Shown: piece after piece, positions 1 through 64,000 of the stretch
Layout of the letters: each line of letters opens with the position of its first letter
Numbering within the stretch: position 1 is the stretch's first letter
Assembly (NCBI RefSeq): GCF_900129395.1
Contig: NZ_FQVP01000004.1
Span: 124,001-188,000 of the forward strand
DNA length: 64,000 bases
Reading direction: 5' to 3'
Source: Pseudosulfitobacter pseudonitzschiae
Lineage (GTDB): Bacteria; Pseudomonadota; Alphaproteobacteria; Rhodobacterales; Rhodobacteraceae
Notes under the pieces: generated by a model
Seen by the model: the letters and a program-made list of their open reading frames with translations, nothing else
Database searches by the model: none
Told to the model about the DNA's origin: nothing
Position numbers and translations under genes: made by a program

Positions 1-389
1 TTCCGCTTGTCCGAATTCCCGTGAATAAAGATGTCGCCGCCGGGGCTCTTGCCCATCTCTTCGGCAAAAGCACGGTCTTTTTCGTTGGGATAGGAAATGC
101 CCACGGACAGGTGGAATTTGCTGTTCGGGTTGCGTCGGTCGATCAGGTACACGCCCTCGGGCGTGCGTCCGTCACCTTCAAAGAACTTGTGCCCGATGGG
201 GGCAAAGCCCAGATCAATGGTATAGGCTTTCAGCACGCGATCCTTGTGCAACAGGAACATCTGTCGCTGTGATTTGTTCACCACGACAAAGGTCACGGCA
301 GGGCCGTTGTAGCGTTTGAATTTGCTGGGGGTACAAGCGGGTACGATCGCCGCCGCAACGCCGCCAAGGATCAATGCCCTGCGTTTCAT
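1..389 (-). CDS. L,D-transpeptidase (YkuD/YafK-like) lipoprotein, 3' end cut by window
   Basis: The first 129 residues are visible; the gene runs off the left edge. The N-terminus is positively charged, then hydrophobic, and reaches a weak lipobox VPAC at about residue 19, so it is probably an exported lipoprotein. The body reads as a YafK/ErfK-type L,D-transpeptidase: segments such as RTPEGVYLID and GGDIFIHG match the conserved part before the active site. The first motif histidine is about residue 123. The catalytic Ser/Thr-His-Gly-Cys segment should follow just outside the window, so activity cannot be judged. Family members cross-link or modify peptidoglycan stem peptides or attach proteins to murein. 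It lies 105 bp from the converging stop of the methyltransferase gene and on the same strand. Confidence 0.75.
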   Translation of the reverse strand, partial: MKRRALILGGVAAAIVPACTPSKFKRYNGPAVTFVVVNKSQRQMFLLHKDRVLKAYTIDLGFAPIGHKFFEGDGRTPEGVYLIDRRNPNSKFHLSVGISYPNEKDRAFAEEMGKSPGGDIFIHGNSDKR

Positions 390-494
390 CCAATCTGTCC
401 TGCCTTGCGTGCCTGTTATCAGGCTACCATTTACTGCTTTGCATCGGTACACCGAATCCGGGCGTTCACCAAGCCGTTATCGCAAAAAATAAGC

Positions 495-1712
495 TCACAG
501 ACGCGTCAACTTGCCGACCAGTTCCACGTGAGACGACCAACGGAACTGATCCACGGGCTGGACCCATTCCAGCGCAAAGCCCGCCGAAACAAGCTGTGCC
601 GTGTCGCGGGCAAAGGTCACCGGATTGCACGAAACATAGGCCACCGTCTTTACCGTGCTTTCGATGATCTGCGCGACCTGTGCAGCCGCCCCGGCACGCG
701 GAGGATCAATCACCACAACGTCAAACCGCTTCAACTCGTCCGGCAACAAGGGGCGGCGGAACAGGTCGCGTGCCTCGGAAGTCAAGGGGCGCAATCCGCC
801 TGCCGCGCGCCAGCCCGCCGCCAGCGCTGCCGTCATTTCCGCGTCGCCCTCGACCGCGTGCACTTCGGCGTGGGCCAGCAAGGGAAAGCTGAAGGTGCCG
901 CAGCCTGCGAACAGGTCGGCGACCGACCTGGCCCCTGCACAAATTTCCATCACCAGCGCCTGCAAGCTGTGTTCGCCGTGCACCGTGGCCTGCAGGAACG
1001 TCCCCGGCGGTGGCACGACCCGCGCCGCGCCAAAGGTCTGGAACGCCTGCCCGCGTGCGGCAATCACCTCGCCGTCCCACGCCAGACGGCACAACCCGTG
1101 CGTCTCGGTCGCCTGCGCCAACTGGATGCGCAATGGTCCGTCCAGCGGCTTGCCGCCCTGCACCGAAATATCCAGCCCCTCGCCCGAGAGGGTTGCGGAC
1201 ACCGACATCTCGGCCTTGCGACTGGAGCCGACCAGCGCCAGCGCCTTGGCCACCTCAAGCGCGGGCAACAGCGCGCGGTCGACCAGCAGGCAATCGGTCA
1301 CCTCGACAATCACGCCGGACGCGCGGCCATGAAAACCGGCGGTTGCGCCCTTTTTGGTGCGTTTGACAGAAAACGTTGCCCGTCTGCGCGACTGTGCGGG
1401 GGATGTCAGCGTCGGGCGTACATCGGTTTCCAGACGGTGGGCAGACAGCGCCGCCTTGACCACATCCGCCTTGAAATCCGCGACCAGCGCGTCGCTGGCG
1501 TGCTGCAACTGGCAGCCGCCGCAGCTTTTGTAATGGCGGCAGGGCGCGGCGACGCGGTCGTCCGACGGCACGTCGATACGCACGTCGGTCAGTTGCGAGT
1601 CGTTCAACGTCCCGCTGACCACTTCGCCGGGCAACGTGCGGGGGGCAAAAACCGGGCCTTCGGCAATGCCGTCGCCCTGATGTCCAAGGCGGATGATTGT
1701 GTGTTGTGTCAT
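495..1712 (-). CDS. Class I SAM-dependent RNA m5U methyltransferase, RlmD/TrmA family
   Basis: The 405-residue protein has the whole RumA/RlmD signature. Cysteines C58, C64, C67 and C141 are spaced as in the 4Fe-4S-binding members. A SAM-binding segment DLFAGCGTFSFPL lies near residue 267, VVIDPPRAGA near 333, and the catalytic cysteine is in VSCNP (C362). The C-terminal DQFRWSSHVE matches the family's conserved end, where the glutamate acts as general base. It should methylate a uridine of 23S rRNA or tRNA; which one cannot be told from sequence. An open frame continues upstream to 2174, but that part is antisense to the aminotransferase gene, and MTQHT at 1712 begins the family-like N-terminal TRAM-type domain. 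The gene diverges from the aminotransferase operon. Confidence 0.88.
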   Translation of the reverse strand: MTQHTIIRLGHQGDGIAEGPVFAPRTLPGEVVSGTLNDSQLTDVRIDVPSDDRVAAPCRHYKSCGGCQLQHASDALVADFKADVVKAALSAHRLETDVRPTLTSPAQSRRRATFSVKRTKKGATAGFHGRASGVIVEVTDCLLVDRALLPALEVAKALALVGSSRKAEMSVSATLSGEGLDISVQGGKPLDGPLRIQLAQATETHGLCRLAWDGEVIAARGQAFQTFGAARVVPPPGTFLQATVHGEHSLQALVMEICAGARSVADLFAGCGTFSFPLLAHAEVHAVEGDAEMTAALAAGWRAAGGLRPLTSEARDLFRRPLLPDELKRFDVVVIDPPRAGAAAQVAQIIESTVKTVAYVSCNPVTFARDTAQLVSAGFALEWVQPVDQFRWSSHVELVGKLTRL

Positions 1713-1818
1713 AGCGCGTTCCTTAGCGCGAAGCGTCGCCACACAGAAGCCCCATCGAACAGTTGCACCCGTCGCGAATTTGGCAGACCAATACGCGACA
1801 CACCCAAAGGACATCAAA

Positions 1819-3072
1819 ATGCCGTCACCGCTTGCCCCCCTGCTGGAAGACATCCGCGCCCGCTTTGCCCATGTCGATGAATGCCCCTTTGCCGGGCCGC
1901 GCATCTTTTTCGAGAACGCGGGCGGCGCGCTGACACTGAAGTCGGCGGTCGAAACCTCGGCAAAATTCGCGGCCATCCCCGACAACCAGGGGCGCGACAA
2001 CCCGGCGGCCAAGGCGCTGGTGGGTATCATCCAGACGGCCAAGGCCGACATGGCCACATTCTTTAACGCGCCCTCGGGCCAGTTCTTTGTCGGGGAAAGC
2101 GGGACCGAGCTGTTGTTCCGCCTGATCCGCACCGCCGTGATGGGGGCAAAGGGCACCGTGATCGGGTCCACCATCGAACACCCGGCCTCGCGCAGTGCCG
2201 CGCAGATCTGGGCGAAAAACGCCGGTGTAGACTATATCAGCGTGCCCCATGACGCCGCGCGCGGGCTGGTGACAGCTCAGGACTACGCCGCCGCGATGAC
2301 GTCGGATGTGCGTGTGGCCACGATCCTGCACACCTCGCCCGTGACCGGCATGGGCATGGACATTGCCGCCATTTCGCAGGCGATCCGCGCCGTGTCGCCC
2401 GATTGCCTGATCATCGTGGACGGCATCCAGCACGCCAGCCACGGCGGCATCGACATCGCAGCCGCAGGCATCGACGGCTATGTGGTCAGCCCCTACAAGG
2501 TGTTCTCGCGCCACGGTTACGGCGTGGCATGGGCGTCCGACCGGCTGAGCAAGCTGCCGCTTGAGGCGCTGATGGGCGGACCGTCGGAGAACTGGGAAAT
2601 GGGCACCCGCGACACAGGTGCATATGCGACGTTTTCGGACGTGGTGGCCTATTTCGACTGGCTGGGCGGGCAGGTGTCCGACGCAACCGACCGCCGCGCG
2701 CGGATCGAGGCGGCAGGCCATGCCATCCACGCCCACGAGAAACACCTGACCGACACCATGCTGAACGGCACCGGCAACCTGCCCGGCCTGACCGATCTGC
2801 CCGGCGTCCAGATCATTGGCGGCGACGACAATCCGGCGCGCGAGGGGCTGGTTTGTTTTGTCATGGACGGAATGCCCGCCGCCGACATCGTGGCCCGCCT
2901 GAACGATCAGGGCATTCGCACCCATGTGCGCAAGGCTGACCACTATTCCGGCAACGTGCTGGACCCGCTGGGCCTGCCGGCGGCTGTGCGCGTGTCGCTG
3001 TGCCACTACAACTCAGAGGCCGAAGTGACGGCATTCCTGTCCGCCATGAAGAAGATGTCCGACGATGCTTGA
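1819..3072 (+). CDS. Class V aminotransferase-fold PLP enzyme (cysteine-desulfurase-like, not a desulfurase)
   Basis: This 417-residue protein has the fold-type I PLP layout of class V aminotransferases. DGIQHASHGGID (residues about 205-216) supplies the cofactor Asp and His, and SPYKVFSRHGYG carries the Schiff-base lysine. The C-terminal loop that holds the catalytic Cys in SufS/IscS reads THVRKADHYSG and has no cysteine, so desulfurase activity is unlikely. Isopenicillin-N epimerase-like or kynureninase-like lyase chemistry is the alternative. The start at 1819 follows AAAGGA at a good distance; an upstream extension to 1693 would overlap the divergent methyltransferase start. The stop overlaps the next gene by 8 bp, so it is translationally linked to the racemase-like enzyme. 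Confidence 0.82.
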   Translation: MPSPLAPLLEDIRARFAHVDECPFAGPRIFFENAGGALTLKSAVETSAKFAAIPDNQGRDNPAAKALVGIIQTAKADMATFFNAPSGQFFVGESGTELLFRLIRTAVMGAKGTVIGSTIEHPASRSAAQIWAKNAGVDYISVPHDAARGLVTAQDYAAAMTSDVRVATILHTSPVTGMGMDIAAISQAIRAVSPDCLIIVDGIQHASHGGIDIAAAGIDGYVVSPYKVFSRHGYGVAWASDRLSKLPLEALMGGPSENWEMGTRDTGAYATFSDVVAYFDWLGGQVSDATDRRARIEAAGHAIHAHEKHLTDTMLNGTGNLPGLTDLPGVQIIGGDDNPAREGLVCFVMDGMPAADIVARLNDQGIRTHVRKADHYSGNVLDPLGLPAAVRVSLCHYNSEAEVTAFLSAMKKMSDDA

Positions 3073-4168
3073 CCGCAACGGCCCCCTGCGCGGACTGCGT
3101 GTTGTTGAAATGGCGGGGCTGGGACCTGCGCCCTTTGCCTGCATGATGCTGGCCGACATGGGGGCCGAGGTGGTCCGCATCGCCCGTCCCGGCCAGAAAC
3201 CGATGTTCGGGATCGACCAAAAGCACAACCTGTACGACCGCTCGCGCCAGAGCGTCACGCTGGACCTGCGCAATCCCGACGACCTGGCACAGGCGCAAAC
3301 CCTGATCGCCCGCGCCGAAGTGGTGATCGAAGGGTTTCGCCCCGGCGTGATGGAGCGGCTTGGCCTGGGCCCCGAGCCGATGATGGCCAGCAACCCCGCG
3401 CTGGTCTACGGACGCATGACCGGCTGGGGACAGGACGGACCGCTGCGCGACCGCGCGGGTCACGACCTGAACTATATGGCAATCTCCGGCGCGCTGTGGT
3501 CCATCGGTCCCGCCGACGCGCCCCCGCCCCCGCCGCAGAACATCATCGCCGATCTGGCGGGCGGCGGCATGATGCTGTTGGCCGGCGTTCTGGCTGCCGT
3601 GTTGCACGCGCGCGGCACCGGGCAGGGACAGGTTGTCGATGCCTGCATGTCTGACGGTGCAGCGTTGATGATGGTGATGCAATACGGCCTGATGGCCGCA
3701 GGGATGCACAACGATCAGCAACGCGGCGGCAACACGCTGAACGGCGGCATTGCCAGCTATCGCTGCTATGAAACCGCCTGTGGCGGCTATGTCGCGCTTG
3801 GCCCGCTGGAACCGCAGTTCTATGCCGAGATGCTGGCGCAACTGGGGCTGTCGGACGATCCGCGCTTTGCCGATCAATACGGGGCGCAGGATGAGATGCA
3901 CGCCGTGTTAGAGACGCTTTTCAGGTCAAAACCCCGCAGTCACTGGCAGGACATTCTGGAACGTGTCGATGCCTGTTTCGCACCCGTCCTGCCCATGTCC
4001 GAGGCGCCGGACTACCCCCACAATGTCGCACGCGGCACCTTTGTGACGACCGACGGCATCGTGCAACCCGGTCCCGCCCCGCGCTTTTCCCTCACCCCCT
4101 CCGATCCGCCGACGCACGGCGACGCTGGCATGACGACCGTGGCGGATGTGCTGAAATCCTGGGCCTAG
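3065..4168 (+). CDS. Alpha-methylacyl-CoA racemase-like CoA-transferase family III protein
   Basis: The 367-residue protein belongs to the CaiB/BaiF family and within it resembles alpha-methylacyl-CoA racemases. GRMTGWGQDGPL is followed by AGHDLNY, and the residues matching the two racemase catalytic bases are present: H133 in AGHD and D163 in ADLAGGG. Known racemases interconvert 2R- and 2S-methylacyl-CoA through an enolate. A CoA-transferase reaction cannot be excluded, but the His/Asp pair argues for racemization. The protein ends soon after FSLTPSDPP, as is usual for the family. It overlaps the aminotransferase-fold gene by 8 bp and is 39 bp before the M20 hydrolase gene, which suggests a short catabolic operon for a branched or chiral acid. 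Confidence 0.82.
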   Translation: MLDRNGPLRGLRVVEMAGLGPAPFACMMLADMGAEVVRIARPGQKPMFGIDQKHNLYDRSRQSVTLDLRNPDDLAQAQTLIARAEVVIEGFRPGVMERLGLGPEPMMASNPALVYGRMTGWGQDGPLRDRAGHDLNYMAISGALWSIGPADAPPPPPQNIIADLAGGGMMLLAGVLAAVLHARGTGQGQVVDACMSDGAALMMVMQYGLMAAGMHNDQQRGGNTLNGGIASYRCYETACGGYVALGPLEPQFYAEMLAQLGLSDDPRFADQYGAQDEMHAVLETLFRSKPRSHWQDILERVDACFAPVLPMSEAPDYPHNVARGTFVTTDGIVQPGPAPRFSLTPSDPPTHGDAGMTTVADVLKSWA

Positions 4169-4207
4169 GCTCTTGCCATTCGGTCGCCAAGCTTCAAAGG
4201 TATCGCC

Positions 4208-5482
4208 ATGACAGTTTCCCAACGTATCACCGACAAACGCGATGACCTGATCCAGCTGACCCAGGACCTGATCCGCATCCCGACGCTGAATCCTCCGGGC
4301 GAGAACTATCGCGAGATTTGCGATTTTCTGGACAAACGCCTGAGACAGCACGGCTTTCAGACCCAGTTGATCCGCGCCCATGGCACCCCCGGTGACAGCG
4401 AGAAATATCCCCGCTGGAACATCGTCGCGCGGCGGGACGGGGCGCAGACGGGCGAATGCGTGCATTTCAACAGCCACACGGATGTGGTCGAGGTCGGTCA
4501 GGGCTGGACCTTTGATCCCTTTGGCGGCGCGGTGTCCGATGGCAAGATCTACGGACGCGGGGCCTGCGACATGAAGGGCGGGCTGGCCGCGTCGATTATC
4601 GCCGCCGAAGCGTTCATCGAGGAGCATCCGAATTTTCAGGGCGCCATCGAAATCTCGGGCACGGCGGACGAGGAATCGGGCGGCTACGGCGGCGTTGCCT
4701 ATCTGGCGGAACAGGGATTTTTCGACCCTAACAAGGTGCAACACGTCATTATCCCCGAACCCCTGCAAAAGGATCGCATCTGTCTGGGCCATCGCGGCGG
4801 CTGGTGGGCCGAGATCGAAACCAAGGGCGAGATTGCCCACGGGTCTATGCCGTTCCTGGGCGATTGTGCCGTGCGCCACATGGGCGCGGTGCTGTCCGAA
4901 TTTGAAACCAAACTGTATCCGGCGATGGCGGCGCGGTTCACCGAGATGCCCGTGGTGCCCGAAGGCGCACGGCAATCGACGATGAACATCAACTCGATCC
5001 ACGGCGGACAAAAGGAACAGACCGACGATTTCACCGGCCTGCCCGCGCATTGTGTGCCTGACAGCTGCCGCATCGTGATCGACCGGCGCTATCTGGTCGA
5101 GGAAACGCTGGACCAGGTCCGCGACGAGGTTAAGGCGCTGCTGGAAGGGCTGCGCGAGACACGGCCCGATTTCGAATACGAGCTGACCGAGCTGAACAGC
5201 GTGATCCCGTCGATGACGGACAAGACTGCCCCTGTTGTAGAGACTGTTGCAAAGGCAATCGAGGATGTGATGGGCAAGCCGCCGACCTATGTGGCGTCGC
5301 CCGGATCGTACGACCAGAAACACATCGACCGCATCGGCAAGCTGAAGAACTGCATCGCCTATGGTCCCGGTCTGCTGGAACTGGCGCACAAGCCCGACGA
5401 ATACATCGGCATCGACGACATGGTGGACAGCGCCAAGGTGATGGGCGCCGCGTTAGAGACGCTTTTGCTGCCCAAGGGCTAG
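4208..5482 (+). CDS. M20 family metallohydrolase (ArgE/DapE-like deacylase)
   Basis: The 424-residue protein carries the full M20 zinc site. HFNSHTDVV gives the first His and Asp, GRGACDMKGG the bridging Asp, ADEESGG the catalytic and metal Glu pair, IIPEP the next ligand, and AHKPDEYI near the C-terminus the last His. M20 enzymes of this type hydrolyse N-acyl amino acids (acetylornithine, succinyl-diaminopimelate, N-carbamoyl or other N-acyl amides). No arg or dap genes lie near, so a catabolic deacylase for the same substrate as the two upstream enzymes is more likely than a biosynthetic role. The stop codon overlaps the stop region of the convergent transporter gene by 4 bp. Confidence 0.85.
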   Translation: MTVSQRITDKRDDLIQLTQDLIRIPTLNPPGENYREICDFLDKRLRQHGFQTQLIRAHGTPGDSEKYPRWNIVARRDGAQTGECVHFNSHTDVVEVGQGWTFDPFGGAVSDGKIYGRGACDMKGGLAASIIAAEAFIEEHPNFQGAIEISGTADEESGGYGGVAYLAEQGFFDPNKVQHVIIPEPLQKDRICLGHRGGWWAEIETKGEIAHGSMPFLGDCAVRHMGAVLSEFETKLYPAMAARFTEMPVVPEGARQSTMNINSIHGGQKEQTDDFTGLPAHCVPDSCRIVIDRRYLVEETLDQVRDEVKALLEGLRETRPDFEYELTELNSVIPSMTDKTAPVVETVAKAIEDVMGKPPTYVASPGSYDQKHIDRIGKLKNCIAYGPGLLELAHKPDEYIGIDDMVDSAKVMGAALETLLLPKG

Positions 5483-6678
5483 CCTTCGGCCGATACCCCG
5501 AAGATCGCGATGGCGATGCCCAGCACGGCAAGGGCGGCAAAGCCTACGGCTCGCGGCCGCCCGTCGGCATTCTGCCACGCGCCAATCGCCGCAATTGCGG
5601 ACTGTATCGCGTAGTACAGCGCAAAGGCGCGCGAGGCGTAGCTGATGATTTCGAACACGCTCGCCGCCCATGTCAGAACCAGCCCGATGGCCACCAGAAT
5701 GGCATAGCCCTTGCGCGTCGACACACGCCCGCCGGTCAACTCGGCAATCAAACCGCCGGAACCACCCGTATCGGCCACTGCCGCGCTGAACTGGGCGCTG
5801 ATGGCCGCCGCGATCAGCAACAGCGGCAGGATGGGGGCGACAACCGCCATCAGATCAATGATCGCCGTTTCGCTTAGGTGTCGGGCGTCGGGTTGGATCG
5901 AATAGCTTAGTAATACAATGTAAAACATGTAGATCGCCATCGACAGCCACTGCGCCAGTTTCATCGACCGTATCCGTTCGCTGGCACTGTAGTCCGCGCC
6001 CAGATAGCGCGAGGTCTCAAACCCCTGCACGGTGACCAGCAGACCTGCAAAGATCGTCAACGCGTGTATCCCGCCCACCTTCGGCGGCTGAACGATCAGG
6101 TCTCCGGCAACGGCGGTCTTGACGAAATACCAGCCCAGCCCGAACAACAACCCCGCGATAATCGCCAGCTTGACCCCGACAGACACCTGTTCGACCCGTT
6201 CCAGCGCGTGAAACCCCTTGGTCCAGCCGATGATCAGGATCACCACGAAAACGACACTTGTCACCAGCTTGGCATCAATGGTCGTGTTGAACGGCGTCAT
6301 GCTGACGGCGAAAGACCCCAACAGGTTCAGATAGTAAGCCACCGATATCACATAGGCAAAGGCCAGCGCCCAGGATGCGGCCGTCTCGAAACTGTCTTCG
6401 GTTGCGTTGCGTCCGGTCGTGTCATCCGCCCTGCGTGCAATGTTGAACCGGATCGCGGCACCAAAGCAGTAGGCCATCAGGCACAGAGCCAGCATGACCG
6501 ATGGCGCGTATTTGCCATAGGACGTATCAAGGATCGGCCCCAGCACCAGAAAGCCGCTGCCGATGATCGAGGCCAGCGGCGTGATCGCGGCGCGCCACAG
6601 TCGGGCCTGTGCCAGTCTGGGATACAGCAGCAAGGCCGCCGTACCGACGGTCACCAGAACAATAAACGCATTCAACAT
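5479..6678 (-). CDS. APC-superfamily-like integral membrane transporter
   Basis: The 399-residue protein is almost entirely hydrophobic, with roughly ten to eleven predicted membrane segments, for example the first 20 residues, IIGSGFLVLGPILD, SVMLALCLMAYCFG, LVTSVVFVVILIIG and the C-terminal AALAVLGIAIAIFGV. An N-terminal IIGSGF stretch and a GFETSRYLG motif in the middle recall the amino acid-polyamine-cation and NCS1-like folds. The substrate is not predictable. It converges on the M20 hydrolase operon (4-bp tail overlap) and lies 89 bp downstream of the Hsp70-like gene on the same strand. AAGGGA sits seven bases before the ATG. It may import the substrate of the 1819-5482 operon, but only position suggests that. 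Confidence 0.7.
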   Translation of the reverse strand: MLNAFIVLVTVGTAALLLYPRLAQARLWRAAITPLASIIGSGFLVLGPILDTSYGKYAPSVMLALCLMAYCFGAAIRFNIARRADDTTGRNATEDSFETAASWALAFAYVISVAYYLNLLGSFAVSMTPFNTTIDAKLVTSVVFVVILIIGWTKGFHALERVEQVSVGVKLAIIAGLLFGLGWYFVKTAVAGDLIVQPPKVGGIHALTIFAGLLVTVQGFETSRYLGADYSASERIRSMKLAQWLSMAIYMFYIVLLSYSIQPDARHLSETAIIDLMAVVAPILPLLLIAAAISAQFSAAVADTGGSGGLIAELTGGRVSTRKGYAILVAIGLVLTWAASVFEIISYASRAFALYYAIQSAIAAIGAWQNADGRPRAVGFAALAVLGIAIAIFGVSAEG

Positions 6679-6767
6679 GAGAGATCCCTTTTTGATGGAC
6701 TCATCGCACGGCTGTCTTCATGCGAATGCGCCAGCCCCGATCTACATAACGCGTTTAACGCGCACGG

Positions 6768-8018
6768 CTAGAACGCAGTTTCCGATGCCAGCGCCAGACC
6801 TTCGACAATGCCGGTCAAAGCAGCACCGCGATGCACATCTGCCCGAGGAAACCGCTGTGTCAGTGCGCCCTGAATCACGGCCATCAGGCTGGACCCGCCA
6901 ACAAAGATAAGCCGGTCGATGTTCTCCGGCGCCACCCCGGCCTGCTGCACCGCCTGCAATGCAGCCTCGCCCACCTGATCGGCCATATCGGCCAGCCCCG
7001 CCCACATCATCGCGGCGGGCAGCGGAACGGTCAAACCTGTCTCTAACAGGCCCAATTTGATCTCGGGCAATGCGGTTCCGGCGGGATCGTTTGCGGCGAT
7101 CTTGCCCGCCTCGACGGCAAAGGCCAGGTCGTGGCCCAGCTCATCCTCAAGCACACGCACCAACCGGTCGAGCAATTCCGGCTGCACCGCATGTTTCGCC
7201 AGATCCTGCGCCGCGCGGCGGCTGTCAGGGGCATAGAGGAACGGAATTTTCTGCCATGTGGCAAGATCGGCAAACAAGGCGCGCGGGGCGGTGTGGACCT
7301 GATCGCCAAAGGCATGACGAATGTCGCTGCCCAGCCCCAGATGCGGCATCACGTGATCCAGCGAGAGCCGCCGGTCAAAATCGGTGCCGCCCAGCCGCAC
7401 GCCGTGGCTGGCCAGGATATCAATGCCTGCATCGTCCCCGTGCCGGAACACGGTAAAATCCGACGTACCCCCGCCAATGTCGACCACCAGCCCCAGATCG
7501 CCGTCCTGCAAGGCCGCACGGCTGGCCAGCGCCGCCGCTTCGGGTTCGGGCATGAATTTGACCGCGTCAAACCCCGCCGCGTGGTAACATTCCGTCAGGT
7601 CCACCAGCGCCTGCGCGTTGCGTTCGGCATTGGCACTGTGAAACAGCACCGGCCGACCCGACAGCGCGGTGTTGAACGTCAGCCCGCTTTCCGCTTCCGC
7701 CCGCTGTTTCAGCGTCGCCAGAAACCGTGCCACGATGGTGATGAAATCCTGCCGTTCGTTCAGCAGCATCCGGCTTTCACGCATCAACGACGTGCCCAGC
7801 AGGCTTTTGAGCGCGCGCATATAGCGCCCCTCGTCCCCCGCGATCAGCGCATTGTTGGCGGGACGCCCGTAAACCACCTTGCGCGAATCGAAATCGAAAA
7901 ACACCGCCGTGGGCAGGGTCTGTTCGCCCGGTTCAAGCGCGACAAGATGCGGCGTGCCATCCACAGCATAGCCCGCAGCAGAGTTGGAAGTGCCAAAGTC
8001 GATGCCAAGGGTCGCCAT
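6768..8018 (-). CDS. Hsp70-family ATPase, YegD-like
   Basis: The 416-residue protein contains the actin-like ATPase core of Hsp70: LGIDFGTSNSA at the N-terminus (phosphate 1), VVDIGGGTSDFTVF in the middle (phosphate 2), and IFVGGSSLM near the C-terminus (adenosine motif). It stops just after the ATPase domain, so it lacks the peptide-binding domain of DnaK; that is the architecture of YegD-like proteins, whose role is poorly defined. No DnaJ or GrpE gene is nearby. The start at 8018 (MATLGID) is where the family begins; the open frame continues to 9563, but that part is antisense to the solute-binding protein gene. The gene is divergent from that binding protein, with 129 bp between them. Confidence 0.83.
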   Translation of the reverse strand: MATLGIDFGTSNSAAGYAVDGTPHLVALEPGEQTLPTAVFFDFDSRKVVYGRPANNALIAGDEGRYMRALKSLLGTSLMRESRMLLNERQDFITIVARFLATLKQRAEAESGLTFNTALSGRPVLFHSANAERNAQALVDLTECYHAAGFDAVKFMPEPEAAALASRAALQDGDLGLVVDIGGGTSDFTVFRHGDDAGIDILASHGVRLGGTDFDRRLSLDHVMPHLGLGSDIRHAFGDQVHTAPRALFADLATWQKIPFLYAPDSRRAAQDLAKHAVQPELLDRLVRVLEDELGHDLAFAVEAGKIAANDPAGTALPEIKLGLLETGLTVPLPAAMMWAGLADMADQVGEAALQAVQQAGVAPENIDRLIFVGGSSLMAVIQGALTQRFPRADVHRGAALTGIVEGLALASETAF

Positions 8019-8147
8019 GTCGTCACCGCCTGAAAACAGAAGAAAGGCGCCGCCATAGCGCCTTGGCCTTGCGGGTGCAACACGCCGGTGCTGGTCAAAG
8101 TCCAAGGAACTGGCTAGCCTTTCAAAAAACCAACCGGGAGTCTGAAA

Positions 8148-9626
8148 ATGTTCCACATCCGCTCGCTTTTGCTGGGGGTCGCATCCGCTGCGCTGATCGC
8201 AGGATCGGCCTTGGCCAAGGACGACATCGTCGTTGCCCTGCAGCTTGAGCCGCCGCACCTTGATCCTACCAGCGCCGCTGCCGGCGCCATCGATTCGGTT
8301 CTGTATTCCAACGTGTTCGAGGGTCTGACCCGCTTTATGGGCGACGGATCGATCGTGCCCGGCCTGGCCGAAAGCTGGGAGATTTCGGACGACGGTCTGA
8401 CCTATACGTTCAAGCTGCATGACGGTGTGACATTCCACGACGGCACCACCATGGACGCCGAAGACGTGAAATTCAGCCTGGACCGTGCCCGCGCCGAAGA
8501 CAGCGTGAACGCGCAAAAGGCGCTGTACACCGGCATCGCGGATGTCGAGGTGATCGACCCCCTGACGGTCAAGCTGACCCTGTCCGAACCGAACGGCAGC
8601 CTGCTGTTCAACCTGGCATGGGGCGACGCGGTGATCGTGGCCCCCGAAAGCATCGAGAACATCAAGCAGACGCCCATCGGCACCGGCGCGTTCAAATTCG
8701 TGAACTGGGTGCAGGGCGACAAGATCGAGCTGGAACGCAACGACGCCTATTGGGGTGACGCGCCGGCGCTGGCCAAGGCGACGTTCAAGTTCATCTCGGA
8801 CCCGACCGCCGCCTTTGCCGCTGTGATGGCCGAGGATGTGGACGTCTTTGCCGGGTTCCCCGCCCCCGAAAACCTGCCGCAATTCGAGGCAGACCCGCGG
8901 TTTCAGGTGCTGATCGGCAGCACCGAGGGCGAAACCATCCTGTCCATCAACAACGCCCAGGCGCCCTTTGACAACGTCAAGGTCCGCGAAGCGATTGCCC
9001 ACGCCATCGACCGTCAGGCGATCATCGACGGGGCAATGTTCGGCTATGGCACGCCCATCGGCACGTTCTTTGCGCCGCACAACCCGGCCTATGTCGATCT
9101 GACCGGCCTGAGCGAATACGACCCCGAGAAAGCCCGCGCGCTGCTGGCCGAGGCCGGCTTTGCCGACGGGTTCGAAACCACGTTGCACCTGCCGCCCCCG
9201 TCCTATGCCCGTCGTGGCGGCGAGATTGTCGCGGCACAGCTGGCCGAGGTCGGCATCAAGGCCGAGATCATCAACGTCGAATGGGCGCAATGGCTGGAAA
9301 CGGTGTTCAAGGGCAAGAACTTTGGCCTGACCATCATTTCGCACACCGAACCGATGGACATCGGCGTCTATGCCAACCCGGATTACTATTTCCAGTATGA
9401 CAACCCCGACTTCCAGGCGCTGATGACCAAGCTGAACGGCACCACCGATCCCGACATGCGCACGCAACTTCTGGGTGACGCCCAGCGCATGATTTCCGAG
9501 GATTACGTGAACGGCTATCTGTTCCAGCTGGCCATGCTGTCGGTCGCCAAGGCCGACCTGCAAGGTCTGTGGACCAACGCGCCGACCCAGGCCACCGATC
9601 TGACCGGCGTCAGCTGGGCGGACTAA
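8148..9626 (+). CDS. ABC transporter solute-binding protein, family 5 (peptide/nickel/oligopeptide type)
   Basis: The 492-residue protein starts with a typical Sec signal peptide (cleavage near SALA-KD, residue about 23) and shows the SBP_bac_5 layout: VVALQLEPPHLDPT, then SNVFEGLTRF, GLAESWEISDDGLTYTFKL, VKFSLDRA and GTGAFKFVNW. These proteins bind di- or oligopeptides, glutathione, opines or similar solutes in the periplasm. No permease or ATPase gene is adjacent: the gene is followed by an intrinsic terminator and a small cupin. The nearest matching permease set is at 40966-44344 and itself lacks a binding protein, so the two may be partners. GGGAG lies eight bases before the ATG. Confidence 0.9.
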   Translation: MFHIRSLLLGVASAALIAGSALAKDDIVVALQLEPPHLDPTSAAAGAIDSVLYSNVFEGLTRFMGDGSIVPGLAESWEISDDGLTYTFKLHDGVTFHDGTTMDAEDVKFSLDRARAEDSVNAQKALYTGIADVEVIDPLTVKLTLSEPNGSLLFNLAWGDAVIVAPESIENIKQTPIGTGAFKFVNWVQGDKIELERNDAYWGDAPALAKATFKFISDPTAAFAAVMAEDVDVFAGFPAPENLPQFEADPRFQVLIGSTEGETILSINNAQAPFDNVKVREAIAHAIDRQAIIDGAMFGYGTPIGTFFAPHNPAYVDLTGLSEYDPEKARALLAEAGFADGFETTLHLPPPSYARRGGEIVAAQLAEVGIKAEIINVEWAQWLETVFKGKNFGLTIISHTEPMDIGVYANPDYYFQYDNPDFQALMTKLNGTTDPDMRTQLLGDAQRMISEDYVNGYLFQLAMLSVAKADLQGLWTNAPTQATDLTGVSWAD

Positions 9627-9648
9627 GCGCCCCTGACAAACTGATAAA

Positions 9649-9679
9649 GGGCGGCGGTTGCGTCGCCCTTTTCCTTTTT
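9649..9679 (+). terminator. Intrinsic terminator after the binding-protein gene
   Basis: GGGCGGCG, loop GTTG, CGTCGCCC (eight pairs, one G-U) is followed directly by TTTTCCTTTTT. It starts 22 bp after the stop of the family 5 binding protein and precedes the cupin gene, so the two genes are probably separate transcripts. Confidence 0.7.
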
Positions 9680-9699
9680 CATCTCAAGGGAGACCGCCA

Positions 9700-10107
9700 A
9701 TGGACATCCACAAATTCGGCACACGGCCCCGCACGCAGGCTCCGTCAGAGTATTTTACCGGCGATGTCTGGCAAGATCCGGTTGTCACTGCGCCCGAGCC
9801 TGCACGTCTGCGCGCGCTGATCGTGACCTTTTCCGCCGGTGCGCGCACAGCGTGGCATACGCATCCGCTGGGCCAGACCCTGCACGTGATGTCGGGCGAA
9901 GGGCGCGTTGCCCTGCGCGGGCAGCCGCCGCGCGTCATCTCGGCGGGTGATACCGTCTGGATTCCCCCACACGAGGAACATTGGCACGGCGCCGCACCTG
10001 ACACAGAGATGGTGCATATGGCGATGCAAGAGGCGCTGGACGGCAGCGCCGCCGACTGGCTGGAACATGTCAGCGACGCGGACTATGCCCTGAGGCCTGA
10101 AGGTTAA
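9700..10107 (+). CDS. Small single-domain cupin protein
   Basis: The 135-residue protein has both cupin motifs. The first, near residues 53-70, reads TAWHTHPLGQTLHVMSGEG and gives His, His and the usual Gln/Glu position. The second, near residue 87, is PPHEEHWHGA with the last metal His. Such proteins bind Fe, Mn or Zn and serve as dioxygenases, isomerases or (R)-mandelonitrile lyase-like enzymes; no function can be assigned. The start MDIHKFG follows AAGGGAGA. The stop overlaps the convergent histone-deacetylase-like gene by 4 bp. Confidence 0.75.
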   Translation: MDIHKFGTRPRTQAPSEYFTGDVWQDPVVTAPEPARLRALIVTFSAGARTAWHTHPLGQTLHVMSGEGRVALRGQPPRVISAGDTVWIPPHEEHWHGAAPDTEMVHMAMQEALDGSAADWLEHVSDADYALRPEG

Positions 10108-11243
10108 AACCGCGCCGCCAGCCGTGCCACATCGGCCCGCACGCTGTCGCGCACTGGCCCGCCGCGCGGCACATCGCGCAGGGTTGTGAACCACGCCGGA
10201 TCGGGATTGCGCCCCCGCGCGTTGCCCTGAAACACCAGCCCGCGCAGCACCTGTTGCGCGGGTTCGGACAACACCGGCGGGATCGCGTGGCCGTTCAGCG
10301 TGGCCCAGACGCCCGTCCACAGCCGTCCCGCCGACCACGGGTTATAGCCGCCGCCGCCCAGCACCAGCAGGCGCGGGGCCATGCCCATCAGCCCCGCCAC
10401 GACCTGCCAGTGGGCGTTGTTCGACAGCGACAGATGCGACAGCGGATCATCGGCCACCGCATCGGCCCCACATTGCAACACGATGGCATCGGGCCGAAAG
10501 GCAGCCACGGCGGGCAGGATCAGACCGTCGCGGATCAACGCCATCTCATCGTCGTTCAACAGCCGTGGCACCGGCAGGTTGAACACATTGCCCACCCCTT
10601 CATCCTCCAGCGCGCCAGTGCGCGGCCACAGACCGGCCTCGTGCACCGACAGCACCAGCGTGTCGGGGTCCTCTGCAAACCCGTGCTGCACCCCGTCGCC
10701 ATGATGCGCGTCGATGTCGATATAGGCGATGCGCGCCGCCCCGTTGGCCCGCAACGACCGGATCGCCAGCACCGGATCGTTGAGAAAGCAAAATCCGCTG
10801 GCGCGGTCGGGCATCCCGTGGTGGGTGCCGCCCGCAGGGTGAAACACCACGCCACCGCCTGCCAGCAACTCACCGGCCAGCAACGACCCGCCCGCCGCCG
10901 TGGCAGGCCGACGGAACATCTCGGGGAAGACAGGGTTGGAGGGCGTGCCCAGATGGTGCCGTGCGCGCACGGCGTCACTTACGGCCTGTTCGGCCTCGGC
11001 CCGCAGCAGGGCCGCGACATAATCCGGCGTATGCCAACCGGTCAGCGCGGCGGGCTTGGCGCGCGGGCTGGTGACGTAAACAGACCGTGGCAACCAGCCC
11101 AACGCCCGCGACAGGTCCATCACCGTCGACACGCGCGGCACCCGCAGCGGATGCCAGCGCCCATAGGTCGAGGCACGGTAAATCTCGTGGCCGATGAACA
11201 GCGGGTGCGGCAGCGGGGTGGTGGGCCGTAGGCGGGCGTTCAA
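10104..11243 (-). CDS. Histone deacetylase/AcuC/AphA-family deacetylase
   Basis: The protein (about 379 residues from the TTG chosen here) contains the complete arginase-deacetylase-fold signature: PAGGTHHGMPDRASGFCFLND with the paired histidines, YIDIDAHHGDGVQHGF with the zinc Asp and His, ALQCGAD-type VLQCGADAV, and GGGGYNPWSAGRLW. Family members remove acetyl groups from acetyl-lysine, acetylpolyamines or other small amides. The start is uncertain: no ATG lies upstream of FIGHEIY, so a TTG at 11243 or at 11282 must be used. The DNA just before 11243 can form two mutually exclusive hairpins. The gene follows the AceE-like gene on the same strand at 73 bp and converges on the cupin. Confidence 0.82.
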   Translation of the reverse strand: MNARLRPTTPLPHPLFIGHEIYRASTYGRWHPLRVPRVSTVMDLSRALGWLPRSVYVTSPRAKPAALTGWHTPDYVAALLRAEAEQAVSDAVRARHHLGTPSNPVFPEMFRRPATAAGGSLLAGELLAGGGVVFHPAGGTHHGMPDRASGFCFLNDPVLAIRSLRANGAARIAYIDIDAHHGDGVQHGFAEDPDTLVLSVHEAGLWPRTGALEDEGVGNVFNLPVPRLLNDDEMALIRDGLILPAVAAFRPDAIVLQCGADAVADDPLSHLSLSNNAHWQVVAGLMGMAPRLLVLGGGGYNPWSAGRLWTGVWATLNGHAIPPVLSEPAQQVLRGLVFQGNARGRNPDPAWFTTLRDVPRGGPVRDSVRADVARLAARF

Positions 11244-11254
11244 AATGTCATCTC

Positions 11255-11277
11255 GGCATCCTTTGCGATGCCAAAGG
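11255..11277 (-). other. Two overlapping, mutually exclusive hairpins before the deacetylase gene
   Basis: On the minus strand CCTTTG-gcatcg-CAAAGG (11277-11260) and GGCATC-gcaaag-GATGCC (11272-11255) are both perfect 6-bp inverted repeats that share bases, so only one can form. They lie between the AceE-like stop and the TTG at 11243. They could influence ribosome access or be a weak terminator. If the longer TTG start at 11282 is used, the segment is coding. Confidence 0.4.
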
Positions 11278-11316
11278 TGCAAGGATCAGCCCGCAAAGGC
11301 AACCACACGCGCCGCA

Positions 11317-13695
11317 CTACATCCGAAGCGGTGCGACCACCGGACGCCCCAGCGTCAGGCCGTTCACCTTTTCCACGATCCCTTCGGCGTCGATGCCGAA
11401 ATGCCGGTACAGATCGGCAATGGTGCCTGTCTGGCCAAAGTGTTCAACGCCCAGTGACACCGTCTGATGCCCGATCACCGAGCCCAGCCACGCCAGCGTG
11501 GCGGGATGGCCGTCGATCACCGTGACGATCTTGCAATCGCGCGACAGCCCGCCCAGCAGGGTTTCGATATGCGACCGTGCCGCCCCATTGCCCCGCGCCC
11601 GCGCCCGTTGCGCCGCTGTCCAGCCCGCGTTCAGCCGGTCGGCCGAGGTGACGGCCAGCACCGCAACATCGCGGCGGCCTTCGGCAATGATACCCGCCGC
11701 GCGGATCGCTTCGGGGGCGACAACCCCCTGATAGGCAATCACCACCTCGCAATTGGGGCCGGGTTTGCGCAGCCAGTACGCCCCGTCAATCGCGCCTTGG
11801 CGAAAGTCATCATCGACCCGCTTGCCGGGCTGTTCGATCGGGTTGGTGGACAGCCGCAGATAAACCGACCCGCCGGTTTCGTCGCGCAGCCATGTGCGTT
11901 CGTCCGGGTCGCCGTCGCCGCTGCGTTGCAGGTATTCAAACGCCCACTGCATGATCACCGACAGCTCGTCGACAAAGGCGGGTTCGAACGCGGCCAGGCC
12001 GTCCTGGCTCATCCCGATCAGCGGCGTGCCAATGGACTGGTGCGCGCCACCCTCGGGGGCCAGCGTGATGCCCGACGGGGTGCCCACGATCATGAAGCGC
12101 GCGTCCTGATAACACGCATAGTTCAACGCATCCAACCCACGCGCGACAAAGGGATCATAGACCGTGCCGATGGGGATCAGCCGTTTGCCGAACAGCGAAT
12201 GCGACAGGCCCGCCGCCGCCAGCAACAGGAACAGGTTCATCTCGGCGATGCCCAGTTCGATATGCTGACCTTCGGGCGTGAATTCCCATTTCGCGGTCGA
12301 AGGGATCTTTTCGTTGATGAACGTGTCTTGTTGTTCGGTGCGCGCGAACAGCTTGCGGCGGTTCACCCACGGGCCGAGGTTGGTGGTGCCCGTCACATCG
12401 GGCGACGTGGTGACGATGCGCGACGCCAGATCGCTGTCGCCCTTGGACAGATCGTCCAGGATCTTGCCAAAGCCCATCTGGGTGGACAGTTCGCGGTCGG
12501 TTGCAATCTCGACCTTTGGCACGTCCAGAACATCGTCGGTATAGCGGCGCGGGCCCTTGGCAAAGAACGGCACCTGTCCCAGGAATTCGCGCAGGGCGTC
12601 GGGGTCTTCGACCGTGGCGAAGGGGTCCCATTCCTGCCCCTGCGGCACGCCCATCATCTTTTGCCACTCGGCCATCTGGGTCTTGTTCATCAAACCGCCG
12701 TGGTTGTCCTTGTGACCCGCAATCGGCGTGCCCCACCCCTTGATCGTATAGGCCAGGAAGCACACAGGGCGGTCGTGATCGATGGCGGCAAAGGTGTCGG
12801 CCATGGTTTGGACGCAGTTGCCGCCCAGGTTTTCCATCAGCTCGGCCAGCTCGTCGTCGCTGCGGCTGTCGATCAGCTTGGTCACGTCACCCTGATCGCC
12901 CAGACTGTCCATCAGCCGTTCGCGCCACGCCGCCCCGCCCATGAAGGTCAGCGCCGAATAAAGCTGGTTGGGGCAGTTGTCGATCCAGTCACGCAGCGTG
13001 TCGCCGCCCGGTTCCTTGAACGCGGCGCGTTGCAGGTGCCCGTATTTGACGCGGACCACATCCCAGCCAAAGGCCTCAAAGATCTTCTCGACCCGCTGGA
13101 ACAACCCCTCGCGGACCACGCCGTCCAGCGACTGGCGGTTATAGTCGATGATCCACCACGCATTGCGCAGATCGTTTTTCCAGCCCTCTTGCAGGCATTC
13201 GTATATGTTGCCCTCGTCCAGTTCGGCGTCGCCGACCAGCGCCACCATGCGGCCCAGCGGTATGTCATTGCCCCAGCGTTTGGCGTGAATGTAATCCTGC
13301 ACCAGCGAGGCAAAAGACGTGATCGCCACGCCCAGACCCACCGATCCGGTCGAGAAATCCACATCGTCGATGTCCTTGGTCCGCGACGGATAGGATTGCA
13401 CGCCATGCAGCCCGCGAAAGTTCTGCATTTTCTCCAGCGTCTGCTCGCCCATCAGGTACTGCATCGCGTGGAATACCGGCGAAGCATGGGGTTTCACGGC
13501 GACCCGATCCTCGGGGCGCAGGGCGCTGAAATACAGGGCAGACATGATCGACACCATCGACGCCGACGACGCCTGATGGCCGCCGACCTTGATCCCTTCG
13601 GTCTTGGGTCGGATGTGGTTGGCGTTGTGAATCATCCAGTGCGACAGCCACAGCAGGCGTTGTTCAATCGTTTTCAGATGGCTGGCGTGGGACAT
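11317..13695 (-). CDS. AceE-like transketolase-family TPP enzyme (pyruvate dehydrogenase E1 type)
   Basis: The 792-residue protein reads like the homodimeric AceE group of the transketolase superfamily. The TPP motif VGDAELDEGN begins near residue 154 and ends with IDYNRQSLDG. Other AceE-like stretches are VGGHQASSAS, HGVQSYPSRTKD, GWGTPIAGHKDNHGGLM and the pyrimidine-domain segment TEQQDTF. It is about 90 residues shorter than E. coli AceE and there is no E2 or E3 gene beside it. It could be a stand-alone 2-oxoacid decarboxylase or transketolase-like enzyme. The start at 13695 follows AGGA; another ATG six codons upstream (13713) is possible. An Lrp/AsnC regulator diverges from it, so Lrp-type control is likely. 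Confidence 0.8.
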   Translation of the reverse strand: MSHASHLKTIEQRLLWLSHWMIHNANHIRPKTEGIKVGGHQASSASMVSIMSALYFSALRPEDRVAVKPHASPVFHAMQYLMGEQTLEKMQNFRGLHGVQSYPSRTKDIDDVDFSTGSVGLGVAITSFASLVQDYIHAKRWGNDIPLGRMVALVGDAELDEGNIYECLQEGWKNDLRNAWWIIDYNRQSLDGVVREGLFQRVEKIFEAFGWDVVRVKYGHLQRAAFKEPGGDTLRDWIDNCPNQLYSALTFMGGAAWRERLMDSLGDQGDVTKLIDSRSDDELAELMENLGGNCVQTMADTFAAIDHDRPVCFLAYTIKGWGTPIAGHKDNHGGLMNKTQMAEWQKMMGVPQGQEWDPFATVEDPDALREFLGQVPFFAKGPRRYTDDVLDVPKVEIATDRELSTQMGFGKILDDLSKGDSDLASRIVTTSPDVTGTTNLGPWVNRRKLFARTEQQDTFINEKIPSTAKWEFTPEGQHIELGIAEMNLFLLLAAAGLSHSLFGKRLIPIGTVYDPFVARGLDALNYACYQDARFMIVGTPSGITLAPEGGAHQSIGTPLIGMSQDGLAAFEPAFVDELSVIMQWAFEYLQRSGDGDPDERTWLRDETGGSVYLRLSTNPIEQPGKRVDDDFRQGAIDGAYWLRKPGPNCEVVIAYQGVVAPEAIRAAGIIAEGRRDVAVLAVTSADRLNAGWTAAQRARARGNGAARSHIETLLGGLSRDCKIVTVIDGHPATLAWLGSVIGHQTVSLGVEHFGQTGTIADLYRHFGIDAEGIVEKVNGLTLGRPVVAPLRM

Positions 13696-13730
13696 TGGAG
13701 TTCCTGTGATCATGGATTTGACGCAGTATA

Positions 13731-13746
13731 ACGCAGTGATATGCGT
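13731..13746. promoter_or_regulatory. Candidate Lrp-type operator between AceE-like and lrp-like genes
   Basis: ACGCA-gtgata-TGCGT is a perfect inverted repeat with 5-bp arms, preceded ten bases upstream by a direct copy of ACGCAGT. It lies in the 120-bp divergent region, 35 bp from the AceE-like start. A palindrome with an AT-rich centre is the usual shape of Lrp/AsnC-family sites; the assignment rests on position and shape only. Confidence 0.4.
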
Positions 13747-13815
13747 GAAATTCGCCTTTCTTTGCCTTCATTCCTGATTTATTAGCTATATCCATCAACA
13801 ATGGCGGTATCCGTG

Positions 13816-14283
13816 ATGGTTTCAACCAACTTGGACAGTTTCGACCTGGCCATTCTGCGCGCCCTGCAAAACAACGGAAGGGCATCGATTCAAGAGATCG
13901 CCACCGCAGTCGGTCTCAGCCCCTCGCCCGTGGCGCGCCGCTTGCGCCTGTTGGAAGACGCGGGCGTTGTCACCGGCTATTCGGCGCTGATCGACGAGGC
14001 ATCGCTTGGCTTCGGCTTTTCGGTGTTCCTGTCGGTCAAACTGGAAAAGCAGGTGGACGATGCGCTGGCCCGGTTCGAGCGGGCGATTGCCGCTCACCCC
14101 GAGATTGTCGATTGCTGGCTGATGACCGGAAACCGCGACTACATGCTGCGCATCGCAACCAGCGGGTTGGAAGAATTCGAGCGGTTTCTTGTCGGAACCT
14201 TCACCAAGATCCCCGGCGTCGCGTCCATCGAAAGCTCGATCCCGTTGCGGCGGGTGAAATCGGGACAGGCGCGGCTGGGCTAA
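13816..14283 (+). CDS. Lrp/AsnC family transcriptional regulator
   Basis: The 155-residue protein has an N-terminal winged helix-turn-helix (LDSFDLAILRALQNNGR, then IQEIATAVGLSPSPVARRLRLLEDAGVV) followed by the ligand-binding RAM/AsnC domain (FSVFLSVKLEKQ, GNRDYMLRIAT, IPGVASIESSIPL). Such regulators usually sense an amino acid and control the adjacent divergent gene, here the AceE-like enzyme. An upstream ATG at 13801 would add five residues; the start at 13816 gives the more usual N-terminus. The stop overlaps the stop of the convergent RidA gene by 4 bp. Confidence 0.88.
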   Translation: MVSTNLDSFDLAILRALQNNGRASIQEIATAVGLSPSPVARRLRLLEDAGVVTGYSALIDEASLGFGFSVFLSVKLEKQVDDALARFERAIAAHPEIVDCWLMTGNRDYMLRIATSGLEEFERFLVGTFTKIPGVASIESSIPLRRVKSGQARLG

Positions 14284-14660
14284 GGGGCCACCGCCAGGGC
14301 TTCGACCTCGACCAGAAACTCGGGGCGGGTAAAGCCCGTGACGATCAACAGGGTCGAGGCAGGCTTGACCGCAAAATCACGCACCGAGGCATCGCGCACC
14401 GCCATATAGGGGGCAAAATCCTCGCGGCGTGTGACATAGCCGGTAAAGCGGATCACATGCGAAAAATCCGCCCCCGCTTCCGCCAGAATGGCGCGAATGT
14501 TTTGGAAACACAGCTCGGCCTGCGCGGTCACGCCGGCGGGAACGCTGCCATCCGCCGACAACCCCAACTGTCCCGACGTGGCAATCAGCCGCCCGGCCTG
14601 AACGCCATGCGCATATGCACCAAAGGGGGCGGGCAAGGTATCGGGTGTCAGCGCCCTCAT
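14280..14660 (-). CDS. RidA/YjgF/RutC-family protein
   Basis: The 126-residue protein matches the RidA family: LIATSGQLGLSADG near the N-terminus, FQNIRAILAEAGADFSHVIRFTGYVT in the middle and VEVEALAV at the C-terminus. RidA proteins deaminate reactive enamines and imines; RutC acts in pyrimidine breakdown. The usual catalytic Arg in the strand before FLVEVEALA is replaced locally by the sequence GFTRPEFLVEVEA, which does contain an Arg. The start overlaps the stop of the TetR regulator gene (14657-14660), so the two are translated together. Confidence 0.85.
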   Translation of the reverse strand: MRALTPDTLPAPFGAYAHGVQAGRLIATSGQLGLSADGSVPAGVTAQAELCFQNIRAILAEAGADFSHVIRFTGYVTRREDFAPYMAVRDASVRDFAVKPASTLLIVTGFTRPEFLVEVEALAVAP

Positions 14661-15286
14661 ATGCGGCGCCCTTGTTCGTCCAGACCGCAACGGCGCAGGA
14701 ACAGCGCGCTGGCCTCGGCGATGATGCGTTCGGCGTCCATGGGTTGGCCTTCGGGCGTCCCCATCAGCTTGCGTGCCTGCGCCTCGTATTCGGCATAGTG
14801 CTGGGTGACCGCCCAGATGTTGATCTGGAACAGCAGCGGATCGATCGGTGCGATCTTGCCCGCGTCGATCCATGTGCGAATGGTGTCGTTTGCCTCTTCC
14901 ACAGAGGCGCGCAGCGGTTCCCAATAGTCCCCCATTTCGGGCGCGCCGCGGGCCATTTCATTGGCAAAGAACCGCGAGACATCGGGATGCTCAAGCGCAT
15001 GTTCGACCTTGTTCCTGACGTAATTCCTGATCGCTTCAGCAGGGTCTTCCAGCGAGGACGACAGCGAAAACAACTCGCGCCAGTGCGACACGATATAACC
15101 CAGCACGTCCTGATAAAGGTCCTCTTTCGAGGTGATGTAATAATGCAGCTGCGCCTTGGAGATACCTGCCGAGCTGGCAATCGCTTGCGTCGAGGTGCCC
15201 GCCAACCCGTTGCGCGCAAATTCGCGGATCGCCGCATCGCGGATCGCTTCGTTTATGGCGCTGCGCCGGATTTTTGCGGTGGTCAT
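14657..15286 (-). CDS. TetR family regulator resembling RutR
   Basis: The 209-residue protein has a TetR N-terminal helix-turn-helix (EFARNGLAGTSTQAIASSAGISKAQLHYYITSKED region) and a C-terminal domain with INIWAVTQHYAEYEAQA, which matches the RutR (YcdC) ligand domain. E. coli RutR senses uracil and thymine and binds a palindrome TTGACCA-NN-TGGTCAA. A site matching 11 of 14 fixed positions lies at 21490-21505, upstream of the creatininase-led operon. The regulator gene is the penultimate one of the same-strand block and is translationally coupled to RidA. Together these point to control of a pyrimidine-like or related heterocycle pathway. Confidence 0.85.
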   Translation of the reverse strand: MTTAKIRRSAINEAIRDAAIREFARNGLAGTSTQAIASSAGISKAQLHYYITSKEDLYQDVLGYIVSHWRELFSLSSSLEDPAEAIRNYVRNKVEHALEHPDVSRFFANEMARGAPEMGDYWEPLRASVEEANDTIRTWIDAGKIAPIDPLLFQINIWAVTQHYAEYEAQARKLMGTPEGQPMDAERIIAEASALFLRRCGLDEQGRRI

Positions 15287-15367
15287 GGGTGGTCCTCAGG
15301 TGGTCGCGGTCAAGGGGCGGCGCTGCAAGATTAACACAAGCACCGCCCCGCACCAGAACGGAAGGGA

Positions 15368-15387
15368 CGCCGCATGAACGTGCGGCG
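15368..15387 (-). terminator. Possible terminator after the NMT1-like binding protein gene
   Basis: On the minus strand CGCCGCA-cgttca-TGCGGCG forms a seven-pair hairpin eleven bases after the binding-protein stop. It is followed only by TCCCTTC, not a good U-tract, so termination may be partial. It separates the transport operon from the tetR-ridA pair. Confidence 0.4.
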
Positions 15388-15398
15388 ACCTTGTCTGT

Positions 15399-16409
15399 TT
15401 ATTGGCCTGTCAGTTTCGCCTTCAGGTCCAGCCCGTGACCCTGGTTCACGAACTGGCTGGTCGCGACCTTGCTCAGGTCGACCGAGCCCGCGTCGACGAT
15501 GCCGCTGGACACGGCCAGATCGTAAAACGCTTTGATCCGCTCCTGGGACAGCGCGCCGATACCCTTCTCCAGCGCGTCGCCGCTGTCGATGATCTCAAGC
15601 GCCTTGAGCTGGGCCACTTCCTTGTCCAGCTTTTCGACGGTCATCTCGGGGTTGGCCGCCATGATCGCGTCATAGGCAGGCGTATGGTCGCCATAAAGAA
15701 AATTCACCCAGCCCTCGATGGTCGCATCGACAAACCGCTGCACCAGTTCGGGGTTTTCGTCGACCAGCTGCTGACGGGTTTCCAACGTCGCGGCATAGGT
15801 GTTCCAGCCGTTGTCGGCCAACAGGAACACGTCCACCTCGGCCCCTTGCTCGCGGGCATAGATCGGCTCGGCGGTGCCATAGGCCTGCTGGACCATTTTG
15901 TCGTCGGCCAGAAACTGCGCCAGGTTATAGCCATAGGGGCGCAGTTGCTCGTTCTTGAAACCCTGTGCCTGCACCATCCATTCCCAAAAGCTGAATTGCC
16001 CATCCTTGGACACCAGCACCGTGGGCGCGCCGGACAGGGCGGCAAAGTCGGCGTATTGCCCCTTGTGGGTCATCAATGCCTGCGGGTCTTTTTGGTAGAA
16101 GGCGGCGACGACGGTGGTGGGGATGCCGTTGCGCACGTTGTCAAAGGACAGCAACAGGTTGCCCGCCATCAAAAAGTCCAGCCGCCCCGCCGACAGCATC
16201 GGGCGGTTGTTGACCTGCGGGCCGCCGGGGCTGATTTCAACGTCCAGCCCGTATGCCTCATAGGTGCCATCTGCCAGCGCCTGATAGAACCCGCCGTGCC
16301 CGCCCTGGGCCAGCCAGTTGGTGCCCATGACGACCTTGTCGTTGGCCCATGCCGCTGTTGCGGACAACAGGGCGCAGACCGCGCCGATTGCCGTAAGTGT
16401 TCGTTTCAT
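15399..16409 (-). CDS. NMT1/THI5-like ABC transporter substrate-binding protein
   Basis: The 336-residue protein starts with a Sec signal peptide (cleavage near AWA-ND, residue about 22). It then shows the NMT1/THI5-like pattern: MGTNWLAQGGHGGFYQALADGTYEAYGLDVEI, then VNNRPMLSAGRLDFLMAGN. Family members bind pyrimidines (thiamine precursors, cytosine-like compounds), nitrate, taurine or sulfonates. Its ATPase and permease are encoded upstream in the same block (19807-20607, 18978-19826). Its start overlaps the stop of the FAD oxidase gene by 4 bp (ATGA), so they are translationally coupled. GGAGA lies before the ATG. Confidence 0.87.
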   Translation of the reverse strand: MKRTLTAIGAVCALLSATAAWANDKVVMGTNWLAQGGHGGFYQALADGTYEAYGLDVEISPGGPQVNNRPMLSAGRLDFLMAGNLLLSFDNVRNGIPTTVVAAFYQKDPQALMTHKGQYADFAALSGAPTVLVSKDGQFSFWEWMVQAQGFKNEQLRPYGYNLAQFLADDKMVQQAYGTAEPIYAREQGAEVDVFLLADNGWNTYAATLETRQQLVDENPELVQRFVDATIEGWVNFLYGDHTPAYDAIMAANPEMTVEKLDKEVAQLKALEIIDSGDALEKGIGALSQERIKAFYDLAVSSGIVDAGSVDLSKVATSQFVNQGHGLDLKAKLTGQ

Positions 16410-17800
16410 GCCGTTTCTCCATGCTGGTGTTGGTCGTCACGTCGGGCCATATCCTTGGTCCATCCGCGCGTTTTTCCGGGGTTCATCAGGCCGTAAGGGT
16501 CAGCCCGTTTTTTGAAATCAATCTGCGATGTGTCGATTTCCTTCATGCCGCCGTCTTCAATGGTGACGACATGGGGGTCGAAAATCGTGCAGCCGTCTGT
16601 TTCTTCCAGCTCTGCAATCAGACGGTACATGTCGTCCTTGCCGCGATAGCGCACCAGCGGCAGGGCAAAGATCTGGATGTCGCCGTCCTGACGCGCCATT
16701 TCGTGGTGCCAGAACATATCGTCGCCGTGGCGCGCCATCTGGCGCATCACCAGATCAACGTCGAACGGGCGCGGATAGGCGACTTGCAGGTACGTCCAGC
16801 CCGGATCGACCTTGAGCGCCTGCAAGGTGGTGTGGTTCCAGCCGCATTCGTAAGCCGGTTGCAGACCTTCCGCGCGGATCTGGTCCTTGGTCATGGCAAA
16901 GGACACGCGCCCGCCCTGCGCTTCGGCCTGCGCCGTGAAACGGTCCATTTCGTCCGGTGCCACCATCGCAAAGATCGCATCCCGGTCGGCGGGGAACAGA
17001 TCGCCGAACTTGGTGTAATAGGGGGCAAAGCGCCGCTCGACCGCAGTCAGCAGGTAACAGTCCATCCCGTCCTTTTGCGCCTGGGTGGCAAAGTTCAGGG
17101 CGTGGTCATAGCCGTCGAACAGTGCCGCTGTATGAATCCAGTCGGTCCGGGGTGTTAAGGCCAGACCCAGTTCCACCATGATCCCGTTGGTGCCAAAGGC
17201 GTGCTGCACCTTCTGGATCTCGTCGCCGTGCAGTTCGATTACCTGCGGGTCTTCCTCGACCGTGATCACCTTGACGTAGCTGACGTTGCCGGGGTCGCGC
17301 AGCATCCCGTGGCGCAGCGACCCGATGCCGCCCGAGCCACCGGCCAGAAACCCGCCAATCGTCGCCATCTGGCGGGTCGACGGGTACATCAACAGCTCTT
17401 GCCCCGTTTCATGCGCCGCATCGTCCAGCCGCGAAATCCGCGCACCGGCCTGCACACGCACGTGGCCCGGTGTGATCTCCAGAACCTTGTCCAGACGGGT
17501 CAGGTCCATGATCACCCCGCCCTCCATCGGCACGCACTGACCATAGTTGCCCGTACCACCGCCGCGCAGGGTCAGGGGCAGCTTGTGCTTCGCAATCAGC
17601 GATGCCACCTGCATCACCTCGTCGACCGACTGCGGGATCACCAGCAGGTCGCCGATCTTGTCCTTCAACTGGTCGTTCAGGATCGGGCTGTACCAGAAAT
17701 AGTCGCGCGACCGCGCTTCCAGATGCTTTTGGCCATCGTGAAAGCGGATGTCGCCCAGTGCGGCCTTGAATGCGGTCAGATCGGAGGTGTGGGACATCAT
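16406..17800 (-). CDS. FAD-binding oxidoreductase of the GlcD/vanillyl-alcohol-oxidase fold
   Basis: The 464-residue protein has the PCMH-type FAD domain. LTLRGGGTGNYGQCVPMEGGV (about residues 76-96) is the pyrophosphate loop, followed by IMDLTRLDKVLEI, VQAGARI and ATIGGFLAGGSGGIGSLRHG. The C-terminus ends with DPYGLMNPGKTRGW, typical of GlcD-type oxidases. Such enzymes oxidize hydroxy acids, lactones or amines. In this operon the protein sits between a cytosine-deaminase-like enzyme and an ABC binding protein, so it probably oxidizes an imported heterocycle or its product. It overlaps both neighbours by 4 bp. Confidence 0.82.
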   Translation of the reverse strand: MMSHTSDLTAFKAALGDIRFHDGQKHLEARSRDYFWYSPILNDQLKDKIGDLLVIPQSVDEVMQVASLIAKHKLPLTLRGGGTGNYGQCVPMEGGVIMDLTRLDKVLEITPGHVRVQAGARISRLDDAAHETGQELLMYPSTRQMATIGGFLAGGSGGIGSLRHGMLRDPGNVSYVKVITVEEDPQVIELHGDEIQKVQHAFGTNGIMVELGLALTPRTDWIHTAALFDGYDHALNFATQAQKDGMDCYLLTAVERRFAPYYTKFGDLFPADRDAIFAMVAPDEMDRFTAQAEAQGGRVSFAMTKDQIRAEGLQPAYECGWNHTTLQALKVDPGWTYLQVAYPRPFDVDLVMRQMARHGDDMFWHHEMARQDGDIQIFALPLVRYRGKDDMYRLIAELEETDGCTIFDPHVVTIEDGGMKEIDTSQIDFKKRADPYGLMNPGKTRGWTKDMARRDDQHQHGETA

Positions 17801-18972
17801 TTGTCTCCTTGAAAGGGGGGCAGAACCGCGCCGTCACGCCAGACACGCCGCACCGCAGTGGGGCGGCTGATCACGTCGTTCAGGTCGGTCGCGTCAAAGT
17901 GGATAAAGTCGGCAGGGCCGCCGACGCGCAGGGTCAGGTCGTGGCCCATCCATGCGGCGGGCCGTGCACTGATGGCATCCAGCCAGTCCTCGGGCGGCAA
18001 ATGGCCCATCAGCACGCCCATGCGCAAAACCTCGATCAGGTCATAGTCGCCATAGGGAAAGAACCCGTCGCGCACATTGTCCGACCCCAGCATGACCGGA
18101 ACGCCGGCAGCATCAGCCTCTTGCAGGGGCGCAAGACCGCGCAAGCGGGGGGTGCGGCCCGCGCCTGCGTCCTGAAGATAGCTGTTGGCGCCGGGCAGGA
18201 CGGTCAGACCAATGCCTGCCTCGGCAGCGCGGCCAAGAAGGGTTTCAACCTGCGACACGTCGCGCACCGACAGCGAACACCCATGCCCGCACAGCACACG
18301 GCCGGCCATGCCGCGTTTGGCCGTTTCGTCGATGATCGCGTCGATGCCACGGGCGTCCACGTCCAGCCCTTCGTCGACATGGAAATCAAGGTGCAGATCG
18401 TGCGCCTCGGCCAGATCGAACAGGGTGGCGATATGTGCCGCCAGATCGTCGTTGCGGTAAACGAACGCGCCCAGAATACCGCCGTCACGGCGCAGCACCG
18501 GCGCGATGGCGGTACCGATCCGCGCCAGATCGTCCAGACGGGTCAGCGACGACAGTTGCAGCTCAACCCGCCCTTGCCAGTCCTGCGCGAGTTCGGTCAG
18601 CACGTGCCAACCGCGCGGCGCGTCGGCATAGGACCAATCCACATGGCTGCGCATCAGCGCGGTGCCGTGGTGATAGGCCTTGGCCAGACCCAATGACGCG
18701 CGGTGGCGCAGGTCGTCGTCGGTCCAACGCGCGGCGTCCTGCCCCATCATCTCGATCGCATCGAACAGCGACTGCGCGCGATGTGGCATACGCGGCGCGG
18801 TCATCGTCTTGTCCAGATGGGTGTGAATGTCCGCCAACAGCGGCATGACGTAGCCGCCGCCGCCCGTCGTCGCGGGGCGCAGCGCGGTGATGCGCCCCGC
18901 GTCCTGTTCCAGATCCCAAAAGCCGCTGTGACCGGCCAAAGTGATCCCTTTTAGGTGCATACTGTCCGTCAT
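17797..18972 (-). CDS. Cytosine-deaminase-like amidohydrolase
   Basis: The 391-residue protein has the CodA-type amidohydrolase metal site. ADIHTHLDKT gives the two N-terminal His, DFHVDEGLD a metal His and the catalytic Glu, GHGCSL the next His, and LGSDNVRDGFFPYGDYD the final Asp in the form typical of cytosine deaminase relatives. Members deaminate cytosine, creatinine, isoguanine or other cyclic amidines. With a creatininase-family gene in the same operon, creatinine-like or pyrimidine-like rings are both reasonable substrates. The start at 18972 follows AGGGCGG and is 5 bp from the permease stop; the open frame upstream of it overlaps the permease gene and is not used. Confidence 0.84.
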   Translation of the reverse strand: MTDSMHLKGITLAGHSGFWDLEQDAGRITALRPATTGGGGYVMPLLADIHTHLDKTMTAPRMPHRAQSLFDAIEMMGQDAARWTDDDLRHRASLGLAKAYHHGTALMRSHVDWSYADAPRGWHVLTELAQDWQGRVELQLSSLTRLDDLARIGTAIAPVLRRDGGILGAFVYRNDDLAAHIATLFDLAEAHDLHLDFHVDEGLDVDARGIDAIIDETAKRGMAGRVLCGHGCSLSVRDVSQVETLLGRAAEAGIGLTVLPGANSYLQDAGAGRTPRLRGLAPLQEADAAGVPVMLGSDNVRDGFFPYGDYDLIEVLRMGVLMGHLPPEDWLDAISARPAAWMGHDLTLRVGGPADFIHFDATDLNDVISRPTAVRRVWRDGAVLPPFQGDK

Positions 18973-18977
18973 CCGCC

Positions 18978-19826
18978 CTATCTCTCGCGCTTGATCTCGC
19001 TCTCGTGCCAATGGCCAAGAACGGCGCGCGACAGCCACGCGGTGATCAGGAAAATGCCGACGCCCAACACCGACACCAGGAACAACGCTGCAAACATGCG
19101 CGGGATCTCGTTGCGAAAGCTGGACTCGAGGATGCGCGAGGCAAGCCCGGTGTTCTGCCCTGCGGTGCCTGCCACAAACTCGGCCACCACCGCGCCGATC
19201 AGCGCCAGGCCGCCCGCGATTTTCAGCGCGGCCATGAAATAGGGCAACGCCGAGGGGATCAGCAGATACCGCAAACGCTGCCACGGGGTCGCCTGATACA
19301 GGCGGAACATGTCACGCAGGTTGTGGTCGGCGCTGCGCAGGCCGATGGCCGTGTTCGACAGGATTGGGAAAAACGCCACGATCCACGCGCAGATCAACAG
19401 GGCAACAAAGGTGTTGCTGACATAGATCAGGATCAGCGGTGCGATGGCGACCACCGGCGTGACCTGAAGGATCACGGCAAAGGGAAACAGGCTCATCTCG
19501 ATGGGACGCGACAGGGCAAACAACATGCCCAGCGCCACGCCGCCCACAATCGCCAGCGCCAGTGCCATCAGCGTCAGCTTGACGGTGAACATCGCGCTTT
19601 GCATCAGGCTGGACCAATCGGTCACCAGCGTCTTGGCGATCAGGCTGGGCGCAGGAATCAGGTAATGCGGCACCGCGTTGTACCAGACCAGGAATTCCCA
19701 CAGGCCCAGCGCAACGGCAATGGCGGTGATGGGCAGGATATACTGCAACCGGCGCTCGCGGCGTTCGCGCAGGATACGCGGGTCAAGCTGCGCGGCGGCC
19801 GGGGTATCAGTGGTTAAGTTCGACAT
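18978..19826 (-). CDS. ABC transporter permease, SsuC/TauC/ThiX type
   Basis: The 282-residue protein is a BPD_transp_1-type permease with about six membrane segments (for example ILPITAIAVALGLWEFLVW, FTVKLTLMALALAIVGGVALGML, FVALLICAWIVAFFPIL). The EAA loop region RLYQATPWQRLRYLLIPSALPYFMAALKIAGGLA contacts the ATPase. It is encoded between the ATPase gene (20-bp overlap) and the deaminase gene and should import the ligand of the NMT1-like binding protein at 15399-16409. Confidence 0.88.
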   Translation of the reverse strand: MSNLTTDTPAAAQLDPRILRERRERRLQYILPITAIAVALGLWEFLVWYNAVPHYLIPAPSLIAKTLVTDWSSLMQSAMFTVKLTLMALALAIVGGVALGMLFALSRPIEMSLFPFAVILQVTPVVAIAPLILIYVSNTFVALLICAWIVAFFPILSNTAIGLRSADHNLRDMFRLYQATPWQRLRYLLIPSALPYFMAALKIAGGLALIGAVVAEFVAGTAGQNTGLASRILESSFRNEIPRMFAALFLVSVLGVGIFLITAWLSRAVLGHWHESEIKRER

Positions 19827-20607
19827 GATCCATGGTCCCTTCCAAAGCTTTGCTGACGGTGCGGCAGCTTTCGGCGTATTCCGGTGACATCCGGTAGGCG
19901 GCGTTGCGCGGATAGCCTCCGCTCAGCGCGATGTCGTGCACCACGCGCCCCGGACGGGCGGCCATGACCACGACGCGGCTGGACAGATAGACGGATTCAA
20001 AAACCGAATGGGTGACGAAAATCACCGTCAGCCCCAGCGACTTCCACAGCGACAGCACCTCGTCGTTCAGCTTGGTGCGCGACATCTCGTCCAGCGCGGC
20101 AAAGGGTTCGTCCATCAGCAACAGCTTCGGCTTGGTCACCATCGCGCGGGCGATGGACACGCGCATTTTCATGCCGCCCGACAGTTCGCGTGGATAGGAC
20201 CTGGCGAAATTCGCCAGCCCCACCATCGACAGCGCCTCTTCGACGCGGACGCGGCCTTCGACCTTGCCGACGCCTTGCAGTTTCAGGGGCAGATAGACGT
20301 TTTCGTAAACCGTGGCCCACGGCATCAGCGTCGCCTCTTGAAAGACATAGCCGATGTCGCTGCCCGCGTTGCCTTCGCCCGGACGGTGGCCGTTGACGGT
20401 GATCGTGCCCCGCGAGACGGACAGCAGCCCCGAGATCATTTTCAACGCCGTGCTTTTGCCGCAGCCCGAGGGGCCGAGAAAGCTGACAAATTCGCCTTGC
20501 TGGATTGTCAGCGACATATCCCGCACGGCGACGGTGCCGTTGCCGAACTGTTTGTCGACGCCGCGCATGTCGATCAGCGGCGTTCCGGTTTCGGAGGTGT
20601 GTGCCAT
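19807..20607 (-). CDS. ABC transporter ATP-binding protein, SsuB/TauB/ThiZ type
   Basis: The 266-residue protein has Walker A GPSGCGKST, Q-loop YVFQEATLMPW, signature LSGGMKMRVSIARA, Walker B LLLMDEPFAALDE and the switch His in VIFVTHSVFES. The Q-loop and HSVFESVYL segment are typical of importers of the nitrate/sulfonate/pyrimidine group. It is in one block with the permease and NMT1-like binding protein. Its stop overlaps the permease start by 20 bp, and it begins 3 bp after the creatininase-family stop. Confidence 0.9.
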   Translation of the reverse strand: MAHTSETGTPLIDMRGVDKQFGNGTVAVRDMSLTIQQGEFVSFLGPSGCGKSTALKMISGLLSVSRGTITVNGHRPGEGNAGSDIGYVFQEATLMPWATVYENVYLPLKLQGVGKVEGRVRVEEALSMVGLANFARSYPRELSGGMKMRVSIARAMVTKPKLLLMDEPFAALDEMSRTKLNDEVLSLWKSLGLTVIFVTHSVFESVYLSSRVVVMAARPGRVVHDIALSGGYPRNAAYRMSPEYAESCRTVSKALEGTMDHVELNH

Positions 20608-20610
20608 CTA

Positions 20611-21411
20611 TCAGACCTTTGGTTTTCTGTGCAGCCAGTCGGCGGGCATGGCGTCAATCTCGGCCATCGCCTCGACCAGCCGCGCAACCGCGTGATCCAG
20701 CGTCGCCTCGCCCTTGGCGGCGGTGGCCAGGTGCGCCTCGCCGCAGGCGCCTGCGGGGCTCAGGTCCTGGGTTTTCCATGCAGGTTTGCAGGCACGGCCA
20801 AGACCCAGATGCTTGGTCCCTTCGAACAGGTCCTGACCGCGTGACCGGAAATCGCGGGCATGGCGCATGTCCACGTTGCCCGCGTCCAGCGCCAGCATCA
20901 CCGACGTTTCCATATCACCCGCGTGAATGCCGTGGGTGCGTTCCGTTTCGGAATACATCCCCTCGGGCATTCCAAAGCCGAACCAGTTGACCGAAAACGC
21001 CAGCATATCGTGCGAGATGCGCAATTGCCGCGCGACGATGTCCATCACCGGAATGTTGCCGCCGTGTCCGTTCAGCAGCACCAGCTTGTGCACCCCTGCC
21101 CGCGCCACGCTGGCCCCGATTTCGGTCAGCACGCGGATCAGGGTTTCCGCCGACAGGGTCAGGGTGCCGGGAAAGTCGATGTGTTCATCGCTTTTGCACA
21201 CGGCCTGCGTGGGCAGGAAAATGACCGGACTGTCATCGGGCAGCGCATCGGCCAGACGGCGCGCCACGCCGGTCACGGTGCAGGTGTCGACTGACATGGG
21301 CAGGTGCGGCCCGTGCTGTTCAATCGCCCCGATGGGCAGCACCGCGATCAGACGGTCATGGTCCAGCGCTGCGAATTCGCGTTGGCTGTGATCGGCCCAG
21401 TACCGTTTCAT
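20611..21411 (-). CDS. Creatininase-family amidohydrolase
   Basis: The 266-residue protein carries the creatininase-family metal residues: PIGAIEQHGPHLPMSVDT (Glu, His and Asp), LLNGHGGN (His) and HAGDMETSVML (Glu). Creatininase opens the creatinine ring; relatives hydrolyse formamides in riboflavin and F420 metabolism or other lactams. This is the first gene of an operon running to 15399 (ABC importer, deaminase, FAD oxidase), with a RutR-like operator 79 bp before its start. A ring-opening step in heterocycle catabolism is the most economical reading. Confidence 0.82.
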   Translation of the reverse strand: MKRYWADHSQREFAALDHDRLIAVLPIGAIEQHGPHLPMSVDTCTVTGVARRLADALPDDSPVIFLPTQAVCKSDEHIDFPGTLTLSAETLIRVLTEIGASVARAGVHKLVLLNGHGGNIPVMDIVARQLRISHDMLAFSVNWFGFGMPEGMYSETERTHGIHAGDMETSVMLALDAGNVDMRHARDFRSRGQDLFEGTKHLGLGRACKPAWKTQDLSPAGACGEAHLATAAKGEATLDHAVARLVEAMAEIDAMPADWLHRKPKV

Positions 21412-21489
21412 ACCGGCACCCTGCGGAACATCTTTTTCAGACTGATAAAGGTCATAGGCCCCCCTGTTTTAAGGCAGCCTAGGTATCTT

Positions 21490-21505
21490 CATACCAATTG
21501 GTCAA
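21490..21505 (-). promoter_or_regulatory. RutR-like operator upstream of the creatininase operon
   Basis: Read on the minus strand the site is TTGACCA-AT-TGGTATG, compared with the RutR consensus TTGACCA-NN-TGGTCAA. The left half is perfect, the centre ACCAATTGGT is a perfect palindrome, and only the last three bases differ. It lies 79 bp before the creatininase-family start, and the operon's own block encodes a RutR-like regulator. Confidence 0.6.
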
Positions 21506-21556
21506 ACTATTTGTTCAGGTTTTTTCAAGGCAACGCTGAATCCCCGCGCATCTGCC

Positions 21557-21593
21557 CAAAAAAGAAACAGGCGCGCGCAACAGCACGCGCACC
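21557..21593 (-). terminator. Intrinsic terminator after the IclR gene
   Basis: On the minus strand GGTGCGCG, an eight-base loop, then CGCGCGCC (eight pairs, one wobble) is followed by TGTTTCTTTTTT. It begins 52 bp after the IclR stop codon and insulates the downstream creatininase operon. Confidence 0.75.
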
Positions 21594-21644
21594 AGGTGGC
21601 AAATTTGACTGTAAAACATGCAATGCCGCCCCGGCAGGTCCGGA

Positions 21645-22400
21645 TCAGCGCGGGCCGGTGTATCCCAAGGCGGATGAAATCGCAGAGGCCGCCGCAACCA
21701 GGTGCGGGCTGAAGGCGTCCAGCTCTTCGCGTTTGACACGGGTGTCGGGGCCGGACACGCCAATCGCACCGGCCAGATCGCCATTGGGTCCAAGGATCGC
21801 ACAGGCACAGGCCGCGATACCGGCGCGCCATTCGCCGTGTGGCACCACCGCAAAACCGGTCGCCCGCACCTCTTCTATGGCGCGGTGAAGCTGGTCCATT
21901 GTCGTGATGGTGGTTGGCGTAAAGCTTTGAAACCGGTTGTGATACCGTTCCAGGTAGGCATCGGGCATCCGCGCCAGCATCGCCTTGCCCGTCGCCATCG
22001 TATAGGCCGGCGCGCGTTGGCCCACATGGGTGTGGGCGCGGATGTGGTGGCTGCTTTCGATCTTGTCCAGATAGACAACGTCCATGTCGTCCAGAACCGA
22101 CAGGTGCACCGTTTCACCGGTCAGCGCCGCCAGACGTTCCATTGCCGGACGCGCCACCTTGGTCAGGTCCAGCCGGCGGATCACATGGCTGCCCAGTTCC
22201 CAGATCTTGGTGCCCAGCGCATAGGTGCTGTATTGCGGGTCCTGGTGGACATATCCCTGTGCCACCAACGTCGCCAACAGCCGGTGCACGTTGCTTTTGG
22301 TCAGGCCCAGTTCAGCGGCAAGTTCGGTGACGCCGCGCGGCTTCTCGCTGTGCGCAAGCGCCTCGATCAGGCGCAACCCCTTGATAAATGCCTTGTCCAT
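21645..22400 (-). CDS. IclR family transcriptional regulator
   Basis: The 251-residue protein has the IclR winged helix-turn-helix at the N-terminus (GVTELAAELGLTKSNVHRLLATLVAQGYV) and an IclR effector domain (TGETVHLSVLDDMDVVYLDKIES, GQRAPAYTMATGKAMLA, IAACACAILGPNGDLAGAIGVSGP). IclR proteins usually repress or activate a nearby operon in response to a small acid. The best targets are the paired 17-bp palindromes at 26590-26606 and 26746-26762, which flank the promoters of the adjacent ABC importer and the large catabolic operon. A degenerate copy lies in front of the regulator itself. The start MDKAFIKG is chosen over the open frame reaching 22484. Confidence 0.88.
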   Translation of the reverse strand: MDKAFIKGLRLIEALAHSEKPRGVTELAAELGLTKSNVHRLLATLVAQGYVHQDPQYSTYALGTKIWELGSHVIRRLDLTKVARPAMERLAALTGETVHLSVLDDMDVVYLDKIESSHHIRAHTHVGQRAPAYTMATGKAMLARMPDAYLERYHNRFQSFTPTTITTMDQLHRAIEEVRATGFAVVPHGEWRAGIAACACAILGPNGDLAGAIGVSGPDTRVKREELDAFSPHLVAAASAISSALGYTGPR

Positions 22401-22404
22401 GACA

Positions 22405-22421
22405 GTTCTGTTACCTTGAAT
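22405..22421. promoter_or_regulatory. Possible degenerate IclR-type site before the iclR gene
   Basis: GTTC-N9-GAAT matches the GTTC-N9-GAAC pattern of the two better sites at 26590 and 26746 with one mismatch in the arms. It sits five bases before the IclR start codon. Chance occurrence is quite possible. Confidence 0.25.
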
Positions 22422-22517
22422 ATCACGCTGTGAACAGTGCATCGCGCAACAGGGTTCCGTAACGAAAAGGCGGCCACAGGACATCGCCCCGCAGCCGCCG
22501 ATCCTGTCATCTTCGGA

Positions 22518-23606
22518 TCATTTCGCCAGCAAGCTGTTCAGCTGCTCCTGACCGTACTCTTCGTTGGTCATGTTGCCCGATGCAGCCTGTGCGCCCCAGA
22601 ATTCCGGGCTCCATTCGATGGCTTTTTCCACGTTCTCGGGGTTGTTCGCCCAATACTTGCTGATCTCGGGGTCGGCCTTCTCGAACACCAGCGGCGACGG
22701 CAACGCCACCGGATAGGCCGAGGTCAGCTCTGCCGCCAGATCGGCGTCCAGACGCCACGACAGCAGCTTCAGCGCGTTGTCGTAGTTCGGCGCATCCTTG
22801 GGGATCGAGAAGAAGTCATAGTAGACAAAGCCCTGGTTCCACTCGACTTCGATCGGTGCACCCTCCAGCGCCAACAGCGATGTGGACCCGGTATAGGCCA
22901 TGCACATGTCCGCCTCGCCATCCAGCAAAAGCTGCGGCGGCTGCGCGGATGTGGTCCACCATTTGGTCACATGCGGTTTGATCTCTTCCAGCTTTTTCAG
23001 CGCGCGGTCCATGTCCAGCGGGTACAGGTCCTCTTTGGCGACACCGTCAGCCATCAAAGCGGCCTCCATGGTAAAACGCGGCCATGCAGGCAGGCACCGT
23101 TCGCCGGGAAATTTCTCAACATCCCAGAAATCCGCCCAGCTTTGGGGGACGTTGCCGTCTTTGTAGACATCGGTGTTATAGACCAGACCCACGCCGATGA
23201 CCTGCAAGGCGACGCCTTTGGGCCGTTTCAGGTTGTCGGGCATGGTGGCCAGCGTTTCCTTGGCGCTGTCCGACAGCTTGTCATAGTCGATGTCGGCAAG
23301 GCAGCAATCGCCCAGCAGTCCGACCTCTTGGTCAAAGATGAACGTCAGGTCCCACTCGGTCTTGCCCGCGTCCACCTGCGCCTTGATCCGGGGGCCGGAC
23401 CGGGCCTCTTGCACGGTGATCACGTCAATGCCGGTCTCGTCTTCGAAGCTGTCGTACATCACCGACCGCAAGGCATCGCCATAGCTGCCACCGGGGTCTT
23501 GCATGATGACCTCGCCATCGGCAGACGCAAATTGTGCGCCCCCCGCGAGCAAGGCTGCGGCGGCAAGCGCCGTCATGCCCATCTTTTTGATTTCTTTTAT
23601 AAACAT
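22518..23606 (-). CDS. ABC transporter extracellular solute-binding protein, PotD/spermidine type
   Basis: The 362-residue protein has a signal peptide ending near QFASA-DG (residue about 28) and a PotD/SBP_bac_8-like body: VIMQDPGGSYGDALRSVMYDSFEDETGIDV, then GLVYNTDVYKD, WADFWDVEKFPGERCLP and a C-terminal region with DALLLSWRLDAD-like ALKLLSWRLDADLAAELT. Such proteins bind polyamines, or in related groups amino acid derivatives and other small organic ligands. The start follows a strong AGGAGGAGG sequence. It is the last gene of the importer operon that starts at 26574. Confidence 0.88.
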   Translation of the reverse strand: MFIKEIKKMGMTALAAAALLAGGAQFASADGEVIMQDPGGSYGDALRSVMYDSFEDETGIDVITVQEARSGPRIKAQVDAGKTEWDLTFIFDQEVGLLGDCCLADIDYDKLSDSAKETLATMPDNLKRPKGVALQVIGVGLVYNTDVYKDGNVPQSWADFWDVEKFPGERCLPAWPRFTMEAALMADGVAKEDLYPLDMDRALKKLEEIKPHVTKWWTTSAQPPQLLLDGEADMCMAYTGSTSLLALEGAPIEVEWNQGFVYYDFFSIPKDAPNYDNALKLLSWRLDADLAAELTSAYPVALPSPLVFEKADPEISKYWANNPENVEKAIEWSPEFWGAQAASGNMTNEEYGQEQLNSLLAK

Positions 23607-23641
23607 GGTCTTCTCCTCCTCCTGTGTTGTCTTTGGGTCGT

Positions 23642-25435
23642 TCACGTGTCGGCGCGGGCCCGGGCAAAGACCGGACGCGCCAATATGATGCCACCAACGA
23701 CCAGCAGAACCTCGAGCGTGGACACCACCGCCAGAACCGGATTCAGTTGATAATTGATGTCGCCCCACAGCATCAGCGGCAGGGTCTTCATGCGCGGGCT
23801 GGAGAGGAACAGCGTCAGCACCAGCTCGTCAAAGGAATGCAAAAAGGCAAAGAACACGGCCGCCCCCAGGCCGGGCGCAATCGCGGGCAAGGTCACCTTG
23901 CGAAACACCGTCAACGGCGACGCGCCATGCACGGCGGCCCCTTGTTCCAGCCTGCGGTCGACCCCCTGCAAAGCTGCCGCGACAATCACCACCACGATGG
24001 GAATGCCACCGATGGAATGCGCCGCGGCCAGCCCCCAATAGGTGCCAACCATATCGAATTTCAGAAACAGGCTGTACAGCGACAGACCCAGCACGACGGG
24101 CGGCACGATGATCGGGCTGACCAGCAAAAGCATCAGCGTGGATTTGCCCCGGATCGAACTGCGCACGATCCCCATTGCCGCCGTGGCCCCCAGCGTGACG
24201 GAAATGCCGGCGGACATCAGCGCGATGAACAGCGAATTCCAGAACGCCGACATCCAGTTGCGGTCGGAAAAGAATTTCTCGTACCAGCGCAGGGAATATT
24301 CGGTCGGCGGAAAGGTCAGATAGCTGGCCTTGCTGAACGAGATGATCATGACGACGACGATGGGCAGGACCAGCGTGGCAATCACGCAAATCGCCAGAAC
24401 CCGCACCGTCCATTCGCCCCAGCGGGCATTCAGCGCGCCCAGCCAGCGCAGCAGCGGCCAGCCGGCCCTGTCGGCCAGCGCCTCCTTGACCCCGCCACGG
24501 GACGGCTTTGGCCGGTCTAGGGTCTCGCGCGCTTTTGGCATCGGGGCTTTGCGCTCGCCGCCCCAGATGAATTCGAACCCCAGAAAGCGCCCTGCGACCG
24601 CAACGACGATCAATGTCAGCACCAGCAGCACCACGGCCAGCGCCTGCAAGAACCCCTCGCCGGTGATCGAATCCGCTTGTTGGGTAATGTGCATGGCAAA
24701 CATCATGTCGCCGGGACCGCCCAGCAGGCTGGGCGTGATGAAGAACCCCAGCGCCTGAACAAAGACCAGAAGGAACCCGGCACCCACACCGGGCAGGGTC
24801 AGCGGCAACAGCACGCGCCAAAACGCGGCCAGCGGCCCCGCGCCGTTCGCCATCGCCGCGCGCACCAGCGCCGGGTCCAGCCGCGACAGGCTGGAATAAA
24901 TGCTTAGCACCATGATCGGCAAAAGCACCGCGGTCATGCCCAACAGCACGCTGCCCCGGTTGAACAACAGGCCCACAGGCTCGTCAAAGGCACCAATCCA
25001 GACCGCAAATTTGTTGATCGGCCCGTTGCGCCCCAACAGCACCATCCAGGCGTAGGTGCGGATCAGGATCGCGATGAAATAGGGCAGGATGATCGCCATC
25101 GCCACCAGCACCTGCGTGATCCCTTTGGTGCGCTGGATCAGCAGCGCCGCGGGGTATCCAATCAGCGCGCACAACAGCGCCACGGTCAGCGCGATGTTCA
25201 TCGTCCGCACCAGCGAATCGAAATACAGCGGCACGGACAGCACCCGTTGCAGATCTGCCCACCACGGGTCACCTTCGACGCTGGTCTGCATCAGGTCGAT
25301 CAGGGGCAGCAGGTACATGAACCCCAGAAAGGCAAAGGCGGGGATCAGCAACAGCGCCGGATCTTTCAGCCGTTCCGACAGGCTGCGCGCGGGGGTAACC
25401 CCCGGGTTACCCTGGTGCGTGTCCATCTGTGTCAT
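23642..25435 (-). CDS. Fused ABC permease (PotB-like plus PotC-like halves)
   Basis: The 597-residue protein contains two complete permease domains in one chain. The first half (about residues 25-300) ends its cytoplasmic loop with MANGAGPLAAFWRVLLPLTLPGVGAG. The second (about 345-590) has AVHGASPLTVFRKVTLPAIAPGLGAA. Each carries about six membrane segments. A charged linker (WGGERKAPMPKARETLDRPKPSRGG) joins them. In PotABCD systems the halves are usually separate genes. I see no frameshift in this frame, so the fusion looks genuine. The start at 25435 overlaps the ATPase stop by 4 bp (ATGA). A perfect 9-bp inverted repeat lies eight codons inside the gene. Confidence 0.88.
   Translation of the reverse strand: MTQMDTHQGNPGVTPARSLSERLKDPALLLIPAFAFLGFMYLLPLIDLMQTSVEGDPWWADLQRVLSVPLYFDSLVRTMNIALTVALLCALIGYPAALLIQRTKGITQVLVAMAIILPYFIAILIRTYAWMVLLGRNGPINKFAVWIGAFDEPVGLLFNRGSVLLGMTAVLLPIMVLSIYSSLSRLDPALVRAAMANGAGPLAAFWRVLLPLTLPGVGAGFLLVFVQALGFFITPSLLGGPGDMMFAMHITQQADSITGEGFLQALAVVLLVLTLIVVAVAGRFLGFEFIWGGERKAPMPKARETLDRPKPSRGGVKEALADRAGWPLLRWLGALNARWGEWTVRVLAICVIATLVLPIVVVMIISFSKASYLTFPPTEYSLRWYEKFFSDRNWMSAFWNSLFIALMSAGISVTLGATAAMGIVRSSIRGKSTLMLLLVSPIIVPPVVLGLSLYSLFLKFDMVGTYWGLAAAHSIGGIPIVVVIVAAALQGVDRRLEQGAAVHGASPLTVFRKVTLPAIAPGLGAAVFFAFLHSFDELVLTLFLSSPRMKTLPLMLWGDINYQLNPVLAVVSTLEVLLVVGGIILARPVFARARADT
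25393..25412. repeat. Perfect 9-bp inverted repeat inside the permease gene start
   Basis: GGGTAACCC and GGGTTACCC are separated by two bases, giving a potential very stable stem (two-base spacer, so the loop would open one or two pairs). It lies 24 to 43 bases inside the permease coding region and encodes the residues around NPGVTP. It could slow translation or mark an mRNA processing point between the ATPase and permease genes. Confidence 0.5.
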
Positions 25436-26574
25436 GCCAAAACCCACCCGTCCGACATGCCCCAACTGACATGCACCGTGCTGCCGGGCGTGGGCAGCGT
25501 CTGGCCGGCACTGTCGGAACAGCGCACCAAAAGCGTCTCTCCGCTGTCCAGCGTCACCTCGATCCGCAGGATTTCACCCAGGAACAGCGCCGATTTCACA
25601 CGCGCCGGTATCGACTCCTGACCCGGCACATCGGACAGGATCAGCCGTTCGGGACGGACCAGAACGGTGACATTGCGCCCCGAGACTTCGTCAGGCGCAG
25701 GACTGCGGAACAGATGGCCGGTCTTGGTGCGCAGAACCAGCGCCGCACCTTCTCGGCGCACGATCTCGGCGTCGATCAGGTTGCTTTCCCCGACAAAGCC
25801 TGCGACGAAACGGTTGCAGGGCTGGCGATAGATGGTTTCGGGGCGATCCACCTGGATGATGCGCCCGGCGTCCATGACGGCAATGCGGTCAGACATGGTC
25901 AGCGCCTCGCTTTGGTCATGGGTGACAAACAGGAACGTGCTGCCGATGGTCCGGTGCAGGTCGCGGATTTCCATCTGGATGGACTCGCGCAGCCGCCGGT
26001 CCAGCGCGCTCAGCGGTTCGTCCATCAAAACGACCTTTGGCCGCATGACGATGGACCGCGCGATGGCGACTCGCTGTTGCTGACCGCCCGACATCTCGGA
26101 TGGCATCTTGGCCGCTGAATCCGAAAGCTGCATCATCCCAAGCGTTTCCGCCACGCGCCGATCGCTGTCGGCGCGGCTGATCCCGGCCATACGCATCGGA
26201 AAGCCGACGTTCTGCGCGACCGTCATGTTGGGAAACAGCGCATAGCTTTGAAACACCATGCCGAACCCGCGCTTGTGAACAGGCACGTTCTGGATCGGCT
26301 TGCCATCGACGCGGATTTCGCCGCCATCGACGCGTTGAAAGCCGGCAAGCAGGTTCAGCAAGGTTGTCTTGCCGCTGCCCGAGGGGCCCAGAAGCGTCAC
26401 GAACTCTCCCGGCTGGATATCCAGACATATGCGGTCCGCGGCCACGAATGCACCGTATCGTTTCGTCACATTCTCGATCGTGATCCCCGAGCCGATGCCC
26501 GCACGCGACACGTCATCGCGTCGGGCGTCAGCACCGCCGGGCACAACAACGGGGTCTGCCAGCTTCAATGTCAT
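25432..26574 (-). CDS. ABC transporter ATP-binding protein, PotA type
   Basis: The protein (about 380 residues) has Walker A GPSGSGKTT, Q-loop MVFQSYALFPNMTV, signature MSGGQQQRVAIARS, Walker B VVLMDEPLSALD and the switch His FVTHDQSEAL, followed by a C-terminal TOBE-type regulatory domain (NLIDAEIVRREG, VLVRPERLIL). This is the PotA/PotG layout. The ATG at 26574 is preferred over the one at 26577 because GGAGG is only two bases from the latter. It heads the importer operon and diverges from the CoA-transferase operon across 224 bp of AT-rich regulatory DNA. Confidence 0.88.
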   Translation of the reverse strand: MTLKLADPVVVPGGADARRDDVSRAGIGSGITIENVTKRYGAFVAADRICLDIQPGEFVTLLGPSGSGKTTLLNLLAGFQRVDGGEIRVDGKPIQNVPVHKRGFGMVFQSYALFPNMTVAQNVGFPMRMAGISRADSDRRVAETLGMMQLSDSAAKMPSEMSGGQQQRVAIARSIVMRPKVVLMDEPLSALDRRLRESIQMEIRDLHRTIGSTFLFVTHDQSEALTMSDRIAVMDAGRIIQVDRPETIYRQPCNRFVAGFVGESNLIDAEIVRREGAALVLRTKTGHLFRSPAPDEVSGRNVTVLVRPERLILSDVPGQESIPARVKSALFLGEILRIEVTLDSGETLLVRCSDSAGQTLPTPGSTVHVSWGMSDGWVLA

Positions 26575-26589
26575 CATATCCTCCCTAGT

Positions 26590-26606
26590 GTTCCATATTA
26601 TAGAAC
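26590..26606. promoter_or_regulatory. 17-bp palindromic operator, importer side
   Basis: GTTCCATATTATAGAAC has GTTC/GAAC arms around nine bases. It lies immediately downstream of the predicted start of transcription of the importer operon. It is 12 of 17 bases identical or better to the partner site at 26746-26762, with identical arms. The location fits a repressor site. Confidence 0.6.
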
Positions 26607-26621
26607 GCTATTCCGAATACG

Positions 26622-26650
26622 ATCATTGTATCGAAAAAATCACCTGTCAA
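26622..26650 (-). promoter_or_regulatory. Sigma70-like promoter for the Pot-type importer operon
   Basis: On the minus strand a perfect TTGACA (26650-26645) is followed after 17 bp by AATGAT (26627-26622), matching four of six -10 positions. It would start transcription near 26615, about 40 bp before the ATPase gene. Confidence 0.5.
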
Positions 26651-26701
26651 TCCCCTAGCTATCCACCCCTTGCGTTGCTGCACTGCGGCAAATTTGGGCG
26701 A

Positions 26702-26731
26702 TTGACAAATTTCCCTCTGCCTGAATACCTT
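26702..26731 (+). promoter_or_regulatory. Sigma70-like promoter for the large catabolic operon
   Basis: A perfect TTGACA (26702-26707) is followed after 18 bp by TACCTT (26726-26731). The palindrome at 26746-26762 then lies just past the predicted start point, the same arrangement as on the other side of the region. Confidence 0.45.
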
Positions 26732-26745
26732 GTTGTTGAAATCTT

Positions 26746-26762
26746 GTTCCACAATACAGAAC
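26746..26762. promoter_or_regulatory. 17-bp palindromic operator, catabolic-operon side
   Basis: GTTCCACAATACAGAAC; the arms extend by two more pairs (TT on the left, AA on the right). It shares the GTTCCA start and AGAAC end with the site at 26590-26606. It lies between the predicted promoter and the CoA-transferase alpha gene, 40 bp before the start codon. Confidence 0.62.
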
Positions 26763-26801
26763 AACGACGACCGAAACGCACCAAGCAACAGGCGAACCGA
26801 A

Positions 26802-27617
26802 ATGCTAACCAATGTGGACAGTCTGGTGGACAGGCTCAGGGACGGAATGCGGATCGCCGTGCCCGTCGATTACGCCGGCGTTGCGATGGCATTTACCCGG
26901 CCCATGATCGCGCGCGGGCTGCGTGATCTTGACCTTGTCTGTGTCCCGACCGGCGGCTTACAAGTGGACCAGCTGATTGGCGCGGGCTGTGTGCGGTCGG
27001 TGGAAACCAGCGCCGTCAGCCTGGGCGAGGCCGGCGGCGCCCCCCGTTTCAACGCGGCGGTGAAAGAGGGGCGCATCCGCGTGATTGACGCCACCTGCCC
27101 CGCCGTTCACGCGGGGCTGATTGCCGCGCAGAAAGGATCGCCGTTCTTCCCGATGCGTGGGCTGATCGGCACCGACGTGCTGCGCAACCGCCCCGACTGG
27201 AAAGTGATCGACAATCCCTTTGCCGATCAGGGCGACCCGGTGGTGCTGATTCCCGCCATCAAACCCGATGTCGCCATTTTTCACGCGCCGATGGCCGACC
27301 GCGCGGGCAACGTCTGGATCGGCCGGCGGCGTGAACTGGCCCCGATGGCCTATGCCGCGACCGACACCTATGTCACCGTTGACCGTATCGTGGATGACAA
27401 CCTGCTGGCGGATGAAACCACCGCGGCGGGGGTGCTGCCCGCCTTGTACGTGTCGGGCATCGCGCATGTGCCTCAAGGGGCGTGGCCCTATGGGCTGTGG
27501 GGTGTCTATCCGGCGGACACCGATGCGCTGAAACGCTATGCCGCCGCCGCCCGCACGCAAGAGGGGTTCGACGCCTACATGGCCGCGACCGAAACCCGGA
27601 AGGAGGTGCGCGCATGA
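26802..27617 (+). CDS. CoA-transferase-fold protein, subunit A (GctA/IpdA-like)
   Basis: The 271-residue protein resembles glutaconate CoA-transferase subunit A and its relatives: VDSLVDRLRDGMRIAV, then GCVRSVETSAVSLGEAGGAPRFNAAVKEG, KVIDNPF, and DVAIFHAPMADRAGNVWIG. The C-terminus ends with a segment YAAAARTQEGFDAYMA like that of GctA. It forms an alpha/beta enzyme with the next gene (ATGA overlap at 27614-27617). The start MLTNVDSL is preferred to upstream in-frame codons that lie in the operator region. It is the first gene of a long + strand operon. Because subunit B lacks the usual catalytic Glu, the pair may be a CoA-thioester hydrolase rather than a transferase. Confidence 0.8.
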   Translation: MLTNVDSLVDRLRDGMRIAVPVDYAGVAMAFTRPMIARGLRDLDLVCVPTGGLQVDQLIGAGCVRSVETSAVSLGEAGGAPRFNAAVKEGRIRVIDATCPAVHAGLIAAQKGSPFFPMRGLIGTDVLRNRPDWKVIDNPFADQGDPVVLIPAIKPDVAIFHAPMADRAGNVWIGRRRELAPMAYAATDTYVTVDRIVDDNLLADETTAAGVLPALYVSGIAHVPQGAWPYGLWGVYPADTDALKRYAAAARTQEGFDAYMAATETRKEVRA

Positions 27618-28381
27618 TGTCCGATGCCCCCGCCCTGCCCAGCGAAACGCTGATCACCGCCATCGCCGCCCTGCTGGCCGATGTGCGTCACGTGGCGGTT
27701 GGTGCATCGTCACCGATGCCTGCCGCCGGTGCCATGCTGCGCCAGGCGCTGGACGAACAGACCCGCCACGTGCGGCTGTCGATCCTGGGGTCGGTCGCGC
27801 ACAACTTTTTCACCAACGGATCGGGCGAGCTGTTCGATTGCGCGGGTCAGGGGCGCATCGACGCCTTTTTCCTGGGCGGCGGGCAGATCGACGGGCAAGC
27901 GAACGTGAACCTTGTCGGCGCGGGCGATTATCCTCAAAGCAAGGTCCGCTGGCCCGGCTCTTTTGGGTCGGCCTATCTGTATTTCGTCGTGCCCCGCGTG
28001 ATCCTGTTCCGCGAAGAACACAGCCCGCGCGTGATGGTCGAACAGGTCGATTTCATCTCGGCCCCCGGTGTCAGCCCGCCGGATGTGTACCGGCCCGGCG
28101 GGCCCGTGGCGCTGCTGACAGGCAAGGCGTTGTTTTCCTTCGACAAGACGCGACCCGGATTCACCCTTGTCTCGGTCCATCCCGGCGAAACGCTTGAAAC
28201 CATCCGCGACGCGACCGGCTTTGACTTTGACCACCCCGATGTGGTGCCGCAAACCCCCGCGCCCGACGCTGCCACGCTTGCCTTGTTGCGCGGTCCGGTT
28301 CTGGACAAGCTGCAAGAAACCTATCCGGCCTTTGCCGAAAACTGGCGCCGTGACCTGGCCGCCCAAACGCAACATTGCTGA
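27614..28381 (+). CDS. CoA-transferase-fold protein, subunit B (GctB/IpdB-like), catalytic Glu absent
   Basis: The 255-residue protein aligns along its length with glutaconate CoA-transferase subunit B: FFLGGGQIDGQANVNLVGAGDY, then KVRWPGSFGSA, FREEHSPRVMVEQVDFISAPG and GFDFDHPDVV. In GctB the catalytic glutamate lies in a segment VESG; the corresponding strand here reads LSILGSVAHN with no acidic residue. The fold is therefore likely to do different chemistry, as in the IpdAB hydrolase group. GGAAGGAGG precedes the start. The gene is 48 bp before a CaiB-type transferase gene. Confidence 0.8.
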   Translation: MMSDAPALPSETLITAIAALLADVRHVAVGASSPMPAAGAMLRQALDEQTRHVRLSILGSVAHNFFTNGSGELFDCAGQGRIDAFFLGGGQIDGQANVNLVGAGDYPQSKVRWPGSFGSAYLYFVVPRVILFREEHSPRVMVEQVDFISAPGVSPPDVYRPGGPVALLTGKALFSFDKTRPGFTLVSVHPGETLETIRDATGFDFDHPDVVPQTPAPDAATLALLRGPVLDKLQETYPAFAENWRRDLAAQTQHC

Positions 28382-28429
28382 AACACTGGCCTGACAGGGC
28401 CGCACATTACCGATTGAACGGAGAACTGC

Positions 28430-29626
28430 ATGACGCCCACCGGCTCCCTTTCCAACCTCAAGGTCATCGACGCCAGCCGAGTCCTTGGTGGGCCCTATTG
28501 CGGCCAGATCCTGGCCGACCATGGTGCGGATGTCATCAAGCTGGAACCGCCCGCAGGCGACGAAACCCGTGGCTGGGGCCCGCCCTTTCTGGATGGGGCG
28601 GCCAGCTATTTCCAGGGTCTGAACCGCAACAAGCGCGGCATTGCGGTGGACATCTCGCAACCGGCGGGGCGCACGCTGCTGCTGGAGTTGCTGGCCGATG
28701 CCGACGTGTTTCTTGAGAATTTCAAGACCGGCACGCTGGAACGCTGGGGTCTGGGCACGGATGAGCTGCAGGCGCGGTTTCCCAAGCTGGTCCACTGCCG
28801 CGTGTCCGGCTTTGGCGCCGATGGCCCGAAAGGCGGTCTGCCCGGCTATGACGCGGCCATTCAGGCGGTCTGTGGCATCATGAGCGTGAACGGCGAACGC
28901 GGCGGCGATGCCACGCGCGTGGGCCTGCCCGTGGTCGACATGGTCACCGGCCTGAACGCGGCGCTGGGTGTGTGCATGGCGCTGAACGAACGCGCCACCA
29001 GCGGGCGTGGGCAGTTCATTGAAACGACCCTGTACGATTGCGGCGTGTCGCTGCTGCACCCGCACCTGCCCAACTATTACCTGTCCGGCAAGGTCGCAGG
29101 CACCACCGGCAACGCGCATCCCAACATCTGCCCCTATGACACCTACCAGACCAAAACCGCACCGCTGTTCCTGACCGTCGGCAACAACCGCCAGTTCGCC
29201 AAACTATGCGAAGGCATTGGCAACCCCGCGCTGGCGACCGACCCCCGCTTTGCCAGCAATGCCGACCGGCTGAACAACGCGGATGCGCTCAAGCTGGAGC
29301 TGGAAACCGCGATGGCGGCGTTCGACTGCGGCCCCCTGTCGGAAAAGCTGATCCGCATGGGCGTGCCCTGCGGTGCCGTACGGACCATCGACGAAGTGGT
29401 GGCCGACCCGCACACCACCCATCGTGAAATGATCGTGGACATCGGCGCCTATCGCGGCACCGGCAGCCCGATCAAACTGTCGCGCACGCCGGTCAGCTAT
29501 CACAGCGCACCGCCCCGCTTTGCCCAGCACACCGTCGAGGTGATGGCCGAACACGGGCTGGATCTGGAAACTTACCGCGACGTGCTGCCGGGGCTGGACC
29601 CCGTGGCCACACCCGAGAAAGCGTAG
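28430..29626 (+). CDS. CaiB/BaiF family III CoA-transferase
   Basis: The 398-residue protein has the family III layout: VIDASRVLGGPYCGQILADHGADVIKLEPPAGDETRGWGPPF, then YFQGLNRNKRGIAVDI, FLENFKTGTLERWGLG and a mid-protein GLPVVDMVTGLNAALGVCMAL. The catalytic Asp of the formyl-CoA transferase type corresponds to the D of VVDMVTG. These enzymes move CoA from a donor such as succinyl-CoA to a carboxylic acid. It should activate a carboxylate in this operon, next to an acyl-CoA synthetase gene further on. It is 9 bp before the hydroxyacid dehydrogenase gene. Confidence 0.87.
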   Translation: MTPTGSLSNLKVIDASRVLGGPYCGQILADHGADVIKLEPPAGDETRGWGPPFLDGAASYFQGLNRNKRGIAVDISQPAGRTLLLELLADADVFLENFKTGTLERWGLGTDELQARFPKLVHCRVSGFGADGPKGGLPGYDAAIQAVCGIMSVNGERGGDATRVGLPVVDMVTGLNAALGVCMALNERATSGRGQFIETTLYDCGVSLLHPHLPNYYLSGKVAGTTGNAHPNICPYDTYQTKTAPLFLTVGNNRQFAKLCEGIGNPALATDPRFASNADRLNNADALKLELETAMAAFDCGPLSEKLIRMGVPCGAVRTIDEVVADPHTTHREMIVDIGAYRGTGSPIKLSRTPVSYHSAPPRFAQHTVEVMAEHGLDLETYRDVLPGLDPVATPEKA

Positions 29627-29635
29627 GACACCCCC

Positions 29636-30694
29636 ATGACGACGCATGATACAACGCCCCTGACCATCGGCATCATCGGTGACGGGTTCATGCAGCCCGC
29701 CCTGTTCCGCACGGCGCTGGAAACGCGGCTGGGTGACCGCAAGATCACCTTCCGCGAAATGGAACTGGATTGGCCGCTGCACGTCAAATCGACCAAGGTC
29801 GATCCTGACCTGCCCGTGGGGGAATTCGTCGGCAGGCCCGAGGATTACTTTGACTTCCTGTCCGATCTGGACGTGCTGGTGACCCACCTTGCCCCGATCA
29901 CCGCGCACAGTCTGGACCATGCGCCCGCGCTGAAGCTGATCGCAGTGTCGCGCGGCGGGCCGGTGAACATCGAAATGCCGGCCGCCCGCGACCGCGGCCT
30001 GAGCGTGGTCAACACGCCGGGCCGCAACGCGTCGGCGGTGGCGGAATTCACCGTGGCCTCGTTGCTGGCGGAAACGCGCAACCTGATCCGGGGGCATCTG
30101 GCGGTGAAAAGCGGGTCGTTCAACCGCGATTACTATCACTATGACAACGCGGGGCCGGAACTGGGCGAACTGACCGTTGGCATCGTCGGCTATGGCGACA
30201 TCGGCACCCGCGTGGCGCGGCTGTTGCAACCGTTCGGCTGCCAGATCGTGATCTACGATCCGTTCAAACCGCTGACCGCCGAGGAAACCGCCGCAGGCTT
30301 TCGCAAGGCCGAGCTGGACGCGCTGCTGGCCGAGGCGGATGTGGTCACGCTGCACCCGCGCGTGACGCCCGAAACCATCGGCATGATCAGCCGCGAACGG
30401 ATCGCGGCGATGAAACCCGGCGGCTATATCGTGAACACCACGCGCGGGCAGGTTCTGGACTATGACGCGCTGTATGATGCGCTGGTGTCGGGGCATTTGC
30501 GCGGTGCGGCGCTGGACACGTTCACCCCCGAACCGCCGCCCGCCGACATGCCGTTGCTGCAACTGCCCAATGTCACCCTGTCGCCGCATATCGCCGGTGC
30601 GTCCCGTCTTTCTGCGAAAAAGGCCGCCACTGTGATCGCCGAGGACATCGCGCGGTTTCTGGCGGGCGACACGCCCCACAACCTGTGCACCTGA
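29636..30694 (+). CDS. D-2-hydroxyacid dehydrogenase family protein
   Basis: The 352-residue protein has the NAD-binding glycine motif VGIVGYGDIGTRVA (GxGxxG at 185-190) and the catalytic set of the D-2-hydroxyacid dehydrogenases: Arg in the VSRGGPVNI region, Glu in LDTFTPEPPP and His in LSPHIAGAS. The long N-terminal half suits SerA- or GhrB-like members. It should oxidize or reduce a 2-hydroxy acid. It sits with a class II aldolase and FGGY kinase, as in sugar-acid pathways. Confidence 0.85.
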   Translation: MTTHDTTPLTIGIIGDGFMQPALFRTALETRLGDRKITFREMELDWPLHVKSTKVDPDLPVGEFVGRPEDYFDFLSDLDVLVTHLAPITAHSLDHAPALKLIAVSRGGPVNIEMPAARDRGLSVVNTPGRNASAVAEFTVASLLAETRNLIRGHLAVKSGSFNRDYYHYDNAGPELGELTVGIVGYGDIGTRVARLLQPFGCQIVIYDPFKPLTAEETAAGFRKAELDALLAEADVVTLHPRVTPETIGMISRERIAAMKPGGYIVNTTRGQVLDYDALYDALVSGHLRGAALDTFTPEPPPADMPLLQLPNVTLSPHIAGASRLSAKKAATVIAEDIARFLAGDTPHNLCT

Positions 30695-30704
30695 GGATAG
30701 AGAC

Positions 30705-31382
30705 ATGACCGACCAAGAGCTGACTTTGCGGACCGAACTGATCGAAGCGTGCCGCGCGATGAACGGGCTGGGCATCAACAAGGGCACGGCGGGCAACATC
30801 AGCGTCCGCCACGGCGACGGCTTTCTGATTTCGCCCACCGGCATTCCCTATGACAAACTGCGCCCCGAACATGTGGTGGCGATGAACTGGGACGCCTCGT
30901 TTACGGGCGACGTGCTGCCGTCCAGCGAATGGCGGTTTCACCGCGACATCCTGCAAGCGCGCCCCGAACTGAACGCCGTGGTGCACACCCATTCGACCAA
31001 GGCGACCAGCGTGTCAGTACTGGGCCGTGACATCCCGGCCATCCACTATTCGATTGCGGCCGCCGGCGGGGACAGCATCCGCTGCGCCCCCTATGAATTG
31101 TTCGGCACGCAGGAACTGGCCCACGCAGTCGTCAAGGCGCTGGAGGGCCGCCGCGCCTGTCTGATGGCGCATCACGGCGTGATCGCGGCACATGTGTCCA
31201 TTGCCCGCGCGCTGGCGCTGGCCGTGACCGTCGAAGAACTGGCGACGCAATTGCTGGCCCTGCTGCCCATGGGCGAACCGCCGGTTCTGTCCGAAGCGCA
31301 AATCGCGGTGGTGCTGGAGAAATTCAAGACCTACGGCCAGCAGACGCCCACAGTTCAAGAAGGTCTGCGACATGCGTCGTAA
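30705..31382 (+). CDS. Class II aldolase/adducin family protein
   Basis: The 225-residue protein matches the FucA/AraD class II aldolase-epimerase family: GLGINKGTAGNISVRHGDGFLISPTGIPYDKL (phosphate-binding loop), SSEWRFHRDIL (catalytic Glu region), VVHTHSTKATS (two zinc His) and MAHHGVIA (third His). Members cleave sugar-1-phosphates to dihydroxyacetone phosphate and an aldehyde, or decarboxylate oxo-acid phosphates. The following kinase could supply the phosphorylated substrate. It is 10 bp after the dehydrogenase gene. Confidence 0.87.
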   Translation: MTDQELTLRTELIEACRAMNGLGINKGTAGNISVRHGDGFLISPTGIPYDKLRPEHVVAMNWDASFTGDVLPSSEWRFHRDILQARPELNAVVHTHSTKATSVSVLGRDIPAIHYSIAAAGGDSIRCAPYELFGTQELAHAVVKALEGRRACLMAHHGVIAAHVSIARALALAVTVEELATQLLALLPMGEPPVLSEAQIAVVLEKFKTYGQQTPTVQEGLRHAS

Positions 31383-31394
31383 CGCGTTGCCCTT

Positions 31395-32894
31395 GTGATC
31401 CTGTGCCTGGACAGCGGCACGACGGCGGTCAAGGCCGCCGCCTTTGATGCCTCGGGGCAGCTGCTGGCGCATGTGGATTTGCCCAATACGGCACTAAGAC
31501 GCACGGGCCTGCGGGTTGAACAGGACATGGATGCCTCGCGCGAACTGGCGGTACGCGCGCTGCGCGACTGCATGACGCGCGCGGACGGTCATACACCGCG
31601 CGGGCTGATCCTGACGGGACAGGGTGACGGGCTGTGGCCGGTGGATGCCGACGGTCAGCCGGTCGGGCCTGCGATGACATGGCTGGACGGTCGGGCGCGG
31701 GGGCTGGTCAGCGAACTGGGCGAAGCACTGGACCGGATCGAGGACATCACCGGGTCGCGCCCCACCGCCGCCGCACAAAGCCTGCAATTGCTTTGGCTGC
31801 AACGCCACGATCCCGACCGTGTGCAGCGGATCGCAAAAATCCTGCGGCTGAAAGACTGGTTGTTCTACACCCTTACCGGCACCCTGTTGGCCGAGCCGAG
31901 CGCCGCCTTGCCGGTCTGGGGCAACTGGCGCGAGGGCCGGATGTCGGCAGAGATCGGGCAGGCGCTGGGCCTGACCCGTGGCATCGACATTCTGCCCGAA
32001 TTCGCGCCCGTGGGCCAGTGCCGCGCGCCATTGTCTGCCTCCGCAGCGCAGGCTTGCGGCCTGCCCGCCGGCCTGCCGGTGCTGATGGGGCCGGGCGATG
32101 TGCAGGCGACGCTGATCGGTCTGGGGCTTGGCACCCGTCCCGAGGTCACGCGGGCGTCGGTGTTTGGCACCAGTGCAATTCATGGCTGCCTGCTGGATGA
32201 TCCCGACACGATGCCGCAAAAGCCCCGCGGGGCGATGGTGCAGCAGTTCGTGCTGGGCGACGGGTTCCTGTGCTTTCACCCCTGCTTTAACGGGGCCACC
32301 CTGTTGCAGCACCTGCACGGACAGTTCCGCGATCTGCCATCGCCCGTGCCGCCCGCCTATTCGGGGTTGGTGATGCATCCCTTTTTCGAGCCGGGCGGCG
32401 AACGTGCGCCCTGGACCGACCCACAGGCCAGCGCCGCCCTGTTCGGGCTGAGTGCCGCCACCACACCGCACCAAATTGCATGGGCCGGACGCGAGGCGCT
32501 GGCCTTTGTCGCGCGCACCAGCCACACGATGATGGGTGCCGCCCAAGGCGCATTGTCGCTGGGTGGCGGGCTGGCGCGGGATGCGGATTTCGCGCGGTTT
32601 CTGGCGACCTGCCTTGGCACGCCGGTGGTGCGCAGCCCCACGGCGCACGCGGGCCCGCGCGGGCTGGCCGCGATTGCGGCAACACATCTTTTGGGTGCTT
32701 CCCCTGCCGATATCGCGGCCCAATGGATCGGCCCGCCCGAAGACAGCATTCCCCCCCAAACCGGTCCGGTCGCGCGCTATGCGAATGCAAAATTTGCATC
32801 CTTCCGCGATCTGGTCGACACAGCATCACCCCATTGGGCGGCATTGTCCGGCATCGCGGACGCCGCTGCACATCTGAACGAGGACACACTATGA
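31395..32894 (+). CDS. FGGY-family carbohydrate kinase
   Basis: The 499-residue protein has the FGGY two-domain fold: LCLDSGTTAVKAAAFD at the N-terminus (phosphate loop), LILTGQGDGLWPVD and TWLDGRA in the first domain, and ASVFGTSAIHG and GALSLGGGLARDADFARFLA in the second. Members phosphorylate pentoses, glycerol, ribulose, xylulose or 4-carbon sugars. The start is a GTG at 31395 with a poor ribosome site. The stop overlaps the next start by 4 bp. Its substrate is probably cleaved or decarboxylated by the class II aldolase next to it. Confidence 0.85.
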   Translation: MILCLDSGTTAVKAAAFDASGQLLAHVDLPNTALRRTGLRVEQDMDASRELAVRALRDCMTRADGHTPRGLILTGQGDGLWPVDADGQPVGPAMTWLDGRARGLVSELGEALDRIEDITGSRPTAAAQSLQLLWLQRHDPDRVQRIAKILRLKDWLFYTLTGTLLAEPSAALPVWGNWREGRMSAEIGQALGLTRGIDILPEFAPVGQCRAPLSASAAQACGLPAGLPVLMGPGDVQATLIGLGLGTRPEVTRASVFGTSAIHGCLLDDPDTMPQKPRGAMVQQFVLGDGFLCFHPCFNGATLLQHLHGQFRDLPSPVPPAYSGLVMHPFFEPGGERAPWTDPQASAALFGLSAATTPHQIAWAGREALAFVARTSHTMMGAAQGALSLGGGLARDADFARFLATCLGTPVVRSPTAHAGPRGLAAIAATHLLGASPADIAAQWIGPPEDSIPPQTGPVARYANAKFASFRDLVDTASPHWAALSGIADAAAHLNEDTL

Positions 32895-34444
32895 AAATCG
32901 GCGCCGACCTGCTTTGCGATACCCTGCTGGCCAACGGAATCGACACCTGCTTTGCGAATCCGGGCACCTCTGAAATGCACTTTGTCGCGGCACTGGACCG
33001 CCAGCCTGCGATGCGCTGCGTGCTGGGGCTGTTCGAGGGTGTGGTCACGGGGGCCGCCGACGGATACGCCCGTATGGCCGAAAAGCCCGCCGCGACCCTG
33101 CTGCACCTGGGGCCGGGGCTGGCGAACGGGCTGGCCAACCTGCACAACGCGCGCCGTGCCGGCAGTCCGATGGTCAACGTCGTCGGCGATCACGCGACCT
33201 ATCATCTGGCGCTTGACGCGCCGCTGACCTCGGATATCGAAAGCCTGGCGCGGCCGATGTCGCATTGGGTCGGACGCGCGGACAGCCCCGAAACGCTTGG
33301 CTCTACAGCAGAAGAGGCGATTTCAGCCGCCTGCACCGCACCGGGGCAGATTGCCACGCTGATCCTGCCCGCCGATGCCTCGTGGGGGGCCGCTCCGGCT
33401 GGCGATCCCGTGGCCATCACGCCGCCGCAGCCCACGGCACCGGATGCCGCGCGCATCACACAGGCCGCCGCCGCCCTGCGCAACGGGCGCACCACCACGA
33501 TCCTGATCTCGGGCAAGGCCCTGCGCGATGCCGAACTGGACACGCTGGACCGCATCGCCCAAAGCAGCGGCGCGCGGCTGATGGCGCAGCAATCGAACGG
33601 TCGCATGATGCGCGGCGCGGGGCGCGTTGCCCTTGATCGGGTGCCTTACAAGGTCGATCAGGCCCTTGCGACCTTTGCCGACACCGAACAGGTGATCCTG
33701 ATCGGGGCAAAGGCGCCGGTCGGCTTTTTTGCCTACCCCGGAAAGCCGGGCAAGATGCTGCCCGAAAGCTGCGAGGTGATCGACATGGCCGATGCGGGCA
33801 GCGATCTGCCAGCGGCCATTGCCGCGCTTGCGGATGAATTCGGCGTGGCAAACAGCCCCGCCGCGCGCCTTGCGTCCCGCGCCAAGCCCGACATGCCCAG
33901 CGGCACGCTGACGCCGGATGCCATCGCCGTCGCACTGGCGCACCACATGCCCGACAATGCCATTGTTTGCGACGAATCCGTGACCTCGGGCCGCGACTTT
34001 TTCCGCCACACCTATGGCGCGGCCCCGCATGATTTCCTGCAACTGACCGGTGGGGCCATCGGTGTCGGCATGCCGCTGGCCACCGGTGCCGCCGTCGCCT
34101 GCCCGGACCGCAAGGTGATCACGTTGCAAGCGGACGGATCCGGCATGTACACGGTTCAGGCGCTGTGGACGCAGGCGCGCGAAGAACTGGATGTGGTCAC
34201 CATCGTCTTTGCCAACCGCCGCTACCAGATCCTGCACGGCGAGCTGAAAGACGTGGGCGCAGGCACCGCCGGGCGCAACGCCAGCCGGATGCTGGACCTA
34301 GACAACCCTGCGCTGGACTGGGTCAGCCTTGCGCGCGGCATGGGAGTCGAGGCCGCCAGCGCCAGCACCGTCGAAGAATTCAGCGACTTGCTGCGCGCGG
34401 CCTGCCAGCGCCGTGGTCCGTTCCTGATCGAAGCCTTGATATGA
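32891..34444 (+). CDS. Thiamine-diphosphate enzyme, acetolactate synthase/benzoylformate decarboxylase group
   Basis: The 517-residue protein has the three-domain POX-like fold: FANPGTSEMHFVAALD then VLGLFEGVVTGAADGYARM (the Glu that activates TPP), and in the C-terminal domain LQADGSGMYTVQALWTQAREELDVVTIVFANRRYQI, the TPP-binding motif with ADG in place of GDG. The latter form and the length fit the MdlC-like 'acetolactate synthase large subunit' proteins rather than true IlvB. A 2-oxo acid decarboxylase or C-C ligase is expected. It overlaps the kinase and is followed directly by the molybdoenzyme gene. Confidence 0.83.
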   Translation: MKIGADLLCDTLLANGIDTCFANPGTSEMHFVAALDRQPAMRCVLGLFEGVVTGAADGYARMAEKPAATLLHLGPGLANGLANLHNARRAGSPMVNVVGDHATYHLALDAPLTSDIESLARPMSHWVGRADSPETLGSTAEEAISAACTAPGQIATLILPADASWGAAPAGDPVAITPPQPTAPDAARITQAAAALRNGRTTTILISGKALRDAELDTLDRIAQSSGARLMAQQSNGRMMRGAGRVALDRVPYKVDQALATFADTEQVILIGAKAPVGFFAYPGKPGKMLPESCEVIDMADAGSDLPAAIAALADEFGVANSPAARLASRAKPDMPSGTLTPDAIAVALAHHMPDNAIVCDESVTSGRDFFRHTYGAAPHDFLQLTGGAIGVGMPLATGAAVACPDRKVITLQADGSGMYTVQALWTQAREELDVVTIVFANRRYQILHGELKDVGAGTAGRNASRMLDLDNPALDWVSLARGMGVEAASASTVEEFSDLLRAACQRRGPFLIEALI

Positions 34445-34458
34445 AAGGGCCTGCCGCC

Positions 34459-36765
34459 ATGTCCAACGTCCGCCGCATACCGCATTGCAGCCATTGGGGC
34501 GCCTATACGATCCTTGTCGATGACAACCGGATCGTGGGGGTCGAGCCGTTTGGCCCCGACCCTGCCCCGTCGCCGATCATCCATTCGGTGGCCGAATGGA
34601 CCAAAAGCGACCGGCGTGTTTTGCAGCCCATGGTGCGGCAGGGTTGGCTGGAGAACCGCGGCGCAAGTGACGGGCGCAAGCGCGGATCGGACCGGTTCGT
34701 GCCGGTCAGCTGGGACGAGGCGACAACGCTGGTATCGGACGAGATTTCGCGCGTGGCGCGCGACCATGGCAACGCGTCGATCTTTGCCGGTTCTTACGGC
34801 TGGACTAGTTGCGGGCGTTTTCACCATGCCTCGACCCTGCTCAAGCGGATGTTGAATCTGGTGGGCGGCTATACCGGCCACGTCGACACCTATTCGATTG
34901 CCGCAGGCCCGGTGATTTTGCGGCACACGCTGGGCGACGAGCGCGCCTGTGGCGGCGGAGCCAACACGCTGGACAACATTGCCGAACATACCGAAACGCT
35001 GGTCGTGTTCGGCGCAATGTCTCCGCGCACCTCGCAAAGCGAGGCGGGGGGGATCGGCACGCACCAGTTGGAAACCCACCTGCGCCGGATCGCTGAACGC
35101 GGGGTCAGGGTCGTGCTGGTGTCGCCCCTGCGCGACGACCTGCCCGACTGGCTGAATGCCGAATGGATGCCGATCCGGCCCAACACCGACGCCGCGCTGA
35201 TGCTGGGGCTGGCCGGTGAAATCGTCGCCGCCGGACGCCACGCCCGTGATTTTCTGGACCGCTGCACCAGTGGCGCGGACACGCTGCTGTCGTATCTGAC
35301 AGGGGCCGACGACGGTGTTGTCAAAGACGCCGACTGGGCCGCCGAAATCACCGGGCTGGATGCCACGGCAATCCGCGCCCTGTCCGCGCAGCTGGTCGAC
35401 AGCCGCAGTATGCTGACCGTCAGTTGGAGCCTGCAACGCGCACACCATGGCGAGCAACCTTTCTGGGCCGCGCTGGGGCTGGCCGCGATGATCGGCCAGA
35501 TCGGCCTGCCCGGTGGCGGCGTCGGCTATGGCTATGGGTCGCTTGGCGGGGTCGGTGCGCCGATCCAGACCGGCAAATCCCCTGCGATGAGCAAGGGCAT
35601 GGATGCGATCCGCAGCTTTATCCCCGTGGCGCGGGTCACCGACATGCTGCTGAACCCCGGTACGCCGTTCACCTATCAGGGCGAGACCCGCACTTACCCC
35701 GATGCGCGGCTGGTCTATTGGGCGGGCGGCAACCCGTTCCACCACCATCAGGACCTGAACCGGCTGAGCGAGGCGTGGACCCGTCCCGAAACCATCATCG
35801 TGCAGGACCCTATGATGACGGCCACCGCCCGGCGCGCCGACATCATCCTGCCTGCCTCGACCTCGCTCGAGCGGAACGACCTGGCTGGAAACCGTCGGTC
35901 GGACTATATCCTTGCCATGCACCAAGCCGTTGATCCGATGGGTCAGGCGCTGTCGGATTTCGAGATTTTCTGCCGCATTTCGGAAAAGCTGGGCGTCAGG
36001 GCCGCCTTTGACGAAGGTCGCGACGAAATGGGGTGGGTGCGGCACCTGTATGACCTCAGCCGGACCGATGTGCGCGAGCGGCTGGACTTTGACATGCCCG
36101 ACTTTGACACGTTCTGGGAGCAAGGTTTCGCCGCCTGCCCGATTCAGCACAACCACACCTATCTGGCCAATTTTCGCGCCAATCCGCAGGCCGCGCCGCT
36201 GGCCACGGAAAGCGGCAGGATCGTATTGGGCAGCGCCGCGCTGGCGCAGCTTGGCTATGACGATTGCCGCGCACATCCCGCGTGGATTCCGCCCGCCGAA
36301 TGGCTGGGGGCCGCTGGTGCAACCGACGCGCTGCACCTGCTGTCCCACCAACCCAAGGGGCGACTGCACAGCCAGCTGGAAACCGGCCCATCCAGCCGCG
36401 AGGAAAAACGCAACGGTCGCGAACAGGTGCGCATGAACCCCGATGACGCCGCCGCGCGCAACATCGCCGACGGGCAGACCGTGCGCCTGTGGAACGATCG
36501 CGGTGCCTGCCTTGCCACCGCCAGGCTGACCGCCGACCAGCGCCCCGGCGTCGCCGTGTTACCCACTGGCGCATGGCTGACCGAACAGGCAGATGGGCCG
36601 GAATTGGCCGGCAATCCCAACGTGCTGACAATGGATGTCGGCACCTCGCAATTCGGGCAGGGCTGTTCCGCACAGACCTGTCTGGTTCGGATCGCGCCGC
36701 ATGACGACAATCCGGGCGATGCCATCGAAATCTATCAGGCGCAACTGACTGCGCTTTTGACCTAA
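34459..36765 (+). CDS. Molybdopterin-dependent oxidoreductase, BisC/TorA type
   Basis: The 768-residue protein belongs to the DMSO reductase family and looks like biotin sulfoxide reductase. GSYGWTSCGRFHHAS carries the Ser of the S-liganded Mo type. It also has GGGVGYGYGSLGGVG, NPFHHHQDLNRLSEAWTRPETIIVQDPMMTATARRADIILPAST, and the C-terminal cofactor domain HQPKGRLHSQLET. There is no N-terminal iron-sulfur motif and no Tat signal, so the enzyme should act in the cytoplasm. AAGGG precedes the ATG at 34459; an ATG at 34441 would overlap the previous stop. No cytochrome or subunit B gene accompanies it. Confidence 0.85.
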   Translation: MSNVRRIPHCSHWGAYTILVDDNRIVGVEPFGPDPAPSPIIHSVAEWTKSDRRVLQPMVRQGWLENRGASDGRKRGSDRFVPVSWDEATTLVSDEISRVARDHGNASIFAGSYGWTSCGRFHHASTLLKRMLNLVGGYTGHVDTYSIAAGPVILRHTLGDERACGGGANTLDNIAEHTETLVVFGAMSPRTSQSEAGGIGTHQLETHLRRIAERGVRVVLVSPLRDDLPDWLNAEWMPIRPNTDAALMLGLAGEIVAAGRHARDFLDRCTSGADTLLSYLTGADDGVVKDADWAAEITGLDATAIRALSAQLVDSRSMLTVSWSLQRAHHGEQPFWAALGLAAMIGQIGLPGGGVGYGYGSLGGVGAPIQTGKSPAMSKGMDAIRSFIPVARVTDMLLNPGTPFTYQGETRTYPDARLVYWAGGNPFHHHQDLNRLSEAWTRPETIIVQDPMMTATARRADIILPASTSLERNDLAGNRRSDYILAMHQAVDPMGQALSDFEIFCRISEKLGVRAAFDEGRDEMGWVRHLYDLSRTDVRERLDFDMPDFDTFWEQGFAACPIQHNHTYLANFRANPQAAPLATESGRIVLGSAALAQLGYDDCRAHPAWIPPAEWLGAAGATDALHLLSHQPKGRLHSQLETGPSSREEKRNGREQVRMNPDDAAARNIADGQTVRLWNDRGACLATARLTADQRPGVAVLPTGAWLTEQADGPELAGNPNVLTMDVGTSQFGQGCSAQTCLVRIAPHDDNPGDAIEIYQAQLTALLT

Positions 36766-36777
36766 GGAAGGACTTTC

Positions 36778-37347
36778 ATGACCAACACATCCATCAGCCG
36801 CTTTCCGGTGCCCGAGATCAAGGACCTGCCCGAGGATCTGCGCGACCGCATTCTGGCGGTTCAGGAGAAATCGGGATTCGTGCCGAACGTCTTTCTGACG
36901 CTGGCCCACAGACCGGAAGAATTCCGCGCCTTTTTTGCCTATCACGACGCCCTGATGGACAAGCCCGGTGACATCACCAAGGCCGAGCGTGAAATGATCG
37001 TCGTCGCCACCTCGAACGCCAACCAGTGCCAGTATTGCGTGGTCGCCCACGGCGCGATTTTGCGCATCCGCGCCAAGGACCCGCAGATTGCCGATCAGGT
37101 GGCGATCAACTACCGCAAGGCGGACATCACCCCGCGCCAGCGCGCAATGCTGGATTTCGCCATGAAGGTTTCGGCCCGCGCCTACGAGGTTGACGAAAGC
37201 GATGTGGAAACGCTGAAATCGCACGGGTTCAGCGAGGAAGACATCTGGGACATTGGCGCGATCACCGCGTTTTTCGGCATGTCCAACCGGCTGGCCAACC
37301 TGACCAGCATGAAACCCAACGCTGAATTCTACAACATGGGGCGCTAG
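36778..37347 (+). CDS. Carboxymuconolactone decarboxylase/AhpD-like peroxidase-related protein
   Basis: The 189-residue protein has the AhpD-like helical domain with the redox pair CQYC (about residues 80-83) followed by VVAHGAILRI, and PNVFLTLAHRPEEFRAFF at the N-terminal part, as in 'peroxidase-related' proteins. The CxxC-His layout can reduce peroxides with a thiol partner. It sits between a molybdoenzyme and a rhodanese, and 3 bp before the latter. A role in redox or thiol chemistry of the operon is suggested. Confidence 0.83.
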   Translation: MTNTSISRFPVPEIKDLPEDLRDRILAVQEKSGFVPNVFLTLAHRPEEFRAFFAYHDALMDKPGDITKAEREMIVVATSNANQCQYCVVAHGAILRIRAKDPQIADQVAINYRKADITPRQRAMLDFAMKVSARAYEVDESDVETLKSHGFSEEDIWDIGAITAFFGMSNRLANLTSMKPNAEFYNMGR

Positions 37348-37350
37348 GAC

Positions 37351-37746
37351 ATGGCCATTGGATACCAACAAATGCTGGACGAAGCCGACGCCAAAGTGAC
37401 CTCGGTCGACGCTGCGGATATGGCCGCGCAACTGGGCGCGGAGGATATCGTGATGGTCGACATCCGTGATCCCCGTGAACTGGAACGCGAAGGCATGATC
37501 CCCGACGCCTTTCACGCCCCGCGCGGGATGCTGGAATTCTGGATCGATCCGGCCAGCCCCTATCACAAGCCGCGCTTTGCCGAGGGCAAAACCTATGTCT
37601 TCTATTGCGCCTCGGGCTGGCGGTCGCTGCTGGCCGCAAAAGTGGCGCAGGAAATGGGTCTGGACGCCCGCAGCCTGCGCGGCGGCTTCAGCGGCTGGAA
37701 AGCCGACGGCCACCCCGTTGGCGAACTGCAAAAGCGGGCGCGTTGA
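37351..37746 (+). CDS. Rhodanese-like sulfurtransferase
   Basis: The 131-residue single-domain rhodanese has IVMVDIRDPRELEREGMIPDAFHAPRG (the usual start of the fold) and the catalytic loop FYCASGWRS, with Cys at about residue 91. It transfers sulfane sulfur to a thiophilic acceptor. Its place beside the AhpD-like and acyl-CoA synthetase genes may mean sulfur transfer or detoxification in this pathway. The stop codon shares a base with the next possible ATG at 37746. Confidence 0.85.
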   Translation: MAIGYQQMLDEADAKVTSVDAADMAAQLGAEDIVMVDIRDPRELEREGMIPDAFHAPRGMLEFWIDPASPYHKPRFAEGKTYVFYCASGWRSLLAAKVAQEMGLDARSLRGGFSGWKADGHPVGELQKRAR

Positions 37747-37772
37747 TGCACACAGACCAGGGATCTCCGCGC

Positions 37773-39440
37773 ATGAGCATCTATGACACCGATCTGGACC
37801 GTTGTCCGGCCAACCATCAACCGATGTCGCCCCTGTCCTATCTGGAACGGGCGGCGCTGACCTATCCCGAGCGTGTGGCGGTGATCCACGGGCCGGACCG
37901 GATCAGCTATCGCCAGCTTTGGGAAAATTGCCTGAGGCTCGGTTCGGGCCTTGTCGGGCTGGGGATTGGCCACGGCGACACGGTTTCTGTGCTGTTGTCG
38001 AACACCCCGCCGATGATCGAGGCGCACTATGGCGTCGCGATGGCCGATGGCGCGGTTCTGCATTCGCTGAACTACCGTCTGGACGCACGCGCCATCGCCT
38101 TTCAACTGGACCACGCAGAATCCAAGGTTCTGATCGTCGACCGCGAGTTTTCGGATCTGGCCGCAGAAGCGCTGAGCCTGATGACATCCTCCGCGCTGCC
38201 CATCGTGATCGACTATGACGATCCGGCCTACCCCGACGATGCCCCCTATCCCAAAGGGCCGCTGATCGGGGTCATGGAGTATGCGGCGCTGCTGGCATCG
38301 GGGTCGGCTGACTATGTGGCACCGCCCCTGCGCGACGAATGGAACGCGATTTCCCTGAATTACACCTCTGGCACCACCGGCAACCCCAAAGGGGTCGTCT
38401 GCCACCACCGCGGTGCGGCGCTGATGGCGATGAACATGGTGATCCACGGCGAAATGGGGCGGCACCCTGTCTACCTGTGGACGCTGCCGCTGTTCCATTG
38501 CAACGGCTGGAGCTTTTCGTGGAGTGTCGCGGTTCAGGCGGGCACCCATGTCTGCCTGCGCTGGGTCCGCGCCAAACCGATCTATGACCTGATTGCAAAC
38601 CACGGCGTCACCCATCTGTGCGGCGCGCCAATTGTCATGACGACACTGCTGAACGCCGCCGATGCCGACAAGACGCCCTTTGCGCATACGGCAACCTTTA
38701 TCACCGCTGCCGCACCGCCCCCTGCCGCCGTGCTGGAGGCGATGAAAGCTGCCGGGTTCGAGATGCAGCATATGTACGGGCTGACCGAAACCTATGGCCC
38801 CGTGGTCATGAACGCTTGGCAGGACAGCTGGGACGACCTGCCGCTGGCGGATCAGGCTGCCTACAAGGCGCGTCAGGGCGTTCGTTTCCTGTCGCTGTCC
38901 CAGGCCGATGTACTCGACCCCAAAACGCTTGAGCCTGTCCCGCGCGATGGCGAAACGCTGGGCGAGGTGATGCTGCGCGGCAATGTCGTGATGAAGGGAT
39001 ACCTGAAAAACCCCGCCGCCACGTCCGAGGCCTTTGCCGGCGGCTGGTTTCACACCGGCGATCTGGGTGTGATGCATCCCGACGGGTATATCCAGCTCAA
39101 GGACCGGTCCAAGGACATCATCATCTCGGGCGGCGAAAACATCTCGTCTATCGAGGTTGAGGACGCGATCTTTGCCCATCCGGCTGTTGCCTTGTGTGCG
39201 GTCGTGGCCATGCCTGACGCCAAATGGGGCGAACGGCCTGTGGCCTTTGTCGAACTGCGCGGGGGACAGGTGATCCAGGAAAGTGACCTGATCGACCATT
39301 GCCGCGCGACCCTTGCGCATTTCAAATGCCCCGCAAGGATCGTGTTTGACGAACTGCCCAAGACGTCGACCGGCAAGGTGCAAAAGTTTGTCCTGCGCGA
39401 ACGGGCCAAGCTGTTGGCAGAGCAGGCGTTGGCCGGCTAA
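37773..39440 (+). CDS. AMP-dependent acyl-CoA synthetase
   Basis: The 555-residue protein has all adenylate-forming motifs: LNYTSGTTGNPKGVV (P-loop), MYGLTETYGP, TGDLGVMHPDGYIQLKDRSKDIIISGGENISSIEVE and the C-terminal lysine in KTSTGKVQKF. It resembles medium/long-chain and aryl-acid synthetases such as FadD3 or 'acyl-CoA synthetase' of this size. It should activate a carboxylic acid to its CoA thioester. The start is MSIYDTDL; an in-frame ATG at 37746 would add nine residues. It precedes the FAD oxidase by 26 bp. Confidence 0.9.
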   Translation: MSIYDTDLDRCPANHQPMSPLSYLERAALTYPERVAVIHGPDRISYRQLWENCLRLGSGLVGLGIGHGDTVSVLLSNTPPMIEAHYGVAMADGAVLHSLNYRLDARAIAFQLDHAESKVLIVDREFSDLAAEALSLMTSSALPIVIDYDDPAYPDDAPYPKGPLIGVMEYAALLASGSADYVAPPLRDEWNAISLNYTSGTTGNPKGVVCHHRGAALMAMNMVIHGEMGRHPVYLWTLPLFHCNGWSFSWSVAVQAGTHVCLRWVRAKPIYDLIANHGVTHLCGAPIVMTTLLNAADADKTPFAHTATFITAAAPPPAAVLEAMKAAGFEMQHMYGLTETYGPVVMNAWQDSWDDLPLADQAAYKARQGVRFLSLSQADVLDPKTLEPVPRDGETLGEVMLRGNVVMKGYLKNPAATSEAFAGGWFHTGDLGVMHPDGYIQLKDRSKDIIISGGENISSIEVEDAIFAHPAVALCAVVAMPDAKWGERPVAFVELRGGQVIQESDLIDHCRATLAHFKCPARIVFDELPKTSTGKVQKFVLRERAKLLAEQALAG

Positions 39441-39466
39441 GCGCGCCTTTGCAAAAGGAGACACCG

Positions 39467-40864
39467 ATGCAAGACACCCCCGCGCTGCCCGATGTCGGCC
39501 TTGTGGACCGTCTGGCATCGGCCCTGCCCCCCGAAGCCTTGCTGACAGGCGACGCCATTGGCCCGCGCTATCAGGAGGACCGGCGCGACCGGTTTTCCGC
39601 CCGCCCGCAGTTTGTCCTGCGCCCTGCCGACACCGCCCAGACCGCAACCGCGCTGGCGCTGTGTCATGACGCGGGGCAGCCGCTGGTGATCCAGGGCGGA
39701 CGCACGGGGCTGTCCGGTGCACACCGCATTGCCGAGGGCGAGGCGGTTCTGTCGCTGGAACGGATGACCGATGTCGGCCCCGTGGACATGGACAGCGCCA
39801 CCGTGCTGGCGGGGGCCGGCGCGCCGTTGCAGACGGTGCAGGTTGCGGCGCAGGACGCCGGTCTGTTCTTTGGCGTCGACATCGGTTCGCGCGGGACCGC
39901 GACCATCGGCGGAAACATCGCCACCAACGCGGGCGGCATCCGCGTGCTGCGCTATGGCATGTTCCGCGCGCAGGTTGCCGGGCTGGAAACCGTGCTGGCC
40001 GACGGCACGGTGCTGTCATCGCTGCGCGGTCTGGCCAAGGACAACACCGGCTATGACCTGAACCAGCTTTTCATCGGCGCAGAGGGCACGCTGGGCGTCG
40101 TCACCCGCGCATTGCTTCACCTGCACCCCCGCCCCCAGACAGAGTTGAACGCGTTGCTGGCCCTGCCGTCACTGCCTGCGGCCCTGGCGCTGCTTCAGCG
40201 CGCGCGTCAGGGGCTGGGCGACGTGTTGTCGGCCTTCGAGGTGATGTGGAAAGACACATATTTTGGCATCTGCGCCCACCAGAACCGCCAACCCCCGCTG
40301 GGCACGACCGCGCCGTTCTATGTGCTGATCGAATGCCAGTCCGCCGACGCAGGCCCCGCCGTGGCCGACCGGTTCACCCAGATCCTGATGCAGGCGCTGG
40401 AGGACGATCTGGCGCTGGATGCCATCGTGAGCCAATCGAACCGTGAATTCGACACCCTGTGGGACATCCGCGATGGTGCTGCCGATTTCGTGCGCGGGCT
40501 TGATGGTGTGGCCAGTGGCGATATCAGCATTCCGCTGAACCGGATCGAGGCTTTTGCCCAGGCCAGCCAGACCGCGCTGCGCCAGATTGACCCAGATGCC
40601 GGATTTTACATGTTCGGCCATCTGGGCGACGGCAACCTGCATTATGTTTTCACCACGAATGACAGAACTGCCGCGCTAGAAAAACTCTATACTCTGACCG
40701 CCGAACATGGCGGATCAATCTCGGCCGAACACGGGATCGGCGTAGACAAGAAACCGTGGCTGAGCCTGTCGCGCAGCCCGCAAGAGCTGGCTGTCATGCG
40801 ACAGATGAAGCGCACCCTTGACCCCAGGACGATCCTGAATCGCGGGCGTCTGTTCGATTTGTAA
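39467..40864 (+). CDS. FAD-linked hydroxyacid oxidase (GlcD/D-lactate or D-2-hydroxyglutarate dehydrogenase type)
   Basis: The 465-residue protein has the PCMH FAD domain (GGRTGLSGAHRIAEGEAVLSLERM, then ATIGGNIATNAGGIRVLRYG) and a FAD_oxidase_C domain with FGHLGDGNLHY and EHGIGVDKKPWL, the His-rich active-site and metal segments of D-lactate and D-2-hydroxyglutarate dehydrogenases. A strong AAAGGAG precedes the start. It is the last gene of this section; a gap of 101 bp follows, so the transporter genes downstream may have their own promoter. Confidence 0.88.
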   Translation: MQDTPALPDVGLVDRLASALPPEALLTGDAIGPRYQEDRRDRFSARPQFVLRPADTAQTATALALCHDAGQPLVIQGGRTGLSGAHRIAEGEAVLSLERMTDVGPVDMDSATVLAGAGAPLQTVQVAAQDAGLFFGVDIGSRGTATIGGNIATNAGGIRVLRYGMFRAQVAGLETVLADGTVLSSLRGLAKDNTGYDLNQLFIGAEGTLGVVTRALLHLHPRPQTELNALLALPSLPAALALLQRARQGLGDVLSAFEVMWKDTYFGICAHQNRQPPLGTTAPFYVLIECQSADAGPAVADRFTQILMQALEDDLALDAIVSQSNREFDTLWDIRDGAADFVRGLDGVASGDISIPLNRIEAFAQASQTALRQIDPDAGFYMFGHLGDGNLHYVFTTNDRTAALEKLYTLTAEHGGSISAEHGIGVDKKPWLSLSRSPQELAVMRQMKRTLDPRTILNRGRLFDL

Positions 40865-40965
40865 GATGGGCCGTCCCCACGCTGCCGATCGCGTTTCGCA
40901 GCGTTGCGTTATTTGTGTGCGGTCAGTGCTAGACCCTGCCGCGATCCGGGCATAACGTGCGCGCG

Positions 40966-41913
40966 ATGCTACGATATATCCTCAAACGTCTGCTGTCTCT
41001 TGTCATCAGCCTGGCCGTTGCCTCGCTGGTGATTTTCTTCGTGATCGAGATTGCTCCGGGCGATCCGGCGACGTTCATGCTGGGGATCAATTCGCAACCG
41101 GATACCATCGCCGCGCTGCGCGCCGAACTGGGATTGGACGTGCCACAATGGCAGCGTTACCTGAACTGGGTCGGCGGGCTGCTGACCGGTGATTTCGGCA
41201 CCTCCTACACCTATCGCACCCCTGTTGCGCAGATGATTTCCGAACGCTTGTGGGTGTCTTTGCCGTTGGCGATCTATGCGCTGACGCTCAGCACCCTGAT
41301 TGCCTTTCCCACCGGCATCTATGCCGCGTCCCGCCGGGGCAAGGCAGGTGACACCGCCGTGATGGGGGCCACGCAGCTGGGCGTGGCGATCCCGAACTTC
41401 TGGTTTGCGATGATGCTGGTGCTGCTGTTCGCCATCAACCTGCGCTGGTTCAGCGCCGGCGGCTTTGTCGGCTGGGACAAGGGGCTGGGCGCGGGACTGT
41501 GGTCGCTGACGCTGCCCGCGATTTCGCTGGCGTTGCCACAGGCCGCGATCCTGTCGCGGGTCATGCGGTCGGCCCTGCTGGATGTGCTGGGCGAGGATTT
41601 CATGCGCACCGCACGCGCCAAGGGGCTGACACGCAAACAGGCGCTGTGGCGGCACGGGCTGCGCAATGCGATGATCCCCGTTCTGACCATCATCGGCCTG
41701 CAGTTTTCGTTCCTGCTGGCCGGTGCCATCATCATCGAACAGGTGTTCTATCTCCCCGGTCTGGGGCGGCTGGTGTTCCAGTCGATCAACGCCCGCGATC
41801 TGATCGTGGTGGAAAGCGTGGTCATGCTGCTGGTGTTCACCGTGATCATGGTAAACTTTGCCGTCGATCTGGCCTATGCCCTTGTCGATCCCCGCCTGAG
41901 GAGCCGCACATGA
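40966..41913 (+). CDS. ABC transporter permease, DppB/OppB type
   Basis: The 315-residue protein has the DppB layout: a membrane segment at the N-terminus (LLSLVISLAVASLVIFFVIEIAPGDPATFM), then GTSYTYRTPVAQMISERLWVSLPLAIYAL, and the EAA loop DFMRTARAKGLTRKQALWRHGLRNAMIPVLT. Six membrane segments are expected. The ATG at 40966 is used; GTG at 40957 is also possible. The stop overlaps the DppC-like start. The set has no adjacent binding protein; the orphan at 8148-9626 is a candidate. Confidence 0.88.
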   Translation: MLRYILKRLLSLVISLAVASLVIFFVIEIAPGDPATFMLGINSQPDTIAALRAELGLDVPQWQRYLNWVGGLLTGDFGTSYTYRTPVAQMISERLWVSLPLAIYALTLSTLIAFPTGIYAASRRGKAGDTAVMGATQLGVAIPNFWFAMMLVLLFAINLRWFSAGGFVGWDKGLGAGLWSLTLPAISLALPQAAILSRVMRSALLDVLGEDFMRTARAKGLTRKQALWRHGLRNAMIPVLTIIGLQFSFLLAGAIIIEQVFYLPGLGRLVFQSINARDLIVVESVVMLLVFTVIMVNFAVDLAYALVDPRLRSRT

Positions 41914-42725
41914 GCCGCAACCTGATCATCGGCGGGCTGCTGACGGCGCTGGTCCTGCTGGCCGCCTTGCTCAGCTTTGTCTGGACGCCTTACGCGCACA
42001 CCGCGATGGACATCCCGCAAAAGCTGCAACCGCCCAATGGCACGCACTGGCTGGGCACCGACCATTTCGGGCGGGATATTCTGTCGCTGATCATGGTCGG
42101 CGCACGCACCTCTATCGCCGTGGCCTTTGTCGCCGTGGGCGTCGGTATGCTGATCGGTGTGCCGCTGGGCCTGTGGGCCGCCGCACGCAATGGCGGTTGG
42201 ATCGACGAACTGATCATGCGCGGCAACGATCTGGTCTTTGCCTTTCCCAGCCTGGTCATCGCCATCCTGATCACTGCCATCTTCGGCGCCGGTGCGATCA
42301 ATGCGATCATCGCCATCGGCATCTTCAACATTCCCGTCTTTGCCCGTGTCACCCGTGGCGGTGCGCTGCCCATTCTGGCGCGCGAGTTCATTATGGCCGC
42401 CCGCGTGTCGGGCAAGGGCGACGCGCGGATCGCGTTTGAACACGTGCTGGGCAATGTCGCCAACCTGTTGATCGTGCAGGCCACGATCCAGTTCAGCTTG
42501 GGCATTCTGGCCGAGGCGGCACTGTCCTATGTCGGTCTGGGCGCGCAACCGCCCACGCCAAGCTGGGGCCGTATGCTGGCCGACGCGCAAACGCTGGTCA
42601 GCATCGCGCCCCATATGGCGCTGATCCCGGGCTGTGCGATCATCATCACCGTTCTGGGTCTGAACCTGCTGGGCGACGGGCTGCGCGACAGGCTGGACCC
42701 GAAACTGCGGGTGTCACGGGTATGA
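41910..42725 (+). CDS. ABC transporter permease, DppC/OppC type
   Basis: The 271-residue protein is a DppC-type permease: an N-terminal membrane segment, then HWLGTDHFGRDILSLIMVGARTSIAVAFVAVGVGMLIGVPLGLWA and the EAA loop REFIMAARVSGKGDARIAFEHVLGNVANLLIV, ending with the LGDGLRDRLDPKLR signature of this family. Both ends overlap neighbours by 4 bp (ATGA), tying permeases and ATPase together. Confidence 0.9.
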   Translation: MSRNLIIGGLLTALVLLAALLSFVWTPYAHTAMDIPQKLQPPNGTHWLGTDHFGRDILSLIMVGARTSIAVAFVAVGVGMLIGVPLGLWAAARNGGWIDELIMRGNDLVFAFPSLVIAILITAIFGAGAINAIIAIGIFNIPVFARVTRGGALPILAREFIMAARVSGKGDARIAFEHVLGNVANLLIVQATIQFSLGILAEAALSYVGLGAQPPTPSWGRMLADAQTLVSIAPHMALIPGCAIIITVLGLNLLGDGLRDRLDPKLRVSRV

Positions 42726-44344
42726 GCTTGCTAAGCGTTCAGAAGCTGTCGATGGGCATTCACGACCATCCCGTGTTGCACGATGTGACCTTCGAGGTGG
42801 CCAAAGGCGAAATCGTGGCGATCACCGGCGAAAGCGGTTCGGGCAAGTCGATGACCGCCTTTTCGGTGATGGGTCTGGCCCCCGGCGGGTCGCACGCCAC
42901 GGGCCGGATCATGTTGAAGGACACCGACCTGCTGACGCAGACCGAGGCGCAGATGTGCGCCCTGCGCGGCAATGCCATCGGCATGGTGTTTCAGGAACCG
43001 ATGACCGCGCTGAACCCGGTGAAAACCATCGGCGACCAGGTGGCCGAAACCATCCTGATCCATGGTGCCGGCACCCGCGCCGAGGCGATGAGGATCGCGG
43101 CCGATACCCTGACCCGCGTCGGCCTGCCCCAGGACCGCTTTCCGCTGGGGCGTTTCCCGCATGAACTGTCCGGTGGCCAGCGCCAGCGGGTTGTTATCGC
43201 CATGGCCATCGCCCTGCGCCCCGCGCTGCTGATCGCGGACGAACCGACGACGGCGCTGGATGTGACGACACAGGCGCAGATTTTGCAACTGCTGGCCAAA
43301 CTGGCGCGCGAGGATGACATGGGCCTGCTGATGATCACGCATGATCTGGCGGTGGTGTCCGAAATGGCCGACCGCATCGTGGTGATGCAACATGGCAGGA
43401 TCGTAGAACAGGGCGACACCGCGCACCTGCTGCACAACATGCAGCACCCCTATACCAAACTGCTGTTTGCGGCCTCGACGCATCAGGTGGATCTGCCGCC
43501 GCTGACGTCCGACGCGCCGCTGTTGCGGGTCGATGGTGTCAGCCGCGATTACCGCACGCCGCGCAAATCCGTGTTTGGCGCGCCGGGCACCTTCCGCGCG
43601 GTGAACAACGTCAGCTTTGACATCAAAAAGGGCGAACGCCTTGGGCTGGTCGGGGAAAGCGGGTGCGGAAAATCGACCCTGACACGGGCGATTCTGGGTC
43701 TGGAAGACGTGCAAGCCGGCAGCATCACCCTGAACGGCGCGCCAGTGTTTTCGGCGGGCCGCGCGAACCTTGCCGTGCGCCGCAACATGCAGGTGGTGTT
43801 TCAGGACCCCTACGGCAGCTTCAACCCGCGCCACCGTGTATCACGCCTGATCACCGAGCCGTTTTTCCTGCTGGACGACCCGCCCAAGGGGCAGGACCGC
43901 ACCGACCTGATTGCCGAAACGCTAGAGGCTGTGGGCCTGTCGGCGGCGGATGCCGACAAGTATCCCCACCAGTTCTCGGGTGGCCAACGCCAGCGCATCG
44001 CCATCGCACGGGCGCTGATCATCCGCCCCGAACTTATCGTCTTTGACGAGGCGGTCAGCGCATTGGATGTCTCTGTCCGTGCGCAGATCCTTGATCTGCT
44101 GGCAGACCTCTGCCGCCAATACGACCTGACCTATCTGTTCATCAGCCACGACCTGAGCGTGGTGCGCACGGTGACCGACCGTGTGCTGGTGATGCAGTCC
44201 GGCCAGATTGTCGAACACGGACCGACCGAACAGGTCTTTTCCGACCCGCAACACCCTTATACGCAAACTTTGCTCGCGGCGGCGCCCACGCTGCCCGACC
44301 TTACAGACAAGGCCAGTCCCCATGCCCAACCCCCTTTGGTTTGA
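42722..44344 (+). CDS. ABC transporter ATP-binding protein with two ATPase domains (DppD-DppF fusion type)
   Basis: The 540-residue protein has two complete ATPase cassettes. The first has Walker A GESGSGKSM, signature LSGGQRQRVVIAMA and Walker B LLIADEPTTALD. The second has GESGCGKST, FSGGQRQRIAIARA and LIVFDEAVSALD. The fused form is common in GsiA/YejF-like systems. It completes a dipeptide-type importer with the two permeases. Its 3' end overlaps the aldehyde dehydrogenase start by 23 bp. Confidence 0.9.
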   Translation: MSLLSVQKLSMGIHDHPVLHDVTFEVAKGEIVAITGESGSGKSMTAFSVMGLAPGGSHATGRIMLKDTDLLTQTEAQMCALRGNAIGMVFQEPMTALNPVKTIGDQVAETILIHGAGTRAEAMRIAADTLTRVGLPQDRFPLGRFPHELSGGQRQRVVIAMAIALRPALLIADEPTTALDVTTQAQILQLLAKLAREDDMGLLMITHDLAVVSEMADRIVVMQHGRIVEQGDTAHLLHNMQHPYTKLLFAASTHQVDLPPLTSDAPLLRVDGVSRDYRTPRKSVFGAPGTFRAVNNVSFDIKKGERLGLVGESGCGKSTLTRAILGLEDVQAGSITLNGAPVFSAGRANLAVRRNMQVVFQDPYGSFNPRHRVSRLITEPFFLLDDPPKGQDRTDLIAETLEAVGLSAADADKYPHQFSGGQRQRIAIARALIIRPELIVFDEAVSALDVSVRAQILDLLADLCRQYDLTYLFISHDLSVVRTVTDRVLVMQSGQIVEHGPTEQVFSDPQHPYTQTLLAAAPTLPDLTDKASPHAQPPLV

Positions 44345-45770
44345 CCCCACTGAAATCCTGATCGGCGGCAAATGGCAGCCCTGCGCCAGCGGCGAAACGA
44401 TCCCGCTGGTCAACCCGTCGGACGGCAGCGAACTGGCGCAGATCGCGCGCGGTTCCAGCGCCGACATCGACGCCGCCGTCACGGCTGCTCAGGCAGCGTT
44501 GGACGGCGCATGGGGCCGCATGACCGCGCTGGAACGGGGCCGCATCCTGACCGAGATTGGCCGTCGCGTGCTGGACCACGTGGACGCACTGGCCGAGCTT
44601 GAGGCCTGCGACGTGGGCAAACCGCTGGGACAGGCGCGCGCCGATGCGATTGCGCTGGCCCGTTACATGGAATTCTACGGCGGGGCCGCCGACAAGGTGC
44701 ATGGCGCGACAATCCCCTATATGGACGGCTACACTGTCTATACCCTGCGCGAACCGCACGGGGTCACGGGGCATATCGTGCCGTGGAACTATCCGATGCA
44801 GATCATCGGGCGCAGCGTCGGGGCGGCCCTGACCATGGGCAACGCCTGTGTTCTCAAACCGGCGGAAGAGGCATGCCTGACCGCGCTGGCCTTTGCCCGT
44901 ATCTGTCAGGACGCGGGCCTGCCCGATGGAGCGCTGAACGTCGTCACGGGCATTGGCGTCGAGGCAGGCGCCGCCCTGACCAGCCACACCGGCATTCACC
45001 ACATCAGCTTTACCGGCTCGGTGCGCACCGGCGCGCTGGTGCAACAGGCGGCGGGGGCCAACGTGGTGCCCGTGACGCTGGAGCTGGGCGGCAAGTCGCC
45101 CCAGCTGGTGTTTGACGACGCCGATCTGGATGCGGCGCTGCCGTTTCTGGTCAACGCGGGCATCCAAAACGCGGGCCAGACCTGTTCGGCGTCCTCGCGC
45201 ATTCTGGTGCAACGCGGTGTCTATGACGCCGTGCGCGACCGCATGGCCGAGGCCTATCGCGCGCTGACCGTCGGCCCCGCCATGGACGACCTGCGCGTCG
45301 GTCCGGTGATTTCCAACCGCCAGCGCGACATCGTGCAGGGCTTTCTGGACAAGGGCGCGGACCTGACCATCGCCGCGACCGGCCAGTTGCAGAACGCCCA
45401 TGACGACGGGGCCTATGTGCTGCCGACGCTGTTCGCCGACGTGCCGCCCGATCACACGCTGGCCCGCGACGAGATTTTCGGCCCGGTACAGGTGCTGATC
45501 CCCTTCGACACCGAAGAAGAAGCAGTGCAGATCGCCAACAGCACCGACTATGGCCTGGTTGCCGCCATCTGGACCGCCAACGGCGCGCGGCAGATGCGTC
45601 TGGCCAAGGCACTGCGCGCCGGTCAGGTGTTCATCAACAACTATGGCGCGGGGGGCGGGGTCGAATTGCCGTTCGGCGGCAGCGGCAAGTCCGGCCATGG
45701 CCGCGAAAAAGGCTTTGAAGCGCTTTATGGCTTCTCCACGCTCAAAACCGTCGCGGCCCATCACGGCTAG
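44322..45770 (+). CDS. NAD(P)-dependent aldehyde dehydrogenase
   Basis: The 482-residue protein has GHIVPWNYPMQIIGRS, VTLELGGKSP (catalytic Glu, about 250), NAGQTCSASSR (catalytic Cys, about 285) and EIFGPVQVLIPF, with GSGKSGHGREKGFEALYGF near the C-terminus. It resembles betaine/succinate-semialdehyde-type ALDHs of broad substrate range. The start MPNPLWF lies inside the 3' end of the ATPase gene. It is 24 bp before the SDR gene and belongs to the same operon. Confidence 0.88.
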   Translation: MPNPLWFDPTEILIGGKWQPCASGETIPLVNPSDGSELAQIARGSSADIDAAVTAAQAALDGAWGRMTALERGRILTEIGRRVLDHVDALAELEACDVGKPLGQARADAIALARYMEFYGGAADKVHGATIPYMDGYTVYTLREPHGVTGHIVPWNYPMQIIGRSVGAALTMGNACVLKPAEEACLTALAFARICQDAGLPDGALNVVTGIGVEAGAALTSHTGIHHISFTGSVRTGALVQQAAGANVVPVTLELGGKSPQLVFDDADLDAALPFLVNAGIQNAGQTCSASSRILVQRGVYDAVRDRMAEAYRALTVGPAMDDLRVGPVISNRQRDIVQGFLDKGADLTIAATGQLQNAHDDGAYVLPTLFADVPPDHTLARDEIFGPVQVLIPFDTEEEAVQIANSTDYGLVAAIWTANGARQMRLAKALRAGQVFINNYGAGGGVELPFGGSGKSGHGREKGFEALYGFSTLKTVAAHHG

Positions 45771-45794
45771 GGCGTATTCACAGGGAGGAATGAC

Positions 45795-46535
45795 ATGCGA
45801 TTGGACGGAAAAACAGCGATTGTAACCGGCGCGGCGTCGGGCTTTGGCGAAGGCATCGTGCGCCGGTTCGCCGCCGAAGGCGCCCGCGTCCTGGTGGCCG
45901 ATATCAACGGTGACGGGGCCGCGAAAGTGGCCGCCGATCTGGGCACGGAATACTGTCAGGTCGATGTGGGCAAGGGCGCATCGGTGCAGGCCATGGCCGA
46001 TGTGGCGCTGAAGACGCTGGGCCACGTGGATATTCTGGTGAACAACGCGGGCATCACCCACCTGCCACAGGCGATGGAATACGTGACCGAAGACGACTTT
46101 GACCGCGTGTTCAACGTCAACATGAAGTCGGTCTATCTGACCGCCCGCAGCCTTGTTCCCCACATGAAAGAACGCGGCACCGGCGCGATCCTGAACATCG
46201 CGTCCAGCGCCGGCGTATCGCCGCGCCCGAACCTGAACTGGTACAACGCGTCAAAGGGCTGGATGATCACCGCGACCCGCACCATGGCGGTCGAGCTGGC
46301 CCCCAGCGGCGTGCGCGTCAACGCGCTGAACCCTGTTGCCGGGGAAACGCCGCTGCTGAAATCGTTCATGGGCGAGGACACGCCGGAAATGCGTGCCAAG
46401 TTTCTTGCGACGATCCCGCTGGGCCGCTTTTCGCAACCCGAAGACCTGGCGAATGCCGCGCTGTTCCTCTGCTCGGACGAGGCCAGCATGATCACCGGTG
46501 TTGCAATGGAAGTGGACGGAGGACGCTGCATATGA
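45795..46535 (+). CDS. Short-chain dehydrogenase/reductase (SDR)
   Basis: The 246-residue classical SDR has VTGAASGFGEGIV (TGxxxGxG), VNNAGITHL (NNAG), IASSAGVSPRPN (catalytic Ser) and YNASKG (YxxxK), followed by the PG-type segment NPVAGET. A strong GGAGG lies before the start. The next gene overlaps by 4 bp. Substrate is unknown; with the ALDH it could perform successive alcohol-to-acid steps. Confidence 0.88.
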   Translation: MRLDGKTAIVTGAASGFGEGIVRRFAAEGARVLVADINGDGAAKVAADLGTEYCQVDVGKGASVQAMADVALKTLGHVDILVNNAGITHLPQAMEYVTEDDFDRVFNVNMKSVYLTARSLVPHMKERGTGAILNIASSAGVSPRPNLNWYNASKGWMITATRTMAVELAPSGVRVNALNPVAGETPLLKSFMGEDTPEMRAKFLATIPLGRFSQPEDLANAALFLCSDEASMITGVAMEVDGGRCI

Positions 46536-46882
46536 AGACGATCAATCTGGCATCGAAACTGGCGCAGTTCAGCACCCATTGGGACCCACACGTCGTGGCC
46601 GATTACAACGACAACGACGTGATGGTGGTCAAATTCCAGGGCGAATTCCCGTTCCACCTGCACGAAGACACCGATGATTTCTTTCTGGTGCTCGAAGGCG
46701 AGATGGTGATGGATCTGGAAGATGCCCAGCACCCTGTCGGCGCGGGGGAATTGTTTATCGTCCCGCGCGGCGTCACCCACCGGCCCCGCGCCGCAGCCGA
46801 ATGCAAGGTGCTGCTGATCGAACCCAAGGGCGTGCCGAACACCGGCAATCCTGCCACAGCCGCCCCGAAACCACGGATCTGA
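46532..46882 (+). CDS. Small cupin protein
   Basis: The 116-residue protein has cupin motif 1 FPFHLHEDTDDFFLVLEGEM and motif 2 GELFIVPRGVTHRP, with His-x-His, Glu/Asp and a last His positioned for metal binding. The position between an SDR and a P1 peptidase gene in one operon suggests an enzyme or binding role there, not a regulator. Start and stop are tightly spaced with the neighbours (4 bp overlap, 1 bp gap). Confidence 0.78.
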   Translation: MKTINLASKLAQFSTHWDPHVVADYNDNDVMVVKFQGEFPFHLHEDTDDFFLVLEGEMVMDLEDAQHPVGAGELFIVPRGVTHRPRAAAECKVLLIEPKGVPNTGNPATAAPKPRI

Positions 46883-46883
46883 C

Positions 46884-47888
46884 ATGATGACACCCGGCCC
46901 CCGCAACCTGTTGACCGACGTGCCCGGCCTGCGTGTCGGCAACGCCACCGACCAGGCACTGAAATCGGGGGCCACCGTCGTCACCGCCGATGCGCCGTTC
47001 ACCGCTTCGGTGGCCGTCATGGGCGGTGCGCCCGGCACGCGTGAAACCGATCTGCTGCAACCCGACAAATCGGTGGCGGCGGTTGATGCGCTGGTGCTGT
47101 CGGGTGGCTCGGCCTATGGGCTGGATGCCTGTTCGGGTGTGGTTGACGGGCTGCGGGCGATGGGGCGCGGTTACCGGATTGCCGATGCCGTGATCCCGCT
47201 GGTGCCCGGCGCGATCATCTTTGACCTGCTGTCGGGCGGTGACAAGGATTGGAACGAAAACCCCTATCGCACCCTGGGCCGTGCCGCGCTGGATGCCGCC
47301 AGCGACAGCTTTGACCTGGGCAGCGTCGGTGCAGGCACCGGGGCGATGACGGCGATGGTGAAAGGTGGGCTTGGCTCGGCTTCGCTTGTTTTGCCGGATG
47401 GCACGACCGTGGCGGCATTGGTCGCGGCGAACCCGATGGGGGCCGTGACCACGCCGGGCGACAAACACTTCTGGGCCGCGCCGTTCGAGATCGACGGCGA
47501 GTTTGGCGGCCTTGGCCCCGACCCCGCCAGTGGACTGGGCCGCACGCTGGACAGCCGCAAGGTCAGCGCGGTGATCGAACGCGCCAACACCACCATCGCC
47601 ATCGTTGCCACCGATGCCAACCTGACCAAGGCCCAGTGCCAGCGCGTTGCATGGGCGGCGCATGACGGCATCGGACGCGCTTGCGTGCCTGCGCACAGTC
47701 CGGGCGACGGCGATCTGGTCTTTGCCCTGTCCACCGGCGCGCGGACCATGCAGGACGACCACCGCGACCTGTCGGTGATCGGCCATGCCGCCGCGGTCTG
47801 TCTGTCACGGGCCATTGCGCGCGGCGTCTATCTGGCCCACGCTGAGCCGGACGACCTGTTGCCCTGCTGGAGGGACCTGAATGCCTGA
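46884..47888 (+). CDS. P1 family peptidase (DmpA/BapA-like, DUF2193-type Ntn hydrolase)
   Basis: The 334-residue protein resembles L-aminopeptidase/D-esterase DmpA: LLTDVPGLRVGNATD at the N-terminus, VLSGGSAYGLDACSGVVDGL, and later SAVIERANTTIAIVATDANLTKAQCQRVAWAAHDGIGRA. The nucleophile of this autoprocessing family should be the residue after a Gly-Ser/Asn-Thr segment; NTTIAIVATDA at about residue 230 fits. Members cleave N-terminal D- or beta-amino acids and amides. It overlaps the TPR gene by 8 bp. Confidence 0.83.
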   Translation: MMTPGPRNLLTDVPGLRVGNATDQALKSGATVVTADAPFTASVAVMGGAPGTRETDLLQPDKSVAAVDALVLSGGSAYGLDACSGVVDGLRAMGRGYRIADAVIPLVPGAIIFDLLSGGDKDWNENPYRTLGRAALDAASDSFDLGSVGAGTGAMTAMVKGGLGSASLVLPDGTTVAALVAANPMGAVTTPGDKHFWAAPFEIDGEFGGLGPDPASGLGRTLDSRKVSAVIERANTTIAIVATDANLTKAQCQRVAWAAHDGIGRACVPAHSPGDGDLVFALSTGARTMQDDHRDLSVIGHAAAVCLSRAIARGVYLAHAEPDDLLPCWRDLNA

Positions 47889-49245
47889 GATGACCGACCT
47901 GTATGGCCTGCCCGTCACCGGTGCCGATGAGGCCGCCCTGCAAGGCATCGACGACTTTGTGCACGGTTTCATCAGCTTTCAGACCAAGGCGGCCAATGTG
48001 CTGAAGGCCGCCGAGGCAGCACCCGACTGTGCGTTGATCAACGCCTATGCCGCGATCCTCTACATGCTGCTGGAGGCACCCATTGCCCCGCAACTTGCAG
48101 CCCCTTTTCTGCAAGCCGCCGAAGCTGCCGCGCCCAATGCCACCCCCCGCGAGCAGGCGACCGTGCACGCCGCACGGCTTTTCCACGACGGCAAGATCCC
48201 CGAGCTGATTGCCCTGTGCGAAGAGACCATCCGCCGTTACCCGCGCGATATGGTGATGCTGAAGCTGGGCCAGTACCACACCTTCAACATTGGTGATTTT
48301 CCGGCGATGCTGCGCATCGCCACCCGCGCCTTCCCGGGGGCCGAGGACATCGCCTATGCCCATGGCATGCTGGCGTTCGGCTACGAGGAATGTCACCTTC
48401 TGGAAGAGGCCGAAGCCGCCGCACGCCGCTCGATGCGGCTGCGCAATGACGACCCGTGGGCGCATCACGCGCTGGCGCATATCTATCTGACGCGCGGCGA
48501 CGTGACCGGTGGCATCGTCTTTCTGGAAAGCGTCGCGGACACGTGGCAGGATCTGAACAGCTTTATGCGCAGCCACAACTGGTGGCATCTGGCGCTGTTC
48601 TACATCAGCCAGGGGCGGCACGAGGATGTGCTGCAAGCCTATGACGAACACGTCTGGGGGCTGGCCAAGGACTACAGTCAGGATCAGGTCGGGGCGGTGT
48701 CCCTGCTGGCACGGCTGGACTTTGCGGGCATTGACGTGGGCGACCGCTGGGCCGATGTGGTGGCGCATGTGGCACAGCGCGGGGCCGATACGGTCAGCCC
48801 GTTCCTGACACTGCAATACCTGTATGGACTGGGGCGCACCGAAGATCGCGCGGCGATGGATGTGTTGATGCAGGCGATCCTGGACCGCGCCGCCGACAAC
48901 ACCCGGCACGACCACCGCGCATGGGCCGAAGTGGCCCTGCCCGCTGCCCAAGGAATCGTCGCCCATGCCAACCGCGACTGGTCAGAGGCCACGCGGCTGC
49001 TGGGCATTGCCCTGCCCCGCCTGGCCGAATGTGGCGGCAGCCACGCCCAGCGCGATCTGTTTGACCAGATCCATCTGGATGCGTTGATGGAAAACGGCGA
49101 CGTGGCGCGGGCGCAGCAAGTGCTGGAGATGCGGCGCACCTATGATCCCGACGGCGTGCCGCTGAACCGGATGCTGGCCGAGGTCTATACCCGCAACGGT
49201 CTGCCGGAACTGGCGGCGCAGGCACAGGCCCGCACCGCGCGTTGA
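47881..49245 (+). CDS. TTC38-like tetratricopeptide-repeat protein
   Basis: The 454-residue protein is a helical TPR protein of the TTC38 type, known from eukaryotes and from scattered bacteria but without an assigned role. Typical segments are LINAYAAILYMLLEAP, ALAHIYLTRGDVTGGIVFL, RSHNWWHLALFYISQGRHEDVLQAYDEHVWG and RLDFAGIDVGDRW. No signal peptide or membrane segment is visible, so it should be cytoplasmic. It is the last gene of the + strand run and overlaps the P1 peptidase gene by 8 bp, so it may be a scaffold or partner of that enzyme. GGAGGG is six bases from the ATG. Confidence 0.8.
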   Translation: MPEMTDLYGLPVTGADEAALQGIDDFVHGFISFQTKAANVLKAAEAAPDCALINAYAAILYMLLEAPIAPQLAAPFLQAAEAAAPNATPREQATVHAARLFHDGKIPELIALCEETIRRYPRDMVMLKLGQYHTFNIGDFPAMLRIATRAFPGAEDIAYAHGMLAFGYEECHLLEEAEAAARRSMRLRNDDPWAHHALAHIYLTRGDVTGGIVFLESVADTWQDLNSFMRSHNWWHLALFYISQGRHEDVLQAYDEHVWGLAKDYSQDQVGAVSLLARLDFAGIDVGDRWADVVAHVAQRGADTVSPFLTLQYLYGLGRTEDRAAMDVLMQAILDRAADNTRHDHRAWAEVALPAAQGIVAHANRDWSEATRLLGIALPRLAECGGSHAQRDLFDQIHLDALMENGDVARAQQVLEMRRTYDPDGVPLNRMLAEVYTRNGLPELAAQAQARTAR

Positions 49246-49249
49246 ATGC

Positions 49250-49723
49250 TTAGCTGTCGCTGTCGGCGTGTGCCTCTGCGGCATCTGCCTCTGCCGGTGC
49301 AACTTCGGGCCCGACGCGCGCCAGATAGGCAGCCACATCAGCGCCGCCTTTCTTCAACTTGAAGGACATGCCCGACTTGGCCTTGGAATCGTCCAGAAAT
49401 TCGCGCAGGAATTCGCGCGGATCGGCGATATATTCCGTCAGCGATGCCTCGTCCCAGACCAATCCGGCCTCGCCTGCTTCAACGATGGACTTTTGATAGG
49501 TGTATCCTTCGGCAGTGCCCGCCTGACGCCCGATCACCCCATACAGGTTCGGCCCGGTGCGCCCGCCCTTTTCGATCACCTGGTCGCCGTTGGCGATCAT
49601 GTGACAGCTTTTGCATCTGCCAAAGGTCTTGGCCCCGGCGTCGGCATCCCCCGCTGCGTGACTGTCGGCAAAGGCAGGGGTGGCGAGGGCGAAGATGGCA
49701 AGAACGCGGAACATCGTTTTCAT
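49250..49723 (-). CDS. Class I c-type cytochrome (cytochrome c2-like)
   Basis: The 157-residue protein has a Sec signal peptide (cleavage near AFA-DS, residue about 20), one heme motif CKSCH and a methionine ligand in KSGMSFKLK. The insertion and GPNLYGVIGR segment fit the cytochrome c2 / c550 group. A C-terminal tail is rich in Ala, Glu and Asp. It should be a soluble periplasmic electron carrier. GGAG is seven bases before the ATG at 49723. It converges on the TPR gene with only 4 bp between stops. Confidence 0.87.
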   Translation of the reverse strand: MKTMFRVLAIFALATPAFADSHAAGDADAGAKTFGRCKSCHMIANGDQVIEKGGRTGPNLYGVIGRQAGTAEGYTYQKSIVEAGEAGLVWDEASLTEYIADPREFLREFLDDSKAKSGMSFKLKKGGADVAAYLARVGPEVAPAEADAAEAHADSDS

Positions 49724-49809
49724 GGGGTCACTCCGATCAACTGGCTTCAGCATTGTCCGAACCCAGAGTAGCACGCAGCCTGACGAAGGCCGCGTGCCAC
49801 GGTGTCGCA

Positions 49810-50454
49810 TCAGGTGGCGTCGGGCTGGTTCGCGGGGGCCGCGCGTTCAAACGCAGGCATTGCCATACAGGCCGCGTGAATGCGCGCGATGGTCGGATAG
49901 GCATCCAGCCCCACGCCGAACCGTCCGTTGTTCAGCACTTGGGCAAACAGACACAGATCGGCCAGACCGGGGGTATCGCCGTGGCAAAAGGTGCCGGTTT
50001 CAGCCTCTGACGAAAGCCGCGCCTCAAGGCTCTCCATGCCCGCCTGTGCCCACTTGCGGAACCACGCGGCCTTGCCGTCGGCATCGACGCCGTATTCGGT
50101 TTCAAGGTGTTTGAGAATGCGCAGGTTGTTCACGGGATGTACATCTAAGGCGATAATATGTGCAAGACTCCGCACCCGCGCACGGCCCCAGGCGTCGGCA
50201 GGCAGCAAGGGCGGTTCGGGATGAACTTCGTCCAGCCATTCGATAATCGCCAGCGACTGCGGCAGCGCACCGTCATCTGTCACCAGCGTCGGCACCAGCC
50301 CTTGCGGGTTCAGCGCCAAGTGCGCGGCCCCGCGCTGTTCGTCCTTCAAGAGCGCATAGGACACATAGTCATAATCCAGCCCCTTGAGGTTCAGCGCCGC
50401 CCGCACACGTGTCGACGTGGACGAGCGAAAATAGTTGTGCAGGACAAGCGTCAT
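49810..50454 (-). CDS. maiA: Maleylacetoacetate/maleylpyruvate isomerase (zeta-class GST)
   Basis: The 214-residue protein has the zeta-GST active-site segment RSSTSTRVRAALNLKGL near the N-terminus, then NPQGLVPTLV, QSLAIIEWLDEVHP and a C-terminal domain with GDTPGLADLCLFAQVLN. These enzymes isomerize maleylacetoacetate or maleylpyruvate to the fumaryl form with glutathione. The gene overlaps the start of the FAH-family hydrolase, its usual next step, by 4 bp. Which pathway (homogentisate or gentisate) is not settled, since neither dioxygenase lies in the window. Confidence 0.85.
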   Translation of the reverse strand: MTLVLHNYFRSSTSTRVRAALNLKGLDYDYVSYALLKDEQRGAAHLALNPQGLVPTLVTDDGALPQSLAIIEWLDEVHPEPPLLPADAWGRARVRSLAHIIALDVHPVNNLRILKHLETEYGVDADGKAAWFRKWAQAGMESLEARLSSEAETGTFCHGDTPGLADLCLFAQVLNNGRFGVGLDAYPTIARIHAACMAMPAFERAAPANQPDAT

Positions 50455-51146
50455 GCGCGCGGCCCCACTGTCACTTCAAGTTCTGCAATGCCATCAACAC
50501 CGCCCGTCATCACGTCACCGGGTGTCACGGCGCCCACGCCCGCAGGCGTGCCCGTCATGATGATGTCACCGGGGGCCAGCGTCATCGCCTGGCTCAGCGT
50601 TGCAATGTGATCGGCGACCGGCCAGATCAGATCGGCGATGTCGGCGTCCTGCTTGATCTCGCCGTTCACGGCCAGCCAGATTCGCCCCTGCGTCAGGCTA
50701 GGCACATCGGCCATCGGCACGATCGGGGCGATCGGCGCGGAGTGGTCAAAGGCCTTGCTCCAGTCCCACGGGCGGCTCATCTTCTTGGCTTCGTTCTGCA
50801 AATCACGGCGGGTCAGGTCGATACCAACCGAAGCGCCCCAGATATGATCAGGCACATCCGCAGCCGAAATATCTGCGCCCCCCTTTCCGATGGCAATGAC
50901 CAGCTCGATCTCGAAATGCAGGTCCTCGGTCAGCGGCGGATAGGGCACGGTGCAGGGCGTGTTCACCACCGCGTCCGCCGGCTTGGTGAAAAAGAACGGC
51001 GGATCACGGTCGGGGTCATTGCCGAACTCGCGGGCGTGGGCCGCATAGTTGCGCCCGACGCAAAAGACGCGCCGCACCGGAAAATGGTCGGTGCTGCCTG
51101 CAACGGCCAGAGCGGCCTGGGGAGCGGGTGGAAAGACGAAACGCAT
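50451..51146 (-). CDS. Fumarylacetoacetate hydrolase family protein (fumarylpyruvate hydrolase-like)
   Basis: The 231-residue protein has the FAH-family metal site and fold: FCVGRNYAAHAREFG, then EIELVIAIGKGG, VGIDLTRRDLQNEAKK and GDIIMTGTPAGVGAVTPGD. The length and GRNYxxHA start fit the short fumarylpyruvate hydrolase/acylpyruvase type. With the isomerase gene it converts ring-cleavage products of gentisate-like compounds to fumarate and pyruvate. It is the upstream gene of the pair. Confidence 0.87.
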   Translation of the reverse strand: MRFVFPPAPQAALAVAGSTDHFPVRRVFCVGRNYAAHAREFGNDPDRDPPFFFTKPADAVVNTPCTVPYPPLTEDLHFEIELVIAIGKGGADISAADVPDHIWGASVGIDLTRRDLQNEAKKMSRPWDWSKAFDHSAPIAPIVPMADVPSLTQGRIWLAVNGEIKQDADIADLIWPVADHIATLSQAMTLAPGDIIMTGTPAGVGAVTPGDVMTGGVDGIAELEVTVGPRA

Positions 51147-51215
51147 GACGGGAACCTTTCAATCAGCAGTGCCGCAGTTGTGCGACAAGTGATCCGGTTT
51201 GGCAAATGGCCGCGC

Positions 51216-52442
51216 TCAGGCTTTTTCAAATTCCTCAAGCAGCTTGGCCACGGTCTTTTTATGTTCACCCGTGGCCGCGTCCATCAGGCTGCGCACGCAG
51301 AACATCCAGTGGTCGCGCGCCATCTTGTCGGGCATGCAATAGGGTGCAGCGGCACGAAAGCTGATGTTCAGCAAATGCTGCAGGGTCAGGCTGCGGTATT
51401 GCACTCGCGCCCGCTGCACGGGGGCAAGCCCGCCCTTGTATTGCAAGGCGACGCTGATGCCGTTGCGCAGCCAGTTCAGGCAATTCAGCGCGGTAAATGG
51501 ATCATTCACCCCCGGCGACAGGGCCCGCGCCAACATCTCGACCAGCTGGTCGATCATAAAGGTGATGTCCTGCGCTTCGGTCTGCTCTTCGCCGACGGCA
51601 AAGCTGGAACACAGGCTGTCGCATTGGTCTGCGGTGGGTGCGCTGGCCGAATAGACGGTCAGGACCGTTTCGTACATGCTGACAAAGCTGCCGATCTCGA
51701 CGGCGACATGGATCACCCAGTCGTTTTCTTCGGCAAGTTCAAAAAGACCCGCCAGATCCAGCTGCTGGATATAGCCCGCACGTCCAAGGCTCAGCTCGGT
51801 CTCGGTCGCGTTCTTCTCAGGCTGCACTTCGGCTTCAGGGGTCCGTTCGGCGTGGTTGTCGATGATCCGTTCGATCCCCCGCGCCAACCTGCGCCCCAAC
51901 GCGGCCGAGATGTTCGATACATTGATGGTTTCGGGAATATGGTGCAGGAAATAGATCAGCGTGCCCACGGACACCAGCGTCAGCAACAACGCCATCAGCA
52001 TCGAATATTGCGGCACGAAGGACTCCAGCCCGTCCGCCCCCGAACTTTGCACCGCGCGCAGGATCATCAGCGAATAGACAAAGGCGGAAATCAGCAGGCC
52101 CAGGCTGATCTGGTTGCCACGATCGCGCATAAAGTTCCCGATCAGCCGCGGCCCGAAGTTGCCAGAGGCAAAGGACACCGCCACCATGGTGATCGAAAAC
52201 ATCACACCCGTGACCCCAATGATCGATTGCGCAATCACCGCCAGCGTTTGGCGCGCGCCGTCCACCTGTGTGTTCAGAAAATCATCCGGCAGCGCAACAG
52301 GCAGAATATCCGGGTTGTGGTCGATCCACTGGGTCAGTTCGGACAGCAAAAGAGCGGCAACCACCAAGGTCGAGGGAATAAACCAATAGCTGGATCGCAC
52401 GTCTTGTGCGATTTTCAAAATATAGGCGCGCGATCCGAACAT
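51216..52442 (-). CDS. DUF2254 integral membrane protein
   Basis: The 408-residue protein has an N-terminal membrane segment followed by more in the first 170 residues (PSTLVVAALLLSELTQWI, IAQSIIGVTGVMFSITMVAVSFASGNFGPR, LGLLISAFVYSLMI, MLMALLLTLVSVGTLIYFLHHIP) and a soluble C-terminal half with ALSPGVNDPFTALNCLNWL, the mark of DUF2254 proteins. The role of the family is unknown. GGAGA precedes the ATG at 52442; a longer open frame to 52484 enters the intergenic region. It is divergent from the FNT channel gene. Confidence 0.83.
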   Translation of the reverse strand: MFGSRAYILKIAQDVRSSYWFIPSTLVVAALLLSELTQWIDHNPDILPVALPDDFLNTQVDGARQTLAVIAQSIIGVTGVMFSITMVAVSFASGNFGPRLIGNFMRDRGNQISLGLLISAFVYSLMILRAVQSSGADGLESFVPQYSMLMALLLTLVSVGTLIYFLHHIPETINVSNISAALGRRLARGIERIIDNHAERTPEAEVQPEKNATETELSLGRAGYIQQLDLAGLFELAEENDWVIHVAVEIGSFVSMYETVLTVYSASAPTADQCDSLCSSFAVGEEQTEAQDITFMIDQLVEMLARALSPGVNDPFTALNCLNWLRNGISVALQYKGGLAPVQRARVQYRSLTLQHLLNISFRAAAPYCMPDKMARDHWMFCVRSLMDAATGEHKKTVAKLLEEFEKA

Positions 52443-52511
52443 GTATCTCTCCAAAGTGTCAGGCTGCAATGTGGAGCAGAACACCTATACGACAATGGCA
52501 ACAGATAATCG

Positions 52512-52537
52512 GGAACCAAACAAGAGGTCCGCGTGTT
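52512..52537 (+). promoter_or_regulatory. EcfG-type promoter for the FNT channel gene
   Basis: GGAAC (52512-52516), 17 bp, TGTT (52534-52537) fits the general stress promoter pattern (GGAAC-N16/17-NGTT). The -10 element ends eight bases before an ATG at 52546, so transcription would start at or near it. An in-frame ATG at 52570 leaves a normal leader, which supports the shorter protein. Confidence 0.6.
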
Positions 52538-52569
52538 AAAGTCCGATGACCAACTGGGACGAACATAAA

Positions 52570-53424
52570 ATGGTATCTATTCACGAGAACGATCCCGGTG
52601 CGGTGCCTCTTGAAGAAGAAACCGAACGCGAGTCAGTCGAAGCCGCGGCCAAACTGTCGTCAAAGCTGATCTACGAAGTCATCCGCCGCGATGGCGAGGA
52701 AGAGCTGGCGCGCACCAAGCGGTCGCTGTTCTGGTCCGGGACGGCCGCCGGTATCATGATCAGCTTTTCGGTGCTGGGCGAGGCGATCCTGCGGACCTAT
52801 CTGCCCGATGCGCCGTGGTCGTTCCTGATCGAGAACTTTGGTTATTCGCTGGGCTTTTTGCTGGTCATCATGGGCCGGATGCAACTGTTCACCGAAAACA
52901 CCATCACCACGGTGCTGCCGCTGATGGTCAAACCGACGGTGCATAATTTCGCCTGCGTGGCGCGGCTGTGGGGGATCGTGCTGGGGGCCAACGTGCTGGG
53001 CGCGTTCTGTATCGCGACGCTTTATGCCCATACGCCCGCGATCCCTGAAAACCTTGGGCCTGCGCTGCTGTCCTTGTCCGAACACGCGATCCATATGCCT
53101 GCGGGCGAAAGCTTTTTCCGTGCAATTCCGGCGGGCATTCTGGTCGCGGCCATCGTGTGGATGCTGCCGCAGGCGGACGAATCCGGGTTCTTCATCATTC
53201 TGACATTCACATGGCTGATCGCGGCGGGTGATTTTACCCATATCGTCGCGGGGTCGGTCGAAATGGCCTATCTTGCGGTGCAAGGGTTGCTTGGCCCGAC
53301 CGAGGCTGTGTTCGGCTTTTTCATTCCGGTGCTGGTGGGCAATATCGTTGGTGGCACGGTGGTCTTTGCGCTGATCGCCTGGGGTCAGGTCAAGGATGAT
53401 GTGCTGGCGGCGGAGTCCCAATAA
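52570..53424 (+). CDS. Formate/nitrite transporter (FNT) family channel
   Basis: The protein (284 residues from the ATG at 52570) has a charged N-terminal extension and about six membrane segments, with FSGTAAGIMIS-like SLFWSGTAAGIMISFSVLGEAI, GFLLVIMGRMQLFTENTITTVLPL and AAGDFTHIVAGSVEMAYLAVQG. This is the YfdC-like branch of the FNT channels. FocA-type members conduct formate or nitrite; this branch is uncharacterized. An EcfG-type promoter lies directly upstream, so it is likely to be stress-induced. An ATG at 52546 would add eight residues but would sit almost on the transcription start. Confidence 0.82.
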   Translation: MVSIHENDPGAVPLEEETERESVEAAAKLSSKLIYEVIRRDGEEELARTKRSLFWSGTAAGIMISFSVLGEAILRTYLPDAPWSFLIENFGYSLGFLLVIMGRMQLFTENTITTVLPLMVKPTVHNFACVARLWGIVLGANVLGAFCIATLYAHTPAIPENLGPALLSLSEHAIHMPAGESFFRAIPAGILVAAIVWMLPQADESGFFIILTFTWLIAAGDFTHIVAGSVEMAYLAVQGLLGPTEAVFGFFIPVLVGNIVGGTVVFALIAWGQVKDDVLAAESQ

Positions 53425-53425
53425 C

Positions 53426-53457
53426 AAAAGACCCTCTGCAGGGGCGTGCAGCGGGTC
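53426..53457 (-). terminator. Intrinsic terminator after the Crp/Fnr gene
   Basis: On the minus strand GACCC-GCTGCA, a six-base loop, TGCAG-A-GGGTC folds into two stacked stems and is followed by TTTT. It lies 30 bp beyond the Crp/Fnr stop and just after the convergent FNT stop, so it may serve both directions in part. Confidence 0.6.
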
Positions 53458-53486
53458 CCGGACTTGCTCGAATCTTGACGACACGC

Positions 53487-54215
53487 CTACATGATCGGAC
53501 GTTTCATCAAAGGTTCCAGCGTCATGCAAGCGGCCTTGGCCAAGGCGCCCAGATCATTGACGATCAGCGCGTCATCGCTCCAGTTCGCCAGTTGGCGCGT
53601 GCGCAATTTGCTCAGTGTCTTGTTGGTGTGGACCAACGACAGGCCCAGCGCATCCGCAAGATCCTGTTGCCGGAAGGGCAAGGGCATCACCCGATCCCGC
53701 GCCAATCCCAACGCCTGCCCGCGCAGCATGATCTTGCACAACGCCCAGGCGATTGCCTCATAGGCTGTTCGCTGTCCAACCGAGGCCAGCGCCTCGCCCA
53801 GAAAATGCTCTTCTGCGGCGGCCATCCACGTCAGGTCAAAGGCACGTTCGGGGTGGGATTTGAAAAAGCTCCAGAATTCACTGCGGTCGAAGACGCACAA
53901 GGTCATCGGTGACGTGGCCTCGACCGAATGTTGCATTTCGCCCATGATACCCGCCTGAAGGCCGATGAAATCACCCGGAAAGACAAAGTTGATCACCTGC
54001 CGGTTGCCGTTCTCCAGTGTCTTGTAACGCAAGCCCATGCCGCGCAGCGCTGTATAAAGCTGTGGGCTGTTTGACCCTTCCATCAGCAAAGGCGTGCCTG
54101 GATTCACCTCAAGCTCGCCCACTTTGAACTTCTGCATGTACCGGATTTCTTCTTCATTCAGGTCAACGAACACATCACTGCGTTGCAGCGGGCAGTTCGC
54201 GCATTTGGTCGCCAT
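53487..54215 (-). CDS. Crp/Fnr family transcriptional regulator
   Basis: The 242-residue protein has a cyclic-nucleotide-type beta-roll (LEVNPGTPLLMEGSNSPQLYTALRGMGLRYKTLENGNRQVINFVFPGDFIGLQAG region) and a C-terminal winged helix (PFRQQDLADALGLSLVHTNKTLSKLR). Only two N-terminal cysteines (C5 and C8) are present, so the four-Cys iron-sulfur cluster of FNR proteins is not formed in the usual way. The effector and targets are unknown. Its start is 97 bp from the divergent receiver-like gene. A weak EcfG-like promoter precedes it. Confidence 0.87.
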   Translation of the reverse strand: MATKCANCPLQRSDVFVDLNEEEIRYMQKFKVGELEVNPGTPLLMEGSNSPQLYTALRGMGLRYKTLENGNRQVINFVFPGDFIGLQAGIMGEMQHSVEATSPMTLCVFDRSEFWSFFKSHPERAFDLTWMAAAEEHFLGEALASVGQRTAYEAIAWALCKIMLRGQALGLARDRVMPLPFRQQDLADALGLSLVHTNKTLSKLRTRQLANWSDDALIVNDLGALAKAACMTLEPLMKRPIM

Positions 54216-54251
54216 GGTACGAAAAACCTTTTTAGAGCTATGTCATAGTTT

Positions 54252-54276
54252 AATGCGCGACGCTGAAGAATGTTCC
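54252..54276 (-). promoter_or_regulatory. Weak EcfG-like promoter before the Crp/Fnr gene
   Basis: On the minus strand GGAAC (54276-54272), 16 bp, CATT (54255-54252) differs from CGTT in one base. It would give a leader of about 30 bases. Confidence 0.3.
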
Positions 54277-54312
54277 ATATAGAAGACCTGTCACGAATTT
54301 AGGGGACAGTGA

Positions 54313-54681
54313 ATGACGACGAAATTCCTGGTCGTGCAGGGCGATATTTTGATTACAGAGGATCTGTCCCAGATCCTCCTCGACTGCATTCCAGCGTCGA
54401 CCATCCGCCGCGTCGATAACGTGCCGCAAGCGGTTAAGACGTTGAAACAGGACGGCCCGCAAGACGTGGTTTTCCTGCTGGGCAGCGCGGCCAGCAGTGT
54501 CGACCCTGAATTGATGGACCTTCTGAGCGAACGCGCAGTCACAGCCGTGCGCGTCGGCGTCGAGAACCCCAGTTTCACCGAAGTTCTCTATGATGGCTAT
54601 CGGGTCGCCATGCCGTTCAGCACCGGCGACATCGAGCGTTTGCTGGGCAACATCGGGCTTATACCAAAAGACGACAGCTAA
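54313..54681 (+). CDS. Small receiver-like protein lacking the phosphorylation site
   Basis: The 122-residue protein has the size and layout of a response regulator receiver domain: FLVVQGDILITEDLSQILLDC at the start resembles the first strand and helix, then DVVFLLGS takes the place of the second acidic strand, and RVAMPFSTGDIERLL resembles the end with a K/P-like loop (here MPF). The conserved aspartate and lysine are not in place: DVVFLLG has no Asp where the phosphoacceptor should be. It may be a pseudo-receiver. It diverges from the Crp/Fnr gene, and a purine-rich AGGGGA precedes the ATG. The 3' end overlaps the FAD monooxygenase stop by 4 bp. Confidence 0.65.
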   Translation: MTTKFLVVQGDILITEDLSQILLDCIPASTIRRVDNVPQAVKTLKQDGPQDVVFLLGSAASSVDPELMDLLSERAVTAVRVGVENPSFTEVLYDGYRVAMPFSTGDIERLLGNIGLIPKDDS

Positions 54682-56192
54682 AGCCCCAGGCCTGCCATAT
54701 AAGTCTCTAACAGCTGCGTATCCCCCTGCGGAGCCGCACAGCCGACATAGGTGTCGGGGCGCAGCAAATAGGCCGCGCCCTGTTCAAGGCCCGCAGCCTC
54801 GCAGGCAGCGTTCCAACCAAAGACATGCAGCGGAATATCGCGGTCCGAACACCATGTGTGCAGCGCATCCGTCGGCTGGCCGTAAACGTGCACCTGCCAG
54901 ATGATGTCGGCGAGCGGACCAAAATTGTCCCCCTTGTCCAGTTGCACGAAAGGCAAGCGGTCACCGCCTGACACCTCCCCCGCCTTGCCCGCACCCAAGG
55001 GTCCGTCGGCATAGGTGATCGCCACCTGGGAAATGGCGCGGAACATGGCCGCACGGGCCGAGGCTAGACCAAAGGCCAGCTTGGCGACGTTCGGCACCAC
55101 ATAGGTGCGCATGAAACCAAAGACGCTGCCCTTGCGCGAGGCAAGGTTGAACGCCTGATCGGTGGTCTTGATCAGGGTCCGCGCAAAGGCCGCGCGTTCG
55201 GCGTGATAGCTTTCCAGCAGCGCATCATTGCCGCGTCCATTGACCGCTGCTGCCAGCTTCCACGCCAGGTTGATCGCGTCGCCAATGCCCGTGTTCATCC
55301 CCTGCCCGCCTGCGGGGCTGTGAATATGCGCGGCATCTCCGGCCAGGAAGATATTCCCGTGCCGGAAACGGTCGGTCATTCGGTGGTGCGATTTATAGGT
55401 CGAGAACCAGTTCAGATGCGTCACCTGGATGCCCAGGGCATGCAGGCTCTCGCGGCCCACATCCTCAAAGTTCAGATCGACGCTGCGCGCCACCCGCTCG
55501 GGCCGTATGCTGCCCACCAGCCGCATTTTTCCCTCGGTGCCATAGGGGAAGACCAACAGGAAATCGGTTTCCTCAAAGGACAGGTGGACGTTGCCGTTGA
55601 ACATGTCCTGCGCAACCTCAACATCCGCCACATAGAGCAACGACCTGTAGGTCCCGCCCTTGAATTTCCCACCCAGCCCCTTGCGTACGGTCGATGCGGC
55701 GCCGTCGGCCCCCACCATGAACCGGGCGGTGCAGGTCTGGGTCTTGCCATCGGGGCCGCGCAGCTTGGCGGTGACATGGTCGCCCTCGTCTTTGGCGTCC
55801 AGCAACTCGGTGTTGCGCTCAATGGACAATCCACGCGCGGCAAGCTGGTCACACAAGAATGCCTCGTGATGGTCCTGCGGATAGATCAACAGATAGGGAT
55901 AGGGGGTGATGTCCCCGCCAAAGTCGCGCATGTCGATCTGCGCGCGGCGCTTGCCGCGCGCCCACATATTCACCACGCGGCTGGGATGTCCGGCGGCCGC
56001 CACGGCATCGGCCATGCCCATCTGACGGTACAACTCAAGCGTGCGGGCGTGCACCACCATCGCCCGCGATGTGGTGCCGGGTGCGCTGGTCTTGTCGATG
56101 ATGCGGACGGTGATCCCCTGGGCCTGCAACCAAAGCGCCAGAACCAATCCCGTTGGCCCAGCCCCGACAATCAAAACATCGGTTTTTTGCAT
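54678..56192 (-). CDS. FAD-dependent monooxygenase (UbiH/PheA aromatic hydroxylase type)
   Basis: The 504-residue protein has VLIVGAGPTGLVLAL at the N-terminus (GxGxxG), GADGAASTVRKGLG and the second FAD motif FLAGDAAHIHSPAGGQGMNTGIGDAINLAWKL, as in class A flavoprotein hydroxylases. A C-terminal thioredoxin-like region (VGCAAPQ end, after YLLRPDTYV) is typical of the phenol hydroxylase branch. It should hydroxylate an aromatic ring with NAD(P)H and oxygen. A zeta-GST/FAH pair for ring-cleavage products lies 3.5 kb away. It faces the PhyR operon. Confidence 0.86.
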   Translation of the reverse strand: MQKTDVLIVGAGPTGLVLALWLQAQGITVRIIDKTSAPGTTSRAMVVHARTLELYRQMGMADAVAAAGHPSRVVNMWARGKRRAQIDMRDFGGDITPYPYLLIYPQDHHEAFLCDQLAARGLSIERNTELLDAKDEGDHVTAKLRGPDGKTQTCTARFMVGADGAASTVRKGLGGKFKGGTYRSLLYVADVEVAQDMFNGNVHLSFEETDFLLVFPYGTEGKMRLVGSIRPERVARSVDLNFEDVGRESLHALGIQVTHLNWFSTYKSHHRMTDRFRHGNIFLAGDAAHIHSPAGGQGMNTGIGDAINLAWKLAAAVNGRGNDALLESYHAERAAFARTLIKTTDQAFNLASRKGSVFGFMRTYVVPNVAKLAFGLASARAAMFRAISQVAITYADGPLGAGKAGEVSGGDRLPFVQLDKGDNFGPLADIIWQVHVYGQPTDALHTWCSDRDIPLHVFGWNAACEAAGLEQGAAYLLRPDTYVGCAAPQGDTQLLETYMAGLGL

Positions 56193-56258
56193 ATCAAACG
56201 CCTTTCTATACGTTCAACATGCGTGCCCTTTGCCCCCGTTTCAACGCGTCAGACACGC

Positions 56259-56286
56259 AAAAGCCCGCCGCATTTCTGCGACGGGC
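56259..56286 (-). terminator. Intrinsic terminator after phyR
   Basis: On the minus strand GCCCGTCGCA-GAAA-TGCGGCGGGC forms ten pairs (one wobble) with a GAAA tetraloop, followed by TTTT. It starts 32 bp after the PhyR stop codon. Confidence 0.8.
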
Positions 56287-56317
56287 AAATTCCGGCTGAT
56301 CCGCGAAGGGACGGGTA

Positions 56318-57133
56318 TCAGACCTTTAGCGTCGCCGTTGTCGAAAAGAACATCGCCTGGCTGACAGCCGATTTCACCTGATCTTCCTTGTAGGGCTTTG
56401 AGATCAAGAACGCAGGCTCGGGGCGTTCGCCTGTCAGCAGACGTTCGGGATAGGCGGTGATGAAGATCACCGGCAGGTTGCCAAACTGGCCCAGCAGATC
56501 GTTCACGGCGTCGATGCCGGACGAGTTGTCGGCCAGCCGGATGTCGGCCAGGATCAGGTCGGGTTTGTCGGCACCGCCCAGTTTCACAGCTTCGTCGCGG
56601 GTGCGCGCGATGCCGGTGATGCGGTGACCCAGATCACCCACAAGGTTTTCCAGATCCATCGCAATGATCGGCTCGTCCTCGATGATCAGGACGCGACCCG
56701 CGATGCTGTCGGCCATTTCGCGGTGTGCGACATTGACCAGGTGTTCAGCCTCGTCACGGTCCACGCCCATGATATCAGCCACGCCGCCAAAATCGAATTC
56801 CTCGATGGTGTGCAGCAACAACGCCTCGCGGGTGTTGTCGGTCAGTTTTGCCAGGTGCTTTTGCGCGGCACCTTCCATGATGTCGTCGGAACTGTCCATC
56901 GTATCGACCTTGCTGGCCTGCCAGATGACATGCAGCACCTTGAACAGACCTGTCTTGACACTCAGACTTGGGTCCAGCGCACTGCTATCGGCCAGGATCG
57001 CTTCCAGAGCAGCGGCGGCATACCGGTCACCTCCCGTTTGCGAACCAGTCAGCGCACGCGCGTAGCGGCGCAGATATGGCAACACCGAGCCAATCTCGGC
57101 GGAACGGTCCAAGCCAGTATTTTCAGAAGTCAT
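56318..57133 (-). CDS. phyR: PhyR, anti-anti-sigma response regulator of the general stress response
   Basis: The 271-residue protein has an N-terminal sigma-like domain (residues about 10-130, with TREALLLHTIEEFDFGGVADIMGVDRDEAEHLV like sigma region 4) and a C-terminal receiver (VLIIEDEPIIAMDLE; phosphoacceptor D197 in LILADIRLAD; K246 in ISKPYKED). When phosphorylated, PhyR binds NepR and frees EcfG. It diverges from nepR-ecfG across a 107-bp region with two overlapping EcfG promoters. The start MTSENTG is preferred over longer open frames. A terminator lies just downstream. Confidence 0.95.
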   Translation of the reverse strand: MTSENTGLDRSAEIGSVLPYLRRYARALTGSQTGGDRYAAAALEAILADSSALDPSLSVKTGLFKVLHVIWQASKVDTMDSSDDIMEGAAQKHLAKLTDNTREALLLHTIEEFDFGGVADIMGVDRDEAEHLVNVAHREMADSIAGRVLIIEDEPIIAMDLENLVGDLGHRITGIARTRDEAVKLGGADKPDLILADIRLADNSSGIDAVNDLLGQFGNLPVIFITAYPERLLTGERPEPAFLISKPYKEDQVKSAVSQAMFFSTTATLKV

Positions 57134-57161
57134 ATTATTTCCCCGAATTTCGAATTTCTTG

Positions 57162-57186
57162 GGAACCAAACGCAGCATGCCGTGTT
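57162..57186 (+). promoter_or_regulatory. EcfG-type promoter for nepR-ecfG
   Basis: GGAAC (57162-57166), 16 bp, TGTT (57183-57186), 54 bp before the nepR start. It overlaps the opposite-strand promoter of phyR almost fully, and the block from 57161 to 57194 is nearly palindromic. Confidence 0.7.
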
Positions 57187-57193
57187 TAGTTCC
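57169..57193 (-). promoter_or_regulatory. EcfG-type promoter for phyR
   Basis: On the minus strand GGAAC (57193-57189), 16 bp, CGTT (57172-57169) is a perfect match to the EcfG consensus. It lies about 35 bp before the phyR start. Confidence 0.75.
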
Positions 57194-57240
57194 CAACTAA
57201 GTGCGCAAAAGTACATTTCTGAAATTAGGCGAAATCCACA

Positions 57241-57405
57241 ATGGCAAATAACGAACCGAATTCCGGGACACGCAAGCAGATAGACGACAACCTGCGTCGT
57301 GTGTTTCAGGAAAAGGTCGAGGAAGAGGTTCCCGATCGCTTCAAGCAACTGCTTGCGCAGCTGCAAGAGCAGGACAGCCAAAAAGGGTCAGGTGACCATA
57401 AATGA
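57241..57405 (+). CDS. nepR: NepR anti-sigma factor
   Basis: This 54-residue protein is too small for many gene callers. It has the NepR core RKQIDDNLRRVFQEKVEEEVPDRF, followed by KQLLAQLQEQ, with a short, acidic and basic mixed helix at each end. NepR holds EcfG inactive until phosphorylated PhyR takes it away. Its position between phyR and ecfG, divergent from phyR, is the usual one. Its stop codon overlaps the ecfG start (57402-57405, ATGA), so the anti-sigma factor and sigma factor are translated together. Confidence 0.93.
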   Translation: MANNEPNSGTRKQIDDNLRRVFQEKVEEEVPDRFKQLLAQLQEQDSQKGSGDHK

Positions 57406-57959
57406 GCGATTCAGATCCGAGAAATCAGCTGGTAGACCATCTGCCGGCATTGCGGGCGTTCGCCCTGAGTTTGACGCGCAACGGCGCCGTGGCCGATGAC
57501 ATGGTGCAGGATACCGTCGTCAAAGCCTGGACAAATATCGACAAATTTCAGGAAGGCACCAACATGCGTGCCTGGCTGTTTACCATCCTGCGCAACACCT
57601 ATTACTCCAGCCGTCGCAAGGTAAAACGCGAGGTTGCGGATGTGGACGGCGTTCACACCGGCAACATGGCTGAAAAGCCTGCGCACGATGGCCGCTTGCA
57701 AATGAACGACTTTCGCAAGGCATTTGCCCAGCTGCCCGACGAACAGCGCGAGACACTTGTACTTGTGGGGGCCTCTGGATTTTCCTACGAAGAGGCAGCC
57801 GAGATGTGCGGTGTTGCCGTTGGGACGATCAAAAGCCGTGCCAACCGGGGGCGCAAGCGTCTGGCGGAATTGATGCACCTTGATGACGAGGATTCGATGA
57901 TCATGACCGACAGGGCAACGGTCGCAGTTGTAGCGGCGAACGGCTCTTCCGCGTTCTGA
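57402..57959 (+). CDS. ecfG: EcfG-type RNA polymerase sigma factor
   Basis: The 185-residue ECF sigma factor has region 2 (LPALRAFALSLTRNGAVADDMVQDTVVKAWTN, then MRAWLFTILRNTYYSSRRKVKRE) and region 4 (AFAQLPDEQRETLVLVGASGFSYEEAAEMCGVAVGTIKSRANRGRKRLAELM). The KRE and YYSSRRK stretches are characteristic of ECF15 (EcfG). It directs polymerase to GGAAC-N16/17-CGTT promoters. It is controlled by NepR and PhyR. It ends one base into the kinase start codon (TGATG), so the kinase is translationally linked. Confidence 0.95.
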   Translation: MSDSDPRNQLVDHLPALRAFALSLTRNGAVADDMVQDTVVKAWTNIDKFQEGTNMRAWLFTILRNTYYSSRRKVKREVADVDGVHTGNMAEKPAHDGRLQMNDFRKAFAQLPDEQRETLVLVGASGFSYEEAAEMCGVAVGTIKSRANRGRKRLAELMHLDDEDSMIMTDRATVAVVAANGSSAF

Positions 57960-59695
57960 TGTCAGACCCGGGACGCGACACATCGTCGACCCGGGCGCTT
58001 GCGCGCGGCCTTAGGCTTAGGGTCGCGGCTTTTCTTGCGTTGGCACTGCTGCCCATCGGCGTCATGGGTGTCTTGCAAACCCACGATCTGTCACGAGAAG
58101 TGGACAACCGGTCGGAACTGGCATTGCTGGCGCTGACGAACACCGCCGCCGTATCCGAGCGGCAGGTGTTCGAACGCGCCTTTGGCGCGGCCGAGGCGCT
58201 GACTGCCGTGTTGCAGTTGATGCTGGTCGAACCGGAGCGTTGCGGCAATTACCTGGCCCAATATATCAAGGAAACCGGAAGCTACTCCTTCGTCGGTTTT
58301 CTGGACCCGAACGGAAACATGGTGTGTTCCTCTGGCGGCACCGAAATTAACATAAACAGCTGGTCGAACCTGACACAGCGGTTCGAAGCGCCACGTATGT
58401 GGATCGACCCCACCCACAACAACGGCACGGATGGAAACGGGGCCATCAACGTGCTTTACCCCTCGTATCAGGATGCAACCTTTCGCGGTTATATCGCCAT
58501 GTCGTTGCCGCGCACCGGGCTTGGTGTGCCATGGCAACCCTCGACCACGCGCCGTCCGCTCAGCCTGACCACATACAATGACCGTGGCGACGTTCTGACA
58601 ACGGTGTCGTCAACAGCGGACCAAACGATCTATCTGCCGCAGGATTTCAAATTCGAGCGGCTGGACGGTGACTGGACGCAGACCTTTGTGTCCAAGAACC
58701 AGTTCGGCCAGGAACAGGCCTTTGCCGTGGTGCCGGTGATGCCCGGCCTGGTCTATGCGCTGGCCGCCTGGCCGGTCGAATACCGCAAACCTGCAATCGG
58801 GCGTTTTTCCAGCGCACCGATGCTGTTTCCGTTCCTGATGTTCGTGGCCAGCCTGGCGGTGGCCTATTACGCGGTCGACCGGCTGGTCGTGCGCCACGTG
58901 AAAAACCTGCGCAACAAGGTGCAGGCGTTTTCGCGCACACGCCGGCTGCCGACCACTTCAGACCAGTTTTCCCTGTCAGCCGAGTTGCAGGATCTTGAGG
59001 ATGCGCTGGCCGAGATGGCCTTTCACCTGCTCGACGACGAGGCACAGATGGAAGACGCGCTGCGTGAAAAGAACGTGCTGTTGAAGGAAATCCACCACCG
59101 GGTGCGCAACAACCTGCAACTGATCTCGTCGATCATGAACATGCAGATCCGCAAGGCTTCCGAACCGGAAACGCGCGATATCCTGCGTCGGTTGCAGGAA
59201 CGGGTCATGAGCCTGTCATCGGTGCACAAAAGCGTTTACCAGACCGAAAACCTGAGCCGCACCAACGCGGGCACGCTGATACCTGACCTGTTCGAACGGC
59301 TGGTTGCCTCGAACGGTCCGGCAGGTCTGGATTATCGCCACGAGTTCGACGAAATCGTCCTGTTCCCGGACCAGGCAGTGCCGCTGACCTTGTTGGCATC
59401 CGAGCTGGGCACCAACGCGCTGACCTTCATGGGGGCGCCGGAGGGCGAAAAACCGCATCTTTTTGTGTCACTCAAGCAACTGGAAGCGGGGTCAGCGCGT
59501 TTGGTCTGCGAAAACTCGGTCGGCGCGGACATCCAGGATATGAAACCCAACGACGCTGGGTTGGGCGCGCAGTTGATCCGGGCATTTGCAACGCAGTTGA
59601 ACGGCAAGGTCGAGACCACCTCGACAGACCGTTTGTACCGGACCGAGGTGACCTTTGATGTCGAAGACGTGTTTCACGAACCTGCCGACCATTGA
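57959..59695 (+). CDS. HisKA_2-type sensor histidine kinase, likely PhyR kinase
   Basis: The 578-residue kinase has two membrane segments (about 21-40 and 287-305) around a periplasmic sensor of about 245 residues, then a HAMP-like linker and a HisKA_2 domain with KEIHHRVRNNLQLISSIMNMQ (His near 380). A HATPase_c follows with LLASELGTNAL (N box) and later G-rich segments. This is the PhyK/HWE-like kinase type that signals to PhyR. It is directly after ecfG and should phosphorylate PhyR in response to an extracytoplasmic signal. Confidence 0.88.
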   Translation: MSDPGRDTSSTRALARGLRLRVAAFLALALLPIGVMGVLQTHDLSREVDNRSELALLALTNTAAVSERQVFERAFGAAEALTAVLQLMLVEPERCGNYLAQYIKETGSYSFVGFLDPNGNMVCSSGGTEININSWSNLTQRFEAPRMWIDPTHNNGTDGNGAINVLYPSYQDATFRGYIAMSLPRTGLGVPWQPSTTRRPLSLTTYNDRGDVLTTVSSTADQTIYLPQDFKFERLDGDWTQTFVSKNQFGQEQAFAVVPVMPGLVYALAAWPVEYRKPAIGRFSSAPMLFPFLMFVASLAVAYYAVDRLVVRHVKNLRNKVQAFSRTRRLPTTSDQFSLSAELQDLEDALAEMAFHLLDDEAQMEDALREKNVLLKEIHHRVRNNLQLISSIMNMQIRKASEPETRDILRRLQERVMSLSSVHKSVYQTENLSRTNAGTLIPDLFERLVASNGPAGLDYRHEFDEIVLFPDQAVPLTLLASELGTNALTFMGAPEGEKPHLFVSLKQLEAGSARLVCENSVGADIQDMKPNDAGLGAQLIRAFATQLNGKVETTSTDRLYRTEVTFDVEDVFHEPADH

Positions 59696-59704
59696 CCCCC
59701 TGTC

Positions 59705-61249
59705 ATGATCTCGGAAAACCCGGCAAAGGCACGGATTTTCCTCACGGCATCCGAAGCCTATCCCGCGCTTGAAACCCTTTTTCTGGACGCGGAAGAGGAG
59801 CTGTTGGCAGGCTTTCGCGTGTTTGACCCCGCGACACCGCTGTATTCCGAACGCGCACGCGAGATTGGCGATACGTGGTTCGACCTGATCGAACACACCC
59901 TGCGGCGCGGTGTGCGGTTCCGGATGCTGCTGACCGACTTTGACCCGATCATCCGTCCCGACCTGCACCGCGGCACATGGCTTGCCAAACACCGAATGAT
60001 CCTGGCCGGCGAGGCATCGGGCAATCCGCATCTTCTGGACATCGTGCCCGCCATGCACCCCGCGCGGGTCGGCTGGCTGCCGCGCATCTTCTTCTGGCCA
60101 AAGATCATTTCGGAGATCCGTGCCGAGGTGAAACGGCTGAACGCGCTGCCCCAGCAAGAAGCAGCCATGCAACTGAAGCACGCGCCGGGGCTGGGCCAGT
60201 ATGTTTCAGGCGACCATCCCCAGCTGAAGGTCGGCCTGCGGCAGTTTCCTGCGCTGATCCCGACCACGCACCACCAGAAACTGATTGTCGCCGATGGCAA
60301 GCGGCTGATGCTCGGCGGTCTGGACGTGAACGAACGTCGCTATGACACGCCCGAGCACCAACGCGAGGGTCCGCAAACCTGGCACGACACACAGATCATG
60401 TGCGAAGGCCCGATCGTGGAACAGGCCCAGCGCCATTTGTTCGAAATGCTGGCGGTCACCAATGGCACCCGCGCCCCGCAACCGCTGCCCCTGCTGTTGC
60501 GCACCCTGTCCCGCAAGCACGACAACGCCGCACTGCACATGTCGCCGCGCCCGGTGCTGAACCGGATCGAACAGACGCATTTGAAGCTGATCGCCAAGGC
60601 GCAACACCTGATCTATCTGGAAAGCCAGTATTTCCGCAGCCGCGTCATCACCAAGGCGCTGGCGCGCGCGGCGCGTGAAAAACCCGATCTGAAACTGATT
60701 CTGGTCCTGCCCGCGGCCCCCGACGACGTGGCTTTTGAACATTCAACCAAGAGCGACGCGCGTTTTGGCGAGTACCTGCAAGCGAAATCCGTGAGAAAAG
60801 TGACGCGTGCCTTTGGCAAACGCTGTCTCGTGATGTCCCCCGCCCGTCCTGTCAAACTGGACAAGGACAGCGGTCGCGCAGCGCATTACGATGCGCCAAT
60901 GATCTATTTGCATTCCAAGGTTTCGATCTTTGACGAAACGGATGCGATCATTTCGTCTGCCAACCTGAACGGACGCAGCATGCGCTGGGACACCGAGGTG
61001 GGCACCCATCTGACCGACCAGCAGACAGTTAAGGAACTGAAATCAAGAAGCTTTTCCCACTGGCTACCCAATGATGCAGGGCCCGAGTATCACGATTTGA
61101 ACACCGCCACATCTGCATGGCGCAAGCTGGCTGTACAGAACGCCAAACTGCCCCCGCAACAGCGATCCGGCTTTGTCCTGCCATTCCCGATTGCGCCTGC
61201 CCGCCACTTTGGCCGCAACCTGCCAGCCGTCCCGGAAGAACTGGTCTGA
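59705..61249 (+). CDS. Phospholipase D-like protein
   Basis: The 514-residue protein has two HKD motifs: TTHHQKLIVADGKRLMLGGLD (H-Q-K, then D) near residue 190 and YLHSKVSIFDETDAIISSANLNGRSM (H-S-K, then D) near 400. This is the PLD superfamily bilobal site. The N-terminus has no clear signal peptide. PLD-family members act on phospholipids or cardiolipin, or transfer phosphatidyl groups. It starts 9 bp after the kinase gene, so it is probably part of the stress-response transcript. Confidence 0.85.
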   Translation: MISENPAKARIFLTASEAYPALETLFLDAEEELLAGFRVFDPATPLYSERAREIGDTWFDLIEHTLRRGVRFRMLLTDFDPIIRPDLHRGTWLAKHRMILAGEASGNPHLLDIVPAMHPARVGWLPRIFFWPKIISEIRAEVKRLNALPQQEAAMQLKHAPGLGQYVSGDHPQLKVGLRQFPALIPTTHHQKLIVADGKRLMLGGLDVNERRYDTPEHQREGPQTWHDTQIMCEGPIVEQAQRHLFEMLAVTNGTRAPQPLPLLLRTLSRKHDNAALHMSPRPVLNRIEQTHLKLIAKAQHLIYLESQYFRSRVITKALARAAREKPDLKLILVLPAAPDDVAFEHSTKSDARFGEYLQAKSVRKVTRAFGKRCLVMSPARPVKLDKDSGRAAHYDAPMIYLHSKVSIFDETDAIISSANLNGRSMRWDTEVGTHLTDQQTVKELKSRSFSHWLPNDAGPEYHDLNTATSAWRKLAVQNAKLPPQQRSGFVLPFPIAPARHFGRNLPAVPEELV

Positions 61250-61317
61250 GGGCCGCATTGCTAACGATGTATTAACGCAACCGTGATTATTTGAAATTGA
61301 TTCAACCATTAAATCAT

Positions 61318-61342
61318 GGAACCGACGCTGCACTGCCGTGTT
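61318..61342 (+). promoter_or_regulatory. EcfG-type promoter for the small membrane protein gene
   Basis: GGAAC (61318-61322), 16 bp, TGTT (61339-61342). The spacer GACGCTGCACTGCCG resembles that of the nepR promoter. It lies 37 bp before the start at 61380. Confidence 0.65.
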
Positions 61343-61379
61343 GAGACCCCAGACCCACTTAGAGAGAGAGGATCAGAAC

Positions 61380-61544
61380 ATGAGTATCGACATGCTTGTT
61401 TTTGGGCTTCTTGCCCTCGGATTGGTTGCTGCGATCATCTATGCGACGACTGGCAAACGCAGTGGTCACCAGGAGTCGTCGAACTTTGATATGTCCAAGG
61501 AATTTGGACGTATGAGAGACAAGGGAAGCAACAACTTCCGTTAG
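61380..61544 (+). CDS. Small membrane protein (54 aa), probably stress-induced
   Basis: The 54-residue protein has one membrane segment (MLVFGLLALGLVAAIIYATTG) followed by a basic, Ser/Asn-rich tail ending KGSNNFR. I do not recognise a family. A purine-rich GAGAGAGGA lies before the ATG and an EcfG-type promoter is 37 bp upstream. It follows the stress-response block and is most likely one of its targets. Because it is short it may have been missed in other annotations. Confidence 0.65.
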   Translation: MSIDMLVFGLLALGLVAAIIYATTGKRSGHQESSNFDMSKEFGRMRDKGSNNFR

Positions 61545-61736
61545 ACTCAGGCCGAAACAGATCGGCAAACCAACAATGTGCCGCTTTCCTGACCGTGCCA
61601 TGCCTGAAAAACCCTCGACGGGCAGTGCACGATCAGGGATGCCGCGCACGTTTCGCATTTCTGTCGTCTGACCATCATCCGTCTGTTACCAAAACCGCGC
61701 ATCGCTCCGGGATATCATTCATCCACGGAGCATCCG

Positions 61737-63269
61737 ATGCCACGCATTACCTACACCCGCCGCCAGACCCTGCTGGGCACCGCCGCCCTTGGCGTTTCCA
61801 TGTCCATGCCGTCCCTGTCGCGCGCCCAATCGCGCCCGATGATCACCCACGGTGTGATGTCCGGCGATGTCGCCCATGACGGCGCTGTGATCTGGAGCCG
61901 CGCCGACCGCGAGGCCAAGATGCTGGTGGAATGGGCCACCACCGAAAGCATGACCGACGCACGTGCCGTACCCGCGCTGGCCGTGGGCACGCCCACCGAC
62001 TACACCGGCAAGATGGCCCTGACCGGCCTGCCCAGCGATCAGGACATTTTTTACCGCGTGACCATGGCCGATCTGGCCGATGGCACACTGTCCGAACCCA
62101 CCACCGGCACGTTCCGCACCGCCCCCATGGGCAACCGCGACATCAGCTTTGTCTGGTCGGGCGACACCGCAGGCCAGGGCTGGGGCATCGACGAGGACCG
62201 CGGCGGCATGACCACCTATGCCACCATGCTGAACCACAGCCCGGACTTTTTCCTGCACTCGGGCGACACCGTCTATGCCGACGGTCCGCTGAAAGAAGAG
62301 GTCGAGCTGGCCGACGGCACCCTTTGGAAGAACATCGTCACCCCCGCCAAGACCAAAGTGGCCGAAACGCTGGACGAATTCCGCGGTCAGCACCTGTACA
62401 ACTACATGGACAAGAACGTGAAGGCGCTGAACGCCGCCGTTCCGATCATCGCCCAGTGGGACGACCACGAGGTAACAAACAACTGGTATCCCGACGAGGT
62501 TCTGGCCGAAGACGACCGTTATACCGTCAAGTCCATGCAAACGCTGTCTGCCCGCGCGCACCGTGCGTTCCACGAAATGATGCCGACGCGCCAATCGCTG
62601 GCCGAGCCGATGCGCGTCTATCGCAAGGTGTCCTACGGTCCGTTGCTGGACATTTTTGTCATCGACATGCGCACCTATCGCGGCGACAACACCGCCAACA
62701 CCGAAGCGGAAGGCACGCCGTTCCTTGGCGCCGATCAGCTGGCATGGCTGAAGCGGGAAATGGTGAATTCCACGGCCACGTGGAAGGTCATCGCGTCGGA
62801 CATGCCCATCGGCATGATGGTGCGCGACGGCGACAACATGGAAAACGGTGCGAACGGGGACGGTCCCGTGCTGGGCCGCGAAAAAGACATCGCGGCGGTT
62901 CTGTCTTTCATCAAGGCCGCCGAGATCACCAACACCGTCTGGCTGACCGCCGATGTGCACTACACGGCTGCGCACCATTATTCGCCAGACCGCGCAGTGT
63001 TTCAGGAGTTTGAACCGTTCTGGGAATTCGTGTCAGGCCCGCTGCACGCGGGCACCTTTGGCCCCAGCGATTATGACAACACATTCGGCCCCGAGGTCCG
63101 TTATGCCAAGCACCCCGAGCCGGGTCAGGCCAACCTGCCGCCCAGCGACGGGATGCAATTCTTTGGCAAGGTCGACATCGCCGCCGACACCGGTGTGATG
63201 ACCGTGCGCCTGATGGACAGTGCCGATGTCGAACTGTGGTCGGTCGAGCTGGAACCGAAGCTGGCCTAA
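61737..63269 (+). CDS. phoD: Alkaline phosphatase D (PhoD family), Tat-exported
   Basis: The 510-residue protein starts with a Tat signal (TRRQTLLGTAALG, cleavage near SRA-QS) and reads as PhoD/purple-acid-phosphatase-like: VSGDVAHDGAVIWSRAD, FVWSGDTAGQGWGI, FFLHSGDTVYADGPL, IAQWDDHEVTNNWYPDE and TADVHYTAAHHYSPD. These bind Fe and Ca and hydrolyse phosphomonoesters and diesters in the periplasm. A strong terminator follows. No Pho box was recognised in the 190 bp upstream, and no EcfG site. Confidence 0.9.
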   Translation: MPRITYTRRQTLLGTAALGVSMSMPSLSRAQSRPMITHGVMSGDVAHDGAVIWSRADREAKMLVEWATTESMTDARAVPALAVGTPTDYTGKMALTGLPSDQDIFYRVTMADLADGTLSEPTTGTFRTAPMGNRDISFVWSGDTAGQGWGIDEDRGGMTTYATMLNHSPDFFLHSGDTVYADGPLKEEVELADGTLWKNIVTPAKTKVAETLDEFRGQHLYNYMDKNVKALNAAVPIIAQWDDHEVTNNWYPDEVLAEDDRYTVKSMQTLSARAHRAFHEMMPTRQSLAEPMRVYRKVSYGPLLDIFVIDMRTYRGDNTANTEAEGTPFLGADQLAWLKREMVNSTATWKVIASDMPIGMMVRDGDNMENGANGDGPVLGREKDIAAVLSFIKAAEITNTVWLTADVHYTAAHHYSPDRAVFQEFEPFWEFVSGPLHAGTFGPSDYDNTFGPEVRYAKHPEPGQANLPPSDGMQFFGKVDIAADTGVMTVRLMDSADVELWSVELEPKLA

Positions 63270-63292
63270 GCTTTGCCACCTGAAACACCAAA

Positions 63293-63319
63293 GCCGCCCG
63301 TATCATCGGGCGGCTTTTT
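63293..63319 (+). terminator. Intrinsic terminator after phoD
   Basis: GCCGCCCG, loop TATCAT, CGGGCGGC is followed by TTTTT. It begins 24 bp after the phosphatase stop codon. On the other strand the run is only TTT, so it is mainly for the + direction. Confidence 0.85.
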
Positions 63320-63330
63320 CGTGTGCGGTC

Positions 63331-64000
63331 CTACTCTGCCGCTTCGGTCCGCAGGAACCCACCAGACTGAAGGTTCCAGTACTGCGCGTACAGCCCGCCC
63401 TCTTTCAGCAGCGCCTCGTGGCTGCCGTCCTCGACGATACGACCCTGATCCATCACGATGATCCGGTCCATTTCGGTCAGCGTCGACAGCCGGTGGGCGA
63501 TGGCCAGCACGGTTTTGCCCTGCATCACCCGGTCCAGCGCGGACTGAATCGCCGCCTCGACTTCGCTGTCCAGCGCGCTGGTTGCCTCGTCCAGGATCAG
63601 GATCGGGGCGTTTTTCAGGATGGCGCGCGCCAATGCGATCCGTTGGCGTTGGCCGCCGGACAGTTTCACGCCACGCTCGCCCAGGTGGGCGTGATAGCCG
63701 GTGCGGCCCTTATGGTCTTCCAGATCCAGAATGAAGCTGTGCGCCTCGGCCTCGCGGGCGGCTTGAAACACCTCTTCGTCCGTCGCCTCGGGGCGGCCGT
63801 ATCGTATGTTGTCCATGGCCGAGCGGTTGAACATCGCCGTTTCCTGCGTGACCATGCTGATGCTGCGCCGCAAGCTTTCCTGCGTCACGGTGCTGGTGTC
63901 GGTCCCGTCGATGCTGATCGTGCCGCCTTCGGTCTCGTAGAGCCGCAGCAGCAACGCCACGAGGGTAGATTTCCCCGCGCCCGACGCGCCGACGATGCCG
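63331..64000 (-). CDS. ABC exporter (MsbA-like), C-terminal ATPase domain, 5' end cut by window
   Basis: The last 222 residues of an ABC exporter are visible. They include Walker A GASGAGKST at the window edge, the signature LSGGQRQRIALARA, Walker B ILILDEATSALD and a switch His (AIAHRLSTL), then the usual C-terminal end. The membrane half lies outside the window. Half-size exporters of this kind (MsbA-like) export lipids or drugs. It converges on phoD, with the phoD terminator between. Confidence 0.9.
   Translation of the reverse strand, partial: GIVGASGAGKSTLVALLLRLYETEGGTISIDGTDTSTVTQESLRRSISMVTQETAMFNRSAMDNIRYGRPEATDEEVFQAAREAEAHSFILDLEDHKGRTGYHAHLGERGVKLSGGQRQRIALARAILKNAPILILDEATSALDSEVEAAIQSALDRVMQGKTVLAIAHRLSTLTEMDRIIVMDQGRIVEDGSHEALLKEGGLYAQYWNLQSGGFLRTEAAE

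Follow-up and report, generated by a model that had tools for sequence, protein, structure and literature searches.

A conserved gene cassette of Pseudosulfitobacter pseudonitzschiae that looks like a unit for the uptake and breakdown of one nutrient

Do the genes for CoA-, sugar-acid- and molybdenum-dependent enzymes that adjoin one another in the P. pseudonitzschiae genome serve one pathway, and what would that pathway degrade? A first-pass annotation of the window (the whole 64,000-nucleotide stretch that was analysed, whose positions are used throughout) had described twelve of these genes as a composite catabolic unit and knew of no described pathway with such a set. A search of open-licence papers likewise found no description of the gene cluster. 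Judged from sequence comparisons, the region looks like a group of about fourteen neighbouring genes for the uptake and breakdown of one nutrient, kept beside its own switch in distant bacteria.

Gene content and limits of the unit

Open reading frame and family scans place all twelve genes named earlier on the + strand at 26802–40864 in one tightly packed run, as had been claimed; the spacing between consecutive genes is −4 to +48 nt, followed by 92 nt to oppB. The twelve-gene set was sound as far as it went, but it overlooked an importer, a regulator and putative operators. The unit reaches further left and forms a divergon (21645–37746) with the IclR regulator and ABC importer genes on the − strand and the genes from ctA to the rhodanese on the + strand. 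The starts of the four left-hand genes are set by homology to the annotation of a related copy, L012.

21645..22400, −, IclR-family regulator (best NCBIfam model BhcR; start by homology to L012)
22518..23606, −, ABC solute-binding protein, SBP_bac_8 type (family scan, matches to solved chains)
23642..25435, −, ABC permease, two permease halves fused (judged from length and sequence)
25432..26574, −, ABC ATPase (homology to L012)
26590..26606, no strand, palindrome GTTCCATATTATAGAAC, putative IclR operator, ATPase side (pattern in divergent region)
26746..26762, no strand, palindrome GTTCCACAATACAGAAC, putative IclR operator, ctA side (pattern in divergent region)
26802..27617, +, ctA, alpha subunit of GctA/AibA/IpdA fold (PF01144)
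27617..28381, +, ctB, beta subunit of GctB/AibB/IpdB fold without the catalytic Glu (PF01144, alignment)
28430..29626, +, CaiB, class III CoA transferase (Pfam CoA_transf_3, 394.6 bits)
29636..30694, +, D-2-hydroxyacid dehydrogenase, 2HADH (family scans)
30705..31382, +, class II (Zn) aldolase, L-fuculose-1-phosphate aldolase type (family scans, residues)
31395..32894, +, divergent FGGY kinase (xylulokinase model 152 bits, cut-off 380)
32891..34444, +, TPP enzyme, PRK07586 family, benzoylformate-decarboxylase-like (770 bits, cut-off 363)
34441..36765, +, BisC-type molybdoenzyme (family scans, alignment to 1eu1)
36778..37347, +, AhpD-like 'peroxidase-related' protein, CxxC...H (family scans, residues)
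37351..37746, +, single-domain rhodanese, CASGWR loop (family scan, residues)
37743..39440, +, acyl-CoA synthetase, PRK08162 family, optional (start may be 37773 by homology to L012)
39449..40864, +, FAD-linked GlcD-type oxidase, optional

The right edge of the unit is softer than the left. Among the 14 Rhodobacterales-type copies (window counted), the rhodanese is absent from two and the acyl-CoA synthetase from three, and the FAD-linked oxidase lies directly beside the synthetase only in the window, L005 and L012; synthetase and oxidase, earlier counted as members of the set, are therefore optional. Scans of the window gave no excess over shuffled sequence for promoter-like sites (1 versus a shuffle mean of 2.1) or terminator-like sites (6 versus 10.5), so the operon limits were drawn from gene spacing and conservation. 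No RNA families or tRNAs were found in the window.

Conservation, regulator and importer

The nine genes ctA-ctB-caiB-dh-aldII-fggy-tpp-bisC-ahpD occur in the same order in all 14 Rhodobacterales-type copies, and their proteins are 61–99% identical to those of the window. These copies are not 14 independent cases: several are near-duplicates. In the proteins compared, L005 and L012 share 92–99% identity with the window, and BisC and kinase 93–98% identical are inside each of the pairs L006/L007, L013/L018 and L015/L019. 

A second family (f171) has the IclR regulator, binding protein, permease and ATPase in 13/13 copies. Twelve of these carry ctA-ctB-BisC-AhpD-AldII-PfkB-SDR, where the FGGY kinase and 2HADH give way to a PfkB kinase and an SDR alongside a related aldolase; the thirteenth, G900, has the FGGY/2HADH/TPP form instead. 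CaiB, the TPP enzyme, the rhodanese and the acyl-CoA synthetase are absent from the stretches of PfkB form, and the CoA branch may therefore be peripheral. BisC, AhpD and ctAB vary least among the enzymes and stay when kinase, dehydrogenase, CaiB and TPP enzyme change; the BisC gene is present in 30/31 loci, and AhpD is missing only from G900, within the stretch examined. Four other loci carry only subsets of the cassette: L034 and L040 (BisC, AhpD and ctAB without sugar genes), L035, and L100 (without detected FGGY and BisC). Break-up of the set in relatives, which would have spoken against a composite unit, is not seen among the 14 Rhodobacterales-type copies but occurs in part outside them, in f171 and these four loci. 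The composite catabolic unit itself is borne out. That non-homologous enzymes take the place of kinase and dehydrogenase in f171, next to an aldolase of unchanged type, speaks for these steps being required.

AcuI-type genes adjoin six of the 14 Rhodobacterales-type and three of 12 f171 copies (representatives 54% identical), and one directly follows ctA-ctB-BisC-AhpD in L040; in the stretches examined, none lies beside the window cassette or seven other Rhodobacterales-type copies. Three were scored against NF051456 (cut-off 440): that of L083 lies above it (511.8), those of L088 (427.6) and L040 (429.1) below. Several hosts are marine, and soil Paracoccus is also among the carriers. Paracoccus denitrificans PD1222 (cassette on plasmid 1), Cereibacter sphaeroides KD131 and Sagittula are cultivated strains, so the question is directly testable. 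A study of an iron/NtrYX proteome in P. denitrificans names Pden_4850, annotated as a monosaccharide ABC ATPase, a possible neighbour of the cassette.

The regulator scores 176.5 bits against the BhcR model, below its cut-off of 350. The nearest solved chain to the binding protein is 3rpw (623 bits; ligand not given), a protein from Rhodopseudomonas; it is followed by 4i1d and then by chains named for mannopine, a GABA sensor, polyamine and agropine. The importer is predicted to be a polyamine/opine-type ABC importer. An R. palustris COG0687 binder, RPA4648, bound p-coumaric acid according to PMC3223731; it may be a different protein from 3rpw and carries no weight here. GTTC–GAAC operator-like palindromes are found in 27/27 divergent regions, with two copies in 21. 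Over the organism's own 4.95-Mb genome, the fitted pattern gives just two palindromic sites, both at the cassette, and one one-strand match. The binding protein travels with the cassette: it matches 11 plasmid records at E ≤ 1e-60, and the kinase is found in exactly these 11 (seven of these regions were inspected). By sequence, the cassette is a tightly packed run with a dedicated ABC importer, a local IclR-type regulator and operator-like palindromes.

The conserved order, the palindromes, and the regulator, importer, ctA-ctB, BisC and AhpD shared across families therefore make it nearly certain that the cassette represents one dedicated pathway. Across families, regulator, importer and reductase stay together even where a different kinase and dehydrogenase are present; this pattern points to a single real nutrient, for whose degradation no description was found.

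Candidate chemistry and competing explanations

BisC matches 1eu1 over its full length (633 bits) and scores 979 bits against TIGR00509, slightly under the cut-off of 1017.55. Residues Tyr114, Trp116 and Ser147 of DMSO reductase, numbered from the alignment to 1eu1, are conserved in 29/29 BisC proteins (G985, with 79% coverage, left out). Ser147 is the Mo ligand and, with Tyr114 and Trp116, marks the S/N-oxide reductase type, to which BisC conforms; the earlier guess of an S- or N-oxide group in the substrate fits these residues. Since BisC-type enzymes take N-oxides as well, sulfur as the substrate element is not proven. A signal peptide is not evident by eye. The subfamily is rare, with members in at least 4/385 class-sample genomes at E ≤ 1e-250, its own included; at most two candidates were scored per genome, and because not all first-look candidates in a genome are scored in such searches, these rarity counts are lower bounds. 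Three of six looser relatives inspected (47–49%) lie in organosulfur or kinase/aldolase operons: L076 in an MTA-type operon, L099 in an S-methyl-thiourocanate operon and L097 in an operon of FGGY, class II aldolase/epimerase and dehydrogenase genes. At L096, metC and a sulfurtransferase are both confined to the opposite strand, and the neighbourhoods of L095 (xanthine dehydrogenase) and L098 show no clear sulfur link. No clear pathway was found among the neighbours of the relatives L089 (62%) and L090 (52%). The CxxC...H residues of AhpD are kept in 28/28.

The aldolase has Glu73, His92, His94 and His155, in the numbering of L-fuculose-1-phosphate aldolase, in 27/27 copies; its score against the fucA equivalog is 246.7 bits, below the cut-off of 400.25. 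No more than a parallel is an 'acetolactate synthase' that, according to PMC6370202, was more abundant on thiodipropionate and whose deletion left growth unchanged.

PF01144 in ctA and ctB and matches to chains A and B of 1poi assign the pair to the two-subunit CoA_trans fold. The earlier naming as a CoA-transferase-fold pair is right for the fold, but a transferase reaction is not supported, as the catalytic Glu is absent from ctB: none of 30 ctB proteins has Glu at the hydrophobic position aligned with Glu54-beta of class I CoA transferases (GctAB), in a register that is uncertain at the active site, where the profile places the AibB active segment as an insertion. Many ctB have a Glu a few residues further on, where the window ctB has Ala. 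Nor is there, in this uncertain register, a Cys in the 30 ctB at the position of Cys56-beta, the AibAB residue in place of the catalytic Glu. The lack of Glu in the beta subunit is shared with IpdAB of RHA1, where Gly57 replaces it (PMC5380842). Strong ctB matches occur in 70/385 class-sample genomes by our own count. The neighbours of the wider ctAB family in 20 genomes reveal no single common pathway (a few neighbours, of two, were scanned for families); a CaiB relative of 52–58% lies beside ctAB in 10 of the 20. CaiB of the cassette is a class III CoA transferase by CoA_transf_3 and the catalytic Asp, which a pattern finds in 15/16 and inspection of the sequence in the remaining one (L035); the nearest model is succinate-glutarate CoA-transferase (320 bits, below the cut-off of 750).

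The best reading of these assignments is the uptake and catabolism of a sugar-acid-like compound bearing an S- (or N-) oxide to DHAP, an aldehyde and an acyl-CoA. The importer would take the compound into the cell, where cytoplasmic BisC would reduce its S/N-oxide, with AhpD (dithiol) and rhodanese, at a guess, as redox or sulfur helpers. The kinase (FGGY here, PfkB in f171) would phosphorylate the sugar-like part and the FucA-type aldolase would cleave the product into DHAP and an aldehyde. The 2HADH may oxidise a D-2-hydroxyacid to a 2-keto acid, which the TPP enzyme would convert to an aldehyde and CO2. CaiB would load CoA onto a carboxylate fragment; ctAB, as an AibAB/IpdAB-like enzyme and not a transferase, may perform C–C cleavage, decarboxylation or hydrolysis on the thioester and, where linked, AcuI may turn an acryloyl-type CoA into propionyl-CoA. 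With this chemistry, a portable cassette for one small polar, carboxylated, polyhydroxylated compound with an oxidised S (or N) group is a tentative proposal. The narrower version is held slightly more loosely still: a sulfoxide-bearing sugar-acid-like metabolite degraded by an undescribed pathway, with BisC as an obligate catabolic step, a Glu-less GctAB-fold pair catalysing a new CoA-thioester reaction, and kinases and dehydrogenases that are not homologous between the two families but accompany the same importer and reductase.

We know of no compound that requires all these steps. MTR/MTA sulfoxide, DMSOP, the methionine hydroxy-analogue, 3-nitropropionate, opines/Amadori compounds, inositol-like cyclitols and biotin sulfoxide were weighed from general knowledge, and none uses the whole set.

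Plain sugar-acid catabolism could instead be the real pathway, from D-2-hydroxyacid through 2-keto acid to aldehyde and, by kinase and aldolase, to DHAP, with BisC, AhpD and rhodanese only repairing or protecting off the main path. The Sinorhizobium pSymB locus L021, where a kinase/2HADH/FucA trio stands with a sugar ABC importer and BisC is absent from the stretch seen, agrees with this, but the constancy of BisC, AhpD and ctAB through changes of the other enzymes, and their occurrence without sugar genes in L040 and L034, make it unlikely. A nitrogen substrate (an N-oxide, a hydroxylamine or an opine/Amadori-like sugar–amino acid conjugate) in place of an organosulfur one is equally unlikely: the cassette genes scanned include no aminotransferase, deaminase or amidase and some looser BisC relatives sit in organosulfur operons, although BisC-type enzymes accept N-oxides and the solved binding-protein relatives that rank behind 3rpw and 4i1d have mannopine, GABA, agropine and polyamines in their names.

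A DMSOP/DMSP-type pathway, in which CaiB and ctAB would yield DMSO and acryloyl-CoA for reduction by BisC and by AcuI (to propionyl-CoA), is improbable. Tyr114 is kept, AcuI recurs beside copies, several hosts are marine, and DMSOP is also cleaved by the known DMSP lyases tested (PMC10686828); yet kinase, aldolase, dehydrogenases and TPP enzyme would be left without use, soil Paracoccus is among the hosts, and no Ddd-type lyase is among the listed Pfam/NCBIfam matches of the cassette. Chance adjacency of two or more unrelated operons accords with the variable right end (acs, FAD and Opp genes) and the lone subsets in L034, L035 and L040, but is contradicted for 21645–37746 by order conserved over large distances and palindromes conserved in the divergent region, and is highly implausible.

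Should BisC prove an obligate step of the proposed oxide-bearing sugar-acid pathway, molybdenum S/N-oxide reductases would act in carbon and sulfur catabolism as well as in repair and respiration, and there would be a first functional handle on the Glu-less ctAB family.

Comparison with known systems

The L-fucose pathway (FucI-FucK-FucA) shares with the cassette an FGGY kinase and a FucA-type aldolase with zinc and catalytic residues; its isomerase and lactaldehyde reductase are not in the set, and the cassette kinase is far from FucK (TIGR02628, 50 bits, cut-off 470.9). The DHAP shunt, or 5-deoxyribose salvage, also proceeds from a kinase to aldol cleavage into DHAP and an aldehyde; according to PMC6079011 and PMC10986504, it comprises kinase, isomerase and class II aldolase and handles methylthio- and deoxy-pentoses. 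No MtnA/DrdI-type sugar-phosphate isomerase is among the cassette genes scanned, and the cassette differs in its FGGY or PfkB kinase and its added BisC, CoA and TPP steps. The L021 trio belongs to the same families (2HADH 50%, aldolase 48% and kinase 32% identical), but its neighbours are an ABC importer of sugar type and regulators of LuxR, sugar-binding and DeoR type, and BisC, CoA and TPP genes are absent from the stretch examined.

The AibAB decarboxylase and the IpdAB ring-opening hydrolase have the same two-subunit GctAB fold as ctAB and likewise lack the class I catalytic Glu; in sequence they are far off (PDB matches of about 28–90 bits), and the segment holding the Cys of AibB is shorter in the ctAB family. 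The window BisC resembles the BisC/DMSO reductase/TorA family in Tyr114, Trp116, Ser147 and the full-length 1eu1 match, and differs from it in the lack of an evident signal peptide and in its place in a catabolic run beside AhpD.

Cassette layout and putative operators

The twelve-gene run reported in the first-pass annotation is present as named: all genes lie on the plus strand, are tightly packed (successive gaps of -1, 48, 9, 10, 12, -4, -4, 12, 3, -4 and 8 nt) and have family names backed by Pfam and NCBIfam scans. The run was also correctly seen as a composite unit, being real and conserved, but the importer genes and the IclR-type regulator were overlooked. An ABC ATPase, a fused permease, a binding protein and the regulator are encoded divergently from ctA, on the opposite strand. 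The features of the window are as follows.

15399-21411: NMT1-type ABC importer, FAD oxidase and creatininase-family hydrolase genes; in those named relatives that were inspected they show no link with the cassette
21645-37746: the cassette, a divergon with the IclR regulator and ABC importer (-) and catabolic genes from ctA onward (+)
26802-40864 (+): the twelve genes, ctA through the FAD-linked oxidase
40957-49245: oligopeptide-type ABC permeases and ATPase, no binding-protein gene being seen there, then aldehyde dehydrogenase, SDR, cupin, S58 peptidase and TPR protein genes; the set is not conserved alongside the cassette in L012

The next gene, 92 nt after the twelfth, encodes an oligopeptide-type permease; genes beyond 40957 are placed outside the cassette because L012, a close relative of the window copy, has unrelated genes at that place.

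The ATPase-ctA intergenic regions were scanned for GTTC-(3-12)-GAAC. Palindromes of 17 bp were found in 20/20 regions first scanned (two per region in 17) and in 7/7 further regions from f171, a second alphaproteobacterial family (two in 4), making 27/27 regions with two copies in 21, counts that stand without a shuffle control of their own. The pattern GTTCYRNRNTNYRGAAC, written from the found palindromes, fits 36 of the first 37 sites. With one mismatch allowed, it occurs in the window only at the two palindromes found there, against a chance expectation of 0.29 matches. Across the whole 4.95-Mb genome, the same two sites are the only palindromic ones and a single additional match is on one strand alone; the reversed control gave one match. 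We infer that the local IclR protein binds the palindromes.

Conservation and portability

The FGGY kinase is rare, with matches in at least 3/195 relatives at E<=1e-60. A plasmid search with this kinase returned eleven records at 61-92% identity, the remainder being below 60%, and seven loci came from one genome scan, two of them distant kinases at 27-31%. All seven regions inspected among the eleven plasmid records share one layout; since these plasmids hold the nine-gene set described below, the cassette is portable.

The comparison table comprises 31 loci, including 14 Rhodobacterales-type copies, some of them near-duplicates: L005 and L012 nearly repeat the window copy, and the pairs L006/L007, L013/L018 and L015/L019 reach 93-98%. 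Of the gene set sought in other Rhodobacterales, nine genes recurred throughout, with ctA, ctB, CaiB, 2-hydroxyacid dehydrogenase (2HADH), aldolase, FGGY kinase, TPP enzyme, BisC and AhpD in 14/14 copies, but the rhodanese (12/14), acyl-CoA synthetase (11/14) and FAD oxidase are variable. Only the window, L005 and L012 have the oxidase directly adjoining the acyl-CoA synthetase; six other copies carry a homologue farther away (60-68%), L013 has a homologue at 42%, and none was seen in L009 (contig end), L014 or L015. All four transport and regulator genes are present in 13 copies, the L009 contig ending inside the permease gene. The cassette almost certainly serves one dedicated pathway.

Partial forms also occur. 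G277 carries a smaller form, ctA-ctB-BisC-AhpD-AcuI. Pseudorhodobacter turbinis (L100, 6992-18110) retains IclR, ctA-ctB-CaiB and the aldolase; FGGY, 2HADH and BisC were not detectable in 28.7 kb, and just part of a TPP gene lies beside the retained genes, a subset which counts against full unity of the cassette. A second, complete TPP gene (61%) is divergently placed in this locus. In Sulfitobacter THAF37, ctA-ctB-CaiB lies near BisC-AhpD, with a TRAP importer.

Several further loci were observed. The THAF37 ctA-ctB-CaiB and BisC-AhpD genes are no more than about 15 kb from an IS6, and another plasmid of this strain has a shortened FGGY gene (46%) adjoining IS6 (L017:9983-11101); in this strain the cassette looks scattered. 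A cassette-subfamily BisC (67%) with one in-frame stop is found beside IclR and malate synthase genes (L039:9001-11289), where the plasmid table lists no gene. On a betaproteobacterial plasmid (L035:9129-20318), ctA-ctB-CaiB is near 3-sulfinopropanoyl-CoA desulfinase, CaiB and cysteine-dioxygenase genes.

A second version in f171

A binding-protein search located the same importer in f171. The protein occurs in at least 6/349 genomes of the phylum sample (own genome included), at least 13/198 f171 genomes and at least 1/289 class-sample genomes, this being the window's own. All 13/13 f171 copies have the IclR, binding-protein, permease and ATPase genes, and 12/13 have the enzyme set ctA-ctB-BisC-AhpD-aldolase-PfkB kinase-SDR (PfkB and SDR assigned from one scanned representative each); the examined stretches of those 12 lack CaiB, TPP enzyme, rhodanese and acyl-CoA synthetase. 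G691 has an additional FAD oxidase (64%) adjoining IclR. The thirteenth copy, G900, is of the FGGY/2HADH/TPP form, with no CaiB or AhpD in the stretch examined.

Compared with the window, the 12 copies are 65-78% identical in binding protein, permease and ATPase, 69-76% in ctAB, 71-74% in BisC, 83-85% in AhpD and 51-53% in the aldolase. These identities and the gene swaps indicate that importer, ctAB, BisC and AhpD are the constant part, around which kinase, dehydrogenase and aldolase lineage are exchangeable. Such exchange around a constant core speaks for phosphorylation and class II aldol cleavage as functions that the pathway needs rather than passengers.

Substrate clues and catalytic residues

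AcuI-type acrylyl-CoA reductase genes flank 6/14 Rhodobacterales-type and 3/12 f171 copies, representatives from the two versions being 54% identical; none lies by the window copy in the stretch examined. Among solved relatives of the binding protein whose names give a ligand, the nearest are binders of opines, GABA or polyamines.

Six plasmid regions with looser BisC relatives were inspected. One relative (48%; L076:5839-14362) shares an operon with a nucleoside ABC importer, purine-nucleoside phosphorylase, MtnA, transketolase halves and a RuBisCO-like protein (164.5 bits to the MtnW model, cut-off 409); this operon may salvage oxidised methylthioadenosine. On an Agrobacterium plasmid (L099:1343-14026), a BisC relative lies in an operon of S-methyl-thiourocanate (S-methylergothioneine) type, beside S-methyl-thiourocanate hydratase (975.8 bits, cut-off 880). 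L097:4952-12505 is a second BisC/kinase/aldolase operon, with FGGY kinase, MDR dehydrogenase and class II aldolase/epimerase; its transketolase halves are 83-89% identical to those of L076. In L096, metC and a sulfurtransferase lie close to the relative but are encoded on the opposite strand, and the neighbours in L095 and L098 gave no clear sulfur link. Nor did those of two further relatives, L089 and L090. Short of proof, these neighbourhoods favour a substrate that would bear an S-oxide. The gene families, importer, regulator and palindromes are shown by the sequence; the chemistry we infer for the whole cassette, S/N-oxide sugar-acid catabolism, is the best reading, though a tentative one that may well prove wrong. 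As far as searched, the cassette is an undescribed combination of known enzyme families: no description was found in open-licence papers, and absence from these alone is no proof that none exists. A clear experimental route exists for it.

BisC aligns with DMSO reductase 1eu1 along its length, and the Tyr114, Trp116 and Ser147 positions are conserved in 29/29 copies tested (G985 left out for coverage). FucA zinc and catalytic residues are present in 27/27 aldolases, the AhpD CxxC...H in 28/28 and the rhodanese Cys loop in 12/12; CaiB retains its Asp. In 2HADH, Arg and His are found in 15/15 and the Glu pattern in 14/15, L016 having a variant.

Within the class, the ctB family is common (85/385 genomes at E<=1e-10, 70 being strong matches of at least 51%). 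The ctA/ctB genes, described as a 'CoA-transferase-fold pair', have only weak matches to the GctAB, AibAB and IpdAB structures. The segment expected to hold the catalytic Glu is shorter in ctB, and Glu is at the aligned position in 0/30 ctB, the register there being uncertain. In many relatives a Glu follows a few residues later, at a place where the window has Ala. IpdAB, which likewise has no such Glu, did not transfer CoA (PMC5380842); ctAB is therefore not called a CoA transferase.
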